Shown in pieces: positions 1-64,000 of a stretch of DNA of 64,000 nt (the first letter of the stretch is position 1; each line of letters starts with the position of its first letter). The notes beneath the pieces are model-generated. The model was not told the origin of the DNA. It saw only the letters and a list, made by a program, of their open reading frames with translations, and searched no databases. Position numbers and translations under genes: made by a program. Source of the DNA: Advenella sp. S44 (GTDB lineage Bacteria > Pseudomonadota > Gammaproteobacteria > Burkholderiales > Burkholderiaceae_B); assembly GCF_002810445.1 (NCBI RefSeq), contig NZ_NEXS01000003.1:434001-498000 (forward strand). Direction: 5' to 3'.

Positions 1-526
1 TGGCAAAGCGTATTTCACCGTCCAGCGAGCAGGGCAGGGCATGCTGAGCCTGCTGTAGGGCTGTCAGACAGGGGACAAGTTGAGGCGCACAGGCAATATC
101 GCAGACAAGATCAATGTCAGACCGGTTGTGCCGATATGTCGTGCCGCTTAGTATTTCCCATGCCAGCGATCCATACACGCTGACTGCAATATCGTATTGT
201 TCGCATTGCCGCAGCAAAACAGCCAGCGGCGCGCCGACGGCGCTAGAGCACGTATCTATGCAATATGCGAGCGTCAGCGGGGGCGTGATTTTGCGGACTG
301 CATCGCGACAGACCGATATACTTATTCTTTTGGGCTCTGATTCCGGTGGCAATGTGAGCCCCAACAGGATCTGCGCGGCGTCCGTCGCTGATTGCCGGGC
401 CACCACCAGTGGCCGCTGAGCCTGCAGCCAGCGCTGCAGGGCTTCGTCAGCGGCAGGGTACTGCATCGGGCTCAGCAGCCGGTAATTTGCGGTCGGGTAA
501 AGATAGGCAAGATCATGGCGGCGCAT
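1..526 (-). CDS. mdcG: Malonate decarboxylase holo-ACP synthase (phosphoribosyl-dephospho-CoA transferase), partial
   Basis: Partial: the 3' end lies beyond the left edge and about 175 codons are visible. The reading starts MRRHDLAYLYPTANYRLL and contains VYGSLAWE followed about 13 residues later by SDIDLV, the nucleotidyltransferase-type Gly-Ser plus Asp-x-Asp metal motif of MdcG/CitX-like proteins. MdcG loads the 2'-(5''-triphosphoribosyl)-3'-dephospho-CoA prosthetic group onto the carrier protein MdcC. The start at 526 lies 10 bp after the mdcE stop, so it is co-transcribed as the last visible gene of the operon. mdcB and mdcH, needed to make the cofactor precursor and to prime with malonyl groups, are expected just beyond the edge but cannot be seen. 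Confidence 0.85.
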   Translation of the reverse strand, partial: MRRHDLAYLYPTANYRLLSPMQYPAADEALQRWLQAQRPLVVARQSATDAAQILLGLTLPPESEPKRISISVCRDAVRKITPPLTLAYCIDTCSSAVGAPLAVLLRQCEQYDIAVSVYGSLAWEILSGTTYRHNRSDIDLVCDIACAPQLVPCLTALQQAQHALPCSLDGEIRFA

Positions 527-536
527 GGTTTATTTC

Positions 537-1247
537 CTAGGCGGCCAGAATCTGGTCGACAATTCTGGCCGCCTGTACCCGTCCGGTCCTGTCCTGGCCT
601 GTCTGCATGCGCAGGTCTGGACCGGCTTCGCCTTTTAATAATCTGGCAAGCGCAGCCTCAAGTAAGGTAGCCGAGGGCGTCTCCCATATATCCTCGATTG
701 CACCCATGCGCTGGTAATTTTCGGCACCTGGTGCGAAGGTAGGGGAGCTGACTGACAGTTCCAGCAGTTTTGCATGATCTATTTTGGTTACACGCGCCAT
801 GGCCTTCAAATCCATGACCCGAACTTGCGAACTGGCCAGCGCGTAGGCGCGATCGGCCATGAGTCCGAAAGACAAATAGCCGCCGCTGACCGCCTCTCCG
901 GTGACCAGACTCAGGCTGAGATGGCCATGTCGGCGGGCCAGGTCGACGCAGGCTGCCAGATGCGCCAGGCTCCCATTAAGGCAAAGAAGCTCTTGGGCAC
1001 GCGATAGCGCCTGACCCTGGGTGTCGACGAGAAGTATCAGCGGCCGGCGAGGATGCGCATCAATCGTAGTCAATATCTGCTGTGCCAGAAAAAGTGCAAT
1101 CTCATGGTCGATGGCAGCAGCATCCGTTGTTCCCAACACGGCTACCTTGCCGGCGTTGGTGCTTGCTGTTCCCGCCAGTTGATGCCCGTGGATTCGAACG
1201 TGATGTCCGGCTGGAAACAATGTATCCAGAATGGTTGTCAGGTTCAT
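537..1247 (-). CDS. mdcE: Malonate decarboxylase gamma subunit
   Basis: 236 aa. With MdcD it forms the malonyl-S-ACP decarboxylase, releasing CO2 from malonyl-MdcC and regenerating acetyl-MdcC. The sequence has the crotonase/carboxyltransferase-like fold typical of the subunit, including a glycine-rich SGGYLSFGLMADRAYAL segment around residues 120-137 that resembles an oxyanion-hole region. The start codon overlaps the mdcD stop (ATGA, 1244-1247), indicating translational coupling. Length and position between mdcD and mdcG match the family. Cytoplasmic. Confidence 0.9.
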   Translation of the reverse strand: MNLTTILDTLFPAGHHVRIHGHQLAGTASTNAGKVAVLGTTDAAAIDHEIALFLAQQILTTIDAHPRRPLILLVDTQGQALSRAQELLCLNGSLAHLAACVDLARRHGHLSLSLVTGEAVSGGYLSFGLMADRAYALASSQVRVMDLKAMARVTKIDHAKLLELSVSSPTFAPGAENYQRMGAIEDIWETPSATLLEAALARLLKGEAGPDLRMQTGQDRTGRVQAARIVDQILAA

Positions 1248-2158
1248 GTGTAAAGTTCCTCATGCAGTCGGGTCAGGCCCGTGCAGTTCATCATGGGAAT
1301 GTCGGCAGGATCCTGGATGCCCAGGGCCTGCCAGACTTCCAGCCCATCGCGCATGCCTTTGAAATTGTCCGTTCGTGCCAGCAGGCGCGATTGGTTTTGT
1401 TTCTGCGCCGCCAGATCAGGTGGCGCAAATTGATTATCTGCAAGCAACTGCCTGGTGGCAGCCCGGAATGCAACCGGGTCGTCTTCTACCAGAGCGGCGC
1501 AGTCGTTCATCAGATAACGGTGTTTGCCGCCAGTCACACGCCATACCAAGGCCCGATCACGGGAATCGAACTCCTCAACGCCCGCCACGGTTTCGATGAC
1601 CTCAGGCCCCGACAACGCAAGGCGACCTTCTTCGGACATGACAATTGCAGAACACAGGCAGGTCACAATACCCATGCCGCCGAACGCGCCGCAGCTGCCT
1701 CCCACCAGCGCTATTACCGGTACGCCAGCGGAACGCGTATCCAGTATGGCGCGCATGATTTCGGAAATGGCGATCAATCCGGCATTCGCTTCATGTAACC
1801 GGACGCCACCCGAGTCGATGAGAAACAGGACTGCAGCCGGTTTGTCGCGCCTGGCGCGGCGTAACAGGCCGACAATCTTGGCTCCATGGATCTCACCAAC
1901 TGATCCGCCCATGAACTGGCCTTCCTGAGAAATAATGAATACCGGTTTTTCATCCAGGGCGCCTTCGCCAATGACTACCCCGTCATCGAAGGCGCCGGGA
2001 GTATCCAGTGCCGCCAGATGCGTGCTTGGCGAGCTCTCTGTCGGGGGTATCAGTTCGCGGAAACTGCCTTCATCCAAAATCCAGGAAAGTCGTTGTCGGG
2101 CAGTGGCTTCGAAGTAACTATGGCGTAACGATAGCGCTGATCCATTTTCCGTGGTCAT
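1244..2158 (-). CDS. mdcD: Malonate decarboxylase beta subunit
   Basis: 304 aa, acyl-CoA-carboxyltransferase-like subunit of malonyl-S-ACP decarboxylase. The segment GGSCGAFGGMGIVTCLCSAI followed by MSEEGRLALSGPEVIE is characteristic of the MdcD/AccD-like fold that binds the thioester. A strong AGGAGG lies eight bases before the ATG. The start overlaps the mdcC stop by ATGA, and the 3' end overlaps mdcE by four bases, so mdcC, mdcD and mdcE are translationally coupled. Acts in the cytoplasm as part of the biotin-independent malonate decarboxylase. Confidence 0.92.
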   Translation of the reverse strand: MTTENGSALSLRHSYFEATARQRLSWILDEGSFRELIPPTESSPSTHLAALDTPGAFDDGVVIGEGALDEKPVFIISQEGQFMGGSVGEIHGAKIVGLLRRARRDKPAAVLFLIDSGGVRLHEANAGLIAISEIMRAILDTRSAGVPVIALVGGSCGAFGGMGIVTCLCSAIVMSEEGRLALSGPEVIETVAGVEEFDSRDRALVWRVTGGKHRYLMNDCAALVEDDPVAFRAATRQLLADNQFAPPDLAAQKQNQSRLLARTDNFKGMRDGLEVWQALGIQDPADIPMMNCTGLTRLHEELYT

Positions 2159-2469
2159 TGCAAACCTCCTGCATATTGATTGATAGCCTGCGCGAGCCTG
2201 AGCGTGACCACCGCAGGTGTTGCGCCCATATCGTTAATGGCAATGTGCGTGCCGCCCGCGGGATGATGTGATATAAATTCTGCCAGAACGGCCTGCCAGA
2301 TTTCCCCGAATCCGCGGGCAGATGTTGCTACCTCAATTGTGCAGGACCCCGCAGTATCAGCAGGTCGGACCAGGACTTCCAGGTTGCCCGAGCCAACGAC
2401 GCCACAGAGCACTGCGCCGTTAGCGGGTTCGATAGTGGGTGTTGAAAAGTGATATTGGAGTTTTTCCAT
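2155..2469 (-). CDS. mdcC: Malonate decarboxylase acyl carrier protein (delta subunit)
   Basis: 104 aa from the chosen start MEKLQYHFSTPT. The VVGSGNLEVLV segment holds Ser27, the serine equivalent to the one that carries the phosphoribosyl-dephospho-CoA group in the family. A longer in-frame reading beginning at 2523 would overlap the 3' end of mdcA by about 50 bases. The start at 2469 gives a 5-bp gap and the usual family length of about 100 aa, so it is preferred. The protein shuttles acetyl and malonyl groups between MdcA and MdcDE. Confidence 0.9.
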   Translation of the reverse strand: MEKLQYHFSTPTIEPANGAVLCGVVGSGNLEVLVRPADTAGSCTIEVATSARGFGEIWQAVLAEFISHHPAGGTHIAINDMGATPAVVTLRLAQAINQYAGGLQ

Positions 2470-2474
2470 GCAGA

Positions 2475-4130
2475 TCACCAATTTCTGAATCGGGAAGGGG
2501 GGGCATAAAGATCGCCGGACCATCTGACGAGATCTTTAACGGAGCGGGCCGCCAACAGATCGCGTGTTGCCATGCGAGGATCAATGCCCAAATCTTCGGG
2601 TCGGCGCACCACGCCACGATCGCGCAAATTTTCGACCATACGCCGGTCGCGTGCCATGCCTACAGGTGTAAAGCCGGCGACGCCGCGAATGGCCTGCGCG
2701 CGTTCCTCGGTGCTGCGACATAAAAGCAGATTGGCAATGCCTTCTTCGGTCACAATATGCGTGACATCGTCGCCGTAAATCATGATGGGAGGCAACTGGG
2801 CGTCCATGGTCGCTTTCAATTGCCAGGCATCCAGCTCCTCTACAAATACCGGGGTCATATGTTCGCGAAACGTTTCTACCGTTTGTACAACCAGCTTGCG
2901 CCCGCGTATCGCATCGGGTCCGGCTGCTTCTCTGCCCGCCTTGAGCCAGGCGGCAGAGGCATGTCGCCTGCCATGCGGGTCTGAGCCCATATTAGGTGCG
3001 CCGCCGAAGCCCGTAATGCGTCCGGTAGTCGCGGTTGAACTATTGCCGGCCAGATCGATTTGCAGTGTTGAGCCGATGAACATATCGCAGGCATACAGGC
3101 CGGCCGTCTGGCTGAGAGCGCGATTCGAACGCATACTGCCGTCGCGGCCTGTGAAAAATACGTCAGGGCGGGCCGCAATGTAGTTTTCCATGCCGACTTC
3201 CGAGCCAAAGCTGTGGATGGATTCCACACAACCGGATTCAATGGCCGGAATCAGGGTGGGGTGGGGATTGAGGGCCCAGTGGGTGCAGATTTTTCCTTTC
3301 AGACCAAGTGCGGTTGCATAAGTAGGTAGCAGTAGCTCAATCGCTGCGGTGTCAAAGCCGATCCCATGATTGAGCCGTTGTACGGCATATTCGGCGTAAA
3401 TGCCTTTGATGGCCATCATGGCCATCAGGATCTGCACTTCTGTAATCTGAGCCGGGTCACGGGTGAACAAGGGTTCAATATAGTTGGGACGCGGTGCGAC
3501 TACGGTAAAGTCGACCCAGTCCGCCGGAATATCGACCCGTGGCAGTGTATCTACCCGTTCGTTAACCTGAGCGATCACGATCCCGCTGCGAAACGCCGTG
3601 GCCTCTACAATGACGGGTGTATCTTCGGTATTAGGGCCGGTGTACAGATTGCCGGCAGCATCCGCCGCCTGCGCTGCAACCAGGCAGACATTGGGAGTCA
3701 GATCGGTGAAGTAGCGGCCGAAGAGTTCCAGATAAGTATGGATGGCGCCGATCTCAATCTGTTTATCCTGTACCAGTCGAGCCAGACGAGCTCCTTGCGG
3801 ACCTGAAAAAGAAAAATCCAGTCGGCTGGCAATGCCGTTTTCGAAAAGATCCAAATGACTGGGCAGGGCGAGCACAGACTGAACCATGTGCAGGTGATGC
3901 AATTTTTGCGGATCGCAAGCGGCCAGCGAGTCGGCGAGAAAGTCGGCCTGTTTCTGGTTATTGCCTTCCAGGCACACGCGGTCGCCGGGCTCAATAACCG
4001 TCTGCAGCAACTGGGTAATCTGCTCTTGCGTGATTTTAGGGGCCAGGCCCAGATTGGCGGCGCGTTCCAGACGTCGCTGTCGTCCGCGTTTTCGTGTATC
4101 CCAGACGTTGGGGGAACCAGTGTGATTCAT
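2475..4130 (-). CDS. mdcA: Malonate decarboxylase alpha subunit (acetyl-S-ACP:malonate ACP transferase)
   Basis: 551 aa, full family length. MdcA exchanges acetate for malonate on the MdcC thioester, giving malonyl-MdcC. It is a two-domain CoA-transferase-like protein; the glycine-rich GFGGAPNMGSDPHGRRH segment near residue 375-391 and the N-terminal WDTRKRGRQRRLERA are typical of MdcA. AGGA sits 7 bases before the start at 4130, which lies 21 bp after the madM stop. The gene order L-M-A-C-D-E-G matches the Acinetobacter-type cluster. Cytoplasmic. Confidence 0.93.
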   Translation of the reverse strand: MNHTGSPNVWDTRKRGRQRRLERAANLGLAPKITQEQITQLLQTVIEPGDRVCLEGNNQKQADFLADSLAACDPQKLHHLHMVQSVLALPSHLDLFENGIASRLDFSFSGPQGARLARLVQDKQIEIGAIHTYLELFGRYFTDLTPNVCLVAAQAADAAGNLYTGPNTEDTPVIVEATAFRSGIVIAQVNERVDTLPRVDIPADWVDFTVVAPRPNYIEPLFTRDPAQITEVQILMAMMAIKGIYAEYAVQRLNHGIGFDTAAIELLLPTYATALGLKGKICTHWALNPHPTLIPAIESGCVESIHSFGSEVGMENYIAARPDVFFTGRDGSMRSNRALSQTAGLYACDMFIGSTLQIDLAGNSSTATTGRITGFGGAPNMGSDPHGRRHASAAWLKAGREAAGPDAIRGRKLVVQTVETFREHMTPVFVEELDAWQLKATMDAQLPPIMIYGDDVTHIVTEEGIANLLLCRSTEERAQAIRGVAGFTPVGMARDRRMVENLRDRGVVRRPEDLGIDPRMATRDLLAARSVKDLVRWSGDLYAPPSRFRNW

Positions 4131-4151
4131 AGGATATTCCTGTTGCTTAAA

Positions 4152-4919
4152 TTAACCGAATAACGCTCTTGTCGCGAGAAACAGAACAGAGGGCCCCATC
4201 AGGCAGCCCAGACCGGTATAAAACGTTGCCGTCAGCGCGCCATAAGGCACCAGACGCGGGTCTGTGGCCGCCAGACCTGCCGCAACGCCGCTTGTTGTTC
4301 CAGCCATGCCGCCAAAGACCATCGCCGAACGCGGATTATCCAGACGCATGAACCGAGCCGTGGCAGGGGTAAAGACCATAACAAGGATTGCCTTGATCAG
4401 GCCCACGCCGATGGACAGAGCGATGACGTCTGAACTGGCACCGATTGCCGCGCCGGTAACCGGACCTACAATGTAAGTCATGGCACCGGCACCAATTGTT
4501 GCCATGGATACGGGGTCGCGGTACCCGAATGCATAGGCAACACTGGCTCCCACAACGAACGGGAGTACGATACCCAGCATCAGTGAGACCATACCGATGA
4601 GTCCGGCCTTTTTCACTTCCTCTACCTGTACGTCAAATGCCGTCGCAACGATGGCAAAATCACGCAACATGGCGCCGCCCATCAGCCCTATCCCGGCAAA
4701 GAGCTTGATGTCAGCCAGCCCTTTGGTGCCACCCGTTTCCATTCCGCCCCAGTAGGCAAGAATTAAACCGATCACAATTGCAATGGCCGAACCATGTACG
4801 CGCCCGTTGGTCAGTCGTCGTGACAGATGGCCTGATATCCATATGATCAGACCGACGAAAGCGAAGGCGGCGATCAGATTGTTCTGCATAATGGCTTGTT
4901 TCAACATATCCATAGTCAT
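4152..4919 (-). CDS. madM: Malonate transporter subunit MadM
   Basis: 255 aa, highly hydrophobic with about seven to eight membrane segments and small-residue-rich motifs such as GAGAMTYIVGPVTGAAIGASSD. MadM with MadL forms the sodium-coupled malonate carrier described in Malonomonas. The gene starts 8 bp after madL and precedes mdcA, as expected for an uptake pair feeding the decarboxylase. Two ATGs (4919 and 4913) follow a GGGAG; the second has the better spacing, so the true start may be two codons later. Inner membrane. Confidence 0.9.
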   Translation of the reverse strand: MTMDMLKQAIMQNNLIAAFAFVGLIIWISGHLSRRLTNGRVHGSAIAIVIGLILAYWGGMETGGTKGLADIKLFAGIGLMGGAMLRDFAIVATAFDVQVEEVKKAGLIGMVSLMLGIVLPFVVGASVAYAFGYRDPVSMATIGAGAMTYIVGPVTGAAIGASSDVIALSIGVGLIKAILVMVFTPATARFMRLDNPRSAMVFGGMAGTTSGVAAGLAATDPRLVPYGALTATFYTGLGCLMGPSVLFLATRALFG

Positions 4920-4927
4920 GTCTCCCT

Positions 4928-5329
4928 TCAGGCCCGCTCTGCAGCGAGGCTGGCTTGCCAGGTAGCGCCGGCATCTTCAGGACCGCGGCGGTTGATCGCC
5001 GCGATAACGCATACAGTAAGCACCACCGTCAAGATGGCGCCCAGTATGGCGACCGGGCCGCCCTTGAGTGCGGCTACAACATTTTGTTGTGAAGCCATTG
5101 CAATGACGATCGGAATATACATGGCCGACCAGAATCCCACGCCAGCCAGTGTGGTGGCAGGCATGAGTCCTTTGTTGTGAAGATAGGTGCGGGCTGCGAT
5201 CAACAGCATCATAGAGATGCCGACACCACCTACGTTGGCTTTGACCCCAATCAGCATGCCCAGCAGGTCGCCGACGTAGATTCCCAGTAAATGACATGCA
5301 GCCAGTATGGCTGTACCGTAAATAATCAT
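4928..5329 (-). CDS. madL: Malonate transporter subunit MadL
   Basis: 133 aa with four predicted membrane helices (MIIYGTAILAACHLLGIYVG at the N terminus). Together with MadM it imports malonate. An in-frame upstream extension to 5476 exists but is compositionally unlike the family and lies in the promoter region. The ATG at 5329 is preceded by GGAGACAAAACC and gives the usual MadL length, so it is chosen. First gene of the minus-strand malonate operon, divergent from the LysR gene at 5617. Confidence 0.88.
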   Translation of the reverse strand: MIIYGTAILAACHLLGIYVGDLLGMLIGVKANVGGVGISMMLLIAARTYLHNKGLMPATTLAGVGFWSAMYIPIVIAMASQQNVVAALKGGPVAILGAILTVVLTVCVIAAINRRGPEDAGATWQASLAAERA

Positions 5330-5491
5330 GGTTTTGTCTCCGGATGTTTTTTTATGACGCATCGTTAAGCGTTGTTGTAACCAAAAAGAAATCCGGTCTG
5401 CATAGACAACATTGCGAACAATGCTAAGATCCCTTTTCGTAAGACAGACAATAGACAGGGACGGCGGGCGTTTCAATCAACCTGTACGTTA

Positions 5492-5585
5492 ATCGTTTAG
5501 CCTGAGGTTAAATATTTTGCGGTCCCGCAGTGCGTTTCTATAGTCAACGGGCGTGCTGTTTAACATGACCTATCGTTTACCCTAG
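5492..5585. promoter_or_regulatory. Malonate operon/LysR divergent control region with repeated operator-like sites
   Basis: Two copies of a 14-bp sequence, ATCGTTTAGCCTGA (5492-5505) and ATCGTTTACCCTAG (5572-5585), lie 80 bp apart between madL and the LysR gene. The first is embedded in TTTAGCCTGAGGTTAAA (5496-5512), an inverted repeat containing a T-N11-A LysR box. The arrangement suits a LysR protein controlling its own gene and the malonate operon. Binding is inferred. Confidence 0.5.
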
Positions 5586-5616
5586 TCATCATGAAAGATC
5601 CTGTGAGTTAAAGCCT

Positions 5617-6564
5617 ATGGCCATTGACGAATCCATTACCCTGAAAAAATTGGAAGTTTTTCTGGCTTTCATGGATCGCAATAGCCTTGCGCGGGTCGCT
5701 GAGGATCTGGGCCAGAGTGTTGTGAGCGTACACCGTGCGTTGCATTCTCTTGAGCAGGCCATCGGCTGCCCGTTGTTCAAGCTGGAAGGAAGGAATCTGG
5801 TTCCGCAGGATACGGCGCGACGACTCGCCGAATCTGCCCGCAGGGTCGTGGCCGAATGTGAAGAAGGCATTCACGCGGTGCGAGACATGGCGGGAATCAA
5901 TGCGTCCCGGCTCAGGCTGGGCGCCATTTATTCCCTGACGCTGCATTGCATTCCGCACTTGATTGTCGGAACCAAGTTGCGCAAGGACGGGCTCAATATA
6001 GAACTGACACTCGGTTCGAATGACGAACTGCTGCAAAAACTGCAAGCGGGCAGGCTCGATGCCATTGTCATTGGGGTACATGATGGTGTCGACAGCAAGC
6101 GCATGATTACGGTGCCATTATTTTCTGACGAAATGTTTTTGGCTGTGCCATTGGATTCGCCCTATGCGAGCCGCACCGAGGTCGATTTGCGCGAGCTGGC
6201 TAGCGAGAATTTTGTGACACTGGCCGACGGGTTCATAACATCATTCAGTTTTAACCAGATGATGGAGAACGCGGGTATCTCACCTGTGATAGGGATGCAT
6301 GTGGGCGATATTTTTTCGCTGATCAATTTGGTTAGCAACGGCATGGGAATCAGTTTGCTGCCCGGCCGAATCGCCTCCTTTACGCCGCGTATCAAATTAA
6401 TTCCATTAAGTCCTGGTCATACCTATTCCCAATACATCGCATTGCTGTTTCTGGATAGCCGGGGACAGGACCGCAATTTGCTGGCTCTGGCAGCAGAGGG
6501 GCGCACCTACAGTCGCCGCCTGTTGCACGATGGAGATTTCCCATTGTTGGGCGAGGAGGAATGA
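5617..6564 (+). CDS. LysR-family regulator of malonate utilisation
   Basis: 315 aa. N-terminal winged helix-turn-helix (LKKLEVFLAFMDRNSLARVAEDLGQSVVSVHRALHSLEQ read across residues 10-47) and a C-terminal substrate-binding effector domain. It is divergent from madLM-mdcACDEG, so it is most likely the malonate-responsive activator (MdcR/MalR type), acting on the shared 5330-5616 promoter region. The Shine-Dalgarno before ATG 5617 is weak. The family assignment is clear; the effector is inferred from the neighbours. Confidence 0.82.
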   Translation: MAIDESITLKKLEVFLAFMDRNSLARVAEDLGQSVVSVHRALHSLEQAIGCPLFKLEGRNLVPQDTARRLAESARRVVAECEEGIHAVRDMAGINASRLRLGAIYSLTLHCIPHLIVGTKLRKDGLNIELTLGSNDELLQKLQAGRLDAIVIGVHDGVDSKRMITVPLFSDEMFLAVPLDSPYASRTEVDLRELASENFVTLADGFITSFSFNQMMENAGISPVIGMHVGDIFSLINLVSNGMGISLLPGRIASFTPRIKLIPLSPGHTYSQYIALLFLDSRGQDRNLLALAAEGRTYSRRLLHDGDFPLLGEEE

Positions 6565-7114
6565 ATGGGCGGGCAGTCTATATGGCCACCCGTTGTGCAT
6601 ACACCACAAATCCCTGTAGATGTCCGTAATCACGGGGCTTTCAGGGCCGCCCTCGGCGAGAGTGGAGTACCCTTTATTCGAACAAATGTCGCAAATATGT
6701 CACAAATGTAATAGAAAACGGCTAGCGTATTCACTATGAGTGAAAACCCTTATGGCCTAAGCGTGCAAAATAATTGCCTGGGCAAGAATCATGCCAGTTT
6801 TATGTATCTTCCAACGAAACGTCTCTAAGCCAGTGCTAGTGAGAAATGAAACGGTAACCTGCTGATTACAAATGTAATTACGTATAAAAATACGACTAAT
6901 TCAATTGTAATTTGATTATTACCATGGCCAATATAGTCTCGGTAATTTGGCAGCCAACATCATCGCTGCTATGTGTGCAAACTGCCGTATCGGCGATTTT
7001 TCACGGCGGGTGGTTCCTTTACATAAATGTATCAGAACTTTATATTGCTTGAGATCTGAATAGTTTCTGAACCGTTCGGGTAAGAAGATGACCATCCTTG
7101 AGGAGATTAGATAC
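6565..7114. promoter_or_regulatory. 550-bp porin upstream region with repeated ACAAATGT(AAT) sites
   Basis: No convincing gene. AT-rich toward the porin. ACAAATGT occurs at 6682-6689, 6702-6709 and 6868-6875; the last two extend to ACAAATGTAAT, and a variant ACATAAATGTAT lies at 7021-7032. The site at 6868 sits in the near-palindrome ATTACAAATGTAAT. The spacing suggests binding sites of a regulator of outer-membrane permeability, which cannot be named from sequence. GGAGATTAG precedes the porin start. Confidence 0.35.
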
Positions 7115-8302
7115 ATGAAAAAGACTTTGCTTGCTGCAGCATTGGCAGTCGGCTTCGCCGGTGTAGCCCACGCAGAAACTTCTGTAACCCTGTACGGTAT
7201 CGTCGATGCCGGTATTGGCTATCAACAAACTAAAGTGACCCAGGGCGATGCCTGGGCCAAAACACGTGACATTGGCATGATTAACGGTGTCAGGAACGGT
7301 AACCGCTGGGGTATGAAGGGTGCTGAAGACCTGGGCAACGGGACAAGCGCGATCTTCCAATTGGAAAGCGGCTTCGATATGGGCAACGGCAGATCTGCAC
7401 AGGGCAATCGCCTGTTCGGTCGTTACGCTTATGTCGGCCTGACCGGCAGCAACTGGGGTACGCTGACTTTGGGTCGTCAGACCCACGTGGGATCTGACAC
7501 AGTCTCGTCACTCAACCCGTTCGGCGTCAGCTATATGCAGGCCGGTGTACTCAATGGTGCATTCGGTGCTTCTACCTATGCGCGCATGGATAACTCCATC
7601 AAATATATGAGCCCTGATTTTGCCGGCTTCAAGGTAGGCGTCGGCTATTCTGGCGAGAATACGAAAACTACTGGCAACGATGGTTTCAGAGAGCGTGATA
7701 CTTCCAACTGGATCACGACCGGTATCTCTTACGATAATGGCCCAGTCTCTGTTGGCGCTTCTTATGATCGTTTCCGTACAGACGTGCGTCTATCCGGCGT
7801 TGAAGATCAGAAGGGCACTACACATATGTGGAACCTGTTTGGCGCCTACGATCTTGACGTTGTCAAACTGTTCCTGGGTTACGGTCAGGTCCGCGGCTCA
7901 ATGGCCAATGATGTCATCGTATCAAGCGGTGTAGGTAGCACCGGTCTGAACAGTGAATTTAACGATTTCACTAGATTGGTCAATCCGCAAGGTCCCAACT
8001 ATGCAGAAACAAACAGCTACCGTCAACAGGCCTGGATGGCTGGTTTGACAGCCCCAGTTGGCGACAGCGGCAAGGTTATGTTCTCGTATCAGGGAAGCGC
8101 AACCAAAAACAGCGATGACCAATTCGACGGCGCCAAAGGCCGACTGAATATTTTCAGCCTGGGTTACGAACAGAAATTGTCCAAACGTACGGCTGTTTAT
8201 GCAATCGCATCTTACGGCACGGGCAAACTGAAGTTTGACAACACCGAAAACGTTAAACTGAAATCAACGCTGGTTGGTGTCGGTCTGAATCATCATTTCT
8301 GA
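7115..8302 (+). CDS. Gram-negative trimeric porin (Omp32/beta-proteobacterial type)
   Basis: 395 aa with a 20-residue signal peptide (MKKTLLAAALAVGFAGVAHA) followed by SVTLYGIVDAGIGY, the classical first strand of 16-stranded porins of Bordetella, Burkholderia and Comamonas. It ends in a C-terminal Phe (GLNHHF), the signal for outer-membrane insertion. The loop 3 constriction region is probably around the RNRLFGRYAYVGL segment and downstream. The in-frame ATG at 7088 is rejected because the signal peptide and GGAGATTAG place the start at 7115. Diffusion channel for small, probably anionic solutes, which fits the organic-acid catabolism of the window. Confidence 0.93.
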   Translation: MKKTLLAAALAVGFAGVAHAETSVTLYGIVDAGIGYQQTKVTQGDAWAKTRDIGMINGVRNGNRWGMKGAEDLGNGTSAIFQLESGFDMGNGRSAQGNRLFGRYAYVGLTGSNWGTLTLGRQTHVGSDTVSSLNPFGVSYMQAGVLNGAFGASTYARMDNSIKYMSPDFAGFKVGVGYSGENTKTTGNDGFRERDTSNWITTGISYDNGPVSVGASYDRFRTDVRLSGVEDQKGTTHMWNLFGAYDLDVVKLFLGYGQVRGSMANDVIVSSGVGSTGLNSEFNDFTRLVNPQGPNYAETNSYRQQAWMAGLTAPVGDSGKVMFSYQGSATKNSDDQFDGAKGRLNIFSLGYEQKLSKRTAVYAIASYGTGKLKFDNTENVKLKSTLVGVGLNHHF

Positions 8303-8310
8303 TGACTTGA

Positions 8311-8347
8311 CGTATCGGCGATGCCATTTGCAAGCATTGCCGATACG
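8311..8347 (+). terminator. Hairpin after the porin gene
   Basis: CGTATCGGCGATG and CATTGCCGATACGG form an imperfect stem just 8 bp after the porin stop. There is no U-tract, so it is either a 3'-end stabilising hairpin or a weak terminator. Confidence 0.45.
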
Positions 8348-8355
8348 GCTTGATG

Positions 8356-8527
8356 CAGTAGAATAAAGGCTTGGAGCTCTGCAGCCAACCGTGGTGAGTG
8401 AATATGTTCCGAACATTCCGCTCATCCAAGACGTGCGGTTGCCTGGCAACGTATCTCGGATTCTCCAGGCCCTTGCTCCATCTCCGTAGTTTGAACCCCA
8501 GGGCGCCAGTCGTTTCTGGGGTTTTTT
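8356..8527 (+). ncRNA. Candidate structured RNA ending in a rho-independent terminator
   Basis: The stretch holds several hairpins: TTGG/CCAA near 8371-8388, an imperfect TGAG...CTCA stem at 8395-8424 built on TGTTC-C-GAACA, and GTTGC-CTG-GCAAC at 8438-8450, which competes with GCCTGG (8441)/CCAGGC (8465). It closes with a strong terminator. There is no plausible ORF. It could be a separate small RNA, a porin 3'-UTR-derived RNA, or a leader of the gene at 8906. I do not recognise an Rfam family; 6S RNA was considered but not supported. Confidence 0.3.
8493..8527 (+). terminator. Rho-independent terminator
   Basis: AACCCCAG (8494-8501) pairs with CTGGGGTT (8516-8523), followed by a run of six T (8522-8527). 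It ends the porin/candidate-RNA transcription unit. Confidence 0.75.
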
Positions 8528-8591
8528 CTGGTGAGTACAATCAATGCATTCGCTTGCAGCAATGAAATATATTATCGTCGCAATTGGCCAA

Positions 8592-8655
8592 GGCTATTTA
8601 CGACGACTATTTATGGCGACTATTTACGGCCGCTACTTACGGCAGCTAATGACGC
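8592..8655. repeat. 13-bp tandem repeat, about five copies
   Basis: Units GGCTATTTACGAC, GACTATTTATGGC, GACTATTTACGGC, CGCTACTTACGGC and a 12-base AGCTAATGACGC run head to tail with a 13-bp period, increasingly divergent to the right. 13 is not a multiple of three, and no gene is evident here. The array lies in the gap between the terminator at 8493-8527 and the transporter gene at 8906. Confidence 0.75.
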
Positions 8656-8905
8656 AGGGTATTGCAGTCGGAGCAAGTTGGCCTTGTGTTTATTTAAAAA
8701 GGTAATAATGCGAGCGCCTCTGTCTTACAGTAACTCTGCAGGCATTAGGGGGCCGGGGTCATAGTCTTGAAGGCAGGTTCGTTTGTTTTGCCGCAAATCT
8801 AATATCTAATAGCGGCGGAAAGCATTCCCTTGAAATGATTGCAAGAAGCAAATCATTGTGGCACCATATCTTGAGTAACAACGGGAAGCCCGGGGAAGCA
8901 GATTT

Positions 8906-10438
8906 ATGTCAGAGTCAACTTCAGCCTCACAGCAAAACCAGCCCTTACAAATTGACGATATCACCGTCATTGACGATACCAAGCTCAAGAAGGCGGTGAC
9001 CGCTGCCGCGTTGGGTAATGCCATGGAGTGGTTTGATTTTGGCGTGTATGGTTTCGTTGCTTATGCGCTTGGTAAAGTGTTTTTCCCTGACGCCTCTCCT
9101 GCTGTCCAGACCATCGCCGCCCTGGGCACGTTTTCCGTTCCGTTTCTTGTGCGACCGCTGGGTGGGGTATTTTTTGGCGTCATGGGTGATCGTTTCGGGC
9201 GACAGAAGGTGCTGTCGCTGACCATCATCATTATGGCCATCAGCACATTTTGTATCGGGTTGATCCCTTCCTATGCGACCATCGGCCTCTGGGCGCCTCT
9301 GCTGCTACTGTTATGCAAACTGGCCCAGGGCTTTTCGGTGGGCGGCGAATACACGGGCGCTGCGGTCTTTGTGGCTGAATACGCACCTGACCGGCGACGG
9401 GGTTTCCTGGGAAGTTGGCTCGACTTCGGATCCATTGCCGGCTTCGTGCTGGGCGCCGGACTAGTCGTTCTTTTGCAGACAATCCTTCAGGAGCAGACTT
9501 TTCTTGACTGGGGCTGGCGTGTTCCTTTCTTTATCGCAGGCCCCTTAGGGCTACTCGGACTCTATCTGCGTCACGCTGCCGAAGAAACGCCAGCTTTCAC
9601 GCAACAGCTTGAAAAGATGGAAAAAGAAGATAAGGACGCGATCAAGGAGAAGCCTAGCGTATCCTTTCGCGAAATTTACACCAAATACCGCAAGGCATTG
9701 CTGGTCAGCATCGGCATGGTGCTCGTAACCAATATCACGTATTACATGTTGCTTACCTATATGCCCACCTATCTGTCCAGCAGCCTGGGCTATACGGAAG
9801 AGCATGGTGTGCTGATTATTGTGGTGGTCATGATCGGGATGCTGTTTGTACAGCCTGTGGTCGGTTTCTTCAGCGACAAGATCGGAAGAAAGCCCTTTCT
9901 CAGGTTGGGCAGTATCGGCTTGCTGTTGCTGGCCATACCGGCCTATTACTTTATTGGCAGCGACAATACCGGTCTGATTTTCCTGGGGCTCTTATTTATC
10001 GCCATCGTGCTCAATTGTATGACGGGAGTGATGGCATCGACACTTCCGGCACTGTTTCCCACGCGTATCCGCTATAGTGCACTGGCCAGTTCGTTTAACG
10101 TCGCCATTATTATTGCCGGCTTAACGCCCACTGCGGCTGCATGGCTTGTGGAAGAAACCGGAAATCTCATGATGCCGGCCTATTATTTGATGGGCGCTGC
10201 CATGATTGGCATTATTACTTCTTTTTATCTGCCAGAGACCGCCAATAAACCCATGCGTGGCGACACGCCCACCGCTTCCAACAGACATGAAGCCAAGGCG
10301 TTGCTCAAAGAGGCTTACGAAAGTATCGAGGAGACCGTCGCAGATGTTGATGAGGAAATTATCGCGCTACAGGAACAGCTTGATGCCCTTCAGGCCCGTC
10401 GCCAGCGCCTGGTGGATCGTCACCCTGAGATGGAATAA
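8906..10438 (+). CDS. proP: ProP-type proline/betaine:H+ symporter (MFS)
   Basis: 510 aa. The MFS metabolite:H+ symporter signature is visible (AAALGNAMEWFDFGVYG, then RPLGGVFFGVMGDRFGRQK with the loop 2-3 motif), with about 12 membrane helices. The C-terminal tail (residues about 455-510: EAYESIEETVADVDEEIIAL...) is a heptad-patterned coiled coil like that of E. coli ProP, whose tail tunes osmotic activation, so an osmosensory compatible-solute importer is likely. The region upstream holds a candidate RNA and the tandem repeat. Monocistronic. Confidence 0.85.
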   Translation: MSESTSASQQNQPLQIDDITVIDDTKLKKAVTAAALGNAMEWFDFGVYGFVAYALGKVFFPDASPAVQTIAALGTFSVPFLVRPLGGVFFGVMGDRFGRQKVLSLTIIIMAISTFCIGLIPSYATIGLWAPLLLLLCKLAQGFSVGGEYTGAAVFVAEYAPDRRRGFLGSWLDFGSIAGFVLGAGLVVLLQTILQEQTFLDWGWRVPFFIAGPLGLLGLYLRHAAEETPAFTQQLEKMEKEDKDAIKEKPSVSFREIYTKYRKALLVSIGMVLVTNITYYMLLTYMPTYLSSSLGYTEEHGVLIIVVVMIGMLFVQPVVGFFSDKIGRKPFLRLGSIGLLLLAIPAYYFIGSDNTGLIFLGLLFIAIVLNCMTGVMASTLPALFPTRIRYSALASSFNVAIIIAGLTPTAAAWLVEETGNLMMPAYYLMGAAMIGIITSFYLPETANKPMRGDTPTASNRHEAKALLKEAYESIEETVADVDEEIIALQEQLDALQARRQRLVDRHPEME

Positions 10439-10875
10439 AGGCAATTGGGAAGTCGGGGGGATAGAAACGCTAAAAGAAGTCGGTTGAGATGATACCCGTA
10501 TTACCCATCTCAATGGCGTTTCGCTGGTTGTGCAACATAGCCTGATCGGGCTTAAATAGAGCGATGAAAGCACGCACGCAGGTGCTGGTCCTAGAACCAG
10601 TGCTGGCGCCCAACAACAAGATACAGCTCTCATTCAAATGCGCTTCTGTCTGTAACGGTGGCGTATGCTGTACTGTCAGCTGGCCTGACGTACGTCATGA
10701 TCCTGCCGGCGACTTATCCGGTGATTCGTGCTCGTTTTGTCATCGGCTTGCAAATTACTTGATCCAAATCAAACATTCACCGTGCTCAGACTATTTTGTT
10801 TGAGAAAATGCAATATTCATTTGTGATTTTTGATGCACTCTGTAAGTTCTTTAACAAAGTCCTGAAGGAGAAAAA
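10439..10875 (+). promoter_or_regulatory. ompW promoter region with a perfect FNR/ANR box
   Basis: TTGATCCAAATCAA at 10759-10772 matches the FNR-family consensus TTGAT-N4-ATCAA exactly. TATTTT at 10792-10797 is a plausible -10, which would place the box near -40, the class II activator position. GAAGGAG precedes the ompW start. The rest of the gap holds the inverted repeat after proP and no gene. Confidence 0.7.
10464..10522. repeat. Two-part inverted repeat after proP
   Basis: GAAACGC (10464-10470) and TTGAGATG (10484-10491) pair with CATCTCAA (10506-10513) and GCGTTTC (10516-10522), giving a long interrupted stem. There is no U-tract. It may be the 3' processing hairpin of proP or a REP-like element. 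Confidence 0.5.
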
Positions 10876-11544
10876 ATGTATGTCATGCGTCATATAGTCG
10901 CAACATGTGTGATTGCGCTGGGCTCGCTGGTCGCCGTGCCGGTCGCTGCCCATGAGGCAGGCGACTGGATCGTCAAACTTGGTATAACGCGTGTGTTGCC
11001 CACATCAGACAATGGCACTACAGGAAAGGATATAGTTCCGCGTGGAATAGCGCTGGATGTCAAGGACAGCACGCGCCCCAGCTTGAGCCTGACTTATATG
11101 GCAACTCGTCATATGGGCATTGAGTTGCTGGCAGCAGCGCCTTTTAAACACGATATCCGGGGTAATGCCCCCGATCTGGGCGGAGATCTTGGCCGGATCG
11201 GCACCACCAGGCAGTTGCCTCCAACGCTTAGCGTTCAATGGCACTTTTTGCCAGAGGCCAGGGTTCAGCCTTATGTCGGCGTCGGGGTCAACTACACGAC
11301 GTTCTTTGACACGAAACCGACCGGCGCGCTGCGGGATCTGGGCGTGGAAAAGCTCAAACTCTCTGACTCCTGGGGGCTGGCGGCACAGGTGGGGGCAGAT
11401 GTAAAAATCAATGAGAACTGGTTGTTGAATGCCAGTGTTCGCTATATTGATATCAAAACCCGCGTTCGGCTTGACGGCACTAAAATCGGCACCGCAAAAA
11501 TCAATCCATGGGTTGCCACGGTTGGTGTAGGATATCGATTCTGA
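10876..11544 (+). CDS. ompW: OmpW-family outer-membrane protein
   Basis: 222 aa. Signal peptide of about 25 residues, then GDWIVKLGITRVLPTSDNG, typical of OmpW's first strand. Later PTLSVQWHFLPEARVQPYVGVGVNYTTFF and C-terminal WVATVGVGYRF are diagnostic of the eight-stranded barrel with a terminal Phe. OmpW is a hydrophobic channel protein; in enterobacteria ompW is activated by FNR, which agrees with the perfect FNR box here. A start three codons later (10885) is also possible, but GAAGGAG fits 10876. Confidence 0.92.
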   Translation: MYVMRHIVATCVIALGSLVAVPVAAHEAGDWIVKLGITRVLPTSDNGTTGKDIVPRGIALDVKDSTRPSLSLTYMATRHMGIELLAAAPFKHDIRGNAPDLGGDLGRIGTTRQLPPTLSVQWHFLPEARVQPYVGVGVNYTTFFDTKPTGALRDLGVEKLKLSDSWGLAAQVGADVKINENWLLNASVRYIDIKTRVRLDGTKIGTAKINPWVATVGVGYRF

Positions 11545-11598
11545 TGCGCACCAGGCGAACATACGTGACCTGCTGCGGCGGGCTCAATCCACCTGCTT

Positions 11599-12168
11599 TC
11601 AATCCTTATTGCTGTCACGGCCGGAAGCGATCACGTTCAAGATGAACATTGTCCGTTGCGCTACCGGCAGGCGGGGCACGCGCACCAGTGCATAGCCATA
11701 TTGTGAATACGTCTTCATCATCGCACGATAGGTTGCAATGGCGGTCGGCAGGTCCTGTCGGCGTTCCTGGTCACGGCGATAGATCTGTGGCCACGGCGGC
11801 AAAATGAATGCTGTCGTATGATATCGACAATGGAATGCTGCTGATTGCAGGAGTTCAGGGACGGGCAATTGCTCCAGCTGCAGGTAGGCGATGACGTCCA
11901 CAATACCGCGGTCAAAAAAAACCGGACCATTCATCCTGCATGCACGCTGGTAGGACGCCATGTCGCGTTCGTACATGCGCTGGGCATACGCGGTTTTGTC
12001 GTTCCATGGCAGAGCAACGCCACCAAAGCCCAGCTGCTGGCGTATCACGGCCCGGCCTGCTTCGGGCATACAGAGGTAGCCCATATCGGCCAGATGGTTG
12101 ATCAAAGTCGTTTTGCCGGAGCCGGGTCCGCCGGTCAATACAAAAAAGTTGGCTGATTGAGGATTCAT
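11599..12168 (-). CDS. AAA-type P-loop ATPase (AAA_28-like), unknown role
   Basis: 189 aa. A clear Walker A lies at the N terminus (FVLTGGPGSGKTTLINHL) and VFFDRGIVDVIAYL looks like the Walker B/acceptor region of nucleoside-kinase-like proteins. Overall resemblance is to the 'predicted ATPase' AAA_28 family, which acts on small molecules or proteins but has few characterised members. It stands alone on the minus strand between ompW (converging) and the asparaginase gene. No strong Shine-Dalgarno. Function unknown. Confidence 0.7.
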   Translation of the reverse strand: MNPQSANFFVLTGGPGSGKTTLINHLADMGYLCMPEAGRAVIRQQLGFGGVALPWNDKTAYAQRMYERDMASYQRACRMNGPVFFDRGIVDVIAYLQLEQLPVPELLQSAAFHCRYHTTAFILPPWPQIYRRDQERRQDLPTAIATYRAMMKTYSQYGYALVRVPRLPVAQRTMFILNVIASGRDSNKD

Positions 12169-12579
12169 GTCTGATCAGGGTCTGATTCACAAATTAAAGA
12201 TGCAACAAAGAACGATCGCGTGTGTTGCGCCAACAGGAGGTCAACAACAGAACGCGGCATTGTGTGGAGGGAAAAGGCGAGGGTGTTGGCTGGACGAACA
12301 GAACTGGTGCACCGGCAGGCGCCGCCGCGGATCAGGAGGGGTATAACAAGAAGAGGGCGCCCGAAAACTGAGCGATGGGGAGACACAAGCCGTTGCTGCG
12401 AGTGTCGGGTGAGGGCTAGCCAAAGTGGTTGCTAGCGGATGATCGGTAGATGTTGTGAGTGGCGCTAGCTCTAGCTCTAGCTCTGCATATTGCCCTGATC
12501 ATTATTGGCAGGCCTGTTATATCAATGCATCGATATCAATGCATTGATATAACTATCGATAGGATTTTACCCAAACCCC
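12169..12579. other. 410-bp gene-free gap
   Basis: No credible ORF. It contains AGCTCT repeated three times (about 12470-12485) and a large inverted repeat at 12516-12553 (listed separately). It separates the ATPase gene from the 3' end of the asparaginase gene. Confidence 0.6.
12516..12553. repeat. Perfect 15-bp inverted repeat with 8-bp spacer
   Basis: GTTATATCAATGCAT (12516-12530) and ATGCATTGATATAAC (12539-12553) are exact reverse complements separated by CGATATCA. The left arm's GATATCAATGCAT-like core is also repeated directly in the spacer region. It is AT-rich and lacks a U-tract, so a protein-binding site or a 3'-end hairpin of the asparaginase mRNA is more likely than a classical terminator. 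Confidence 0.85.
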
Positions 12580-13632
12580 TTATATGGCGTCAAAGGCAGC
12601 CTGCAAATCGTCTTTGCTCGACTTGCCGCTTTGTAGCAGAAGCATCAGCAGAATACGAGCCTTTTGCGGGCTCAAATTGCCCGCCATAATGGCACCGGCG
12701 TCTGCTGTGGTTTTACCACCACCTTCAAACCCATAGTTGTCCATCACGCGACCGTTGTATACGCGGGTGGAAATCACAACCGGAATTTGTTTATCCAGGG
12801 CATATTTGACAGCGTCGAACATTGGCTTGTTCATATTTCCCATGCCCAGCGCCTGGACAACGATGCCTTTTGCGCCCTGGTCCACGGCACTGCGCAGCAG
12901 GCTGCCATCGGCGCCGCCGTACATGGCAATAATTTCCACTTTCGGCATGGTTTCGGCGTCAATGGCGATATGCTGGCGATGCAGGGGCGCTCTGGCAAAG
13001 ATCACACGGTCAGGATAGACCTCACCCAGAAATCCGTAGTCGCCCGATTGAAATGTTTCCACATTGGCCGTGTGTGTCTTGGTGACGTGACGTGCGGCAT
13101 TGATCTGGTTGTTCATGGCCAGCATGGCGCCTTTTCCCTTTGCCTGTTCATCGACGGCAATGCGCACGGCATTCAGCAGGTTGCGTGGCCCGTCAAAATC
13201 GGGCGAGGAGGCATTGCGCTGGGCGCCAATCAGGACGATAGGCTTGTCAGTCTGCACGGTCAAATCCAGCCAGAATGCGGTCTCCTCCAGGGTATCGGTA
13301 CCATGCGACACAATGACACCGGATACTTCAGGTCGTTGCACTGCGGCGCTGACCGCCTTGCTCAGTTCAACCCAGCGAGGCGGATCCATATAGTCAGATG
13401 GCACGTTCGATAGATTGTTCACTTCGATTTTTGCATATTCAGCCACGTCCGGCACCGTGGCAAGCAGGTCATCGCCGGTAATGGCAGGCACGGGTGCTTT
13501 CTTGACCGGATCAATTTTCATGGCGATTGTGCCGCCGGTGGCGATAAATTGAACGGTTGGTTTTTCCTGGGCGTGGGCGGCGCTGACTAGTGTCAGGCAC
13601 AGTCCGGCTAATACAACTGAGATTTTTTTCAT
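12580..13632 (-). CDS. ansB: Type II (periplasmic) L-asparaginase
   Basis: 350 aa with a 21-residue signal peptide ending SAAHA. Hydrolyses asparagine (often also glutamine) to aspartate and ammonia in the periplasm. The nucleophile Thr35 lies in ATGGTIAM and the second catalytic set Thr112-Asp113 in SHGTDTLEE. The C-terminal VVISTRVYNGRV and the overall length fit the family. AGGGGA precedes the start. Divergent from the hydrolase gene at 13820. Confidence 0.92.
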   Translation of the reverse strand: MKKISVVLAGLCLTLVSAAHAQEKPTVQFIATGGTIAMKIDPVKKAPVPAITGDDLLATVPDVAEYAKIEVNNLSNVPSDYMDPPRWVELSKAVSAAVQRPEVSGVIVSHGTDTLEETAFWLDLTVQTDKPIVLIGAQRNASSPDFDGPRNLLNAVRIAVDEQAKGKGAMLAMNNQINAARHVTKTHTANVETFQSGDYGFLGEVYPDRVIFARAPLHRQHIAIDAETMPKVEIIAMYGGADGSLLRSAVDQGAKGIVVQALGMGNMNKPMFDAVKYALDKQIPVVISTRVYNGRVMDNYGFEGGGKTTADAGAIMAGNLSPQKARILLMLLLQSGKSSKDDLQAAFDAI

Positions 13633-13819
13633 GATCGTCCCCTTATTGTGATTTAATTAACATGAATGTGATCCTTGTACAGGGTCGGCATAAAGCCATC
13701 CTGTGCCAGCATATGGTACCAGTATCAAGTTTCACATTTCAGCATTCCCGCAATTTCCCCATCAGTTCCTTTCCCAGCTCATCCGGGTCAACTGGCCCGC
13801 CCGTCAAGGAGTCCGCAAC

Positions 13820-14710
13820 ATGAAACGAAAAAAAGCGAGTGATTTTCATCCCGAAGTCCTCAAGCTGTTTGACGCCTATGTGCACGGAGGCATCAGTCGC
13901 AGGCAGTTTCTTGAGCGCTCGACGCGCTATGCCGCAGGCGGGGTCACTGCGTCTGCGATTCTGAGTAGCCTTGCACCCAATTTTGCCTGGGCTCAGCAAA
14001 TTGAGCCTGATGACAAGCGAATTAAAGCCGGCTATGTGCAATACCCGTCCCCTCAGGGCACTGGCACCATGAAAGGCTATCTCGCACAGCCGGCGGAAGC
14101 CAAGGGTAAATTGCCTGGTGTGGTAGTCATACATGAAAACAGGGGTCTCAATCCCTATATCGAGGACGTCGCAAGACGACTGGCCATAGAAAACTATGTC
14201 GCTTTTGCGCCCGATGCGCTGACGCCCGTCGGCGGTTACCCTGGAGATGAGGACAAGGCGCGCGAGCTTTTTGCAAAACTGGATCCGGCCAAGCGCACCG
14301 AAGATATGTTGGCGGCTGCGCAGTTTCTGAAAGAGCACGACGCTGTGAATGGAAAGATTGGCGCCGTAGGATTTTGCTATGGCGGCGGGGTGGCCAATAT
14401 GCTGGCCGTTCGCATGCCGGATCTGGCCGCTGCAGTTCCATTCTATGGAGGTCAGCCTGCCGCTGCGGACGTGCCGAAAATCAATGCGCCGTTGCTGATC
14501 CATTATGCCGGCATTGACGAGCGTATCAACGCGGGATGGCCGGATTACGAAGCCGCGCTCAAGGCCAACAATAAAAGATATGAAATGCACATGTATGACG
14601 GCGCCAATCACGGTTTTCATAACGACACGACGCCTCGTTATGATGAAGCGGCAGCTAAGCTGGCGTGGTCACGTACGATGGAGTTTTTCAAGTCGAATCT
14701 GCAGGGGTAG
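13820..14710 (+). CDS. Dienelactone-hydrolase-family protein with Tat signal (YghX-like)
   Basis: 296 aa. The N terminus carries a twin-arginine motif (ISRRQFLERS, Arg27-Arg28) and a signal region ending AWA near residue 58, so Tat export is likely. The alpha/beta-hydrolase domain has the nucleophile Cys in GFCYGGG, an Asp in YAGIDERIN and a His in ANHGFHND, the Cys-Asp-His triad of dienelactone hydrolases. The start follows AAGGAG; an upstream in-frame ATG at 13703 lacks one and is rejected. Substrate unknown; stands alone. Confidence 0.82.
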   Translation: MKRKKASDFHPEVLKLFDAYVHGGISRRQFLERSTRYAAGGVTASAILSSLAPNFAWAQQIEPDDKRIKAGYVQYPSPQGTGTMKGYLAQPAEAKGKLPGVVVIHENRGLNPYIEDVARRLAIENYVAFAPDALTPVGGYPGDEDKARELFAKLDPAKRTEDMLAAAQFLKEHDAVNGKIGAVGFCYGGGVANMLAVRMPDLAAAVPFYGGQPAAADVPKINAPLLIHYAGIDERINAGWPDYEAALKANNKRYEMHMYDGANHGFHNDTTPRYDEAAAKLAWSRTMEFFKSNLQG

Positions 14711-14737
14711 TGACGGTCCTGACCTGAACAGGTGGAC

Positions 14738-14766
14738 AAGCAGCGCGGGCTTGACGCCCGCCGCTT
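14738..14766. terminator. GC-rich hairpin between convergent genes
   Basis: AAGCAGCGCGGGC and GCCCGCCGCTT form a stem around TTGAC, between the convergent hydrolase (ends 14710) and GntR (ends 14775) genes. There is no strong U-tract on either strand. Confidence 0.5.
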
Positions 14767-14774
14767 GCCGACAC

Positions 14775-15512
14775 TTAGCGTTTATCGCGATGAATCCAGA
14801 ACGTAAATTTGAATTTGTCTTTTGGATAAATGTTGACTGTAATAAGAAAAACTTTTTTTGCCTGATCCAAATAATGGCGGGTTATCTCCAGACCTACCGA
14901 GTCGGCTTTTACCTGCAGTAAGTGAGCCACCGCTGCGGGAACCTGGGTAGCCCCGACTTGCTGTTTCAAATCAATGACGGTACGGCCTGTGCGCTGTTCG
15001 ATGAAATGGCACAACAAGCCGGAGCCATCCTTGAGAAGATCCAGTATGGCCTGTCCATCGTCGGGGTCCATATAGGCATCGGTCCAGCAAATAGGATGAT
15101 CCCTGTCTGTTAGTTCGGTGCGCAGTATCTGAACACGGAGCCAGCGCTTTCCGGCCTTGCACTCCAGCGTAGCTGCCAGTGCATCATCACAAATAATTTG
15201 GCTGATATCCAGGACATTTCGGATGGTTTTGCTCGCATAATTAACCAGATCCTCAATACTATGCAGTGATTTGCTGTACTGGCTGGCGGGGTTGGCCGCC
15301 TCTACAATTGTGCCTGCCCGGCGCTTGCGGGATATCAGTCCCAACTCTTCTACAACCCTCAAGGCAGACCGTATCGTTGTTCTGCTGACATCGAACTGGC
15401 GTGCAAAATCAACCTCGCTTGGCAATCGGGAGCCCACCGGATAAATGCCATCCCTGATGTTTTTTACGATGGTATTGGCCAGTTCCGAGTATCTGACATC
15501 CATAATTTGCAT
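14775..15512 (-). CDS. GntR-family repressor, HutC/UTRA subfamily
   Basis: 245 aa. Winged helix-turn-helix at residues about 8-75 (YPVGSRLPSEVDFARQFDVS, then RTTIRSALRVVEELGLI) and a C-terminal UTRA small-molecule-binding domain. It is divergent from the Bug/tartrate-dehydratase operon, with three 17-bp operator repeats in the shared promoter, so it is most likely the operon's substrate-responsive repressor. The inducer is probably the imported hydroxy acid or a metabolite (inferred). Confidence 0.85.
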   Translation of the reverse strand: MQIMDVRYSELANTIVKNIRDGIYPVGSRLPSEVDFARQFDVSRTTIRSALRVVEELGLISRKRRAGTIVEAANPASQYSKSLHSIEDLVNYASKTIRNVLDISQIICDDALAATLECKAGKRWLRVQILRTELTDRDHPICWTDAYMDPDDGQAILDLLKDGSGLLCHFIEQRTGRTVIDLKQQVGATQVPAAVAHLLQVKADSVGLEITRHYLDQAKKVFLITVNIYPKDKFKFTFWIHRDKR

Positions 15513-15604
15513 TCCTCTAATAGATGCACATTGTACTTAGGAAACGGCTTCTGAGTCATTGGGCTTGTCTGCGCGTTGCCTTGGCGGTTCAGCAATATGG
15601 GTTC

Positions 15605-15632
15605 TTGACGGATGCAAAGAAATTACTATAAT
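15605..15632 (+). promoter_or_regulatory. Near-consensus sigma-70 promoter of the tartrate-type operon
   Basis: TTGACG (15605-15610), 16-bp spacer, TATAAT (15627-15632). Transcription would start near 15639, inside the first operator repeat. Such a strong core promoter fits control by repression. Confidence 0.75.
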
Positions 15633-15682
15633 AGTACGTACCAATAAATAGTACGTACCAATAAATGGTACGTACTATTAAA
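15632..15682. promoter_or_regulatory. Triple 17-bp operator array
   Basis: Three consecutive 17-bp units: TAGTACGTACCAATAAA twice identical, then TGGTACGTACTATTAAA. Each carries the palindrome GTACGTAC (15634, 15651, 15668). The array begins at the last base of the -10 hexamer and covers the start site. Cognate repressor is probably the GntR/UTRA protein encoded divergently at 14775-15512. Confidence 0.8.
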
Positions 15683-15709
15683 TCTAAAATAATGCCCAAG
15701 GAGACTATG

Positions 15710-16672
15710 ATGAAAAAATATGTCGTTGGACTGGCCGTTGGCTGGAGCCTTGCTGCTGTGAGCTGCGCGCAGGCGCAGTATCCCGAAAAACCTGTGTCAA
15801 TAATTGTGCCGTTTCCTGCCGGACAGACCGGCGATCTTATCGCCCGGACTGTGGGTGAAAAACTGTCTAAAGCGCTGGGCCAGGCATTTATTGTCGAAAA
15901 CAAAGGCGGGGCTGGGGGCACGATTGGTACGGGTTATGCAGCGCGCGCAAAACCTGACGGTTATACCTTGCTGTTGACCAGTACGGGTCCGTTTTCGATT
16001 GCGCCCCAATTGTATAAATCGCTAAGCTACGACCCGCTGAAAGATTTACAGCCTGTTGCCGAAATAGCCACCTCTCCGCAAGTATTGGCTGTGAACCCTG
16101 ACAACGGCATCAACTCCTTAAGAGACCTGGTGGCAAAGGCGAAACAGGAAGATTTAAACTTTGCTTCTGCCGGTACGGGCTCCACTCAGCATCTGACAAT
16201 GGAATATTTTCTAAGTACAGCGGGTGCAAAAATGACCCATGTTCCATTCAAAGGCAGCTCGGAGGCTCAGCCGCAGGTGATCAGCGGCCTGATTAGCGGA
16301 CTTTCTGACACGCTCCCGGCGATTTTGCCGCAGATCAAAGCAGGCAGACTCAAAGCGCTGGCTGTCGTCGATTCAGAGCGCTCAGAGTTTCTGCCTGACA
16401 CACCATCGACAGACCAGGCCGGGTTCCCAGGTCTGAATACCGTAGCCTTTTTTGCTTTGATGGCGCCCAAAGACACACCGCCAGACGTTATTGAATTGCT
16501 GAATACACAAGTGAATAAGACGTTAAAGGATCCGGCCATGCTTGAGCAGTTTAAAAAATTGGCACTGACTCCAGCCAAGGAACAAACCGCCGCGCAATTT
16601 ACCGCTTATCTGGAAGACGAGGCGCAAAAGTGGGAAAAAATTACGGATACAGCCAAAGTAGAAAAAAAATAA
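15710..16672 (+). CDS. Bug-family tripartite tricarboxylate transporter receptor (TctC-like)
   Basis: 320 aa. Signal peptide (MKKYVVGLAVGWSLAAVSCAQA) then YPEKPVSIIVPFPAGQTGD, the hallmark of Bug periplasmic binding proteins, and VENKGGAGGTIG. Binds a carboxylate solute, probably a tartrate-like hydroxy acid given the downstream dehydratases. Two adjacent ATGs (15707, 15710) follow AGGAG; the second has optimal spacing. No TctA/TctB membrane genes are nearby, so it must use a carrier encoded elsewhere or act as a sensor. Confidence 0.9.
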   Translation: MKKYVVGLAVGWSLAAVSCAQAQYPEKPVSIIVPFPAGQTGDLIARTVGEKLSKALGQAFIVENKGGAGGTIGTGYAARAKPDGYTLLLTSTGPFSIAPQLYKSLSYDPLKDLQPVAEIATSPQVLAVNPDNGINSLRDLVAKAKQEDLNFASAGTGSTQHLTMEYFLSTAGAKMTHVPFKGSSEAQPQVISGLISGLSDTLPAILPQIKAGRLKALAVVDSERSEFLPDTPSTDQAGFPGLNTVAFFALMAPKDTPPDVIELLNTQVNKTLKDPAMLEQFKKLALTPAKEQTAAQFTAYLEDEAQKWEKITDTAKVEKK

Positions 16673-16691
16673 TAATAGACGGAACCAGCAA

Positions 16692-17855
16692 ATGAAAATA
16701 ACCCGCATTATCGAACGTCCCGTGCATCTGAAAAGTAATATTTCAAATGCACTGGTCAATTTCTCTGAGCATACCGTGTCGCTTGTGGCTGTCGTGACTG
16801 ATCAGATACGCAATAACAAGCCGGTAGTCGGCTTATCTTTCAACTCTATTGGCAGATATGCGCAAAGCGGCATTATAAATAGGCGGATGATTCCCAGAGT
16901 AGCGCAGGAGCCGGCTGACGCATTATTGGACGAGAACGGAATGATCTGTGCGGAAAAAGTGTTGGCTTGCGCGCTGCGTAATGAAAAGCCAGGAGGACAC
17001 GGGGATCGTGCTGCAGCCGCCAGCGCATTGGAGCTGGCTATTTGGGATCTGAATGGAAAACTGCAGGATTGTCCGGTGAGCCAGTTGATCCGGCAGCGGT
17101 ACCGATTGGACCATGATGGGGGTCGTGTATTTGTGTACGCTGCTGGTGGCTACTATTATGAAGGCGAGGGTAGCCGAAAACTCAAGGACGAACTTCGATC
17201 CTACCAGGACAGCGGCTTTACGATGTACAAAATGAAAATCGGCGGCGCCAGCCTACAGGAGGACACGCGCCGGATTGAGGCAGCTCTGACCGTCGCAGGA
17301 GCGGGGAAAAATCTGGCAGTGGACGCCAATGGCCGGTTTGACCTTGCCGCCGCAAGAGCGTATGCCCAGGGCATTCAGCCCTATCAGTTGCGTTGGTTCG
17401 AAGAAGTCGGTGATCCCCTGGACTTTGAACTGAATGCAACTATCGCAAGCGAATATGAGGGGCCGATAGCGACAGGCGAGAATCTGTTCTCGCACCAGGA
17501 TGTGAAAAACCTTGCATTGTATGGCGGAATGCGTCGCAATCATGATGTTTTCCAGATGGATTCGGGATTGGCGTATGGCATCACAGAATATGCGCGCATG
17601 CTAAATGAAATAGAGCGTCGTGGCTTCAGCCGAAAATTCTGTTTTCCTCATGGCGGCCAGTTGATGGCCTTGCAAGTGGTCGCGGGTTTTGGTTTGGGAG
17701 GCTCCGAGGTATATCCGGGCATATTCCAGCCTATGGGCGGTTACGGCAATACAACGCAAGTAGTCGATGGAATGGTCAACGTCCCGGATGCGCCCGGCTT
17801 TGGGTTCGAATGCAAGCCGGAGCTCATTTCGCTTTTTGCAAATATGATTGGATAG
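16692..17855 (+). CDS. tarD: Enolase-superfamily D(-)-tartrate dehydratase-like protein
   Basis: 387 aa. Close in layout to the Bradyrhizobium D-tartrate dehydratase as remembered: NEKPGGHGDRAAAA, VFVYAAGGYYYEGEG, KMKIGG with the KxK pair Lys180/Lys182, metal ligands Asp211 (DANGRF), Glu237 or Glu238 and Glu263 (TGENLFSHQD), and catalytic His320 (FPHGGQ). Expected reaction: D-tartrate to oxaloacetate plus water via Mg2+-stabilised enolate. It lies 19 bp after the receptor gene and 12 bp before the class I dehydratase alpha gene, so it belongs to one operon. A related aldarate substrate cannot be excluded. Confidence 0.82.
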   Translation: MKITRIIERPVHLKSNISNALVNFSEHTVSLVAVVTDQIRNNKPVVGLSFNSIGRYAQSGIINRRMIPRVAQEPADALLDENGMICAEKVLACALRNEKPGGHGDRAAAASALELAIWDLNGKLQDCPVSQLIRQRYRLDHDGGRVFVYAAGGYYYEGEGSRKLKDELRSYQDSGFTMYKMKIGGASLQEDTRRIEAALTVAGAGKNLAVDANGRFDLAAARAYAQGIQPYQLRWFEEVGDPLDFELNATIASEYEGPIATGENLFSHQDVKNLALYGGMRRNHDVFQMDSGLAYGITEYARMLNEIERRGFSRKFCFPHGGQLMALQVVAGFGLGGSEVYPGIFQPMGGYGNTTQVVDGMVNVPDAPGFGFECKPELISLFANMIG

Positions 17856-17867
17856 GATTGAGAAAAA

Positions 17868-18710
17868 ATGCGTGAAATTAACACTGAACTGATAACGAAT
17901 ACGGTTGCACAATTGTGTATTGATGCCTGCCATCATTTGCCGGAAAACTTGGTGAGTAGTTTTCATCGTGCAGCGGAAACTGAAGTGTCCCCGTTGGGAA
18001 AACAGGTATTAATCAAACTAATCGAGAACGACCGCATTGCCAGAGAGAACAATGTTTCTTATTGCCATGATACGGGCTTGACCATTGTCTATGCGGAAGT
18101 GGGACAGGATGTTCATATTACAGGCTGTAATTTCAACGACGCGCTGCAGAGCGGGGTCAGAAAAGGCTATGCCGAGGGATTTATGCGTAAGTCCGTTGTC
18201 GGCGACCCGTTAACAAGAACGAATACGAATGACAATACACCTGCCGTTCTGCATACGGAAATTGTCCCGGGCGAACAGATTCGCTTGACGGTTTTGCCCA
18301 AGGGAGGGGGAAGTGAGAACTGGAGCACGATGAAATTTTTGCTGCCAGGCGAAGGTGTTCAGGGTGTTAAAGACTTTGTTCTTCAGGCAATTATCAAAGC
18401 CGGAGGAAGTGCCTGCCCGCCATTGACTGTTGGGGTCGGACTGGGAGGAAGTTTTGATAAGGTAACAGAAATTGCCAAGAAAGCCATTTTGCGAGACATT
18501 GGCGTACATAGTGAGCTGCCGCATATCGCACAGCTGGAGTCAGAGTTGCTGGCTGAAATAAACAGAACAGGAATCGGTCCGCAAGGTTACGGGGGTTCGA
18601 ATACTGCATTGTGGGTCGCTGTGGAAACGTATGCCTGTCATATTACGGCGCTGCCCGTTGCTGTCAATATACAGTGTCATGCCTCACGTCGCAAAACCGC
18701 CGTTATTTGA
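17868..18710 (+). CDS. ttdA: Class I fumarase/L(+)-tartrate dehydratase alpha subunit
   Basis: 280 aa. Contains the three cysteines expected to hold the 4Fe-4S cluster: Cys66 in SYCHDTG, Cys183 in SACPPLTVGVGLGG and Cys270 near the C terminus (NIQCHASRRK). Two-subunit members of this family dehydrate L-tartrate (to oxaloacetate), hydrate fumarate or act on mesaconate. The beta subunit gene follows 13 bp downstream. Context with a D-tartrate dehydratase-like gene favours tartrate. Oxygen-labile cluster expected; cytoplasmic. Confidence 0.82.
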   Translation: MREINTELITNTVAQLCIDACHHLPENLVSSFHRAAETEVSPLGKQVLIKLIENDRIARENNVSYCHDTGLTIVYAEVGQDVHITGCNFNDALQSGVRKGYAEGFMRKSVVGDPLTRTNTNDNTPAVLHTEIVPGEQIRLTVLPKGGGSENWSTMKFLLPGEGVQGVKDFVLQAIIKAGGSACPPLTVGVGLGGSFDKVTEIAKKAILRDIGVHSELPHIAQLESELLAEINRTGIGPQGYGGSNTALWVAVETYACHITALPVAVNIQCHASRRKTAVI

Positions 18711-18723
18711 AGAGAGATATGTC

Positions 18724-19287
18724 ATGAAAACCTATTACCTGACAATGCCCATTTCCGATGACCAGATCAGCCAGCTCAGGGTAGGCGATGAAGTATATCT
18801 GAGCGGGGTAATCTACATGGCGCGTGATGCTGCGCATAAGCGGCTTATTACGCTGCTTGATCAGGGAAAATTGCTGCCGGTAAATCTGAAGGGGCAGGTG
18901 GTTTTTTACGGTGGGCCTGGGCCGACCAAACCCGACCATGTCATCGGTGTGGTGGCGCCAACGTCGTCTTACCGAATGGACCCCTATACGCCGAAGTTAT
19001 TCGAATATGGGGTTAAAGCCGCTATCGGAAAAGGAAATCGTTCAAAGGAGATTCGCCAAGCCTGCATTGATTTTAACGCCGTGTCGTTCTCGGCCATTGG
19101 CGGCATTTCTGCAACTCTGTTTGCCTGTATCAGGAAAGCAGATGTGGTTGCGTATGAAGATCTTAAGACCGAAGCGATTCAGCGACTGGAAATAGAAAAC
19201 TTTCCCCTTCTGGTGACCAACGATACCTGCGGCGGTGACCTTTACGAGCAGGAAGTGCAAAAATATCGCAAGCTGCTTAACGCCTGA
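18724..19287 (+). CDS. ttdB: Class I fumarase/L(+)-tartrate dehydratase beta subunit
   Basis: 187 aa. Swivelling beta domain with LRVGDEVYLSGVIYMARDAAHKR near the N terminus and VVFYGGPGPTKPDHVIGVVAPTSSYRMD, conserved in TtdB/FumB-type C-terminal domains. The upstream in-frame start at 18631 would overlap ttdA by 80 bases; ATG 18724 gives the family length and is chosen. Works with the alpha subunit at 17868-18710. Fumarase or mesaconase activity remains possible. Confidence 0.85.
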   Translation: MKTYYLTMPISDDQISQLRVGDEVYLSGVIYMARDAAHKRLITLLDQGKLLPVNLKGQVVFYGGPGPTKPDHVIGVVAPTSSYRMDPYTPKLFEYGVKAAIGKGNRSKEIRQACIDFNAVSFSAIGGISATLFACIRKADVVAYEDLKTEAIQRLEIENFPLLVTNDTCGGDLYEQEVQKYRKLLNA

Positions 19288-19450
19288 AAAAAGACGTTAT
19301 CAAAAAGTCGAAAACGCTCCTTTTGCGGCATACTGTTTCATACGATTAAGTAGAACAACTGGCGATTGCGCTGTTGCTGGGATAGTGAAATTGGTACATT
19401 TGCAAAGACTGTGCTTTTTCAACTTCCTTTATTTAAACTTTAGAGTCATC

Positions 19451-20026
19451 ATGAACCACTTTTCCGATCGATTTCCCCCTTTGCCGCCAGAAACCTGGAG
19501 TGCCGAACAGAAGCAGTACGCGCAAGAAATTATCAATGGCCCGCGCGGTGCGCTTTTGTCGCCTTTCGTGCCCTTGATGCGCAGCCCCGAGCTCATGGCT
19601 CATGCCAGTCGTATGGGAGAGTACTTGCGGTATCGCAGTGCGCTGGGACAGCGGCTGTCTGAGTTGGCCATTCTGATTACATCAAGGCGGTGGTCGCAGC
19701 AGGTCGAATGGGCAATTCATGCGCCGATTGCGCTGCGCGAAGGGGTGGCTGAACAAACGATTGAGGCCATCCGCCAGGGCCGGCAACCTGAAGGTCTGCC
19801 AGAAGACGAGGCAGCACTTTATGCGTTTTCAACAGAGCTTTTTTGCAATCAGTCGGTCAGCGATCACACTTACGATCGCGCTTTGGCGCTTTTCGGCGAA
19901 CAGGGCGTGATGGACCTTGTCGGAATCAATGGCTACTATTCGTTGCTTTCCATGGTCATGAATGTAGCCAGAACGCCGGTTCCGGCTTCCACGGCGCAGC
20001 CGCTGCCGGCAATGCCTGCAGTATAG
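19451..20026 (+). CDS. Carboxymuconolactone decarboxylase/AhpD-like protein
   Basis: 191 aa. The central segment (LGQRLSELAILITSRRWSQQVEWAIHAPIALREGV) matches the all-helical CMD fold, but the CxxC redox pair of AhpD is missing; the one visible Cys (ELFCNQSV) lies outside the usual position. It lies 163 bp after ttdB, so it may be the operon's last gene or separately expressed. Function unknown; such proteins often accompany aromatic or hydroxy-acid catabolic genes. Confidence 0.7.
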   Translation: MNHFSDRFPPLPPETWSAEQKQYAQEIINGPRGALLSPFVPLMRSPELMAHASRMGEYLRYRSALGQRLSELAILITSRRWSQQVEWAIHAPIALREGVAEQTIEAIRQGRQPEGLPEDEAALYAFSTELFCNQSVSDHTYDRALALFGEQGVMDLVGINGYYSLLSMVMNVARTPVPASTAQPLPAMPAV

Positions 20027-20070
20027 CGTTGTTGCGTGGTATGCGATTGCAGGCGTGATGGATTACAAGC

Positions 20071-20115
20071 GCAATAGATACACATGCAATAGATACACAT
20101 GCAATGTATACAGAT
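20071..20115. repeat. 15-bp tandem repeat, two exact copies plus a diverged third
   Basis: GCAATAGATACACAT at 20071-20085 and 20086-20100, then GCAATGTATACAGAT at 20101-20115, in the gap between convergent genes (20026 and 20184). No coding function evident. Confidence 0.7.
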
Positions 20116-20183
20116 GCACTGGTTACAAGACAGGCGCATTAAATAGATCGTCTGGCCGGCGCAGCTTGTGTCCTACCGTGAGG

Positions 20184-21248
20184 TCAGGGCAGATTTTCCC
20201 GGAAAATGATTTGGCTTTGAACCGAATCGATTCCGCTCATGACCGGCCGTCGATCGCGCAAGTTTGCAAAGATCCGGATGCAGTTCATGGTTGATGACTG
20301 TGGATTCTGAGTAATGACCGCGTCCATGGTGCCGTCGATCAGCAAGGCGCGGGTGTCGGGGGTAAGTCCATGCCCGATAAACACAATTTTATGCGCCAGT
20401 CCTGCTTCCTTGAGTGCTCTTGCCACGCCGTCGGATGCGCCACCAATATTGTAGATGCCGGCAAGGTCCGGTGATTGTTCCAGCAATTGTCGGGTCAGGC
20501 GGTAGTTTTCTTCGGCACTGTCCAGCCCTTCGCGCAACCCAGCCACTTCAACAGTGGGAAACAGTTCCTTGAACATATACAGAAAGCCCATTTCCCGCTC
20601 TTCGTGAGCGCGATAGCTCAGACTACCGGCAATCATGGCAACTTTAGCTGGGCGCGCGCCGATGAAGCGGGCAATCAGGTACGCTGCCGTACGGCCGGCA
20701 GCACGATTGTCCAGTCCAACATACGCGGCGCGACGGGTGTTGGAAATATCGGTGATCAGCGTTATTACATGCTTGCCCTTATCGACAAGTTCCTCGACAG
20801 CATCGCGCACCAGCGGATGCTCGATTGCCATGCAGGCAACGCCATCGGCGCGTTCTGCCTGTCGTCTCAGGCTTGTGGCCAGTAACTCGGGATTGAAACC
20901 TTCCACATATTCGACTCTGCATTTGACGTTGTAGGGAGCCCAACTGTCCTGGGAGTAGGTGACGGTGTCGCCCAACATCCTGACAAAGCGATTGGTGCCT
21001 TTGGGTAGCACAAACGAAATACGCATGGCATTGGGTGTGAGCGCCGCATAAAGATCATGTTCGGGCAGATAGGACAGCTCGGCGGCAGCTTTCAGGACCC
21101 GTTGGGCAGTGGCTTCGCGTACACCCGGTCGCCGGTTCAGGACGCGGTCTACCGTCGCCGTGGACACATTGGCCAGTTTAGCGATATCAATGATATTGGC
21201 TTTGCCGGAGGCTTTCTCAGATTCCATCATTACATCAAAAACCATCAT
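20184..21248 (-). CDS. LacI-family transcriptional regulator
   Basis: 354 aa. N-terminal LacI helix-turn-helix (IIDIAKLANVSTATVDRVLNRRPGV at about residues 19-43) followed by a periplasmic-binding-protein-like effector domain. It is divergent from the TRAP/RuBisCO-like gene cluster starting at 21344, so it probably represses that cluster and responds to its sugar-acid substrate. No good Shine-Dalgarno; ATG at 21248, 21245 and 21230 are all possible. The TGTTAACA palindrome at 21270-21277 is the best operator candidate in the shared promoter. Confidence 0.85.
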   Translation of the reverse strand: MMVFDVMMESEKASGKANIIDIAKLANVSTATVDRVLNRRPGVREATAQRVLKAAAELSYLPEHDLYAALTPNAMRISFVLPKGTNRFVRMLGDTVTYSQDSWAPYNVKCRVEYVEGFNPELLATSLRRQAERADGVACMAIEHPLVRDAVEELVDKGKHVITLITDISNTRRAAYVGLDNRAAGRTAAYLIARFIGARPAKVAMIAGSLSYRAHEEREMGFLYMFKELFPTVEVAGLREGLDSAEENYRLTRQLLEQSPDLAGIYNIGGASDGVARALKEAGLAHKIVFIGHGLTPDTRALLIDGTMDAVITQNPQSSTMNCIRIFANLRDRRPVMSGIDSVQSQIIFRENLP

Positions 21249-21269
21249 TTAATTTAATTGACTCTAGTA

Positions 21270-21277
21270 TGTTAACA
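21270..21277. promoter_or_regulatory. Candidate LacI operator core
   Basis: TGTTAACA, an 8-bp perfect palindrome in the 95-bp divergent region between the LacI gene and the TRAP receptor gene. LacI-type operators are usually longer and imperfectly symmetrical, so this is only a candidate. Confidence 0.3.
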
Positions 21278-21343
21278 CTATATCGTTGCGGTTATAAAAA
21301 TAATAAAATCAAAAAACATCATTTTTTTTGTCTGGAGACAAAT

Positions 21344-22363
21344 ATGCAGAAGTATTCCCGCCGCAGCATGCTGCGCACTCTCTCTGCCATGCCGCTGGCG
21401 GGCGTCGTCGGTGCGTTACCCCAAGTGGCACGCGCTGCCGAATTTTCCTATAAGTATGGCAATAACCTGCCGCTGTCTCATCCACTGAACATTCGTGCCA
21501 AGGAAGCTGCCGATGAAATCCGGGAAAAATCCGGCGGACGAGTCGATATTGCCATTTTCCCTAACAACCAGCTGGGCGGTGACACAGATATGCTGTCGCA
21601 AGTGCGCTCGGGTGGAATCCAGTTCTTTACGCCGTCTTCACTTGTGATTGCCACGCTGGTGCCAGTGGCCGCCATTAATGCGCTGGGCTTTGCATTCAGT
21701 GATTATGATCAGGTGTGGAAAGCAATGGACGGCGAGTTGGGTGCGCATGTGAGGGCGTCGATTCGCAAGATCCGTCTGTATGCCTTTGACAAAATGTGGG
21801 ACAACGGCTTTCGCCAAATGACCAGTAGCAAGGGGCCGATAGAGCAGGCATCTGATCTGGAAGATCTGAAAATCCGGGTGCCGGTCAGCCCACTGTCGAT
21901 TTCCATGTTCAAAGGGCTGGGCGCGGCACCAACCAGCCTTCAGTTCAGTGAAGTGTATTCGTCCCTGCAGACCAAAATCGTGGATGCTCAGGAAAACCCT
22001 TTGCCGATTATCCAGGTGGCAAAGCTGTATGAAGTGCAAAAATACTGCTCTCAGACCAATCACATTTGGGATGGTTTCTGGTTTATTGCCAATGGCGCGG
22101 CATGGGATCGTTTGCCCGACGATCTGAAAGCGATTGTTGCCGATGGTATCAATGGCGCGGGTATGCGCCAGCGCGAAGACATCAAAAAGCTGAATGAATC
22201 AGTCCAGACTGAATTGCAAGCGAAGGGGCTTGCCTTTAATGCGCCTGGCCCTGAAACGTTCCGGGAAGCCTTGCGTAATGCAGGTTTCTATCAAGAGTGG
22301 AAGCGCCGCTTTGGTGATGAGGCCTGGGCAGCGCTGGAAACCTCGGTAGGGAAACTGGTTTAG
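21344..22363 (+). CDS. TRAP transporter solute receptor (DctP family)
   Basis: 339 aa. N-terminal SRRSMLRTLSAMPLAGVVGA is a twin-arginine-like signal ending VARA; the mature part starts EFSYKYGNNLPLSHPLNIRAKEA, typical of DctP. The Arg that binds the substrate carboxylate is expected in the LKIRVPVSPLS segment. GGAGACAA precedes ATG 21344; the upstream in-frame start at 21269 is rejected. Its stop overlaps the start region of the fused membrane component. Probable ligand: the sugar acid degraded by the downstream VOC/RuBisCO-like/kinase genes. Confidence 0.9.
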   Translation: MQKYSRRSMLRTLSAMPLAGVVGALPQVARAAEFSYKYGNNLPLSHPLNIRAKEAADEIREKSGGRVDIAIFPNNQLGGDTDMLSQVRSGGIQFFTPSSLVIATLVPVAAINALGFAFSDYDQVWKAMDGELGAHVRASIRKIRLYAFDKMWDNGFRQMTSSKGPIEQASDLEDLKIRVPVSPLSISMFKGLGAAPTSLQFSEVYSSLQTKIVDAQENPLPIIQVAKLYEVQKYCSQTNHIWDGFWFIANGAAWDRLPDDLKAIVADGINGAGMRQREDIKKLNESVQTELQAKGLAFNAPGPETFREALRNAGFYQEWKRRFGDEAWAALETSVGKLV

Positions 22364-22365
22364 TG

Positions 22366-24264
22366 ATGGAAAACGTAATAATGACCGAGCCTGCCATGGC
22401 GATGCAAACGCCGGCTGCAACAACCGCGTCCGGTACTGGCAGGCTTGTGCTTGCCGCAGACAAGGCACTGGGCCGCTGCGTTGAGCTGGTCGCAGTTGCC
22501 TTGATCATTCTAGAAGTTGTGATTCTGTTTTCAGGTGTTGCCGCAAGATACATACTGCATGTGCCGCTGGTGTGGACCGATGAACTGGCATCAATCCTGT
22601 TTCTGTGGTTGTCCATGCTGGGCGCTGTAATCGCGCTGCGACGCGGACAACACATGCGAATGACAGCCTTCATTGATCGTGTCTCGCCCAGGCAGCGGCT
22701 GTTGCTCGAAGGGTTTGCTTACTCTGCCTCGCTGGCTTTTCTGCTGCTGTTTCTTTATCCGGCATTTGAGTATGCCTACGAAGAATCCTATATTGTGACG
22801 CCAGCACTGGAAATCAGTAATGCATGGCATGCTGCGGCATTGCCGGCAGGTATTGCACTCATGATTCTGACTTCGGTGTTCCGCATGGTCATCAGCACAG
22901 ATCGCAGGCAAATGTTGATCAGCGCCGGCGTGACGTTGACGTTGATGGTCATATTCTGGGCAGCCCACCCCCTGCTCATGGAGCTTGGTAAATTCAATCT
23001 AGTGATTTTCTTTGTGTTTGTGGTGGCCGCTTGCGTTTTTTCCGGTGTCCCGATTGCATTTTCGTTTGCGCTGGCCACGTTCGGATACCTGACTCTCACT
23101 ACCCAAACGCCAATTGTGGTAATGGTAGGGCGGTTGAATGAAGGCATGTCCCATCTGATACTGCTGGCTGTGCCGCTCTTTATCTTTCTGGGGGCGCTTA
23201 TTGAGATGACTGGTATGGCGCGCGCCATGATCCAGTTCCTTGCCAGTTGCCTGGGGCATGTTCGCGGCGGACTCTCTTATGTATTGATTGGCGCTATGTA
23301 CCTGGTGTCCGGCATTTCGGGTTCCAAGATTGCGGATATGGCTGCTATTACGCCGGTGCTGTTTCCCGAGATGGAAAAACGGGGCGCCAAAAAAGGTGAA
23401 CTCGTGGCATTGCTATCGGCCACAGGGGCGCAGACCGAAACGATTCCTCCATCTATCGTGCTGATCACTATCGGCTCGGTCACCGGCGTATCTATCGCAG
23501 CGCTTTTTACCGGGGGTATATTGCCAGCCGTTGTTCTGGGGTTGTGCCTGTGCGTGGTTGTCGGCTGGCGCTACCGTGGCGAAGACCTGACAAAGGTCGC
23601 CAAAGTGCCCAAGCGTGACATTTTCCGCTTTCTGCTAATTGCCTTGCCAGCCATCTCCTTGCCGTTTGTGATACGCGCTGCGGTGGTGGAAGGTATTGCG
23701 ACAGCGACCGAGGTATCGACCATTGGCGTGGTCTATTCGATCATGCTGGGCCTGCTGGTCTATCGGCAGTTTGACTGGAAGCGTGTGACACCTATTCTGG
23801 TAGAAACGGCCACGCTCTCTGGCGCCATCATGCTGATTATTGGTTGCGCCACGGCCATGGCCTGGGCGCTCACCCAATCGGGATTTTCCAGTGACCTGGC
23901 AGCGCTGATGGCGGACGTGCCCGGAGGCGGCTATGGATTTCTGATTATCTCGGTGTTTGCATTCATCATACTGGGAAGCATTCTGGAGGGCATTCCGGCC
24001 ATCGTCCTGTTCGGCCCCTTGTTGTTCCCTGTTGCGCGCGCCCTGGATATTCACGATGTGCATTATTCAATCGTTGTTATCTTTGCAATGGGTATCGGAC
24101 TGTTCGCGCCACCATTTGGCGTGGGTTATTACGGCGCTTGCGCCATTGGCAAAGTCAATCAATCCGAGGGCATGCGATATATCTGGGGCTATATTGTTGC
24201 GCTGTTCGTGGGACTGATGATCGTCACGTTCGTGCCCTGGATATCTATTGGTTTTATCAAATAA
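22366..24264 (+). CDS. Fused TRAP transporter membrane protein DctQ-DctM
   Basis: 632 aa. Residues 1 to about 190 form the small four-helix DctQ subunit (WTDELASILFLWLSMLGAVIAL) and residues about 200-632 the large DctM subunit with twelve segments (PLFIFLGALIEMTGMARAMI, SGSKIADMAAITPVLFPEM). Fused QM proteins are a known TRAP variant. A GTG immediately upstream (22363) overlaps the receptor stop and could also serve. Sodium-coupled uptake at the inner membrane. Confidence 0.9.
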   Translation: MENVIMTEPAMAMQTPAATTASGTGRLVLAADKALGRCVELVAVALIILEVVILFSGVAARYILHVPLVWTDELASILFLWLSMLGAVIALRRGQHMRMTAFIDRVSPRQRLLLEGFAYSASLAFLLLFLYPAFEYAYEESYIVTPALEISNAWHAAALPAGIALMILTSVFRMVISTDRRQMLISAGVTLTLMVIFWAAHPLLMELGKFNLVIFFVFVVAACVFSGVPIAFSFALATFGYLTLTTQTPIVVMVGRLNEGMSHLILLAVPLFIFLGALIEMTGMARAMIQFLASCLGHVRGGLSYVLIGAMYLVSGISGSKIADMAAITPVLFPEMEKRGAKKGELVALLSATGAQTETIPPSIVLITIGSVTGVSIAALFTGGILPAVVLGLCLCVVVGWRYRGEDLTKVAKVPKRDIFRFLLIALPAISLPFVIRAAVVEGIATATEVSTIGVVYSIMLGLLVYRQFDWKRVTPILVETATLSGAIMLIIGCATAMAWALTQSGFSSDLAALMADVPGGGYGFLIISVFAFIILGSILEGIPAIVLFGPLLFPVARALDIHDVHYSIVVIFAMGIGLFAPPFGVGYYGACAIGKVNQSEGMRYIWGYIVALFVGLMIVTFVPWISIGFIK

Positions 24265-24285
24265 TTCCGATTCTCCTACAGGTTC

Positions 24286-24315
24286 ATGATACCTGTTGCT
24301 GCAGGCATCATTTTT
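24286..24315 (+). terminator. Rho-independent terminator or attenuator inside the cluster
   Basis: ATGATACCTG (24286-24295) pairs with CAGGCATCAT (24302-24311) around TTGCTG with one mismatch, followed by five T. It lies 21 bp after the TRAP gene and 26 bp before the VOC gene, so it may limit read-through into the enzyme genes. Confidence 0.65.
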
Positions 24316-24336
24316 CTCAAATAGCTGGAACACAAT

Positions 24337-24876
24337 ATGAGTACATTCTTTGGCGAAATACGCCAACTGGGATATGTCGTCGACGATATCGAAGAGGCAA
24401 TGGCCTACTGGAGTAACACGCTGGGCGTCGGCCCCTGGTATTACAACCCCAGGGTACCGATCAGAAATTATCAATATGATGGTCAGAATTACGAGCCACA
24501 TAATTCAGTGGCGCTGGCCAACTCCGGTTTCGTGCAGGTCGAACTGATACAGACGCGCAACGATGTGCCCTCGATGTACCGGGATTTCCGGCAGGCGGGC
24601 CGAACGGGCTTGCAGCATGTCGCCTATTGGACAGAACACTATGATGCTGATCTTGAACGGTTGCTCAATCAGGGCTTCAAGCCGCGCATGAGCGGCGAGG
24701 TCGGCGAGCAGGGCAGGTTCATCTATTTCGATACGGAATATCATCCGGGTACAGTGATCGAGCTGTCCGAAGTGGCGGGGCCCAAAGGACGCCTGTTTGA
24801 TCTGATTCGCGCTACCTCGGAAAACTGGAACGGGCAACAGGCCATTAGACCGTTTCCGGACCTGGATACATTATGA
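24337..24876 (+). CDS. VOC-superfamily protein (glyoxalase_4/epimerase-like)
   Basis: 179 aa. Two betaalphabetabetabeta modules: LGYVVDDIEEAMAYWSNTLGVGPWYY at the start and GLQHVAYWTEHYDADLERLLNQGFKP in the second half. The His of GLQHVAYW and the Glu of VIELSE fit VOC metal ligands, while the first position is Gln (IRQLGYVV) rather than His. Members include methylmalonyl-CoA epimerase and various isomerases and dioxygenases. The stop overlaps the RuBisCO-like gene by four bases, arguing for a role in the same pathway, possibly isomerising the substrate before phosphorylation (inference). Confidence 0.78.
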   Translation: MSTFFGEIRQLGYVVDDIEEAMAYWSNTLGVGPWYYNPRVPIRNYQYDGQNYEPHNSVALANSGFVQVELIQTRNDVPSMYRDFRQAGRTGLQHVAYWTEHYDADLERLLNQGFKPRMSGEVGEQGRFIYFDTEYHPGTVIELSEVAGPKGRLFDLIRATSENWNGQQAIRPFPDLDTL

Positions 24877-26147
24877 GCGAGACCGAAGTACACGCGCGTT
24901 ATGTGGTGGAAACGCCGTTCGAGCCGGCCCAAGTGGCTCAAATCATGGCGGGTGAGCAATCTAGCGGTACGTTTACTCGGGTTGCTGGCGAGACCGACGA
25001 ATTGCGCAGCAGAACCCGTGCTACAGTAACTGCCATTCATGAGTTGCCGGCGGGCAATGCGCCCAGCCTGCCTAATGCCTGGCTTGAGCGCAAGAATATT
25101 GGCGGCCCATGGCGGCGGGCACAAATTGATATTTCATTTCCGATAGCCAATTTTGGCGCAAACCTGGCGACATTAGCTGCGACGGTCTCGGGTAATCTGT
25201 TCGATCTGGGTGAAGTCACCGGTCTGCGTCTGGAATCGCTCACATTACCCCCTTCGTTCCGGATGCGTTTTGCCTTGCCATGCCTGGGCGTTGAAGGCAC
25301 ACGGTCCAGTATTGGCGTGACTGACGGCGTCATGGTTGGCACTATCATAAAGCCCAATGTCGGCATGAGTGCGGCGCAAACCGCCGCGCTGGTCAAAACC
25401 CTTTGCGAGGCCGGCGTTGACTTTATCAAGGACGACGAGGTGTGTGCCAATCCGGACCATGCTCCGCTTGCCCAGCGTGTGCCCGCAGTGATGGCGGTCA
25501 TCCGTGAACATGCCCAGCGCACCGGAAAAAAGGTGATGATGGCATTCAATATCAGCGATGATTTGGATAGTATGCGGCGTCACGCCGAGCTGGTCGAGCA
25601 GCAGGAAGGGACCTGCATAATGGCCAGCCTCAATTATTGTGGGTTCTCGGCAATCCAGAGTTTAAGAAACAGCACGTCGCTGGCGATTCATGGACATCGT
25701 AACGGTTTTGGAGCACTCTCGCGGCACCCCATGCTGGGTATGGCATATCAACCGTATCAAACGTTGTGGCGGCTGGCGGGGGTGGACCATATGCATGTGC
25801 ATGGCTTGCAGGGAAAATTCTCACAGTCAGATAGCGAGGTGATAGCCGCAGCATCCGACTCCCTGACGCGCATGTCTGACACGGTCGATGACCGGGTGTT
25901 GCCGGTGTTCTCCTCGGGACAATGGGCCGGTACGGTGCCGGTGACCTGGCAATCGGTCCAAAGCCAGGACCTGTTGTTCATGTCGGGCGGAGGCATCCTG
26001 GCCCATCCAATGGGGCCGACGGCCGGTGTGATTAGCTTGCGCCAGGCCTGGGCTGCACAGCAGGAAGGGATAGCGCTGGAGCAATTCGCTCGTAATATGC
26101 CCGAACTTAAAGCTGCACTGGCATTCTTTGGCGACAAGCAATCATGA
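24873..26147 (+). CDS. RuBisCO-like protein (form IV, RuBisCO large-chain family)
   Basis: 424 aa. The RuBisCO fold motifs are legible: GTIIKPNVG with Lys160 (spinach K175 position) but Asn162 where RuBisCO has K177; AGVDFIKDDE with Lys186, Asp188 and Glu189 matching the carbamate/metal site; AIHGHR with His273; DHMHVHGLQGKF with His308 and Lys315 at the H327 and loop-6 K334 positions; LPVFSSGQW with Ser348; and SGGGILAHPMGPTAG for phosphate binding. Loss of K177 marks a non-CO2-fixing RuBisCO-like protein. Start and stop overlap both neighbours (ATGA at each end). Together with the DUF1537 kinase downstream it resembles acid-sugar pathways in which a phosphorylated 3-oxo acid is cleaved by a RuBisCO-like protein. 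Confidence 0.88.
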   Translation: MSETEVHARYVVETPFEPAQVAQIMAGEQSSGTFTRVAGETDELRSRTRATVTAIHELPAGNAPSLPNAWLERKNIGGPWRRAQIDISFPIANFGANLATLAATVSGNLFDLGEVTGLRLESLTLPPSFRMRFALPCLGVEGTRSSIGVTDGVMVGTIIKPNVGMSAAQTAALVKTLCEAGVDFIKDDEVCANPDHAPLAQRVPAVMAVIREHAQRTGKKVMMAFNISDDLDSMRRHAELVEQQEGTCIMASLNYCGFSAIQSLRNSTSLAIHGHRNGFGALSRHPMLGMAYQPYQTLWRLAGVDHMHVHGLQGKFSQSDSEVIAAASDSLTRMSDTVDDRVLPVFSSGQWAGTVPVTWQSVQSQDLLFMSGGGILAHPMGPTAGVISLRQAWAAQQEGIALEQFARNMPELKAALAFFGDKQS

Positions 26148-27523
26148 GTCTGAAGTTCGGCTGGTATGGTGATGATTTTACCGGGGCAACCGATACGCTT
26201 GCCGTTGCGGCGCGCGCAAACCTGCGTAGCATCCTGTTTCTGGACGTGCCCACCGACGCGCAACTGGCGCGTGTCGGTCCGCTGGATGCAATTGGTATAG
26301 CCGGTACAGCTCGTGGCATGGACCCCCAACAAATGCAGGACTATCTACCCCAAATCGGCAACTTCTTCCGGGACCAGCATGTGCCGGTGCTGCATTACAA
26401 ATGTTGTTCCACTTTTGACAGTGCGGCGCATACCGGTAATCTTGCGGCCGCAGTCAGGATCCTGGGCGATTATGTGGGAGCGCCGTTTGCCCTGTTTGTT
26501 GGTGGACAGCCCGATATTGGCCGTTACTGCTGTTTCGGCAATCTATTTGCCGCTGCCGGCGAGTCGGGTCAGGTGTATCGTATTGACAGGCATCCCACGA
26601 TGCAGTGTCATCCGGTGACACCGATGCATGAAGCCGACCTGAGATTGCATCTGCAATCGCAGGCAATGGCAGATGTTACTAATATTCCTTATACGGCATA
26701 TCAACAGCACCCGGCCCTCCTTGATGCGCAAGTGGATCGATCCGTTCAGAGCTACCGTAGCGCCAACGCCAACGGCAAAATGAACACAGGCGTACTTTTC
26801 GACGTTTCTGATAGTAGGCAACTCGCAAGCGTGGGGCGACAGATCCTGCGTATCGTCAATGACCATAGCACAGCATTGGTTGTTGGCTCAAGTGTGGTGC
26901 TGCAGGCGGTGGTGGCAGCAGAAAACATCGGCGAAAGCTTCCATCGCGCTCCAGAGCGCGTGATGGGCGACCCGCAACGTCCGGTACAAACCGGCCCGAC
27001 CTTCGTGCTGGCGGCAAGCCTGTCTCCGGTTACCGCCGCGCAGGTTCAGGCTGCCAGCGGATATGTGAAGCTGCCGTTGAAGGCACGCTCGCTGTTGAAT
27101 GACGCTGTTTACCGGACTGAGCAATGTCAACGTATTTGCGATGAGCTGAATGCTAACCGTAATGTGCTGGCCTACGTTGACCAGAAAAACGGGCGCGACT
27201 GCGCAATAAAATCGGGGGACCTGGCCACGGCGACGGCCCGGTTTGTACATTTGACGCTGCAATTGTCGGCCGAACGGGGTATACGCATGGGTCAGCTTGG
27301 CATTGCAGGTGGAGATACCTCAAGCCAGGCGATCGCGCACCTGGGTGTGTGGGCATTGTCTTATTCAACCGTACTGTCGCCCGGAGTGACCGTTTGCTCG
27401 ATGCATAGCGACAACCCTGCACTACACGGCTTGACTGTCATGTTAAAGGGCGGGCAGATGGGCAGCGAGGATATTTTCGATAAATTTCGGCAGTGCCGGT
27501 ATTCTGATACAGCACAAGAATAG
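26144..27523 (+). CDS. Four-carbon acid sugar kinase family protein (DUF1537, OtnK/OiaK-like)
   Basis: 459 aa. N-terminal domain starts LKFGWYGDDFTGATDTLAVA with the conserved Asp-Asp (residues 10-11), and the C-terminal domain carries GIAGGDTSSQAIAHLG, the nucleotide-binding motif of this family. Members phosphorylate four- to five-carbon acid sugars such as erythronate, threonate or 3-oxo-isoapionate. The gene overlaps the RuBisCO-like gene by four bases, so kinase and RuBisCO-like protein are coupled and probably act in sequence: phosphorylation, then carbon-carbon cleavage. The exact substrate is not determinable from sequence. Confidence 0.87.
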   Translation: MSLKFGWYGDDFTGATDTLAVAARANLRSILFLDVPTDAQLARVGPLDAIGIAGTARGMDPQQMQDYLPQIGNFFRDQHVPVLHYKCCSTFDSAAHTGNLAAAVRILGDYVGAPFALFVGGQPDIGRYCCFGNLFAAAGESGQVYRIDRHPTMQCHPVTPMHEADLRLHLQSQAMADVTNIPYTAYQQHPALLDAQVDRSVQSYRSANANGKMNTGVLFDVSDSRQLASVGRQILRIVNDHSTALVVGSSVVLQAVVAAENIGESFHRAPERVMGDPQRPVQTGPTFVLAASLSPVTAAQVQAASGYVKLPLKARSLLNDAVYRTEQCQRICDELNANRNVLAYVDQKNGRDCAIKSGDLATATARFVHLTLQLSAERGIRMGQLGIAGGDTSSQAIAHLGVWALSYSTVLSPGVTVCSMHSDNPALHGLTVMLKGGQMGSEDIFDKFRQCRYSDTAQE

Positions 27524-27619
27524 TTGCAAACAACCGGAATAATTTATTGTGAGACTATTAAAAGTTGAAAAACTGACTTGTTTCTCATTCACAAAGGCAG
27601 GATTGAAGGTTGTGTTCAA

Positions 27620-27649
27620 AATAAGCGGCATCTTAAGATGCCGCTTATT
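27620..27649. terminator. Perfect 30-bp palindrome, bidirectional terminator
   Basis: AATAAGCGGCATCTT and its exact complement (27620-27649) form a 15-bp stem between the convergent kinase (ends 27523) and dioxygenase (ends 27682) genes. A/T bases flank both sides, consistent with termination in both directions. Confidence 0.8.
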
Positions 27650-27681
27650 GAGTACCGATATATATGTTACGGGACAGGGTG

Positions 27682-28533
27682 TCAATTGAACGCAGGTTCG
27701 AGCTTTTCACCTTGTAGCATAATTCTATATAGATATCGATATTCTTCAGGGTCATAATCGGCATTTGCCTGATGCATCACACTGCGATTGTCCCAAATAA
27801 CAAGATCACCTGCACGCCACTGATGACGATATTCATATTTGGATTGGGTCGCGTGTGCATAAAGCTGCTCAATAAGTGCAAACCCTTCTTCGGGATCCAT
27901 ACCTTCGATCCCTTCCATACGGCCGGTATTCAGGTATAGGGCTGGACGCGCGCTTATAGGATGCCTGATAACGATCGGTTGTATGACATTCGGGATCGCA
28001 GCATACTCTTCCGGCGTGAGTTTGGCAAAGCTGCGCGGGCTCCTGCTGCTTTCATATACATGTTTGGAAAATAATCGGGATATTTTCTCTTTCATATCGT
28101 CGGAAAGATCGTCATAGGCTTTTCTTACATCAACGAACTGTGTATCACCACCATATGAAGGTATTTCAACTGCGACGAGACTCGTTGCCATTGGAGGTGC
28201 CAGATAATTTGAATGATCGGTATGATAATTTTCACCTCGTACCTGCAGTTTTCCATTTTTTCTTGGGAGATCCCGTGTCGAATTACATCCGACCAGGGGA
28301 TAGTCGGGGAGGACAAACTTCTTTAGCTGTTGATCCATGAGCTGACCAAATATTCTGCCTGCCTCAATAAATTGTGGAGGAGTCAGATGCTGGTCTCGAA
28401 AGACCAGCACGGCGTGTTCAACAAAGAGGTCGTTCAGTTCCTTTTTTATCGCATCGTTCACGGGCCTGGTCAGATCAATATTCGAGATTTCTGCACCAAA
28501 GACGTTATTGATAGGTGAAACTTGTAAATTCAT
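27682..28533 (-). CDS. TauD/TfdA-family Fe(II)/2-oxoglutarate dioxygenase
   Basis: 283 aa. The facial triad is visible: His104 and Asp106 in ENYHTDHSNY and distal His254 in SVMHQANADY; Arg270 in YLYRIML binds 2-oxoglutarate. The fold start SPINNVFGAEISNIDLTRPV is typical. Such enzymes hydroxylate sulfonates, aryloxyacids or other carboxylates. It is 24 bp downstream of a Bug receptor gene on the same strand, so it may be the last gene of the 33.3-27.7 kb operon. Substrate unknown. Strong AGGAGAC before the ATG. Confidence 0.87.
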   Translation of the reverse strand: MNLQVSPINNVFGAEISNIDLTRPVNDAIKKELNDLFVEHAVLVFRDQHLTPPQFIEAGRIFGQLMDQQLKKFVLPDYPLVGCNSTRDLPRKNGKLQVRGENYHTDHSNYLAPPMATSLVAVEIPSYGGDTQFVDVRKAYDDLSDDMKEKISRLFSKHVYESSRSPRSFAKLTPEEYAAIPNVIQPIVIRHPISARPALYLNTGRMEGIEGMDPEEGFALIEQLYAHATQSKYEYRHQWRAGDLVIWDNRSVMHQANADYDPEEYRYLYRIMLQGEKLEPAFN

Positions 28534-28557
28534 GACTATGTCTCCTGTGTAATGGCC

Positions 28558-29541
28558 TTAACGGCTAAGTCCTGTTTGTCTGGCAACCGTTGCCCATCTG
28601 TCCGTTTCAGCAGTGATTTTTTTTGTGAAATCCTCGCGACTGCTACCCTGTATTTGCGCTCCTTCACTTGCCAAACTGTCTTTCAGTTTGCTATCGGAAA
28701 GCACTGCATTGATGTTTTCGTGGAGTGACTGGACCACTTTGCTGGGCGTTCCTTTCGGAGCCATGATGCCCCACCAGTTGCTCGCATCGACGTCAATTCC
28801 TTCTTCTTTAAGTGTCGGAATATCTGGAATCAGTGCAACTCGCTCCGGTCCTGCGATAGACAGTATTTTCACTTTTCCAGAGTTTATGTACGGCTGCATC
28901 TGAATCAAACTGCCTAAGGCGACCTGCACGTTTCCCGAGGCCAGATCGACAAGAGCAGGAGCACCACCCCTGTACTGGACGACGGTCAAGTCCGCGCCCG
29001 TTTTTAGCTTGAACAACTCGATAGCAAAATGTTGAAAGCTCGCTACACCTGAAGAGCCAAAATTTACCTTTCCGGGGTTTTCCTTCGTGTAGGAAATAAG
29101 CTCCTTGATCGAGTTGACAGGCAGAGATGCGTTGACTGCAATGACGCTTGGGCCCTGTCCTAACATTGCGACTGGAACAAATGAATCGACTGGATCGTAG
29201 TTCAGTTTCATGACAGACGGATTCATAGTGAATGTGGAGGAGATTAGTAAAAGCGTATTGCCGTTAGGCGCGGCTCTGGCGGCTTTTTCCGACCCGATCG
29301 TGCCTCCTGCTCCTGGTTTGTTTTCTATGATGACGCTGCGATGAAGGCGAGCAGTGAGTAAATTCGCTACTGCGCGGCCTACAATGTCGTTACTGCCGCC
29401 CGGAGCGAAAGGCACAATGATCTGTAACGGCTGTGATGATTCCTCGGCTTGCGCCCAGCCCTGTGCAAACGCAAATAATCCGCATAAACTCAGTGTGTAT
29501 CGCAGGACTTTACGCCGAATGGCTAATTTTGTGTTAGTCAT
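28558..29541 (-). CDS. Bug-family TctC-like solute receptor
   Basis: 327 aa. Signal peptide (about 31 residues, ending GWAQA) then QIIVPFAPGGSNDIVGRAVANLL and IIENKPGAGGTIGSEKAARA, the defining Bug motifs. Periplasmic capture of a carboxylate. GGAGAC precedes the start. Lies between the amidohydrolase and dioxygenase genes; a second Bug receptor heads the same operon (32308-33306), so two related ligands may be captured. No TctAB genes nearby. Confidence 0.9.
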   Translation of the reverse strand: MTNTKLAIRRKVLRYTLSLCGLFAFAQGWAQAEESSQPLQIIVPFAPGGSNDIVGRAVANLLTARLHRSVIIENKPGAGGTIGSEKAARAAPNGNTLLLISSTFTMNPSVMKLNYDPVDSFVPVAMLGQGPSVIAVNASLPVNSIKELISYTKENPGKVNFGSSGVASFQHFAIELFKLKTGADLTVVQYRGGAPALVDLASGNVQVALGSLIQMQPYINSGKVKILSIAGPERVALIPDIPTLKEEGIDVDASNWWGIMAPKGTPSKVVQSLHENINAVLSDSKLKDSLASEGAQIQGSSREDFTKKITAETDRWATVARQTGLSR

Positions 29542-29572
29542 GAGTTGTCTCCTCTAGGACATAATCTCGATT

Positions 29573-30466
29573 TCAAGAATTGAAACCGTAGAGTTTTCTC
29601 GGGTTATCCACGAGTATTTTTTGTAGATGGTCGTCAAAATCAGTCCAGATCGCGATGCGATTGAGCGCTTGAATGTCATCCACATCGTTGAATGGCTCAA
29701 TGCGCGCTTTGCTGCGGGGCTGACCAGCTTGTGCACCGGGATGCGGCCAGTCGCTTCCCCAAATGACGCGTTCAGGATTGGCTTCTATCAGTGAGCGAGC
29801 TATCGGTTCGACGTCGGCGCAGTCGGTAAGAGTAGAAATGCGCTGAGCTGCGGACATTTTTACCCAAACTTTTCCAAGCGCCATCAGATCTAGCAGTCGC
29901 GGGAATCCTACTTGCTCATTTCCCAGGGAGGCGCTTGCCTGAGAAAAATGATCGACAACGACGTCGGTAGGAAGCGAAAGGATGGTTTTGTACAAGTGAT
30001 CCAATACCTGCAGATTGGTAAATATTTGTATATGCCACCCGAATGCAGCGATTCGGTCGGCTATCCATTGCAACTCGTTTTCCGCGTATAAGGGATCACT
30101 GATTCCGTGAGTCTGCAGATTGACGCGAGCGCCTCTGATCCCTCCTTCATGCATTGCCCTCAATTGTGAGTCTGTTGTGTACCGGTCGATTACCGCAACG
30201 CCTCTTCCTATTTGCGGTATTTGGTTTAAAGCGTCCAACAGACAAGAATTGTCTGATCCGTACGGTGACGGCTGCACCAGAACAACCCTACCTAGTTGGC
30301 AATCGTTCAAATGTGATAACAACCCGCTCAACGGAGCAAATGCCGGTGTGTAAGTCCGCTGTGGTGAGAGCGGGTACAAATCGTGCCTTTCAAAAATATG
30401 CGTATGACAGTCGCATGCGTTTTCTGGCATGACAAACTCTATCGTGCTGCTATTGTCTTGTCGCAT
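29573..30466 (-). CDS. Amidohydrolase-family lactonase/isomerase-like protein (COG3618, LigI-like)
   Basis: 297 aa TIM-barrel hydrolase. N-terminal CDCHTHIF gives His21 and His23; C-terminal WGSDWPHPGAQ gives the conserved Asp. Relatives include 2-pyrone-4,6-dicarboxylate hydrolase, sugar-acid lactonases and galactarolactone isomerase. In an operon with an HpcH/HpaI aldolase, a lactone-opening step before aldol cleavage is plausible. GAGGT precedes the start; 31 bp upstream of the Bug gene. Confidence 0.8.
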   Translation of the reverse strand: MRQDNSSTIEFVMPENACDCHTHIFERHDLYPLSPQRTYTPAFAPLSGLLSHLNDCQLGRVVLVQPSPYGSDNSCLLDALNQIPQIGRGVAVIDRYTTDSQLRAMHEGGIRGARVNLQTHGISDPLYAENELQWIADRIAAFGWHIQIFTNLQVLDHLYKTILSLPTDVVVDHFSQASASLGNEQVGFPRLLDLMALGKVWVKMSAAQRISTLTDCADVEPIARSLIEANPERVIWGSDWPHPGAQAGQPRSKARIEPFNDVDDIQALNRIAIWTDFDDHLQKILVDNPRKLYGFNS

Positions 30467-30490
30467 GATTACCTCGCTTTTCGCAGTCCA

Positions 30491-31297
30491 TCACGTATAT
30501 TGAATATCGGAGACCTGTTTTGCCTTAGTAGTACACGCTGACAGCAAAAATGCGATATCAGTTCCGGTGGAGACATATCTGGCGCCCATTTTCACAAATT
30601 TCTCTACCAGGTCAGGTCTGGACGACAGCCCTCCGACGCCACAATGCTTTCCTGCTTTCTTACATGCCGCGATGGTGGTTGAAAATGCTTTTTCGACCAA
30701 AGGGTGATCGTATTGACCTGGAATACCCATATCGGCCGTCAGATCGTTGGTCCCGATCAATACCATGTCGACACCGTCGACAGCCACTATTTCATCTGCT
30801 TTGTCCACTGAACAAGCCGTTTCAAATTGAACGATAACCATTGTTGCTTTGTTCAAGACTGGATAAGCCTGGGCTGCTGGAATGGCTCGGTACTCCAAAT
30901 GCGGAAGCCCGCCAGCCGCAGAGCGATCCCCCTCTGGCTGGAATTTTGCATAGGAAACGATCTTCTGTGCTTCGTGCGCGGATGTAATGTGAGGTGCAAT
31001 AATGCCTAGCGCACCGGCATCGAGCACACGAGAAATCCATTCCGGACTTTTTGCCGGTACACGGACGAACGGAGCGATGCCGATACTGAGTGCTGCCATA
31101 CAGATTTGTCCAGTAGTATCTACGGAGAGACTACTGTGCTCCATATCGATATATATAGAGTCGAACCCTGCCGTTTTAGCAATTTGAGCAATTTCGATTC
31201 CGCGGACCAGGCGCACAGTCATTGAAGAGACGAGCTCGTTTTTTGCCAGTTTTTCACGAACATTGTTTTTCAGAATATCGTGGGCTTGCGTGTTCAT
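30491..31297 (-). CDS. HpcH/HpaI-family class II aldolase
   Basis: 268 aa. FDSIYIDMEHSSLSVD, VIVQFETACSVDKADEI and MVLIGTNDLTADMG carry the metal-binding Glu/Asp and phosphate/carboxylate-binding residues of the family (HpaI, GarL, RhmA). These enzymes reversibly cleave 4-hydroxy-2-oxo acids to pyruvate plus an aldehyde. Tandem with a lactonase-like amidohydrolase and a hydroxyacid dehydrogenase, it probably performs the carbon-carbon cleavage of this operon's pathway. Confidence 0.85.
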   Translation of the reverse strand: MNTQAHDILKNNVREKLAKNELVSSMTVRLVRGIEIAQIAKTAGFDSIYIDMEHSSLSVDTTGQICMAALSIGIAPFVRVPAKSPEWISRVLDAGALGIIAPHITSAHEAQKIVSYAKFQPEGDRSAAGGLPHLEYRAIPAAQAYPVLNKATMVIVQFETACSVDKADEIVAVDGVDMVLIGTNDLTADMGIPGQYDHPLVEKAFSTTIAACKKAGKHCGVGGLSSRPDLVEKFVKMGARYVSTGTDIAFLLSACTTKAKQVSDIQYT

Positions 31298-31343
31298 TTG
31301 TTTTTCCTATTGCGTGAATGGAGATGTCTGTTTCTTGGCGGCG

Positions 31344-32279
31344 TCAGTTGACCTGGTTGACGGGCGGCTGCCCATTCAAGACATCTATGACCTGCTGTGC
31401 AACCAGCAATGAACTTCTTTCCTGTGTTTCCCGGGTGCCGCCGGCCGCATGTGGTGTTGCAACTACATTGGGAAGAGAGAGAAGAGGATGATCAGAGGGC
31501 GGAGGCTCCTGTTCGAACACATCCAGTCCGGCCCCAAAGAGATGTCCGCCGTCCATGACCTCAAATAAAGCCTTTTCGTCGATAATTCCGCCTCGCGAGG
31601 TGTTTACAATTACGGCATCTGCTTTCATTGCCTTGAGCTGACCGTGTCCGATCAAATGGCGACTTTCCGGCGTCAGGGGAAGATGGAGCGAAAGGACATG
31701 CGCCTGTGCCAGCACTTGTTCCAGTGTGTGGCAGCGGATATGAGGAATGTCACTCCAGGCGTTTTCCGGCGCATAAGGGTCATATGTGACGATCTGGGCT
31801 CCAAACGCACCGATCCATTTTTTTGCTACGCGCGTGCTGATATTGCCCATGCCTATCAGACCGACAGTTTTTCCTTCCATCTGTATGCCCAAATGATCGG
31901 GGCGAACGATTTTTTCTCCGGCACGCAACATGCGATCAAACCGTGCAATACGGCGCGTAACGCTAAGCGCCAAAGAAAACGCCAGCTCGGCCACTGCTTC
32001 GCTATTGACGCCAGGAGTTCTGCATACTGGTATATTGTGTCGTTTTGCCGCTTCCAGATCGATGGTGTCTACACCGACGCCTTGTTTGCAAATGATTTTT
32101 ACATTTTTCGCTCTGGTCAGATCGGCTTCGGTGACGGGGGTCATTCTGACCATGACGCCATCAGCGTTTTCCGGCCAATTGACAATTTCCGGGTCAGGCC
32201 AGCAGACAACGTCTGCATGCTGTTTTGCCAGCTTGATACCTGCTTCGTGAAACGCATCTAATATGTAGATTTTTTTCAT
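31344..32279 (-). CDS. D-isomer-specific 2-hydroxyacid dehydrogenase (SerA/GhrA-like)
   Basis: 311 aa. NAD-binding GxGxxxS-type loop in VGLIGMGNISTRVAKKWIG, then VNTSRGGIIDEKALFE with the catalytic Arg neighbourhood, and the catalytic His in ATPHAAGGTRE. Oxidises a D-2-hydroxyacid or reduces a 2-oxoacid such as hydroxypyruvate or glyoxylate. In this operon it could process the aldolase product or form the 2-oxo acid substrate. 28 bp downstream of the second Bug gene. Confidence 0.85.
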   Translation of the reverse strand: MKKIYILDAFHEAGIKLAKQHADVVCWPDPEIVNWPENADGVMVRMTPVTEADLTRAKNVKIICKQGVGVDTIDLEAAKRHNIPVCRTPGVNSEAVAELAFSLALSVTRRIARFDRMLRAGEKIVRPDHLGIQMEGKTVGLIGMGNISTRVAKKWIGAFGAQIVTYDPYAPENAWSDIPHIRCHTLEQVLAQAHVLSLHLPLTPESRHLIGHGQLKAMKADAVIVNTSRGGIIDEKALFEVMDGGHLFGAGLDVFEQEPPPSDHPLLSLPNVVATPHAAGGTRETQERSSLLVAQQVIDVLNGQPPVNQVN

Positions 32280-32307
32280 GTTTGGTCACACTTATGGTAA
32301 ATAATTA

Positions 32308-33306
32308 TTACTGTTTAGGAATACCTGCGGCCTCAATGACGTGCTTCCACCAGTCTGTGTCTGAGCGAAGTAATTGAGTCATTTGTCCGGGTGTATTGGC
32401 TTTTGCAGTTACGCCCAAGAGTTGAAATTGTTGTTGCGTGTCGCTGGCTTGTACTGCCTGATGAATTGCGGAATTGAGCTTGGCAATGATTTCAGGCGGT
32501 GTTCCCCGGGGGGCGGCCAATCCATTCCATGCGGAGACGGCATAATCCGACAGACCACTTTCGCTTATGGTGGGAACATCAGGTAGTCCTGAAAAACGAC
32601 TTTTCTCTGTAACTGCGATAGCTCGAATATCGCCGGACGAGACGTGGGGAATAAGAGGGGCAATTGTTTCGAAAGCGGCATCAACATCACCGGCTCGCAC
32701 AGCGCGAATAACGTCTGCGGAAGATTTGTACGGCACGATATTGATATCCAATCCGGCCATCGATTTGAACATTTGTGCTGAAAGGTATTGAGCGCTGCCT
32801 ACAGAAACAGTGGCAATAAAAAAGTCTTTTTGTTTCGATTTCGCTTGCTTGACCAGACTCTGGAGTGTATGCATCTCAGATTTGCCGTTGACGATCAATG
32901 CAAATCCGAATGTGCCGATCAATGAGACCATGTCGAAATCTTCGATAGGATCAAAAGGGAGAGACTTAAAAAGGGAGGGCGTCATCGCGAAATTGCCGGC
33001 AGCAATAAAATTTAATGTATAGCCATCAGGCTTGGTTTTTTGTGCCATTTGTGACGCTACTATGCCGCCGGCGCCGGGCCGGTTTTCAACGACAAAAGCC
33101 TGGCCCAATGATTGAGATAATTTTTGCGCGATGATCCGTATTGTCAGGTCGCCGGTTCCGCCTGGCCCATATCCAACGACAATCTTTACCGGCCTGTCGG
33201 GATAGTCGGTGACGGCGGCCCCGACACTTGCCGTACCGATCCCCAGCGCCACCAGGCCACAAACGATCACCGCACTCAACAAGCGTGCCAGGGTAGAAGT
33301 TTTCAT
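32308..33306 (-). CDS. Bug-family TctC-like solute receptor
   Basis: 332 aa. Signal peptide ending near SVGAAV, then DYPDRPVKIVVGYGPGGTGDLTIRII and VENRPGAGGIVASQMAQ, diagnostic of Bug proteins. First gene of the minus-strand operon (receptor, dehydrogenase, aldolase, amidohydrolase, receptor, dioxygenase), divergent from a LysR gene. GGAGC precedes the start. Periplasmic. Confidence 0.9.
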   Translation of the reverse strand: MKTSTLARLLSAVIVCGLVALGIGTASVGAAVTDYPDRPVKIVVGYGPGGTGDLTIRIIAQKLSQSLGQAFVVENRPGAGGIVASQMAQKTKPDGYTLNFIAAGNFAMTPSLFKSLPFDPIEDFDMVSLIGTFGFALIVNGKSEMHTLQSLVKQAKSKQKDFFIATVSVGSAQYLSAQMFKSMAGLDINIVPYKSSADVIRAVRAGDVDAAFETIAPLIPHVSSGDIRAIAVTEKSRFSGLPDVPTISESGLSDYAVSAWNGLAAPRGTPPEIIAKLNSAIHQAVQASDTQQQFQLLGVTAKANTPGQMTQLLRSDTDWWKHVIEAAGIPKQ

Positions 33307-33333
33307 TTTTGCTCCATTGTATTCTGTTGAAGA

Positions 33334-33436
33334 GATTCATATGAATCGCCAGGTTATTATTGTTGAGCGAATTATGACCGGGGGGGGCAATAGGTAGCAA
33401 ATCGTTTTTTATGGGTGGTTCATAACCTATACTTAT
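33334..33436. promoter_or_regulatory. Divergent LysR/Bug-operon control region
   Basis: Contains the perfect palindrome GATTCATATGAATC (33334-33347) and ATAACCTATACTTAT (33422-33436), a symmetrical T-N11-A LysR box. AGGTTAT at 33351-33357 is the inverse of ATAACCT in that box. Likely binding sites of the LysR protein at 33465. Confidence 0.5.
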
Positions 33437-33464
33437 GGCTGCCGTTACCTACCGGACCATCGCA

Positions 33465-34400
33465 ATGATTAATTTTCGTCATCTTGAGGTGTTTCACGCC
33501 ATAATGAGAACAGGTTCGATCACCGCAGCTGCGCGATCATTGCATGTCTCGCAGCCGGCAGTCAGCGAGATGCTCAAGCAGGCGGAATCACGGATGAAAA
33601 TTCAGCTATTCGAGCGAACGGGCGGCCGGTTGATTCCTACAGCAGAAGCGCGTGCACTGTTTCCAGATGTCGCGGCGGTATTCGGCCGACTCGATGCCGT
33701 TGATCGGCAGGTCCAGGATTTGGCAGGAGGCAGGTTAGGCAATTTGTCGCTTGCCGCAGCCTTTCCTATCGCTAACGGCTATTTGACAAAAGCCGTGGCA
33801 AACTTTCTTCAGTCAAGGCCATCAGTCCAGGTGGCGCTTCAGTCCCTGACTTCGCCGCAAGTGGCCGAACGCGTTGCGATAGGCGAGGCGGAACTTGGTC
33901 TTGCCTACAATTATGAATCTTTGAGCAAAGCGGTGGAGGCTGAAGTGGTGGTGCATTCTGCTATTGCTTGCGTACTACCGGAGACACATCCTCTGGCAAA
34001 ATATGAAGAAATCGATTTAAAGGATCTGACACCCTATCCGATAATCACCTATTTGCCTCAGGCGGTGTTAAGAGGTTATGTTGATCGCGCCCTGGCTGAT
34101 GCAGGGGTGGCTCCCGTCGTCAGCGTTCAGGTCAGTTTGTCGTTAACAGGAATCATGATGTCCTATTATGGCGCGGGTATTGCACTTGTAGAGCCCTATC
34201 TGCTGACCTCGCTTACTTTTCCGGGATTGGTTGCAAGGCCGTTACGGCCATACATTGGTCTTAAAACATTGTTGATTAGAGCTGCCGGTGCACCCCGTTC
34301 GCTGGTGGCGAACGAGTTTGTCGTTGAGTTAAAAAAGACAATTTACGAAAGTCAGGAGAGATTGTTGCAGACATATGGAACTGCTTTTACCGCAGACTAG
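33465..34400 (+). CDS. LysR-family transcriptional regulator
   Basis: 311 aa. MINFRHLEVFHAIMRTGSIT begins a typical LysR helix-turn-helix (AAARSLHVSQPAVSEMLKQAE), followed by the effector domain. An in-frame start at 33435 would overlap the LysR box at 33422-33436, so 33465 is preferred; neither has a strong Shine-Dalgarno. Divergent from the Bug/aldolase operon and therefore its likely regulator. Confidence 0.83.
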   Translation: MINFRHLEVFHAIMRTGSITAAARSLHVSQPAVSEMLKQAESRMKIQLFERTGGRLIPTAEARALFPDVAAVFGRLDAVDRQVQDLAGGRLGNLSLAAAFPIANGYLTKAVANFLQSRPSVQVALQSLTSPQVAERVAIGEAELGLAYNYESLSKAVEAEVVVHSAIACVLPETHPLAKYEEIDLKDLTPYPIITYLPQAVLRGYVDRALADAGVAPVVSVQVSLSLTGIMMSYYGAGIALVEPYLLTSLTFPGLVARPLRPYIGLKTLLIRAAGAPRSLVANEFVVELKKTIYESQERLLQTYGTAFTAD

Positions 34401-34559
34401 TATGAAAAATCAATCGGCGCTGGATGCGCTATTCATATTGAACGCCTGTCTTAAATTGCATCGTGCATGCATTCATGAAATATACGATTCAATAATTGCA
34501 TATCTTTTCCAATCGCCGTAACATGGTAAATGCCTATTCACCCTACAGGGAGCAGCGCC

Positions 34560-34766
34560 ATGAGCGATCATGTCTATAAGCATATTGAGTTGACGGGTTC
34601 ATCAAAAACCAGCATCGAAGATGCAGTGAATAACGCACTGGCCAAAGCCAACGAGACAGTCAGGAATATTCAGTGGTTTTCAGTCACAGAGACGCGCGGA
34701 CACGTTGTCGACGGCAAAGTGGCACACTGGCAGGTCAGTATTAAGGCTGGCTTTACGCTGGAGTGA
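34560..34766 (+). CDS. Dodecin family flavin-binding protein
   Basis: 68 aa. [28 protein letters not shown], and [23 protein letters not shown] are the hallmarks of dodecin: small dodecameric flavin (FMN/riboflavin) and CoA storage protein; the Trp of NIQWF stacks with the flavin. GGGAG precedes the ATG at 34560, so the longer in-frame reading from 34530 is not needed. Stands alone. Confidence 0.92.
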
Positions 34767-34781
34767 ACAAGCGGCGCACAG

Positions 34782-35684
34782 TTAATCCAGGTTCAGTGAA
34801 AGGGCCTGGATCGCCAGGCGCGCCACGTTCAGGTTCTGTTGCGCTTGCGCATCGTTTGCGTCCTGAGTGAACCAGACCGCAGACAGCCCGGCGAATGCCA
34901 AGATCCAACATAATAAACGGCGATGATTCAGGTCGGCCGCCTGCGATACGACTTGAACCTGGCGAGTGAAGCGAATCGGGTCCTCTGCCGTTGGTAAATC
35001 CGGATTGACGATCAGATTGGCGTAGTCAAAGCCTCGTTCGCCGATTAAGCCTTTGGGATCGATGGCTAGCCAGCCACGGGCGTCAAAGTCCAGAATGTTG
35101 TCGTGGTGAATGTCTCCGTGCAGCACCACAATATCCTGAGGTTCGGCCAGCAGCCGCTGCGCCTGAGAGCAACACCGTCGCAAAATCGGGTTATTCCCGG
35201 CGGCTTCGGTCAAATCATCGAACCACAAATGCAATGGGATCAACTCGGGTCGATCCGATGCGCGCAGCGTATTGGCATGCAACTGAGCCACCGTCTGACA
35301 GGCAATCTGGCTCGCCTGGTCATCGCTGCCGTGTAATGCCATATGCATCAGAGATCGCTCGCCCTGGGCTCGTTCCATCACCAGTGCATTGGTGCTACGG
35401 AAAAAAATCCTGGCTGCGCCATGGCCCTGCCACCATTCCAATACCCCGGCGCCTCGTATTTCGTGCTCATCGCCAGTCACCTTGAGCATTGCCGCGATAT
35501 TGTCTATTTTGACCGGTAGCAGCCAGTTGGCCTGGGTGGCAATGGGAGCGCCGTCCTGACGCAAACCCCATTTTCTCATCCACGGCACAAAGACGTCTAT
35601 CGGCGGGTCAGACGTGGCCTGCGCGCGGGTGGGCGCGTGCGGCTCTTGACCTGCAGAGCCGAGCCCCTGTTTGCCATCAGTCAT
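34782..35684 (-). CDS. APH(6)/hydroxyurea-phosphotransferase-like kinase
   Basis: 300 aa from ATG 35684; alternative in-frame starts at 35696, 35708 and 35744 are possible because the gene overlaps the end of the MazG-like gene. The kinase catalytic loop VVLHGDIHHDNIL and the following WLAIDPKG (DFG-equivalent Asp) identify the aminoglycoside-6-phosphotransferase/streptomycin-kinase-like family. Whether it confers resistance is unknown; many members are housekeeping kinases of unknown substrate. Confidence 0.75.
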   Translation of the reverse strand: MTDGKQGLGSAGQEPHAPTRAQATSDPPIDVFVPWMRKWGLRQDGAPIATQANWLLPVKIDNIAAMLKVTGDEHEIRGAGVLEWWQGHGAARIFFRSTNALVMERAQGERSLMHMALHGSDDQASQIACQTVAQLHANTLRASDRPELIPLHLWFDDLTEAAGNNPILRRCCSQAQRLLAEPQDIVVLHGDIHHDNILDFDARGWLAIDPKGLIGERGFDYANLIVNPDLPTAEDPIRFTRQVQVVSQAADLNHRRLLCWILAFAGLSAVWFTQDANDAQAQQNLNVARLAIQALSLNLD

Positions 35685-36033
35685 CGAGCTGGTCATATTT
35701 TTTCGCATTGCCTTTGCTTTTTCCCACCGGATACTTCTGGGCATTCAGTTGTAATTTCTCCTGGGCGGCTTGCAATATGTCGATATTGAGCACCCTGCTG
35801 ATAGTGAGCAGATATAGCAATACATCTGCAATTTCGTGCCGCGCCGCGCGTTGGTCTGCTTCATTCAGTTTGGCCGATTCGGCCTCGGTCTTCCATTGAA
35901 AAATCTCCACCAATTCGGCCGCTTCTACCGAAAGCGCCATGGCGATATTCTTGGGCGAGTGGTATTGATCCCAATCTCTGGCTTTAGCAAAGGCTTCAAG
36001 ATCTGTCTGAATGGAGTCTAGGGTTGGTTTCAT
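35677..36033 (-). CDS. MazG-like nucleotide pyrophosphohydrolase (RS21-C6/dCTPase-like)
   Basis: 118 aa. LSVEAAELVEIFQWKTE and ARHEIADVLLYLL give the ExxE...ExxD metal-binding pattern of all-alpha NTP pyrophosphatases. Such proteins clear non-canonical or excess dNTPs. AAGGA precedes ATG 36033; an upstream in-frame extension to 36234 is poor protein and rejected. Overlaps the kinase gene downstream. Confidence 0.87.
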   Translation of the reverse strand: MKPTLDSIQTDLEAFAKARDWDQYHSPKNIAMALSVEAAELVEIFQWKTEAESAKLNEADQRAARHEIADVLLYLLTISRVLNIDILQAAQEKLQLNAQKYPVGKSKGNAKKYDQLDD

Positions 36034-36597
36034 AATATCCTTGATATCTTCGGTATAGACGCGGCGTTCTTTAACGCTTTTCTCAGCATGCAGCAACGGC
36101 AGCCATTTTTCAACATAAACGGCTTGAGTATTATGCCTTTGATTGTGCCAGACTGCATAAGCGTGTTCGGTTGCGCGCAACGAAGGCAAACGTGGTCCCG
36201 ATCCCGTCGGCCACAAAACCTGGCCCCAAAGCAAACTCGGCCTGGATCTGGCCCGGGTCAGCCTTGGGAACCAAGAGTTAAAGGTTTAGGCCAGCGATCT
36301 GTCCTGCTGGTGGACCGCTATGAGTTGTGACGCGTCGATCGGGTAACCGGTGTTTAAGAATAAATTGTTCATCGATCATTTCGTATTGAATTAGCAATTT
36401 TTGAATGTTGTATACAATAGGCCGGGTGAATTCTTGCTTCGGGCACAGAGACACAAAAACTGGTGAAAATCATGTCGGGTAAGCGTAGCCAGACATAGCG
36501 GCTGCGCTAGTTACGGGCAAGACAGTTACACTATCCCTTTTGTTTTCAATTGGCAGTGACTTGGTCAGCTATAACAATTTTTTCAGACAAGAGGGTA
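36034..36597. promoter_or_regulatory. Divergent gap with a TTGTATACAA operator-like palindrome
   Basis: About 560 bp without a convincing gene. TTGTATACAA (36408-36417) is a perfect 10-bp palindrome of the type bound by FCD-subfamily GntR proteins, 180 bp before the MFS gene at 36598. Its matching regulator is not adjacent. GAGGG precedes the MFS start. Confidence 0.45.
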
Positions 36598-37845
36598 ATG
36601 ACAAACACGAATACGAATACTCAGCCTGACCTGGTCAGAAGCAAGCAGGATAGTCGGGCAGGCTGGATGGTACTAATTTTGACTTTGACCATCCAGGCTC
36701 TGGCGACCATGGTATTGCTAGTGCCTCCGGTGATGGCTCCGGTGCTTTCAGCCCAGTTGGACGTGCCTGCTGGTTACATCGGTTTTTATATTGCAGTGGC
36801 CTACCTGTCCGCGATGTTAAGTAGCCTGAGTGCGGGCGCGATGCTGACTACGGTGGGGCCGATCCGGCTTAGCGCCTTGTGCCTATTGTCGTCCGCCATC
36901 GGCCTGACATTGTTTCTGGTGGCGCCTTCGGTGTGGACGCTCGCATTGGCCGGTATCTTCATCGGCTTGGGGTATGGTCCGGTTACCCCGTGTAGTTCTC
37001 AGATACTGATTAAAAATACACCCATGCACCGGCTGAGTTTGATTTTTTCCATCAAGCAAACTGGCGTGCCGCTGGGTGGTGTGCTGGCTGCTATGATCAT
37101 GCCTAGCCTGGAGGAGATGGTCGGCTGGCGCAGTGCCATGGGTGTAGTCTGCGCGGTGCTGTTCGCTTGCGCGGCGGTGTCGCTTTTTACCCCGCGCTCC
37201 TGGGAACCTGACGCCACCGGAATCACAAAATCTTTCAAAGAGGAGTTCTTCGGTGCCCTCAGAATGATTTATCGCATTCCGGTATTGCGGACACTGGCCA
37301 TCTGTTCTTTTTGCTTTTCGGTCTGCCAGCTCACGTTAATGACATATGGCATTACCTTTCTGCATAACGAAGTTGGTATGTCGCTGGTTCTGGCTGGCGT
37401 TTATCTGTCGGTCTCCCAGGCCGCAGGGGTGATTGGGCGCATATTATGGGGCTATCTGGCCGACAATCTCCTGTCCACCTGGAGCATGTTGCTGCTGCTG
37501 GCTGCGGGTATGTTGTTGTCTGCTATTGGCGTGTTTTATATTGACGCCGGTTCAGGTCAATGGTGGACCATACTTATCTTTATCGTTTTCGGTGCCACTG
37601 CCATTGGCTGGAATGGCGTGTATCTGGCAGAGGTTGCGCGTCGTGCACCCGAAGGCAAATCGGGCTCGGTAACAGGCGGTACGCTGGCTGTGACATATCT
37701 GGGCGTTGTGTTGGGGCCGCCGGCCATCGGCCTGATATCCCAGGCGGCAGGCGGTTTCGGTTACGGCTTTCTGGCATTGTTATTGCCTACCGTCGCTTCA
37801 ATCCTGTTGTTGGCCAGGACCAAACGACATTTTCAGGGGGCGTAA
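36598..37845 (+). CDS. MFS transporter (CynX/NNP-like)
   Basis: 415 aa, twelve predicted membrane segments. Small-residue-rich motifs such as GIFIGLGYGPVTPCSSQIL and IFSIKQTGVPLGGVLAAMI occur in MFS carriers of the cyanate/organic anion type. The start ATG follows GAGGGTA at 36598; the longer reading from 36550 is rejected. Substrate unknown. Upstream of the uronate dehydrogenase but separated by about 330 bp with its own operator, so probably independent. Confidence 0.8.
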   Translation: MTNTNTNTQPDLVRSKQDSRAGWMVLILTLTIQALATMVLLVPPVMAPVLSAQLDVPAGYIGFYIAVAYLSAMLSSLSAGAMLTTVGPIRLSALCLLSSAIGLTLFLVAPSVWTLALAGIFIGLGYGPVTPCSSQILIKNTPMHRLSLIFSIKQTGVPLGGVLAAMIMPSLEEMVGWRSAMGVVCAVLFACAAVSLFTPRSWEPDATGITKSFKEEFFGALRMIYRIPVLRTLAICSFCFSVCQLTLMTYGITFLHNEVGMSLVLAGVYLSVSQAAGVIGRILWGYLADNLLSTWSMLLLLAAGMLLSAIGVFYIDAGSGQWWTILIFIVFGATAIGWNGVYLAEVARRAPEGKSGSVTGGTLAVTYLGVVLGPPAIGLISQAAGGFGYGFLALLLPTVASILLLARTKRHFQGA

Positions 37846-38174
37846 AGCCGAGCCCGGAACGAGTCTTCTTTGTTCGAGCAGGGCCGTCAGTCTTGGGCGT
37901 ATTGATCCGGCCAGGATGTCAAGGAGCAGTCACCATCGACATGTAATAAGCCGTTGCGCCCGAAGCAAGCACGTTGCTTCCTTGGTGCTATCGATAAGCT
38001 CTTACTGCTGGGCGCTCAAAAATCATGGAGGCGTGTCGCCAAATAGCGCGGCCGGGCAGGCGAGCGCCTGAAACACTTTTGTGATCATTTTAGGGTAAAC
38101 CACAATTTAAAGACATCAGATAACATACAACAATAAGACTCATAAATTAATGTTGTATTTCAGTTGGAATATTC
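37846..38174. promoter_or_regulatory. Gap before udh with hairpin and inverted repeat
   Basis: Contains GAAGCAA-GCACG-TTGCTTC (37962-37980), a possible 3' hairpin of the MFS transcript, and ATACAACA (38125-38132)/TGTTGTAT (38151-38158), an 8-bp inverted repeat just before the udh start that is likely an operator. No gene seen. Confidence 0.5.
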
Positions 38175-38990
38175 GTGCAAGAGACAAAATCCTTTAAACG
38201 CCTACTATTAACCGGTGCTGCCGGCGGACTGGGTACCGTGCTGCGCCAAACCCTGAAGCCCTTTGCGGACACCATAAGGCTGTCGGACATCATTGCTCCT
38301 GATGACAAATCCCAGGCGGAAACGGGTGAAGAACTCGTTCTTTGCAATCTGGCTGACAAGGCATCGGTAGAGCAGTTGGTGGCGGGTTGCGATGCCATCG
38401 TGCATATGGGTGGGGTATCGGTTGAGCGTTCTTTTGAGGAAATTCTTGAGGCAAATATCAAGGGCGTGTTTCATATCTATGAAGGTGCTCGATGCCATGG
38501 TGTCAAAAGGGTGATTTTCGCCAGTTCGAATCACGCCATTGGCTTTTACCGGCAGGATGAAGTCATTGATGCCGGTGTACCGCGCCGCCCCGATGGCTAT
38601 TACGGTTTATCCAAAGCCTATGGCGAAGAAATGGCCAGTTTCTATTTCGATCGTTATGGCATTGAAACGGTCAGTATCCGTATAGGATCCTGCTTTCCGG
38701 TTGCGAAAGACCGGCGCATGATGCACACATGGATTAGTTCCCGCGATTTGACAGAACTCATCCGTTGCGCTCTCGTCACAGAGGGAGTGGGGCATACGAT
38801 TGTGTATGGGATGTCCGATAACAAGCAAGTGTGGTGGGACAATCACCTTGCGGCCAGGCTTAACTTCGTGGCGCAGGACACATCGGAAATATTCCGCGAG
38901 CAGGTTGAGCGTCAACCCATGCCTGCCGCCGATGATCCCGTGGCCGTCTACCAGGGAGGCGCGTTCACCGCCCAGGGGCCGTTCGAGTAA
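38175..38990 (+). CDS. udh: Uronate dehydrogenase (NAD-dependent)
   Basis: 271 aa SDR-type protein. LLLTGAAGGLGTVLRQ gives the Rossmann GxxGGxG; FASSNHAIGFYRQDE, RPDGYYGLSKAYGE (YxxxK, Tyr143-Lys147) and SIRIGSCFP match characterised Pseudomonas/Agrobacterium uronate dehydrogenases closely. Oxidises galacturonate or glucuronate to the aldaro-1,5-lactone. GTG start at 38175. It is followed 53 bp later by a complete polar-amino-acid-type ABC transporter, an unusual partner for a uronate enzyme. Confidence 0.88.
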   Translation: MQETKSFKRLLLTGAAGGLGTVLRQTLKPFADTIRLSDIIAPDDKSQAETGEELVLCNLADKASVEQLVAGCDAIVHMGGVSVERSFEEILEANIKGVFHIYEGARCHGVKRVIFASSNHAIGFYRQDEVIDAGVPRRPDGYYGLSKAYGEEMASFYFDRYGIETVSIRIGSCFPVAKDRRMMHTWISSRDLTELIRCALVTEGVGHTIVYGMSDNKQVWWDNHLAARLNFVAQDTSEIFREQVERQPMPAADDPVAVYQGGAFTAQGPFE

Positions 38991-39043
38991 AACCAATGAC
39001 TGCAGGACTATATAAAACCGGCCAGCGTGGATGGGAGATATAA

Positions 39044-39811
39044 GTGCAGTATGATTTTAATTTCGCGGGTCTGCTACCTTACTGGCATACGTTTCTTGAT
39101 GGGGCATTGCTGACGCTTGAGCTGACTTTGGCCTCGACGGTATTTGGTCTGGCTATCGGTATTTTTTGCTCGATCGGCAGTCGTAGCCGGTACCGCTGGG
39201 TAAACCGTGTTTGCGCTATCTATGTTGAGACGATTCGCAATACACCGTTTCTGGTGCAAATATTCATTTTCTATTTCGGGTTGTCCAGCATCGGGCTGCA
39301 GATGCCGGCGGCGGTGGCTGCGGTCATTGCCATGGTCATCAATGTGGGCGCCTATTCTTCGGAGATCATCCGCGCCGGCATGGACGCCATTCCCAAGGGG
39401 CAGATTGAGGCCGCCGAGTGTCTTGGGCTGTCCCGGCCTCGCATCTACTGGCACGTCATTATGCTTCCGGCCTTTGAGAAAGTGTATCCGGCCATTACGA
39501 GTCAGTTCATTCTGATGATGCTGATGTCGTCCATTACCTCACAGATATCCACCGAAGAGCTTACTGCGGTGGCCAATAATGTGCAGTCGGAAACGTTTCT
39601 CTCGCTGGAGTCCTACATCGTGGTTGCTGCCCTTTACTTGCTGCTGGCAGTCGTGCTGCGACTGCTTTTCTGGCTGGCCGAGCAACTGCTGTTTCGGCGC
39701 AAGCGTATCATTGCCCAGGCGCAGCGCCGCTCGGCCTCCATGGGCAATGCGGCCGCCAGCAAGCGAAAAGCTGTGTCGCGCAAATTGCCCGCCGTTACGA
39801 TCAGAGGGTAA
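39044..39811 (+). CDS. Polar-amino-acid-type ABC permease
   Basis: 255 aa. HisM/GlnP family: TFLDGALLTLELTLASTVFG at the N terminus and the EAA-like loop QIEAAECLGLSRPRIYWHVIMLP. GTG start. First transporter gene after udh. C-terminal extension is basic (RRKRIIAQAQRR). Inner-membrane component of the 38-42 kb uptake system. Confidence 0.9.
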   Translation: MQYDFNFAGLLPYWHTFLDGALLTLELTLASTVFGLAIGIFCSIGSRSRYRWVNRVCAIYVETIRNTPFLVQIFIFYFGLSSIGLQMPAAVAAVIAMVINVGAYSSEIIRAGMDAIPKGQIEAAECLGLSRPRIYWHVIMLPAFEKVYPAITSQFILMMLMSSITSQISTEELTAVANNVQSETFLSLESYIVVAALYLLLAVVLRLLFWLAEQLLFRRKRIIAQAQRRSASMGNAAASKRKAVSRKLPAVTIRG

Positions 39812-39813
39812 CC

Positions 39814-40464
39814 ATGGACTCATTTTCTTCTGTGCAATTGATGTATCTGTTCAAGGGCGTGGGCTGGACGCTGGTGTTGTCACTTATTTCCTTTGCACTT
39901 GGTTCTGTGGCAGGGTTCGCAGTCATGCTGGCACGCGTCTCGGTTCACAAACCGGTTCGGGTGATCACATCTGCATATATCCAGATTATTCAGGGCATTC
40001 CCTTGCTGGTCCTGCTCTTTATTGTCTATTTCGGAGTCGGTATTTTCGGCATCAACGTCGCGCCACTGGTGGCATCGGCCATCGCACTGATGATACATGT
40101 GAGCGCATTCCTGGGTGAGATTTGGCGTGGCAGCGTGCAGGCCATAGAGAAAACGCAATGGGAGGCGTCGGAGTGCCTGGGCCTGTCGCGCTGGCAATCG
40201 CTGCTCCTGGTGATCATTCCACAGGCATTGCGTATGTCATTGCCACCTTCGGTGGGCTATTTGGTGCAGGTCATCAAATTGACCTCACTCGCATCGGTTG
40301 TCGGCTTCGTGGAACTGACTCGCGCCGGCCAGATTATCAATAACTCGCTGTTCCAGCCATTTCTGGTTTTCGTGCTGGTGGGTGCCTTTTATTTCGTGCT
40401 CTGTTATCCATTGTCGCTATGGAGCAGGGCCATGGAGAGAAAACTGAATGTCGGCAATCGTTAA
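39814..40464 (+). CDS. Polar-amino-acid-type ABC permease
   Basis: 216 aa. Second permease with the loop TQWEASECLGLSRWQSLLLVIIPQALR and SVGYLVQVIKLTSLASVVGFVELT, standard for HAAT/PAAT heterodimers. Starts 2 bp after the first permease with AGAGGGTAACC upstream; overlaps the ATPase gene by 17 bases. Confidence 0.9.
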   Translation: MDSFSSVQLMYLFKGVGWTLVLSLISFALGSVAGFAVMLARVSVHKPVRVITSAYIQIIQGIPLLVLLFIVYFGVGIFGINVAPLVASAIALMIHVSAFLGEIWRGSVQAIEKTQWEASECLGLSRWQSLLLVIIPQALRMSLPPSVGYLVQVIKLTSLASVVGFVELTRAGQIINNSLFQPFLVFVLVGAFYFVLCYPLSLWSRAMERKLNVGNR

Positions 40465-41176
40465 TGTGCGGGATGTGCACAAGAAGTTCGGAGAGAACGA
40501 GGTGCTCAGGGGCGTGTCGTTTGAAATAGAACGAGGCCAGGTGGTGGCGATCATCGGGCAGAGCGGTTCGGGCAAAAGTACGGCGCTGCGCTGCATGGAT
40601 CATCTGGAGACCATCAACAGCGGTTCCATCTCGGTCTGCGGGCATGAACTTGGTACGGGTACGGTCAACCTGCGCCAATTGCGCAAGGATGTTGGCATCG
40701 TGTTTCAGAGCTACAACCTGTTTCCGCACCTGACAGTCCAGCAAAACATCATGCTTGCGTTAAAGCATGTGCGCAAACTATCGCGTGAGGAGTGTAGCCG
40801 CAAGGCGCAGTACGTACTTGAAAAAGTGGGCCTGGCCGAAAAGGCAGAAAGCTATCCGGAACAGCTGTCGGGCGGGCAGCAGCAACGGGTAGCGATTGCC
40901 CGGTCGCTGGCCATGGAACCCAAAGTAATGCTGTTTGACGAAGTGACCTCCGCACTGGATCCGCAATTGACCGGTGAAGTGCTCCGGGTGATCGAAGATC
41001 TGGCCAAAGGCGGAATGACCATGGTGCTGGTCACACACGAAATGTCTTTCGCTCGCCGAATTGCCGACAAGGTGATTTATATGTATCAGGGCATGGTATG
41101 GGAAACCGGCGGCCCGGAAATCCTGACCAATCCACAAACTCGTGAGCTGCAGCAGTTTATCGGCACCGGGTTATAG
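40448..41176 (+). CDS. Polar-amino-acid-type ABC ATPase (GlnQ-like)
   Basis: 242 aa. Walker A GQSGSGKST, signature LSGGQQQRVAIARSL, Walker B VMLFDEVTSALD with the catalytic Glu, and H-loop TH in VLVTHEMSFARR. Energises the two permeases. Closest to the GlnQ/HisP/ArtP group. Confidence 0.93.
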   Translation: MSAIVNVRDVHKKFGENEVLRGVSFEIERGQVVAIIGQSGSGKSTALRCMDHLETINSGSISVCGHELGTGTVNLRQLRKDVGIVFQSYNLFPHLTVQQNIMLALKHVRKLSREECSRKAQYVLEKVGLAEKAESYPEQLSGGQQQRVAIARSLAMEPKVMLFDEVTSALDPQLTGEVLRVIEDLAKGGMTMVLVTHEMSFARRIADKVIYMYQGMVWETGGPEILTNPQTRELQQFIGTGL

Positions 41177-41220
41177 CAGTTCATCGCAGTTCACTATATT
41201 TATAAAAGGTAGGACGACAA

Positions 41221-42018
41221 ATGAAATTAATACAGACAATGAAAACACTTGGTCTCGGTCTGGGCCTGATGGGTGTTTGTGCGGCAAGCCATGCCGATGC
41301 CCTGGATACCATCAAGAAAAATGGCACGATACGTGTGGCCATTGCAATGGGTGTGCCCATGTTCAGCTATGCCAATGCCAGTATGGAACCCGAAGGTTCG
41401 GATGTGGACACGGCCAAACTGCTGGCCCAGGATCTCGGTGTCAAACTGGATCTGGTGCAAATTACCAACGCGGCGCGGGTTCCCAGCATTCAGACCGGCA
41501 AGGCAGACTTGACCGTATCGAGCCTGTCGATTACGCCTGAGCGCGCCAAAGTGGTGGATTTCACGGTCCCGTATGCTTCGCTGCAGACCATTGTTGCTGC
41601 GCCAAAGGATGTGCCGATCAAGAGCTATGCAGACCTCAAGGGCCTGCGCCTGGGCGTGACGCGTGCCACGGTCAATGACGCCGATGTGACCAAGAATGCG
41701 AAGGATGCCAATATTCGTCGTTTCGAAGATGACGCCACACTGGTGACCGCCGGTGTATCCGGGCAGGTTCAGGCGGTCTCTTCCCAGTGGCCTATCGTTG
41801 CGGAAATAAACAAAAAGCAGACCAGCAATCCCTTTGAGAGCAAATTCGTCCAGCATGAATTCATGCTGGGCATCGCCATGCCGAAAAACAATCCCGAACT
41901 CAAGGCATGGCTGGATAAGTGGATTCTTGAGAACCTGAAGAACGGCAAGCTTAATGATATTTATAAAAAATATCACAGCAATGAGCTTTCATCGCAAGTG
42001 GTCAATCAACAGTCTTGA
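41221..42018 (+). CDS. Polar-amino-acid-type ABC solute-binding protein
   Basis: 265 aa. Signal peptide to about residue 26 (ending ASHA), then LDTIKKNGTIRVAIAMGVPMFSYANASMEPEG and DLTVSSLSITPERAKVVDFTVPY, the family 3 solute-binding protein pattern. GGTAGGACGACAA precedes the ATG. Last gene of the udh-ABC operon, followed by a strong terminator. Ligand unknown; it could be an amino acid or a uronate-linked amide. Confidence 0.9.
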   Translation: MKLIQTMKTLGLGLGLMGVCAASHADALDTIKKNGTIRVAIAMGVPMFSYANASMEPEGSDVDTAKLLAQDLGVKLDLVQITNAARVPSIQTGKADLTVSSLSITPERAKVVDFTVPYASLQTIVAAPKDVPIKSYADLKGLRLGVTRATVNDADVTKNAKDANIRRFEDDATLVTAGVSGQVQAVSSQWPIVAEINKKQTSNPFESKFVQHEFMLGIAMPKNNPELKAWLDKWILENLKNGKLNDIYKKYHSNELSSQVVNQQS

Positions 42019-42036
42019 TATCTGATAGGGAATATG

Positions 42037-42062
42037 AAAAGGAGCCAATGGGCTCTTTTTTT
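42037..42062 (+). terminator. Rho-independent terminator of the udh-ABC operon
   Basis: AAAAGGAGCC and GGCTCTTTT pair (one G-T) around AATG, followed by further T residues. 18 bp after the binding-protein stop. Confidence 0.88.
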
Positions 42063-42286
42063 ATGCGGCATAAAAATCATGCTGCGTATTCATCTTATCC
42101 GCAGAACAGTACTGGTGAGACTAGGCTGATCGATGACGTCTTTCGTGGATGAGGGGTTTTACCGATATAGTGCCTGCCTATACACGCATCAGAATTTAAT
42201 ATTTGATTGTCTTACCATAATCCGGTCTACTCTTTCCTGATTATCAGTTTTTGCGCGTCAGGCGCATCGATATTACAGGAGACAAC

Positions 42287-43729
42287 ATGCCGCAAGCCAC
42301 GAAATCCATATACATCAACGGCGTCTGGATAGAGTCAGAGAACGGGAAGCAGATTGATATGCTGGCACCCAGCAATGGAAAAAAAATCGGGGAAATATCG
42401 CGGGGCGACAAGGCTGATATCGATAAGGCGGTATTGGCTGCAAGAAGCGCATTCGAGGGTGTATGGGGGCAAATGACTGCAGTGGACCGAGGTAGATTGT
42501 TGTCCCGGCTTGGCGTAAAAATACTGGAAAACCTCGAACAATTGGCCTCGATCGAAGCGCAGGATACTGGCAAACCCATGACTCTGGCTCGCAACGACAT
42601 CGCAGCGACAGCGCGATACTTCGAATATTATGGCGGGGCGGCAGACAAAATTCATGGTGAGACCATACCGTTTTTGAACGGTTATCAAGTGATGATTCTT
42701 CGTGAACCACGGGGAGTGGCCGGACACATCATTCCGTGGAATTATCCGGCACAGATGTATGGGCGAACAATTGCGTGTGCATTGGCGGCAGGTAACACAA
42801 CAGTATTGAAGCCTGCCGAGGAGGCGTGTATGAGCATCATCAGGCTGACTGAACTTGCTCACGAAGTCGGTGTTCCGCCCGGCGTCATCAATCTCGTTAC
42901 CGGTTTGGGTGAAGAGGCCGGAGCTGCACTGTCTGCACACAACGGCATCGACTTTATGTCGTTCACGGGCTCACCTGAGGTCGGCACGCTCATTCAGAAG
43001 GCGGCGGCAGAGAATCACGTGCCGTGTGTCCTGGAGTTGGGTGGAAAATCGCCGCAGATTGTATTTGACGACGCCAATGTTGATGAGGCCATTCGAGTAA
43101 TCATTGCTGCGATTATTCAAAATACCGGGCAGACTTGCTCTGCGGGCAGTCGTGTGCTTGTGCAACGATCAATATTCGAAGAATTTGTGGATGCACTGGC
43201 AAAGCGTTTCAGGGCAATCAAGGTGGGCTCTCATGAGTCGGATCTGGACTGCGGTCCGGTAATCAGTCATGTCCAGTGTGAGCGCGTAAAAGGCTTTCTG
43301 GAAAGAGCGAAACAAAATGGTATCGAATTGATCGCCGAAGGCAGCCTGGATGCTACCGCGGTGGCATCCGGTTTTTACGTCACCCCCGCGCTACTGGGAC
43401 CCGTTGATCCCGCAAATGAGTTGGCTCAGGACGAAGTCTTCGGACCGGTATTGGCCGCGATTCCATTTGATGATGAAGACGATGCCATCGCGATTGCAAA
43501 CGGAACACAGTTTGGTCTGATCGCAGGCGTGTGGACTGAAAGCGGGGCGCGCCAGATCAGAATGGCCAAAAAACTACGCGTCGGTCAGGTGTATCTGAAT
43601 GCCTATGGGGCCGGGGGCGGAATCGAACTGCCATTTGGTGGATTCAAGAAAAGCGGTCATGGGCGCGAAAAGGGATTTGAAGCACTTAAGGAATATACGG
43701 TATCAAAAACAGTCGTCATTAAGCACTGA
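42287..43729 (+). CDS. NAD(P)-dependent aldehyde dehydrogenase
   Basis: 480 aa. Catalytic Cys in NTGQTCSAGSR, general base Glu in LELGGKSPQIVFDDAN, N-terminal GVAGHIIPWNYPAQMYGRT cofactor motif and C-terminal PFGGFKKSGHGREKG. Oxidises an aldehyde to the carboxylic acid; similar to betaine/gamma-aminobutyraldehyde-type dehydrogenases. AGGAGACA precedes ATG 42287; the in-frame extension to 42251 is rejected. Head of a cluster that continues with TRAP, ADH, CoA-transferase and lyase genes. Confidence 0.9.
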   Translation: MPQATKSIYINGVWIESENGKQIDMLAPSNGKKIGEISRGDKADIDKAVLAARSAFEGVWGQMTAVDRGRLLSRLGVKILENLEQLASIEAQDTGKPMTLARNDIAATARYFEYYGGAADKIHGETIPFLNGYQVMILREPRGVAGHIIPWNYPAQMYGRTIACALAAGNTTVLKPAEEACMSIIRLTELAHEVGVPPGVINLVTGLGEEAGAALSAHNGIDFMSFTGSPEVGTLIQKAAAENHVPCVLELGGKSPQIVFDDANVDEAIRVIIAAIIQNTGQTCSAGSRVLVQRSIFEEFVDALAKRFRAIKVGSHESDLDCGPVISHVQCERVKGFLERAKQNGIELIAEGSLDATAVASGFYVTPALLGPVDPANELAQDEVFGPVLAAIPFDDEDDAIAIANGTQFGLIAGVWTESGARQIRMAKKLRVGQVYLNAYGAGGGIELPFGGFKKSGHGREKGFEALKEYTVSKTVVIKH

Positions 43730-43815
43730 CCTGATTGACGTTGCGAGACATGTCGCATTTGATTCGGTAAGAGACAGGAAACAAGCTGTCCGGACGTTTG
43801 GCTGAGAATAATAAT

Positions 43816-43845
43816 TTTCTGTATCTGTTTATGCATATACAGAAA
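43816..43845. promoter_or_regulatory. Inverted repeat upstream of the TRAP receptor gene
   Basis: TTTCTGTAT (43816-43824) and ATACAGAAA (43837-43845) are exact reverse complements around a 12-bp spacer, 38 bp before the receptor start. Likely operator of the adjacent regulator (LysR at 49970 or another). Confidence 0.5.
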
Positions 43846-43882
43846 TATATGCGCATGTGAAAAATCTAATTAGGAGACAAAA

Positions 43883-44911
43883 ATGCACAAGCTATCCAAG
43901 CGTAGCGCCATCATGCTACTGGTGGCCGGTTTCGCCCTGACGCTCTTGGCGGAGCAGTCGGTGAATGCAGCGCCTATTAAACTACGGCTTGCTCACGTTT
44001 TCGCCATTGGCAGTCCGGTCGATGAATCCAGTAAGCAGTTTGCCAATATCATTAAAGAAAAGACCAGTGGTGAAATAGAAATCTCGGTGTTTCCCAACAG
44101 CCAGCTTGGCGGAGACGAAGCGATTGCCCGCGATATATCTCGAGGGTCCCTGGATATCGCCTTTGTCAATCCCGGCTCTCTCTCGGGGCTGGATCCTTTG
44201 CTCGATATTCATTACCTTCCCTATATCGTGGCCGACTTTACGCAGGCCGACAAGATCTTTTATAACCCTGACGGCATTATCCAGCGGACGTTAAGAGAAA
44301 CGTTGAAGAAACACAAAATGGAGTCGCTGGGTTTTTTCGAGCTTGAATTCCGTGCGTTGACCAATTCAAAGCATCCGGTCGAGACTGTTGCAGATCTCAA
44401 GGGCCTGAAAGTACGGGTGCCAGGCTCGGCCGGAATTCGTGGATTCTTTGACGAAGCTGGTGCGCAGGCAGTGACCATGCCGTTCCCGGAGCTATTTACA
44501 GCACTGCAACAGGGAACGGTAGATGGTCAGGACAACGGTGCAAGCATTACGCATAATTCACGTTTGTTCGAAGCGCAGAAGTTCATGACTGAACTCAATC
44601 ACGTCTATGCAATGGGAGCGATTGTCTCCAGCCAGCGTGTCTGGAACAGACTTGACGATTCGCAAAAGGAACTCTTCCGGGAAACAGCAGCAAAGGTATC
44701 GGCTGAAGAAATCATGAAAAATCGGCAGATGAATGCGGAATACATGGAAAAAATCGCAGCCGGTGGCGTCAAAATACACAAGCTCACACCGCAGGCGCTG
44801 GCTCAGTTTAAAGCGCTAGGAGAAAAAGTATGGGAGAAGCTGACGCCGGTTTATGGTGAAAAGCGCATCAAGGCACTTCGGGCGGAAGTGCAGGCGCTGG
44901 CAAAAAAGTGA
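43883..44911 (+). CDS. TRAP transporter solute receptor (DctP family)
   Basis: 342 aa. Signal peptide ending VNAA, then IKLRLAHVFAIGSPVDESSKQFA and SGEIEISVFPNSQLGGDEA, standard DctP. The Arg of LKVRVPGSAG is the expected carboxylate-binding residue. GGAGACAAAA precedes the ATG. Periplasmic, with DctQ and DctM genes following directly. Confidence 0.92.
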   Translation: MHKLSKRSAIMLLVAGFALTLLAEQSVNAAPIKLRLAHVFAIGSPVDESSKQFANIIKEKTSGEIEISVFPNSQLGGDEAIARDISRGSLDIAFVNPGSLSGLDPLLDIHYLPYIVADFTQADKIFYNPDGIIQRTLRETLKKHKMESLGFFELEFRALTNSKHPVETVADLKGLKVRVPGSAGIRGFFDEAGAQAVTMPFPELFTALQQGTVDGQDNGASITHNSRLFEAQKFMTELNHVYAMGAIVSSQRVWNRLDDSQKELFRETAAKVSAEEIMKNRQMNAEYMEKIAAGGVKIHKLTPQALAQFKALGEKVWEKLTPVYGEKRIKALRAEVQALAKK

Positions 44912-44941
44912 AGCAACAAGCAAGGAACACGAGGAGATGCT

Positions 44942-45472
44942 ATGCAACAGGGAAGCAGACTGGCCGTGGGTATGGCATGGATTGAATGCAGGCTATATAC
45001 AGTTGAGAAATTCTTATGTTCTTTAGGCCTGATGGTCATGCTCCTGACGATATTTCTAAGCGTTTGCGTAAGGTACTTCAACCTGCCGCTGCCAAACGTT
45101 TCCGAATGGGCGCTGGTCGCCATGTCGCCATTGACTTTTGTGGGAGCGGCAATGTGTACCAGGCTTGGGCAGCACATCGCGGTCGATTTCGTGAATCAGT
45201 CTCGCTCAGTGATGCTCAGAAAGTGTGCACATCTTCTTGTGTCCTTGTTGTTACTGTTGTTCTCCGGGATATACACCTGGCTCGCGTGGATGTTACTGGA
45301 TGACGCAATATCGTCGGGAGAAACAATGATTGATTTGGGTACGCCAGTTGCTATTCCCATTTTTTGCTACTTTTTTGGCATGCTATTGATGTTGATCCAC
45401 GCCTTATGTCAATTAACGCGGGCTGCGACATTCAGTGCCTTGCCCGAACTCGCAACTGCGGGAGTGGAGTGA
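44942..45472 (+). CDS. TRAP transporter small membrane subunit (DctQ)
   Basis: 176 aa with four membrane helices; NVSEWALVAMSPLTFVGAAMCTRLGQHIAVDF is the DctQ family core. Starts 30 bp after the receptor gene, and its stop overlaps the DctM start (TGATG). Works with the large subunit downstream. Confidence 0.88.
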   Translation: MQQGSRLAVGMAWIECRLYTVEKFLCSLGLMVMLLTIFLSVCVRYFNLPLPNVSEWALVAMSPLTFVGAAMCTRLGQHIAVDFVNQSRSVMLRKCAHLLVSLLLLLFSGIYTWLAWMLLDDAISSGETMIDLGTPVAIPIFCYFFGMLLMLIHALCQLTRAATFSALPELATAGVE

Positions 45473-46761
45473 TGATTGTCTCTATTCTTCTGCTACTGCT
45501 TGTTGTCGGTACGCCTATTGGCATTGCATTCGCGCTGATCGCCATGGTCAATGCGGAGTCATGGAATATCGACCCGTTCACACTGGCGGCATTGCCCTAT
45601 GATACGGTCAACTCATTTCCTTTGCTTGCCATTCCCCTATTTCTACTGGTAGGAGAACTGATGAATAGAGGTGGGCTTGTAGCCCAACTCATATCAGTAT
45701 GTGATATTTTTTTAAACAAAGTCAGAGCGCCGCTTGGTCATATCATGATTTTTGCCAGTGCGCTGATGGGGGCTATCACCGGATCATCAGTGGCGACAGT
45801 AGCCGCTATCGGCAGTACGGTGGGCAGCGAAATGCGCAAGCGTGGATATCCCGTCGGATATATTGCTGCTCTGAATGCCGCTGCCGGTTTGCTCGGCGTT
45901 CTGATTCCACCTTCTATCCCATTGATTTTATACGGATCGATTGTGGGCGTTTCCATTACCAAGCTTTTTATGGCGTCCCTGATGCCGGGCCTGCTGACCA
46001 TTGTCGTGTTCTGCATCATTCATTTGGCTTTGTCCCGGCGGGTATTAAAGGACGGACAGGAAACGAGGGCAGAAGATACGCTGACAGATATAGGTATCGG
46101 TCGAAAGCCCGTTCAGACCATTGTTCATGCCGTGCCGGCCCTGTTACTCCCCGTACTGGTGCTGGGCGGAATCTATTCAGGCATATTTACGCCAACAGAA
46201 GCCGCAGCAGTTGCAGGCGTCTATGCCATGGTTGTTACGGTGATATCGCGTAAAGCAGGCAAAGGAGACATGCGCAGAATATTTGAAAAAGCGGTTCTTG
46301 CCACGGCAGCCATTCTTGTCATCATTGCATTTACCAGCGTATTTAACCGAGCCATGGTGCTTGAACAAATACCGCAAAGTATCGCAGATTTCACGACGAC
46401 ATTCACCGGCAACCCATTCCTGTTTCTGCTTGTCGTCAATATCGCGCTTATCCTGGTCGGGATGTTTATGGAGACAAATGCTGCCACTTTGCTGATGGGC
46501 CCTTTGCTGGCGCCTGCGGCTATCCGGTTTGGTGTTGACCCTGTGCATTTCGGAATCATACTCGTTACCAATATTGAAATTGGCCTGCTTACGCCGCCAT
46601 TGGCTGCAAATCTGTACGTAGCAGCAAGAACGAACAATGCCAGGCTGTCCGCAATGATGCGATATACCTGGTGGTTTCTGGGGGGAACATTGCTGATGCT
46701 TATGCTGATTACTTTTATTCCCCAACTGACCATGTGGCCCAATTATTTTAAGGTGAGCTGA
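45472..46761 (+). CDS. TRAP transporter large membrane subunit (DctM)
   Basis: 429 aa. AIPLFLLVGELMNRGGLVAQLI, SALMGAITGSSVATVAAIGSTV and PPSIPLILYGSIVGVSITKLF are canonical DctM segments; about twelve helices. ATG 45472 overlaps the DctQ stop; the in-frame extension to 45364 is rejected. Sodium-dependent import. Confidence 0.92.
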   Translation: MIVSILLLLLVVGTPIGIAFALIAMVNAESWNIDPFTLAALPYDTVNSFPLLAIPLFLLVGELMNRGGLVAQLISVCDIFLNKVRAPLGHIMIFASALMGAITGSSVATVAAIGSTVGSEMRKRGYPVGYIAALNAAAGLLGVLIPPSIPLILYGSIVGVSITKLFMASLMPGLLTIVVFCIIHLALSRRVLKDGQETRAEDTLTDIGIGRKPVQTIVHAVPALLLPVLVLGGIYSGIFTPTEAAAVAGVYAMVVTVISRKAGKGDMRRIFEKAVLATAAILVIIAFTSVFNRAMVLEQIPQSIADFTTTFTGNPFLFLLVVNIALILVGMFMETNAATLLMGPLLAPAAIRFGVDPVHFGIILVTNIEIGLLTPPLAANLYVAARTNNARLSAMMRYTWWFLGGTLLMLMLITFIPQLTMWPNYFKVS

Positions 46762-46763
46762 TT

Positions 46764-47879
46764 ATGTCATACGTGATACCTGAGTATTCCCGCGCCGCTG
46801 TATTAAGAGCTTTCAAGACGCCGCTTAATATTGAAGATGTGCCTGTGCCGACCACCCTTGAGCCCGGTAGCGCTCTGGTGAAAATGGATGCCTGTTCGAT
46901 ATGTGGTACAGATGTTCATTTGTGGCAGGGGTCGCTGTCGCTGAAAGTGGATTTGCCGGTCATTATCGGCCATGAGATGGTCGGCACCATGGTCGCCTTT
47001 GGCGATGGCGCTCGCCAGGATTCGGTAGGCAATGCATTGAAGCCCGGTGATCGTGTCGTATACACGCATACATCTTGCGGTAGTTGCTTCTTCTGTACAA
47101 CTGCTCGGTCTCCTACTTTGTGTATTAATCGAAAAGCCTATATGTACGAGACGATGGCAAAAGCGCCGTATCTGCTTGGCGGCTTTTCCGAGTATGGGTA
47201 TATCATGCCGGAAGCAGGACGTCTAAAAGTGCCTGATAATGTGTCTAGTGAGCTGGCCAGCTTGTCAAGCTGCGCATTGCGATCGGTCATGAATGCCTTC
47301 TCGCAGGTGGGGCAGATTGAGCCATATCAGACAGTTGTGATACAGGGCGCCGGCCCATTGGGATTGCTGGCCGCTGCCAACGCAAAGGTACGTGGCGCCA
47401 AGGTGGTGATCGTAATCGGTTCGCCCGCTGCACGTCTAGAGCTGGCCCGGGAGTTCGGCGCCGATGTCTGTATTCCCGTTGAAGGTACCACAGATCAGGA
47501 AAGGCTTGATACCGTTCTCATGCATACGCAAGGGCGAGGGGCCGACATTGTGATGGAGTTTACGGGTGTGCCGGCGGCTTTCTCAGAAGGGCTGATGCTG
47601 TGCCGCAAGGGGGCGCGATATCTTGTTGTTGGTCAGTTGGGAGAAGGCAAAACGCAATTTCAACCGTCCATGATCGTCAAGAAAAATATCAACGTCATCG
47701 GCTCTTTCTCGGGCGACGCGCGCAGCTACTCCCTGGCGCTGCAATTCATGGATCGTCATATGCATAATTTTCCATTTGAGCGCATGATTACAGGCCGCTA
47801 TACCCTGGACGCTGTCAATACCGCAATGGAAAGAATGAAGGGCTATCAGGAAATTAAACCTGTTATTACATTCTCTTGA
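46764..47879 (+). CDS. Zinc-dependent alcohol dehydrogenase (MDR family)
   Basis: 371 aa. Catalytic zinc ligands in CSICGTDVHLWQG and GHEMVG; structural zinc Cys set in HTSCGSCFFCTTARSPTLC; Rossmann QGAGPLGLLAAANAK. Oxidises a secondary alcohol or polyol, producing a ketone or aldehyde. Two bp after DctM, so co-transcribed with the TRAP transporter and the CoA-transferase/lyase pair. Confidence 0.9.
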   Translation: MSYVIPEYSRAAVLRAFKTPLNIEDVPVPTTLEPGSALVKMDACSICGTDVHLWQGSLSLKVDLPVIIGHEMVGTMVAFGDGARQDSVGNALKPGDRVVYTHTSCGSCFFCTTARSPTLCINRKAYMYETMAKAPYLLGGFSEYGYIMPEAGRLKVPDNVSSELASLSSCALRSVMNAFSQVGQIEPYQTVVIQGAGPLGLLAAANAKVRGAKVVIVIGSPAARLELAREFGADVCIPVEGTTDQERLDTVLMHTQGRGADIVMEFTGVPAAFSEGLMLCRKGARYLVVGQLGEGKTQFQPSMIVKKNINVIGSFSGDARSYSLALQFMDRHMHNFPFERMITGRYTLDAVNTAMERMKGYQEIKPVITFS

Positions 47880-47888
47880 AGGACCGGG

Positions 47889-49064
47889 ATGATTCATCAA
47901 TTCAATGAAAGTGAAAAGGGCCCCCTTGACGGCGTACGGGTTCTGGATTTGTCAAGATTGGTTGCCGGCAACATGCTCACCTTATTCCTTGCAGATTTTG
48001 GCGCAGACGTCATAAAAATAGAAAAGGACGGCAAAGGGGATGATTTGAGAAGCTGGAAGGAATCGGATGAACCGATTTACTGGAAAATCTACGGGCGCAA
48101 CAAACGCTCCATGATTCTGGATCTTAAGTCGGAGCCGGGCAGGCAGGCGTTGAAGAAATTGGCCTCACACGCGGATATTCTGGTTGAAAATTTTGTTCCT
48201 GGCGGCCTGGAGAAAATGGGTCTTGGACCGCAAGTGTTACTCGAGGCAAATCCGAAATTGGTCATTGTCCGCGTGTCCGGTTGGGGCCAGACCGGCCCGT
48301 TTAGCCACAAGCCCGGTTTCGGAACGCTGGTAGAAGCGATGTCGGGGTTTTCCTATTTGAACGGTCACGCTGATAAGCCTCCGACCCTGCCGCCACTGGC
48401 CTTGGCAGACATGATTGCTGGCGTATATGGGGCCGCAGGCGTGTTGACTGCGCTGAGGGCAGCGGAAAAAGAAGGCATCGGGCAGGTTATCGATTTGTCG
48501 CTGTTCGAGCCTATTTTTTCTTTTATTTCCTCCGAGGCGCTTAAGTATCAGTTGTCAGGTGTGCCGACCATGCGTTCTGGAAACCAGTCGTCACATACGG
48601 CGCCGCGCAATGTGTATGAATGCAGCGATGGAAAATTCGTGGCGATGTCCGGCTCAATGCAATCGATGGCGCTGAGAATCCTGGACACTATCGGTCGCCC
48701 GGAACTGAAGGTGGACAAACGGTTTCATGATAATGACGCGCGGGTTGAACACAGAGATGAGCTGGATTTGATTATTGGTGACTTTATAAAGCAGAAAACT
48801 CAGCAGGAGAATCTGGCGCTGTTTGAGGCCGCGGGCGTCACAGTCGGACCGGTGTGCTCGGTTGCCGACCTGGTTGACAGCCATTATATCCAGAGGCGTG
48901 AAGTGATGGTTCAACTGCAAGACGATGACCTGGGTAGCATTACGACACATAATATAGTGCCGCGCTTGAACCGGACCCCAGGCCACTTTTTTCGAGCAGC
49001 GCCGTCTCTAGGTCAGCATACCAAGGAAATAATTAAGCAATTCGGATTGGAGAATATGCTATGA
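47889..49064 (+). CDS. CaiB/BaiF-family CoA-transferase
   Basis: 391 aa. GPLDGVRVLDLSRLVAGNMLTL, NKRSMILDLKSEPGRQAL and PPLALADMIAGVYGA with the catalytic Asp174 mark class III CoA-transferases. Activates a carboxylate using succinyl-CoA or acetyl-CoA as donor. The stop overlaps the lyase gene by four bases, implying that the CoA ester formed is cleaved by that enzyme. Confidence 0.88.
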   Translation: MIHQFNESEKGPLDGVRVLDLSRLVAGNMLTLFLADFGADVIKIEKDGKGDDLRSWKESDEPIYWKIYGRNKRSMILDLKSEPGRQALKKLASHADILVENFVPGGLEKMGLGPQVLLEANPKLVIVRVSGWGQTGPFSHKPGFGTLVEAMSGFSYLNGHADKPPTLPPLALADMIAGVYGAAGVLTALRAAEKEGIGQVIDLSLFEPIFSFISSEALKYQLSGVPTMRSGNQSSHTAPRNVYECSDGKFVAMSGSMQSMALRILDTIGRPELKVDKRFHDNDARVEHRDELDLIIGDFIKQKTQQENLALFEAAGVTVGPVCSVADLVDSHYIQRREVMVQLQDDDLGSITTHNIVPRLNRTPGHFFRAAPSLGQHTKEIIKQFGLENML

Positions 49065-49951
49065 ACGATAAACAGATTCGGTGGCGATCTTTGCTCTTTG
49101 TGCCGGCAACCAGCGACCGCTTTGTGCAGAGTGCCACAAAGCAGCGAGCCGATGCTCTGCAGATTGATCTGGAGGACAGTATCCCCCTGACTGACAAGGC
49201 GCAGGCACGAGCCAATGTGCATAACATTTCAGAGAAATTTGCCAATGCCGGCTTTGATGTTGTGGTTCGGATCAATCGCGGCTGGCGGCATGCTGTCCGG
49301 GATCTGGAGCACTCGGTTAACAAAAACGTGAAAGCAATCTGTCTGCCCAAAGTCCCGGACGCCGGATATGTGCAATCAATTTCCGAAGTCATAGGCGAAC
49401 TCGAACAGGAAAGGGGGTTGGAACAGGGCGCGATCAGATTGATTACGATGATCGAAGACGCCCTGGGTCTGTCAAACATTAATGATATTGCCGCCGCTGA
49501 CGCCAGGGTCTGCGCACTGATTGTTGGCGCCGAAGACCTCGCAGTGTCGCTGCAGTCGGATGTTTGCTCGGACGCGCTGTATGTTCCGAATATGCTGGCC
49601 GTCATTGCTTGCCGCAAGGCAGGAATTTTGCCCATTGGCTTTGTCGGCTCAATTGCTGACTTCAATGACGAAGAAGTGTTTCGAACTAAAATCCGGCAGG
49701 CGCGGTCGATGGGGTTTGAAGCATCCTTTTGTATTCATCCGAAGCAGGTTGACATTGTCAATGAAACATTCATGCCGGACGCCAATGAAATCTCTCATGC
49801 CCGAATTATTATGGAAGAATATGAAAAGCATGCCAGTCTGGGCAAGGGCGCTTTCACGGTAAACGGGCGTATGGTTGATCTGCCAGTACTTCTTCAGGCA
49901 AAAAACATCATGGATAAGGTACATATGTATAATAGAGCCGACTGCCCGTAA
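49061..49951 (+). CDS. CitE-like lyase (HpcH/HpaI aldolase/citrate lyase family)
   Basis: 296 aa. LLFVPATSDRFVQSATKQRADALQIDLEDSI is the CitE family opening; LITMIEDALGL and LIVGAEDLAVSL hold the metal-binding Glu and Asp. Members cleave 3-hydroxyacyl-CoA esters such as malyl-CoA or citramalyl-CoA to a 2-oxo acid and an acyl-CoA. Coupled to the CoA-transferase upstream, which supports a CoA-ester substrate. Confidence 0.87.
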   Translation: MNDKQIRWRSLLFVPATSDRFVQSATKQRADALQIDLEDSIPLTDKAQARANVHNISEKFANAGFDVVVRINRGWRHAVRDLEHSVNKNVKAICLPKVPDAGYVQSISEVIGELEQERGLEQGAIRLITMIEDALGLSNINDIAAADARVCALIVGAEDLAVSLQSDVCSDALYVPNMLAVIACRKAGILPIGFVGSIADFNDEEVFRTKIRQARSMGFEASFCIHPKQVDIVNETFMPDANEISHARIIMEEYEKHASLGKGAFTVNGRMVDLPVLLQAKNIMDKVHMYNRADCP

Positions 49952-49969
49952 CCGGAAATTTCCCCTCTC

Positions 49970-50914
49970 ATGAATCTGCGTCAGCTTGCCTATTTCGTCG
50001 CCGTTGCAGAGCAGCGATCTATACAAAAGGCGTCGGCTGTTCTGCATATATCGCAGCCCTCTGTTAGTACGCAGATCAAGCTTCTTGAAGAGGAATTGCA
50101 GGCTCAGTTACTGGAGCGACGACAGAGCGGGACCGTTCTTACCCCAGAAGGGGAGCTGTTTCTGAGCTATGCAAGAACAGCGCTGGATGCGCTGGATGCC
50201 GCGAAAATCAGTCTGCGCGCTAAAACATCATCGGAAGTTGGCAAGGTGGTTGTCGGTATACCCGGCTCTCTGAGTACTGTACTGAGTCTGCCGCTGGTGA
50301 GGCAGGTACAGCTTGAGTGTCCCAATATTCGGCTCAAGCTCGTGTCTGGCCTGTCTGGCCATCTGGCAAAGTGGATTGAAGATGGGGACGTTGACTTCGG
50401 CCTGGTGCACGGCATTCCCCAAGAGAGCGGGCTGGATTTTGACTTTCTTATGCGCGAACATTTGTTTCTTGTGTCTTCGTTCGGAAACGCGAGCCTTCAA
50501 TCGAAATGTACCGCAGAGGGTGACATTCCGTTTGCTCATTTGCATAATCTGCCGCTTGTGCTGCCAGGCAAAGAACACGGACTCAGACGCATCGTAGAAG
50601 AGCAGGCCCGACTTGTTGGCGTCAAGCTCTATATCCGAACGGAACTGGATGCCCATGAGTTGCTGGCCGAATGGGTAAAAGACACCGCCGACTGCGCCGT
50701 GTTGTCATTGGCTGCATTGAAGATGCATGGGGATATCAACGATTTTTTCATCGCTCGTATTGTCGATCCGGTTATTGAGCGTCGGGTATCAATTGCCTAT
50801 GCAAGTAAAAGGCCACTGAGCAGGGCCAGCCGCAGAGTCGAGGGAATTTTGCGTAATTTGCTGTTGACCGAGATTAATAAAGGCTGGTGGAAGTATGCTA
50901 CGTTGAACAGTTGA
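49970..50914 (+). CDS. LysR-family transcriptional regulator
   Basis: 314 aa. MNLRQLAYFVAVAEQRSIQK and ASAVLHISQPSVSTQIKLLEEEL form the helix-turn-helix, with a C-terminal effector domain. It lies 18 bp after the lyase gene on the same strand, likely part of the same transcription unit and its regulator. Followed by a strong terminator. Confidence 0.85.
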   Translation: MNLRQLAYFVAVAEQRSIQKASAVLHISQPSVSTQIKLLEEELQAQLLERRQSGTVLTPEGELFLSYARTALDALDAAKISLRAKTSSEVGKVVVGIPGSLSTVLSLPLVRQVQLECPNIRLKLVSGLSGHLAKWIEDGDVDFGLVHGIPQESGLDFDFLMREHLFLVSSFGNASLQSKCTAEGDIPFAHLHNLPLVLPGKEHGLRRIVEEQARLVGVKLYIRTELDAHELLAEWVKDTADCAVLSLAALKMHGDINDFFIARIVDPVIERRVSIAYASKRPLSRASRRVEGILRNLLLTEINKGWWKYATLNS

Positions 50915-50944
50915 GCGTCGCTTGATCGCTTTGGGAACAATGGT

Positions 50945-50985
50945 CGGCACCTGACTGCTTTATCTGCAGCGGTGCCGGTTTTTTT
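50945..50985. terminator. Rho-independent terminator between convergent genes
   Basis: CGGCACC (50945-50951) and GGTGCCG (50971-50977), with an inner CTGC/GCAG, followed by seven T. Serves the LysR gene and abuts the stop of the Bug gene on the other strand. Confidence 0.9.
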
Positions 50986-51958
50986 ACTCGTTAACGTGGA
51001 TATTGTTATCCCTGATCAGTTTTGCAAATCGCTCAACTTCGGAATTGATCAACTGCTTAAGCGCTGCGGGGCCACGCTCCTCTTTTGGAGGAATGGGTGC
51101 GGCAAACGTCTCCATTTTTGCAATGACATCGTTGTTGCTAAAGGAGGCTTCAAGTGCCGCCGAAAGCTTATCGATAACTGCCGACGGCGTTCCTTTTGGG
51201 GCAACGATGGCATTCCAGACTTTCATGTCGAACGCCGGCACGCCTGCTTCCTTGAACGTGGGAACGTTGGGTAGTTGTTCGACCCGCTTGTCACCGGAGA
51301 TGGCGATGGGCAGGATGCGCCCACCTTTGCTTGCCGGAATCATGGTTACAGTCTGGTCAATGACGGCGTCAAGAGTGCCGGCCATAAGATCTGCGATGGA
51401 CGGTCCTGCACCCCGATAGGAGATTTGTTCAACGTTGCCGTTGGTCACGCTGTTGAAGTACACAGATGAAATATGGCCCGTCGAACCCGCTCCAGAATTG
51501 CCGAAATTAAGCTGCTTTTGAGAACCTTGTGATTTTTCCAATAATTGTTTCATGTTTTTTATACCGCTCTTCTGGCTGACCGATAGTACCATCGGTACGC
51601 TGGCGACAAGGCCGATTGGCTCCAGGTCGCGGCGGGGATCATAATTGGCTTTTGGGTAGAGAGTGCCAGCAATGGCGAAATTGCCCATATTGCCAAATGA
51701 AATAGTATAACCATCTGCGTTGGCGTGCATGAGTTTCTGCAGGCCGATGATGCCGCCGCCGCCACCGACGTTTTCGACAACGATGGTCTGGTCAAGCGCC
51801 TTGCCCATGGCGTCAGCGATAACACGTGCAAGTGCATCTGTGGATCCGCCAGGCGCATACGGAACAATCATGGAAATGGGTCTTGAAGGATAATCGTTTG
51901 CTTGGGCCACTGTTGGCAGTAATAATGAGGCTATGATTACAGCTGGTATTTTGTTCAT
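50984..51958 (-). CDS. Bug-family TctC-like solute receptor
   Basis: 324 aa. Short signal peptide ending VAQA, then NDYPSRPISMIVPYAPGGSTDALARV and VENVGGGGGIIGLQKL. Periplasmic carboxylate receptor. Downstream of the oxidoreductase/PcaC-like pair (110-bp gap) on the same strand; probably part of that unit. No TctAB nearby. Confidence 0.9.
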   Translation of the reverse strand: MNKIPAVIIASLLLPTVAQANDYPSRPISMIVPYAPGGSTDALARVIADAMGKALDQTIVVENVGGGGGIIGLQKLMHANADGYTISFGNMGNFAIAGTLYPKANYDPRRDLEPIGLVASVPMVLSVSQKSGIKNMKQLLEKSQGSQKQLNFGNSGAGSTGHISSVYFNSVTNGNVEQISYRGAGPSIADLMAGTLDAVIDQTVTMIPASKGGRILPIAISGDKRVEQLPNVPTFKEAGVPAFDMKVWNAIVAPKGTPSAVIDKLSAALEASFSNNDVIAKMETFAAPIPPKEERGPAALKQLINSEVERFAKLIRDNNIHVNE

Positions 51959-52068
51959 GTCTCTTCAAGGCGTAGCGTTTGTATCGCATTGAAAAAACGC
52001 GTATGCCTTTCTCCTTTTAATGGATGGGTTTATCTGATATATTGAAATGCAGGTAAATCGGCGGAGGG

Positions 52069-52983
52069 TTATGGCTTACCGTCGCCCAGTTCGGTTTGGC
52101 TAAGGTTTTCCAATAGTTTTGCCAAGGCGGTATGATCCTGGCCTGGTCCGAGCAAGCCTGCTGCAGATGCCCACATTTCTCTGCAGAGCGCCGAAAAAGG
52201 AGCCGGCGTTGCTGATTCTGCCGCCAGCCCGGTTGCGATGGTCAGATCTTTGATCATCAGATCCAGTCCGAATCCAGAATCGAATTTTCGTGAGAGTACG
52301 AACTGTTTGAATTTCTTCTGCGTCGAATTATTCATTCCGGTGGAAGCGTTCAGAATATCGATCATGACCGAGGGGTCAAGACCAAATCGTTGCCCGATGA
52401 GCAGGGCTTCAACACCGATAAGGAATCCTCCCGCAGATACCAGGTTGTTCAGGGCCTTCATTGCATGGGCAGAGCCAACATCACCGGTATGCGAGATAGT
52501 CTTGCCCATCACAGACAGTATCGGGCGTACCCTCTGAATGATGTCATCCGCGCCGCCTGCCATAATGGCCAGTTCGCCGGTACGTGCGCGCGCCACGCCT
52601 CCCGATACAGGAGCATCAATGAGCGCTCCTCCGGCTTCCTGTGTCAATTTGGCCAAGCGCAGTGTCTGCGTGGGTATGCCGGAACTCATATCAATAATGA
52701 CAGTATTCGGATTGAGTGCGGCAAGAACGCCATTGGCGCCGGTGAGGACTGTCTCAACGATGGCGCTGGTGGGAAGCATGGTGATAATAAAATTGCATTC
52801 CCGGGCCATCTCGTACCCGGTTGCCGCAACCGTGACACTGCTTAGCCGGGCTAACGGTTCTGTCAGTTGAGCGTTGGTATCCATAACAAGCAATGGGTAG
52901 CCCGCCTGCTGAAGCCGGGAGGCCATGGGATAGCCCATGCTGCCGACTCCGATAAATCCAATTTTCTGATCTGCCGGGTTCAT
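52069..52983 (-). CDS. 3-Hydroxyisobutyrate dehydrogenase-family oxidoreductase
   Basis: 304 aa. GFIGVGSMGYPMASRLQQAG is the NAD(P)-binding loop; DAPVSGGVARARTGELAIM carries substrate-binding residues; HTGDVGSAHAMKALNNLVSAG has the catalytic Lys. Family members oxidise 3-hydroxy acids or reduce tartronate semialdehyde. Starts overlapping the PcaC-like gene by four bases. Confidence 0.88.
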   Translation of the reverse strand: MNPADQKIGFIGVGSMGYPMASRLQQAGYPLLVMDTNAQLTEPLARLSSVTVAATGYEMARECNFIITMLPTSAIVETVLTGANGVLAALNPNTVIIDMSSGIPTQTLRLAKLTQEAGGALIDAPVSGGVARARTGELAIMAGGADDIIQRVRPILSVMGKTISHTGDVGSAHAMKALNNLVSAGGFLIGVEALLIGQRFGLDPSVMIDILNASTGMNNSTQKKFKQFVLSRKFDSGFGLDLMIKDLTIATGLAAESATPAPFSALCREMWASAAGLLGPGQDHTALAKLLENLSQTELGDGKP

Positions 52984-53402
52984 TTTTTTTCCCCGTCCTG
53001 ATCAAATTGGCCCGCCTCCTGCAGTACCTGATTGGCAACTTTGAAGGCATCCAGGCCCGCTGGAATACCGCAATAGACGGTGGCCTGTAGCAGGATCTCC
53101 TTTATTTCATCAACGGTCACGCCATTGTTGAGTGCGCCCTTTATATGAAGTTTGATTTCAGCCGGACGATTGAGTGCTGTAAGCATCGCCAGATTCAGCA
53201 TGCTTCGCGTCTTGCGTTCGAGGCCCGGACGGTTCCACGCATATCCCCAGCACCATTCCGTTGTGATGTGCTGGAAGGCCATCATGAATTCGTTTGCACT
53301 GGCCAGTGAATTATCCACATATTCGGCACCGAGCACTGATCTGCGGGTAGCCAGCCCTTGCTTGAACAACGTATCCAGCGGATTATTTGCGTCTTCTGTC
53401 AT
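52980..53402 (-). CDS. Carboxymuconolactone decarboxylase family protein (PcaC-like)
   Basis: 140 aa. EWCWGYAWNRPGLERKTRSMLNLAMLTALNR and LHIKGALNNGVTVDEIKEILLQATVYCGIPAG match the 4-carboxymuconolactone decarboxylase core closely. In the protocatechuate pathway PcaC decarboxylates 4-carboxymuconolactone; here no other pca genes are present, so a different gamma-lactone or acid is likely. First gene of the operon, divergent from the GntR gene. Confidence 0.87.
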   Translation of the reverse strand: MTEDANNPLDTLFKQGLATRRSVLGAEYVDNSLASANEFMMAFQHITTEWCWGYAWNRPGLERKTRSMLNLAMLTALNRPAEIKLHIKGALNNGVTVDEIKEILLQATVYCGIPAGLDAFKVANQVLQEAGQFDQDGEKK

Positions 53403-53459
53403 TTGATTTTCTCCTGATGGTCAGCTCTACGGCCAGATTGAAATCGAGCCGTAGAAAAA

Positions 53460-53492
53460 ATATAGTATGATTGTCATACAATAATACTATAT
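53460..53492. promoter_or_regulatory. 33-bp near-perfect palindromic operator
   Basis: ATATAGTATgATTGT, centre CAT, ACAATaATACTATAT: 14 of 15 arm positions are complementary. The inner ATTGT-N3-ACAAT is typical of FCD-subfamily GntR operators. It lies in the gap between the PcaC-like gene and the GntR gene at 53620. Confidence 0.75.
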
Positions 53493-53619
53493 GGTAGATG
53501 TCGTTTTTTGTAAATATAATTTTTTTCGGCATCAGCATTGCGGCTGGGCACGGTGGCCGCATGTCATGACCGAGCGTTTGTGATAGGATTTGCTAACTTT
53601 TTGAGGCTTGAGTCAGGTT

Positions 53620-54291
53620 ATGACTACACCAATGGATTTGCATATACATCGGGAAAATACTACGTTGCGGCAACACGTCACAGAGCGTTTACGTGAAGCC
53701 GTGATTTCCGGTACGTTTACGGCAGGCCAAAAGCTGGTGGAAAAGGACCTGTGTGCGATGCTCGGAATCAGTCGGACGGTATTGCGTGAATCCCTGCAGC
53801 AACTAAATGCTGAAGGACTGATTACAAACATTCCCCATAGAGGGCCGGTAGTCGCGACCATTTCGCGCGAGGAAGTAAAAGATATTTACCAGGTGCGCCA
53901 GGCGCTGGAGGCACTGGCGGGCGAGGGTTTCGCCATTCATGCGACCGGGGCGCAAATACAGGCTTTGCAGGGCTGCCTGGAGCGTTTGAAGGCGATTGGC
54001 GAAGGTCGTTCTGCAGATTCCGTACTTGATATCAAGAATCTGTTTTATCGAATTTTGCTGGATGGCTGTGGGAACGAAGTCGTGAAAAATCTGTTAACCC
54101 AGTTGAACAATAGAATCATGATTCTGCGCCGTATCTCGTTGTCCGGCACAGAGCGCCTGCCGCACACCATTAAAGAGATTTCTGACATTGTGGATGCGGT
54201 GTCCATGAGAAACGCTAAATTGGCCAAGAAACTTTGTGCTCGCCATGTAGCCAATGCAGCAGAGGCGGCAATGAAACATTTGGATCTATAA
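53620..54291 (+). CDS. GntR-family regulator, FCD subfamily
   Basis: 223 aa. LREAVISGTFTAGQKLVEKDL and ISRTVLRESLQQLNAEGLI form the winged helix-turn-helix; the C-terminal helical FCD domain contains a metal/ligand site (His in LCARHVANAAEAA). Alternative TTG start at 53608. Divergent from the PcaC-like operon across the 33-bp palindrome, so it probably controls that operon and itself. Confidence 0.85.
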   Translation: MTTPMDLHIHRENTTLRQHVTERLREAVISGTFTAGQKLVEKDLCAMLGISRTVLRESLQQLNAEGLITNIPHRGPVVATISREEVKDIYQVRQALEALAGEGFAIHATGAQIQALQGCLERLKAIGEGRSADSVLDIKNLFYRILLDGCGNEVVKNLLTQLNNRIMILRRISLSGTERLPHTIKEISDIVDAVSMRNAKLAKKLCARHVANAAEAAMKHLDL

Positions 54292-54473
54292 TTTGTCATG
54301 GCTTCGCCATGTCCTTGCAGACGGAAAATTCATCCCAAAACGCTTTTGCAAAGCGAACATTCTGCGACCAGGAAATATGCCATACTGACCGGGTTGAACC
54401 GCCAAACTTAAAGTCAATTAACGCAATCCTGACACTGTACTGATGAGTGCCAGGAGGAAACTCAGTGGTCGGC

Positions 54474-55736
54474 CTACAGGTCCTGAAGTATTTGGTGCGC
54501 GACGTCAATCCTCACGGTTCCCTGGGCGATCATGGCATTGGCCACTTGATGAATTTGCTGCCCGACCGCACCTGCCATCATCGCAACGTTTTGCGCATGT
54601 AGCGCCATATGTCCCTTCTGTATACCGGTGGTTGCCAGCGCTTTTAGCGCGGCAAAGTTTTGCGCCAGTCCGGTTGCGGCAATCACGCGCGCCAATTGCT
54701 GTGCAGTGTTGATGCCAAGTATTTGCAGATTGGTTTTTGCCATCGGGTGAAGTTTGGTTGCGCCGCCAACCAGGCCGACTGCCAGGGGAATCTCGATGCT
54801 GCCCACAAGGTCTCCGCTCGCATTGATTTCCCAATGCGTGAGACTGGCATAGCGTCCGTTACGCGCCGCATAGGCGTGAGCGCCGGCTTCAACAGCACGC
54901 GTGTCGTTGCCGGTAGCCAGCACGACTGCAGACACGCCATTCATAATGCCTTTGTTATGCGTTGCGGCGCGATACGGGTCAGACTCGGCGAAATGATAGG
55001 CACTTAAAATGCCGTCGCGTACTGCGGTGCCGCCGATTGCTTCACAAGTCCATGTAGCACGCGCCCGCGCCAGCCGCCTGTCAGCCAGGTTCGACAGAAT
55101 CCTGAGATATACCTTGCCGCCGGTCCATTGCTCAATCAGAGGCGCCAGTTGCTCTGCCATGGTATTGACTGCATTGGCGCCCATGGCATCACGCGTATCG
55201 ACGATCAGGTGTGTAATGACCATGGGGCCGCTGGCCGAATCAATGACGCGCACTTCAATATCCTGAAAACCACCGCCCAGGGAAAGCAGGACCGGGTCAC
55301 AGTCGTCACATAGTTTTTTGATCTGTTCCTTTTTTTCCAGGATGGTGATTCTGCAAAAATGCGGATTGGTAATATTCACCAGTTGAATCTGCGCAATCAT
55401 ATGCGAGCCCGACATTGAGGTCGCGAATCCGCCGGTGTCATAACACTGCCGTGCCGCATTACACACGGCAGCGACAACCGACGATTCCTCTGTCGCCATC
55501 GGCACCAGGATGTCGTGGCCGTCAACTTTCATGTTCGTGGCAATACCCACCGGGATATTCATGGTGGTCACGACATTTTCGATGAGATGGTCGGCTGTCT
55601 CAGGAGGCAAATTGCCGGTGTTAAGCATGCCTGTGATCGCTGTTGAATCCAGATTGCATTTTGTTTTCAGAATATCCAGACGACCCTGTATTCCCAGTTT
55701 ATGAAAGCCGGCAATTCGGGAGTTGAGTTCATGCAT
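54474..55736 (-). CDS. mvaA: Class II hydroxymethylglutaryl-CoA reductase (degradative)
   Basis: 420 aa. Catalytic residues align with Pseudomonas mevalonii MvaA: Glu83 (ATEESSVVAA), Lys262 (HNKGIMNG), Asp278 (GNDTRAVEAG) and His376 (GHMALHAQN). Class II enzymes in such bacteria run oxidatively, converting mevalonate to HMG-CoA with NAD. It follows a TRAP transporter on the same strand (30-bp gap), so mevalonate or a close analogue is probably taken up and oxidised. No HMG-CoA lyase gene is visible in the window. Confidence 0.93.
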   Translation of the reverse strand: MHELNSRIAGFHKLGIQGRLDILKTKCNLDSTAITGMLNTGNLPPETADHLIENVVTTMNIPVGIATNMKVDGHDILVPMATEESSVVAAVCNAARQCYDTGGFATSMSGSHMIAQIQLVNITNPHFCRITILEKKEQIKKLCDDCDPVLLSLGGGFQDIEVRVIDSASGPMVITHLIVDTRDAMGANAVNTMAEQLAPLIEQWTGGKVYLRILSNLADRRLARARATWTCEAIGGTAVRDGILSAYHFAESDPYRAATHNKGIMNGVSAVVLATGNDTRAVEAGAHAYAARNGRYASLTHWEINASGDLVGSIEIPLAVGLVGGATKLHPMAKTNLQILGINTAQQLARVIAATGLAQNFAALKALATTGIQKGHMALHAQNVAMMAGAVGQQIHQVANAMIAQGTVRIDVAHQILQDL

Positions 55737-55766
55737 GGTATTTCGTTCCGTGTGAAAAAGAAAAAA

Positions 55767-57080
55767 TCAGCGTCTGTCCATCAGGGACGGAAGCCAGGTG
55801 ACAAGATCGGGGAAGGCTGCGCAAAATACGAGCGCGCACATTTGCAATAGCATGAAGGGGAGCACACCCCGGTATACCGTCCCCATGCCAAGGTGTGCGG
55901 GTAGCGGCCCCTTAATATAGAACAGGGTGTATCCGAACGGAGGGCTGATATAGCCAGTTTGTATCGTGATGGCATACAAAACGCCAAACCAGATTTCATC
56001 GAATCCGAGCAATTTGACGATAGGCAAAAAGACCGGCACCGTAAGCAGGATGATTCCGATTTCGTCCAGGACGGTGCCCAGAAAGATCAGAATCAGCATC
56101 ATTGCCGCCAATATGACGTAAGGGTGAACCTGCATGTCGCGGATCAGATTCAGGAGGGTATCGGCGCCGCCCAGGCCGGTAAAAACAGAGACATAGGCCT
56201 TGGCGCCAATGGTAATCCACAGAATCATTGTGGTGGCTTTCGCAGTTTCAAATGTGGCGTGCCGAACGCCGGAAAAGTTCAGTTTCCGTTTAAACAAACC
56301 GATGGCAAATGCACCGGCCACGCCAACCGCAGCCGCTTCGGTGGGCGTGGCTATGCCGAAAAAGATTGATCCCAAGATCAATATGACTAGAATAAAAGGA
56401 AAGATAACGCCTTTTGTGCTTCGCAGCTTGGTCGACAAGGGCACGGGCTCGAGCTGGGAATGAGGAACGCGCTCGGGATGAGCATAGGCAATGTAAAGAA
56501 TGTACAGGATATAGAAAGTCGCAAGGATCAACCCAGGTACGATGCCCGCGATCAGCATCTTGCCAATGGATACCTGTGCCGTGACGGCATAGACAATGGT
56601 CAGAATTGATGGTGGGATAAGAATGCCAAGTGTTCCCGAGGCGCAGATTGTTCCGGTAACCAGCTTTGGATCATATCCTCGCTTTAGCATTTGTGGCATA
56701 GCCAGCAACGCCATTGCAGTGACTGCGGCGCCTACAACCCCTGTCATTGCCGCCATCAACACGCAGATAAGGACGGTGCCTATGGCCAGTCCGCCACGCA
56801 AGCGGCCGAACCAGATCTCCATGACAGCGTATAGTTCTTCAATCACGCCAGTTCGCTGCAAGATGGCCGCCATAAAGATATATAGGGGAATCCCCAATAA
56901 CGCTTCGGAGCGCATGGTATCGAAAATCTGCAATACCATGATGACAACTGCATTTGGGTCCCAGAGGGTTACCGTGATTAAAAGCGATAAGCCGCCAAGC
57001 ACAAATGCAATCGGCAGGCCGGTAAGCATAAAGAGCGTCAACCCGGCAAACATAATAATTAGAATGATATTCGCGCTCAT
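55767..57080 (-). CDS. TRAP transporter large membrane subunit (DctM)
   Basis: 437 aa. Multiple hydrophobic helices with ICVLMAAMTGVVGAAVTAMALLAM and PPSILTIVYAVTAQVSIGKML. Four-base overlap with DctQ and 30 bp before the reductase gene, so one operon DctP-Q-M-mvaA. Ligand probably mevalonate (inferred from mvaA). Confidence 0.9.
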   Translation of the reverse strand: MSANIILIIMFAGLTLFMLTGLPIAFVLGGLSLLITVTLWDPNAVVIMVLQIFDTMRSEALLGIPLYIFMAAILQRTGVIEELYAVMEIWFGRLRGGLAIGTVLICVLMAAMTGVVGAAVTAMALLAMPQMLKRGYDPKLVTGTICASGTLGILIPPSILTIVYAVTAQVSIGKMLIAGIVPGLILATFYILYILYIAYAHPERVPHSQLEPVPLSTKLRSTKGVIFPFILVILILGSIFFGIATPTEAAAVGVAGAFAIGLFKRKLNFSGVRHATFETAKATTMILWITIGAKAYVSVFTGLGGADTLLNLIRDMQVHPYVILAAMMLILIFLGTVLDEIGIILLTVPVFLPIVKLLGFDEIWFGVLYAITIQTGYISPPFGYTLFYIKGPLPAHLGMGTVYRGVLPFMLLQMCALVFCAAFPDLVTWLPSLMDRR

Positions 57081-57586
57081 GACTGGGGGTCCTGTTCTTT
57101 ATACAGAACGGTCAGCATTTCGGCAAAGCTTTGCAGCCCCAGCAATAAGACCGATATGGGGATGGCGAACTTGACCGGCCAGACGGGAGGGTTCCAGGCA
57201 GAAAACGAGGTTTCCTTGTAATCCCAGGCCTGCATCGCAGGCGAGAACGAATAGGAAAACAGGATGATGCTGAAAACAATAATGATCACATAGGCAAATA
57301 AATCCAGGAGGCGCTGATTTCTTTGTGACAGTTTATTTTTCAGCAAATCAAGATTGACGTGGCCGCGCAGGTGCAGCAAATAGGCGCCTCCAAGCAGGAA
57401 GTACGGCCCAAAAAGCAGCGTTGCCAGCTCCATCCCCCAGATGGTGGGAGCATTGAAAACATAGCGGCTGACAACTTCGTACAACATTGAAAATACGATC
57501 ACAAAAATAAGCAGTGATGCAATATTGAAGAAGAACTTGTTGATACGTGTGATACCAAGAATAAAGGCGGACACAAAAGAAGGCAT
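57077..57586 (-). CDS. TRAP transporter small membrane subunit (DctQ)
   Basis: 169 aa, four helices; TIWGMELATLLFGPYFLLGGAYLLHLRGHVNLD is a clear DctQ motif. Overlaps DctM by four bases; 74 bp downstream of the receptor gene. Confidence 0.88.
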   Translation of the reverse strand: MPSFVSAFILGITRINKFFFNIASLLIFVIVFSMLYEVVSRYVFNAPTIWGMELATLLFGPYFLLGGAYLLHLRGHVNLDLLKNKLSQRNQRLLDLFAYVIIIVFSIILFSYSFSPAMQAWDYKETSFSAWNPPVWPVKFAIPISVLLLGLQSFAEMLTVLYKEQDPQS

Positions 57587-57660
57587 AGGCCAAACCCAAA
57601 AAAAGGCGCATCCCGAAACGGCGCCATATGGAAAATGAGCGTTCTATCTGACTGCAACCG

Positions 57661-58704
57661 TCATGACAGCAGACCGAGGTCTTTCATAAAGGCGATTTGG
57701 CTATCCATCATTTTTTTGGCAAGTGGATTGCCATTGGTTGCCGATTCCCAGGCTTTCATTGCCTGCACCCGGCCTTGCGCAAGCTCGTCTTCGCTTAGTG
57801 CTGTGACTTCGACGCCCTTGCTTTGGAAGGTTTTCAATGCCTGTGTGTCGGCCACGAGGATATGCTGACGCAATGCACCTGACACTTCCCTGGCCGTAGC
57901 CGCCAGTGCGGCTTTATGCGGTGCTGATAGTTTTTCGTATGCAGCGCGGTTGGCGATATAGCTGGTGGCTGTCGTGGGTTGATGCGGGCCGGGCATGATA
58001 ATGTACTTGGCCACTTCGGCCAGACCCGCTTCAAGGTTGGCGGTCAGATCGCCACGATCAGCGAAATCAATGACGCCCTTGTCCAGCGCAGAGTAAACTT
58101 CGCTGGTTGCCAGTGTGGTGACTGACACTCCCAGGGCGCTCATAACGGTAGAAGCCAGTCCGACGAACCTCCCTTTTTTGTTTTTCATGTCTGCGAGCGA
58201 CTTGATGGGGACGCGCGAATGAATGGGCTCTGGTCCATATACCGTAGGCGCCACATAATACAGGCCGGCGGGGGAATACGCTTCACGTGCCAGCGCAAGC
58301 CCGTCTTTTTCGTAGAACCAGGCTTCGTATTGGTCTGGTTCCGGAAATCCGAAAGGCACTGTGCTGGTAAAAGCCAGTCCGGGGATCTTGCCAGCCTCAT
58401 AGCCATCAAACGTCTTCATCATCTGAAAGGCGCCGCCGCGCACCGCATCAAAGGCCTGGTTGGCAGGAACAAGCTGGCCTGCCGAGTAAAGTTGAATTTG
58501 GAATTTGCTGTCGGTTAACTCGGCAATACGTTTGACAAACATTTCTTCAAATTTTTGCGGCGTGGTACCGCCATCCCACAGCGATTGCATTTTCCACTTT
58601 ACGATCTCCTGGGATCGTGCGATGGCAGGCACACCCAGGATACCGACACCGGCGACGGTTCCCGAAGCAAATGTTTTGAGCAGATTGCGGCGTTGGACTT
58701 TCAT
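57661..58704 (-). CDS. TRAP transporter solute receptor (DctP/TakP-like)
   Basis: 347 aa. N-terminal MKVQRRNLLKTFASGTVAGV is a Tat-like signal ending ARSQ; the mature part KWKMQSLWDGGTTPQKFEEMF resembles the TakP subgroup, which binds 2-oxo or small branched acids. Heads the mvaA operon; AGGAGAC precedes ATG 58704. Divergent from the MocR gene. Confidence 0.9.
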   Translation of the reverse strand: MKVQRRNLLKTFASGTVAGVGILGVPAIARSQEIVKWKMQSLWDGGTTPQKFEEMFVKRIAELTDSKFQIQLYSAGQLVPANQAFDAVRGGAFQMMKTFDGYEAGKIPGLAFTSTVPFGFPEPDQYEAWFYEKDGLALAREAYSPAGLYYVAPTVYGPEPIHSRVPIKSLADMKNKKGRFVGLASTVMSALGVSVTTLATSEVYSALDKGVIDFADRGDLTANLEAGLAEVAKYIIMPGPHQPTTATSYIANRAAYEKLSAPHKAALAATAREVSGALRQHILVADTQALKTFQSKGVEVTALSEDELAQGRVQAMKAWESATNGNPLAKKMMDSQIAFMKDLGLLS

Positions 58705-58735
58705 TCATGTCTCCTTTGGATTTTTTAAATATACC

Positions 58736-58849
58736 GGTACAGTATTGGGTACGGTTAAAACCTGTCCGGTTATCGATTTATCGCTATGATGCTGATTTAT
58801 ACGTGATTAAACAAGGTACAGTTATGAACAAATACGTAGATACTGTACC
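58736..58849. promoter_or_regulatory. MocR-type operator cluster
   Basis: GGTACAGT at 58736-58743, GGTACGGT at 58748-58755, GGTACAGT at 58815-58822 and the inverse ACTGTACC at 58842-58849, all within the divergent promoter of the TRAP/mvaA operon and the MocR gene. MocR proteins commonly bind direct repeats of this kind. Confidence 0.65.
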
Positions 58850-58902
58850 CGTATGTGTTTGGGTATGGTTATTGTGCACGGCACCATTTGTCGGGAGCGA
58901 AG

Positions 58903-60276
58903 ATGAGTAAAGTCAACAGCATTGTCGAGCATATGCTTCTTGCGATACAGAATGGAAGCCTAAAAGGCGGACAGAAATTGATGTCTATCAGAGTTGCTCG
59001 TGAACACTTCAATGTGTCCAAAAACACGATGATCGATGTCTATGACCGTCTCGTCTCTTTGGGACATGTCACCGCCAGGCCCGGATCCGGCTACTATGTG
59101 AGCACGCTAAGCAGGAAGCAACATAAGAGCGGCGCTACGCATATATCTGAAGCAGTTGATGCAATATCATTGCTGCGAGAGCAATTGAACCAGACCTATC
59201 GGGTTCGTGTCGGGGACGGCCGGCCGCCATCGTCATGGATGAGCCAGTTCGACTTCGATATGCGATTGAAAATACCAAATGATAGTAAATATGGCTATGG
59301 CCATCCCATGGGCTTCGAGCCATTGCGCGAAGCGATCGCGCAAAACCTGATCGAGCGATCTATCCAGGCTTCGGCCGACCAGGTGCTGCTCACATATGGC
59401 GCCAACCACGCCATGGATTTAATTATTAAACAGTTTCTCTCCGCAGGGGATACGGTTCTTGTGGATAGTCCCGGGTACTATCCTTTATTTGCCAAACTCA
59501 AGCTGTACAAAATTAAAATGATTGGCGTCAGGCGCAGCGGTACGGGCCCCGATACCGAAGATCTGGAGGATAAGGCCAGACTGCATCGCGCAAAGCTGTT
59601 TTTCACACAAACGCTGGGCCACAATCCTACTGGTGGATGCGCAACCCTGGCCGCGCAATATCAGGTGCTGAAGCTGGCCGAAAAATATGATTTCAGGGTT
59701 GTCGAGAATGATGCGTTTGCAGACTTGTTGCCACCGGGTATGCCGCGTATGGCGGGGCTGGACCAGTTGGATCGCGTCTTGTATATAGGCACCTTTTCCA
59801 AGACGCTGTCGGCCAGCTTTCGAGTCGGCTATGTTGCTGGCAGACAGGCGCTGATTGATTCTCTTTGTAATATTAAGATGCTGACCGTTGTCACATCATC
59901 AGATTATCTTGAGCGATGGCTTTACAGTTTGATTGCCAACGGACAATATCTGAAGCACTTGCGACGGCTCAGGCCAATGGTTGAACAGGCGAGCGCTCAG
60001 GCGTTAAACAATTTTTCATCGTTGGGATTCCATGTTCCCTATCAGTCTGAAGGCACTTATTACATGTGGCTCGAATTGGCCAGCCACCTGGATGATATCG
60101 AAGTTGCTCGACAGGCGGCCGAAGAGGGCATATTCCTTGCACCGGGTACGGTGTTTTATCCGGAAAAAAAATCCAACCAAAAACCGGCGCTGCGAATTAA
60201 CGTTGCTTATGCCAATGATCCTGATTTTCTGACCTTCCTCAGAAAATTGCGCGCAGGTGCTGTTGGAAACGAATAG
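58903..60276 (+). CDS. MocR/PdxR-family regulator (GntR HTH plus aminotransferase-like domain)
   Basis: 457 aa. GntR-type winged helix at residues 8-80 (GGQKLMSIRVAREHFNVSKN), then a fold type I aminotransferase domain: LVDSPGYYPLFAKLK, TQTLGHNPTGGC and the PLP Lys in TFSKTLSASFRVGY. Divergent from the TRAP/mvaA operon; four GGTACRGT sites lie between. ATG 58903 follows GGGAG; the longer frame from 58855 is rejected. Confidence 0.88.
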   Translation: MSKVNSIVEHMLLAIQNGSLKGGQKLMSIRVAREHFNVSKNTMIDVYDRLVSLGHVTARPGSGYYVSTLSRKQHKSGATHISEAVDAISLLREQLNQTYRVRVGDGRPPSSWMSQFDFDMRLKIPNDSKYGYGHPMGFEPLREAIAQNLIERSIQASADQVLLTYGANHAMDLIIKQFLSAGDTVLVDSPGYYPLFAKLKLYKIKMIGVRRSGTGPDTEDLEDKARLHRAKLFFTQTLGHNPTGGCATLAAQYQVLKLAEKYDFRVVENDAFADLLPPGMPRMAGLDQLDRVLYIGTFSKTLSASFRVGYVAGRQALIDSLCNIKMLTVVTSSDYLERWLYSLIANGQYLKHLRRLRPMVEQASAQALNNFSSLGFHVPYQSEGTYYMWLELASHLDDIEVARQAAEEGIFLAPGTVFYPEKKSNQKPALRINVAYANDPDFLTFLRKLRAGAVGNE

Positions 60277-60586
60277 AAACCCCTGGTCTAGTGTTAATGC
60301 GACGCCACTGATAGGCAGATACCGCCAGGCGTAAAGGGCGATGGGACATCGCTGGACGTGGAACGTGCTGTATATGACAAATTAAATGTCTGTTAAGAAC
60401 ATGCCATGCAAATTTTTCTACACATTTATTACAAGTGTCCTGTTTTAGTGCGCACATACAATGGTCGGGAAATATGGCATACTGATTACGCATTCTGCAA
60501 ATTTTTAATCAAATAAAATCATAATTTCTTATTCTGTTTTCCGTTTCAACTGATCATTATTCACGTCCTGTTTTAAGGAGATACTA
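60277..60586. promoter_or_regulatory. Gap upstream of the catalase gene
   Basis: 310 bp, AT-rich toward the gene, no ORF. GCGATG-GGA-CATCGC (60338-60352) is a small hairpin that may mark the end of the MocR transcript. AAGGAGATA precedes the catalase start. No clear OxyR-type site recognised. Confidence 0.4.
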
Positions 60587-62677
60587 ATGAAGTCAAGTTC
60601 GAAAAAATCGGTTTCCCGCCCCGCCAATGGGGCGAAAGACGAAGTTGGTAACGCCGGAGAACTACAACAACAAGCTGGTGGCACGCATCCGGCCATGACT
60701 ACTCAGCAGGGTCTGACCATCAGTGATAATCAGAATTCATTGCGCGCAACCCCTCGCGGTCCGACATTGCTGGAAGACTTCGTGCTTAGGGAGAAAATCA
60801 CGCATTTCGACCATGAACGTATTCCTGAGCGAATTGTTCATGCCCGAGGCACCGGTGCACACGGGTATTTTGAATTAACCCACTCACTGTCGAAATACAC
60901 AACGGCAAAAATTCTTACCGAAAAAAATGTCCAGACACCGGTGTTCTGTCGATTCTCCACCGTGGCCGGCGGCAGTGGCTCGGTGGATACCCCCCGTGAT
61001 GTGCGCGGTTTTGCCGTAAAGCTCTATACGCAGGAAGGCAACTGGGATTTGGTCGGCAATAACATCCCTGTATTTTTTATACAGGACGCCATGAAGTTTC
61101 CCGATTTAATTCACGCTGTCAAAATGGAACCGGATCGTGGCTTTCCCCAGGCGGCCAGTGCGCATGATACATTCTGGGACTTTATCTCGTTGATGCCAGA
61201 GTCCATGCACATGGTCATGTGGGCCATGAGCGATCGCGCAATTCCTCGCTCCCTGAGAATGATAGAAGGCTTTGGCATTCATAGCTTCCGTCTGGTGAAT
61301 AAGGAAGGAAAAAGCACATTTGTGAAGTTTCACTGGCGTCCCAAAATCGGACTTCAGTCTACCGTGTGGGATGAGGCCGTCAAACTGGCAGGCGCCGATC
61401 CGGACTTTCACCGGCGCGACTTCTTTGAGGCGATTCAGAATGGTGCTTTTCCGGAGTGGGAGCTGGGTGTCCAGTTGTTTACCCAGGAAGAGGCTGATGC
61501 CTTCCCGTTCGATCATCTGGACTCAACCAAATTGATCCCCGAAGAGCTTGTGCCACTGAAGATGATCGGCCGGATGGTGTTAAATCGCTGGCCGGACAAC
61601 TTTTTTGCCGAAACCGAGCAGGTCGCATTCTGTCCCGCCAATATCGTACCCGGTATTGATTTTTCCGATGACCCACTATTGCAGGGACGACTGTTTTCCT
61701 ATCTGGATACGCAATTATCACGGCTGGGTGGATCCAATTTTTCCCAAATTCCGGTTAATGCCCCCAAATGTCCTTTCCAGAATACGCAACGCGACGGGCA
61801 TATGCAAATGCAGCCACAGAAGGGAAGAACGGCATATGACCCGCAAAGCCTGGATCCCCATGCGACGCGCGCCAGCATCAAAACGGGCTTTCACAGCGCT
61901 GCAGTGCAAACAGAAGGCGCCAAATCCCGTATTCGTGCGGAAAGCTTCGCCGATCATTACAGTCAGGCACGGATGTTTTATCGCAGTCAGTCCGACATTG
62001 AGCAGGCACATCTGGCTTCGGCGCTGGTTTTTGAGCTGTCCAAGGTCGAGACCGAGCATGTGCGCCTGGCAGTCGTCAGTCAACTGCGTACGGTAGACGA
62101 GAGTCTGGCAAAACGTGTTGCGGACGGGCTTGGACTCAAATCGTTGCCGGCAGCCGTCAAGCCCGTGGTGCCCGTCCAGGACCTGGCTTTGTCTCCTGCC
62201 TTGCGCATTATTGATCGAATGAAAGATACGCTGGAAGGGCGAAGCATCGGAATATTGATTGCCGACGGGTCCAACAACGAGAGCATCAACGCAATGAAGA
62301 GCGCGCTGGAGAAGGCAGGTGCGGCGGTGAAACTGGTTGCGCAAAAACGCGGCGTGACGCTCAAGGACGGCAGCTACGTGACAGCCGATGGGCAATTGGC
62401 GGGTACGCCATCAATCGTGTTTGATGGGGTGGTCAGTATTTTGCCGATGGCCGAAGCGGAAAAGCTGGTTCATGAGGCGGCCGCAGTAGACTGGTTCCGC
62501 GATGCCTTTGGGCATTTGAAAGCCATTGCCGCGTGCAAGGGAACGCACAAGATTCTGGAGGCGGCCGGCATCAAGCCTGATGCGGGGGTGGTCGCACCGG
62601 AAGACATCAAGGCGTTTATCAAGCTGGCAAAAACACGGCAGTGGAAGCGGGAACCAACGTTGCGGACATTGGCCTGA
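60587..62677 (+). CDS. katE: Large-subunit (clade 2, HPII/KatE-type) catalase
   Basis: 696 aa. Catalytic His85 in [15 protein letters not shown], Asn in [18 protein letters not shown], proximal haem Tyr in [14 protein letters not shown]. The C-terminal extension (from about residue 550) with [27 protein letters not shown] is the flavodoxin/DJ-1-like domain that defines large-subunit catalases. Decomposes hydrogen peroxide; cytoplasmic tetramer. Monocistronic. Confidence 0.95.
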
Positions 62678-62764
62678 CTGTTTGACCCGTGCGTAAGAAC
62701 AACGAGACCACGGGCCGTGTAACCAGTGGTTTTGCTGTTTGTCAGATGGGATGCCGAACTGGTA

Positions 62765-63286
62765 TCAGGCCAGGGAGTCCCGGTCAGTGGCCAGCGTTGA
62801 ATCCTGGCCTTTTGCCTGCGTGACTGACGTGACGGCGGCTGGGGGCTCCAGCGTTTCCTGCAGGACCCAGCCGCGGTCTGTATGGCGCAGCAGGAAATAC
62901 ACATTCTGATCTCTCGCCACTGAGCGCGCTTCAAGGCGTTGTACTCGTTCCGGGCGGTCCAGATGCACGGCATACATAATTCGAATAAAGGTATCGGCAT
63001 GCCGGGGAATCTGCCTGGCCGACTCCCATTCTTGCAATTGTGATTCAGTGAGTACCAGCCGCTTGCAAAGCACTGCAGACGTGATTTGCAGTTCCCTGCA
63101 CAGATAGCGAAATTCGGCGCCGGACAGCGGTACGCTTTTTACGCAGAGCGCACTGCAGATCGTTCTTTTGAGCCCCTGGGGATTATGGACGACGATGTTC
63201 CTGCCATTTCTGGTCTCCTTTATCCGATAACCATTGCTAAGCCAGACGTTTTGCAGGCCGCCTTCAACAAATGGATGCATCATCAA
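62765..63286 (-). CDS. HTH protein resembling YgiT/MqsA-type antitoxin C-terminal domain
   Basis: 173 aa. Residues about 50-115 (LSGAEFRYLCRELQITSAVL, then ESQLQEWESARQIPRHADTFIRIMY) match the Xre-type helix-turn-helix of YgiT/MqsA-like regulators. No CxxC zinc-finger motifs are obvious at the N terminus, and no toxin gene is adjacent, so it is an orphan regulator. The C terminus is low complexity. Function unknown. Confidence 0.6.
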   Translation of the reverse strand: MMMHPFVEGGLQNVWLSNGYRIKETRNGRNIVVHNPQGLKRTICSALCVKSVPLSGAEFRYLCRELQITSAVLCKRLVLTESQLQEWESARQIPRHADTFIRIMYAVHLDRPERVQRLEARSVARDQNVYFLLRHTDRGWVLQETLEPPAAVTSVTQAKGQDSTLATDRDSLA

Positions 63287-63495
63287 TCCCGATCAGTCGT
63301 TTTTTTGAGTCAGCTTTTAAAAAGTATACAGGAGGTTAACCCTGATATGACAATTGGGCGACAGATAAATGTCATGCTGCCGTAGCCAATTAATACTATT
63401 TTTTTATCAATTTATCAAAATAATTAATTTAAGTTTTCAATCAAAAATCAATAGAATCAATTCATAAATCGTTTCCATTAACATCAGGGGGACAA

Positions 63496-64000
63496 ATGCG
63501 AAGTCTGCTTATAGGCTGTGGCGCCGGATTTTCCGGAGACCGCATCGATGCCGCCCAGGCGGTGGTCAGGACGCTGATTGCGCGTGGCCAACCCGCGGTG
63601 CTTATCTTCGAGATGCTGGCCGAACGGACGCTGGCGCTGGGCCAGTTGGCCAAAAACCAGAATCCCGAGCTGGGATATGAACCGTTGCTACAGGATGTGC
63701 TGGCGCCCATACTGGTGGACTGCGTGGCCCACCATATCCCGATCGTCAGCAATTTTGGGGCAGCCAATCCTGTGGGTGCGGCCAAAGCGATTCAGGCGCT
63801 TGCGCTTGAACAGAATCTGGCCGGTTTGAAAATTGCTGTTGTTGAGGGCGACGATATTCTTGAGAAAGTCGACATCTCGAACCTGCAGATTTGGGAAGGA
63901 GATCGGGAACTGGCTGCGGGCGCCGGCGCGCCGATAGCAGCCAATGTCTATCTTGGCGCAAACGCCATTTCCCAGGCCCTGGCCGATGGCGCGCACATCG
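63496..64000 (+). CDS. Acyclic terpene utilisation AtuA-like protein (DUF1446), partial
   Basis: Runs off the right edge; 168 codons visible. LLIGCGAGFSGDRIDAAQAVV, PELGYEPLLQDVLAPIL and IPIVSNFGAANPVGAAKAI are characteristic of the AtuA/DUF1446 family, whose members occur in terpenoid and branched-acid degradation clusters. AGGGGGACAA precedes ATG 63496. The rest of the gene and its operon lie beyond the window. Confidence 0.8.
   Translation, partial: MRSLLIGCGAGFSGDRIDAAQAVVRTLIARGQPAVLIFEMLAERTLALGQLAKNQNPELGYEPLLQDVLAPILVDCVAHHIPIVSNFGAANPVGAAKAIQALALEQNLAGLKIAVVEGDDILEKVDISNLQIWEGDRELAAGAGAPIAANVYLGANAISQALADGAHI

Follow-up and report, generated by a model that had tools for sequence, protein, structure and literature searches.

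Only a handful of RuBisCO-like proteins (RLPs) have been characterised, according to PMC10176493. In the D-apionate pathways, which pair the kinase OiaK with OiaX or OiaT, the RLP reportedly acts on 3-oxo-isoapionate 4-phosphate (Carter 2018, via PMC6302742). In the D-hamamelose pathway, which the first-pass annotation of the present DNA had not considered, the RLP of Ochrobactrum anthropi is reported to take the last assimilation step, linked to 3-phosphoglycerate and glycolate (PMC8914248).

The locus studied here lies in a 64,000-nucleotide stretch of the genome of Advenella sp. S44 (the window) and consists of the following genes:

20184-21248, reverse strand: divergent LacI-family regulator with LacI HTH and periplasmic-binding-type ligand domain (Pfam LacI and Peripla_BP_4 above cut-off)
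21269-22363 (ORF; likely start 21344), forward strand: TRAP receptor of the DctP family (Pfam DctP; TIGR00787 235 bits against a cut-off of 175)
22363-24264, forward strand: fused TRAP small and large permease DctQM (Pfam DctQ and DctM)
24337-24876, forward strand: VOC protein with a methylmalonyl-CoA-epimerase-like fold (Pfam Glyoxalase_4)
24873-26147, forward strand: RLP of the VOC-linked clade (Pfam RuBisCO_large, PF00016, and RuBisCO_large_N, PF02788)
26144-27523, forward strand: DUF1537 sugar-acid kinase, distant from OiaK (Pfam SBD_N 151.5 bits and NBD_C 71.9 bits)

All six genes lie where the first-pass annotation had placed them, and the ORF list of the window contains both four-base overlaps that it described, VOC/RLP at 24873-24876 and RLP/kinase at 26144-26147. 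For the DctP gene, the ATG at 21344, preceded by GGAG, is a more likely start than the listed 21269. Relatives of the LacI gene are also divergent at the same position in other loci, for example L053 (84%), L084, L085 and L134-L137; exact palindromes in 26 upstream regions, compared by eye, gave no common operator. As in the D-apionate pathways, the RLP adjoins a DUF1537 kinase, a pair that often occurs with a TRAP transporter. However, relatives of ApnO and ApnL were not found here, where a VOC gene stands in their place, and both RLP and kinase score below the OiaX and OiaK cut-offs. The earlier statement that apionate lactonase and oxidoreductase are missing is correct for the window operon.

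We tentatively propose, with nearly as much belief as doubt, that these genes form a self-contained catabolic operon for a sugar acid, in which a VOC isomerase, the kinase and C-C cleavage by the RLP would follow one another. The acid would be imported by the TRAP transporter (an ABC transporter in some relatives) and sensed by LacI. The VOC protein, acting as a metal enzyme, would convert the acid by a redox-neutral rearrangement into a 3-oxo acid similar to 3-oxo-isoapionate, and would occupy the position that the oxidoisomerase ApnO has in the D-apionate pathways. The DUF1537 kinase would then place a phosphate on the terminal hydroxyl, and the RLP, with Mg2+ on carbamylated Lys186, would split the resulting beta-keto acid phosphate, acting either as a decarboxylase or as a transcarboxylase/hydrolase, and so yield central metabolites such as 3-phosphoglycerate and a small hydroxy acid. 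What the genomes show is a conserved gene set, an RLP clade of its own, a lack of PF16896 and the tail exchanges described below; the sugar-acid substrate and the VOC reaction are inferred.

The best NCBIfam matches of RLP and kinase are OiaX (NF042437, 414.6 bits) and OiaK (NF042436, 258.1 bits), as would be expected if the operon belonged to the known D-apionate pathway (OiaK with OiaX or OiaT) and its upstream genes lay elsewhere or came from unrecognised families. However, both scores fall below the cut-off of 700 bits, that of the kinase by far. In the RLP tree, the clade of the window RLP and the OiaX clade are separate, each with support of 100/100; the latter comprises five rows, of which one (L103, the anchor) carries the PGAP name OiaX and the others were assigned by the tree. 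All five rows have D/G/Q at the positions of E60, N123 and H327, a signature seen in this analysis rather than a published definition, whereas the window RLP has E28, N108 and H308 there and so keeps the counterparts of N123 and H327, which are missing from the OiaX clade. Score, clade and these two residues together rule out that the RLP is OiaX, and place it outside the OiaX clade as far as the anchors allowed. For OiaT, the transcarboxylase/hydrolase of Xanthobacter autotrophicus, no Xanthobacter-named record that could serve as anchor was found among the best 80 of 440 relatives (contig scan with an Ancylobacter RLP alignment).

PF16896, which we take to be ApnO of the D-apionate pathway, had no match in the window's genome at E <= 1e-10; among genomes of the family it occurred, at the same threshold, in none of the 82 with only the VOC-linked RLP type and in 8 of the 10 with the other type. 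Two queries related to apionate lactonase, for both of which ApnL is the best NCBIfam model with a score below its cut-off, also had no match in the window's genome, a search with no positive control in that genome. With the scores, these absences, the separate clade and the differing residues, we regard membership of the known D-apionate pathway as very unlikely.

The RLP belongs to the RuBisCO superfamily, having the N-terminal and catalytic domains and the carbamate lysine K186 with D188 and E189, but not to RuBisCO forms I-III: it scores 224.7 against 497 bits with the form III model and departs from RuBisCO, among the positions tabulated, at K177N, W66F and H298F only. RuBisCO position numbers were transferred to the RLP via alignments, in which K160 corresponds to K175, K186 to K201, D188 to D203, E189 to E204, H308 to H327 and K315 to K334, N162 takes the K177 position, and E28 and N108 take those of E60 and N123. 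The residues claimed in the first-pass annotation are borne out with one exception: the equivalent of H294 is His275, His273 being that of H292. At the K177 position, 53 of 56 VOC-linked rows have N, 31 of 32 other rows have S and all five rows of the OiaX clade have A or S; K177 is thus replaced across the whole RLP group, and N162 alone carries little information.

VOC-linked RLPs formed a single clade in the tree (56 of 57 rows, two of them repeat fetches; support 100/100). The closest solved chain to the window RLP is 3nwr_A (633 bits over residues 3-422), which bears all six residues that mark this clade in the printed alignment. It was deposited as 'A rubisco-like protein' and presumably comes from Burkholderia fungorum; a paper on 3NWR or on the B. 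fungorum RLP was not found in the open-licence literature. Of 27 RLP places located in one search, 25 were read, all but those in G574 and G310. Some RLPs were flagged for in-frame stops, and the five read (L014, L038, L041, L051 and L052) were all full length, so that the flag there reflects the terminal stop.

The RLP rows nearest to the VOC clade are SDR-linked (L062, L063, L096 and L104). This neighbourhood lends some weight to an O2-dependent oxygenase of the D-hamamelose style, in which the kinase would make a ketose phosphate, the RLP with O2 would release 3-phosphoglycerate and glycolate, and the VOC protein would form the ketose from an aldose or strip an extra carbon. Pyruvate kinase or enolase genes near L062, L063, L098 and L167 point the same way, as do the O. 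anthropi RLP, reported for the last hamamelose step with these two products (PMC8914248), and the title of Kim 2018, which names an oxygenase (cited in PMC10176493). The likeness would lie in an RLP that closes a branched-sugar pathway. However, the window operon has no dehydrogenase or other oxidoreductase and no lactonase, and we consider the oxygenase reaction improbable.

The kinase is a DUF1537 member by both of its domains, each above its cut-off, and reaches 139 bits with the 3-oxo-tetronate kinase model, below the cut-off of 350. In the tetronate pathway OtnI-OtnK-OtnC, which Zhang reportedly described in 2016, an isomerase, a DUF1537 kinase and a decarboxylase act in this order. The operon would share the order, but has VOC and RLP in place of OtnI and OtnC.

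Membership of the VOC protein in its superfamily is clear from the Glyoxalase_4 domain, the VOC fold and the residues Q10, E69, H94 and E142, which are invariant in the VOC alignment and, by analogy, appear to be of the metal type; we assume that their positions match the metal ligands of VOC enzymes. The nearest solved relatives of this fold are methylmalonyl-CoA epimerases (3gm5, 1jc4), which share the single VOC domain and, by analogy, equivalent metal-ligand positions. However, the protein is not such an epimerase by TIGR03081 (23.9 against 114.95 bits), and the operon has no CoA genes. VOC paralogs of less than 60% identity, where inspected, have genes for SDR, cupin or aromatic-degradation proteins as neighbours, surroundings that do not reveal the reaction.

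Within the family, an RLP of the VOC-linked type (at least 60% identity) was present in 84 of 268 genomes, and the VOC gene (at least 62% identity) in 83 of these 84 and in none of the rest. VOC, RLP and kinase genes adjoined in each of the 30 loci retrieved, counting that of the window. These counts exclude a chance neighbourhood; a Fisher value calculated from the genome counts takes no account of relatedness and is given no weight. The first-pass annotation had proposed an undescribed pathway with the VOC protein as a possible isomerase. Neither of the two outcomes that it named as refuting was observed, as far as the anchors allowed: the RLP is placed apart from the OiaX clade, and the VOC gene is conserved with the pair. 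The VOC protein remains a putative isomerase. Identity decreased from VOC to RLP to kinase in 24 of 24 loci (L010-L033; 84, 66 and 47% in L030). The gene set is conserved across alpha- and betaproteobacteria, some relatives having an amino-acid-type ABC transporter in place of TRAP, and the bare LacI-TRAP-VOC-RLP-kinase set occurs on plasmid records of Azospirillum, Roseomonas, Sulfitobacter, Alloyangia, Paracoccus and one comamonad. SDR-family matches within some VOC loci (L056, L138, L141, L082, L211 and L212) raise the possibility of a redox step in the complete pathway. Coupling of VOC to the pair is not absolute outside the family, since L209 has an RLP-kinase pair of the L211/L212 group without a VOC match, and L142 carries VOC but neither RLP nor kinase.

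The LacI-TRAP-VOC head also occurs with other tails. Three Bradyrhizobium loci (L203, L213 and L217) and L095 (genome G484) join the full head to a kinase and an RLP of the apionate/SDR group, and the L095 RLP has the residue of that group at all six clade-marking positions. In L211 and L212, LacI (50-52%) and VOC (66-67% identity) are retained and TRAP is distant. Azospirillum thermophilum carries the full head with kinase, PdxA, DeoR and aldolase genes, and the part of this locus that was read contains no RLP. The VOC protein of A. thermophilum groups as sister with the one from an RLP-bearing Azospirillum with support of 100/96, in a tree whose outgroup is not coherent (two far paralogs on the wrong side, very long branch). 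Looser cases of head-tail exchange are also present.

Because the same head occurs with different tails, it probably delivers an intermediate common to them, although exchanged tails may have shifted specificity afterwards. These exchanges, the most telling of the observations, strengthen the case for the VOC protein as the putative isomerase. It might instead act outside the line before the kinase, as an epimerase or isomerase of a tail product or in the repair of a reactive dicarbonyl intermediate, a role that its epimerase-like fold would suit; RLP and PdxA tails might each yield a ketose phosphate for a common VOC. However, when the two halves are separated the VOC gene goes with the import and regulation head, and among the three enzymes VOC shows the highest conservation, so that we think such a role unlikely. 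For a VOC isomerase ahead of the kinase, the kinship of the VOC fold to epimerases, the low OiaK score of the kinase and the PdxA tail are points against. PdxA normally oxidises a 3-hydroxyl and then decarboxylates; a 3-oxo intermediate therefore fits only if PdxA acts as a decarboxylase there.

More specifically, the VOC protein could be a novel type of sugar-acid isomerase that replaces ApnO and makes, by a 1,2-hydrogen shift or an alpha-ketol shift, a branched 3-oxo acid for the kinase and the RuBisCO fold, an idea to which we give little credence at present. A branched uronic acid would then fit as the natural substrate, for example aceric acid (3-C-carboxy-5-deoxy-L-xylose, from pectin RG-II). 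By deduced chemistry, its ketose form would be converted to a 1-phosphate and, by the RLP as transcarboxylase/hydrolase, to 3-phosphoglycerate and lactate, and the PdxA-aldolase tail would give DHAP and acetaldehyde. Aceric acid would account for all tails seen.

The operon is widespread and matches none of the named pathways with which it could be compared; we recognised no description of a VOC-RLP-DUF1537 operon in the open-licence literature. RLPs illustrate the ways in which new chemistry arises on the RuBisCO fold. The VOC-linked clade is common and occurs in a minimal operon of which each part can be assayed; the structure of one relative, 3nwr, has been solved, and the analysis turned up no function for it. 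Natural tail exchanges restrict the possible product of the VOC protein, and hence turn a long-open annotation into a short experiment. The chemistry of the VOC superfamily comprises glyoxalase, epimerase and dioxygenase reactions. If the VOC protein does take the place of ApnO, a sugar-acid isomerase would be added to this superfamily.

All six genes named in the first-pass annotation lie where it placed them: a divergent LacI gene, TRAP receptor, fused DctQM, the glyoxalase-like VOC gene, the RuBisCO-like protein (RLP) and a DUF1537 kinase. Each has a Pfam match above cut-off, and four-base overlaps join VOC to RLP (24873-24876) and RLP to kinase (26144-26147). The TRAP receptor probably starts at 21344 in place of the listed 21269. 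With RuBisCO position numbers transferred through alignment, the RLP keeps E60, T65, N123, K175, K201, D203, E204, H292, H294, R295, H325, H327 and K334 among the positions tabulated, and departs at W66 (F), K177 (N) and H298 (F). The catalytic residues first read from the sequence stand for K175, K201, D203, E204, H327, K334 and the N at K177; the equivalent of H294 is His275, not His273. Two neighbouring stretches of the window were also read, the first of which resembles a second acid cluster.

15665-20026, upstream of the operon: Bug-type receptor (by eye), enolase-superfamily sugar-acid dehydratase-like gene, Fe-S fumarase/tartrate-dehydratase-like alpha and beta genes, CMD protein
27682-32279, minus strand, opposite to the operon: TauD-type dioxygenase, Bug-type receptor (by eye), amidohydrolase, HpcH/HpaI aldolase and 2-hydroxyacid dehydrogenase, a putative third catabolic cluster

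The coupling of VOC to the RLP-kinase pair, first noted in the window, is conserved. RLP was found in 92 of 268 genomes of the window's family (E <= 1e-60), at 60-100% identity in 84 and at 44-51% in 10, with both classes in G187 and G188. VOC relatives occurred in 98 of the 268 (E <= 1e-20); VOC at >= 62% identity was present in 83, every one among the 84 with the 60-100% RLP, and the other 15 had weaker paralogs only. The one genome of the 84 lacking VOC at this identity, G091, has an assembly of 550 contigs at 77% completeness, and its RLP match is partial. VOC, RLP and kinase adjoin in 30/30 loci with sequence, the window's own counted; in some of them the kinase match is incomplete or truncated where the locus ends. 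Identity to the window decreases from VOC (79-86%) to RLP (65-72%) and kinase (42-52%) in 24/24 loci L010-L033. Among 398 Pseudomonadota genomes, 23 carry RLP, and VOC adjoins it at 7 of 24 RLP places examined (out of 27, leaving out the window's own and two others). The same gene order, with LacI divergent and TRAP in between, occurs on plasmids of Azospirillum, Roseomonas, Neorhizobium (with an additional SDR gene), Sulfitobacter, Alloyangia, Paracoccus and a comamonad. Locus L047 has an amino-acid-type ABC transporter in TRAP's place, and L040 carries a family-3 binding protein matching this transporter type. The VOC-RLP-DUF1537 operon is real and widespread, and we recognised no description of it in the open-licence literature searched. 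The window's genome also holds a VOC paralog (contig C16, L064 9305-9838; 48% identity) beside an SDR, near a cupin gene and alcohol and aldehyde dehydrogenase-like genes (by eye).

The window RLP scored 414.6 bits against NCBIfam OiaX, the apionate-pathway decarboxylase, and the kinase 258.1 bits against OiaK (cut-off 700 for each). In an RLP tree of 93 rows (91 different; hamamelose RLP and OiaT not among them), 56 of 57 VOC-linked rows formed a single 100/100 clade with no foreign row within, and five rows around PGAP-named OiaX (L103) formed a separate 100/100 clade on a long branch. Equivalents of E60, N123 and H327 are D, G and Q in 5/5 OiaX-clade rows, and are present in 56/56 VOC-linked rows (two repeat fetches counted) and 32/32 other RLP rows. 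On score, clade and these three positions, OiaX identity is rejected for the window RLP, which lies outside the OiaX clade. Marker residues of the VOC clade are D111, N162, D229, A238, G314 and T354; aligned to the window RLP (633 bits), PDB 3nwr has 6/6 of them.

A candidate for the oxidoisomerase ApnO was assigned by Pfam to PF16896, which we take to be the ApnO family; no NCBIfam model matched it. PF16896 occurs in 8/268 family genomes, all eight within the ten having the other RLP type (44-51% identity), and one of these (G188) has both RLP types. It was found in 0/82 family genomes having VOC-type RLP alone, and had no match in the window's genome. Two apionate-lactonase relatives used as queries (best NCBIfam model ApnL, under cut-off) also had no match there, in a search with no positive control in that genome. 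By our own count of a profile search of genome contigs, the best 80 of 440 loci included 44 with an ApnO relative within the stretch examined, none of them with VOC, and five with VOC.

Other RLP loci differ in their neighbours. RLP and kinase stand behind a GH127 gene in L101 (6774-8630; best NCBIfam match 'aceric acid hydrolase', 103 bits vs cut-off 950) and in Croceibacterium L108 (7187-10272; annotated beta-L-arabinofuranosidase, touching the RLP gene), accompanied by esterase and galactosidase genes; an aceric-acid branch of RLP pathways is possible. Pyruvate kinase or enolase genes lie near SDR-type RLP loci L062, L063, L098 and L167, where 3-phosphoglycerate would fit as product.

Searches of the family of G484 and of genome contigs by profile showed that the LacI-TRAP-VOC head can precede different downstream enzymes, or tails. 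The full head stands with an apionate/SDR-group RLP-kinase pair in Bradyrhizobium L203, L213 and L217 and in G484 (L095); L211 and L212 combine a pair of this kind with LacI, VOC and a distant TRAP, and L209, of the same RLP group, had no VOC match at its locus. In quick trees of RLP and of kinase alike, the swapped rows together require three changes, two of them forced by starred branches. L095 was left out of this RLP tree as a duplicate and placed in the 93-row tree; its RLP has the apionate-group residue at 6/6 marker positions. In L213 of Bradyrhizobium australiense the VOC frame (6440-6541) ends after 33 codons, either a pseudogene or a sequence error.

A kinase-PdxA-aldolase cluster is apparently an alternative tail. 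In Azospirillum thermophilum the complete head (58/70/68/74% identity) stands with a kinase, a PdxA 74% identical to the L145 protein, a DeoR and an aldolase, and the stretch read contains no RLP. The VOC tree places the VOC of this species as sister (100/96) to the one from an Azospirillum that bears an RLP. Within the G484 family, L143-L145 represent three genomes that carry TRAP (receptor 61-62%), VOC (58-60%), kinase (450 bits for OiaK in L144, under cut-off), PdxA (320 bits in L145, above cut-off) and aldolase, with no LacI or RLP match. The cluster of VOC, DUF1537 kinase, PdxA and a DeoC/LacD aldolase lacking RLP was noted at L143-L145 and L226/L230, with DeoR seen in L144 and L226/L230. 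L142 (G754) matches LacI, TRAP receptor and VOC, with DctQM, RLP and kinase unmatched within 19 kb, and is either a decayed or a split operon.

The best of five AlphaFold2 models of VOC (five sequences) had a mean pLDDT of 85 (71-77 for the rest), and its best fold match was methylmalonyl-CoA epimerases. Gln10, Glu69, His94 and Glu142 are invariant in 68/68 operon-type rows, and are kept in 3/3 PdxA-linked rows and 24/24 paralogs. By analogy we take them to be metal ligands, and their invariance fits a metal site.

From its working with two RLP-tail groups and with a PdxA tail, we infer that the VOC head makes a compound shared by these tails, although a tail could change specificity. PdxA usually requires a 3-hydroxyl, so its position behind the same head is awkward for VOC as a redox-neutral isomerase; recurrent SDR matches in some VOC loci also count against this reading. 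For apionate-pathway RLP partners, PMC6302742 gives 3-oxo-isoapionate 4-phosphate as substrate. The simplest reading is that VOC replaces ApnO and would convert an imported isomer to 3-oxo-isoapionate, or a close branched 3-oxo acid, without redox chemistry, after which kinase and then RLP would act. RLP reactions on record (PMC6302742, PMC10176493 and PMC8914248) are decarboxylation, transcarboxylation/hydrolysis and oxygenation. Since N123 and H327 are kept in the window RLP and missing from the OiaX clade, we lean to a cleavage different from plain decarboxylation. Judged from sequence, the operon may encode a new variant of the RLP and DUF1537-type pathway, in which a VOC enzyme takes the oxidoisomerase's place.
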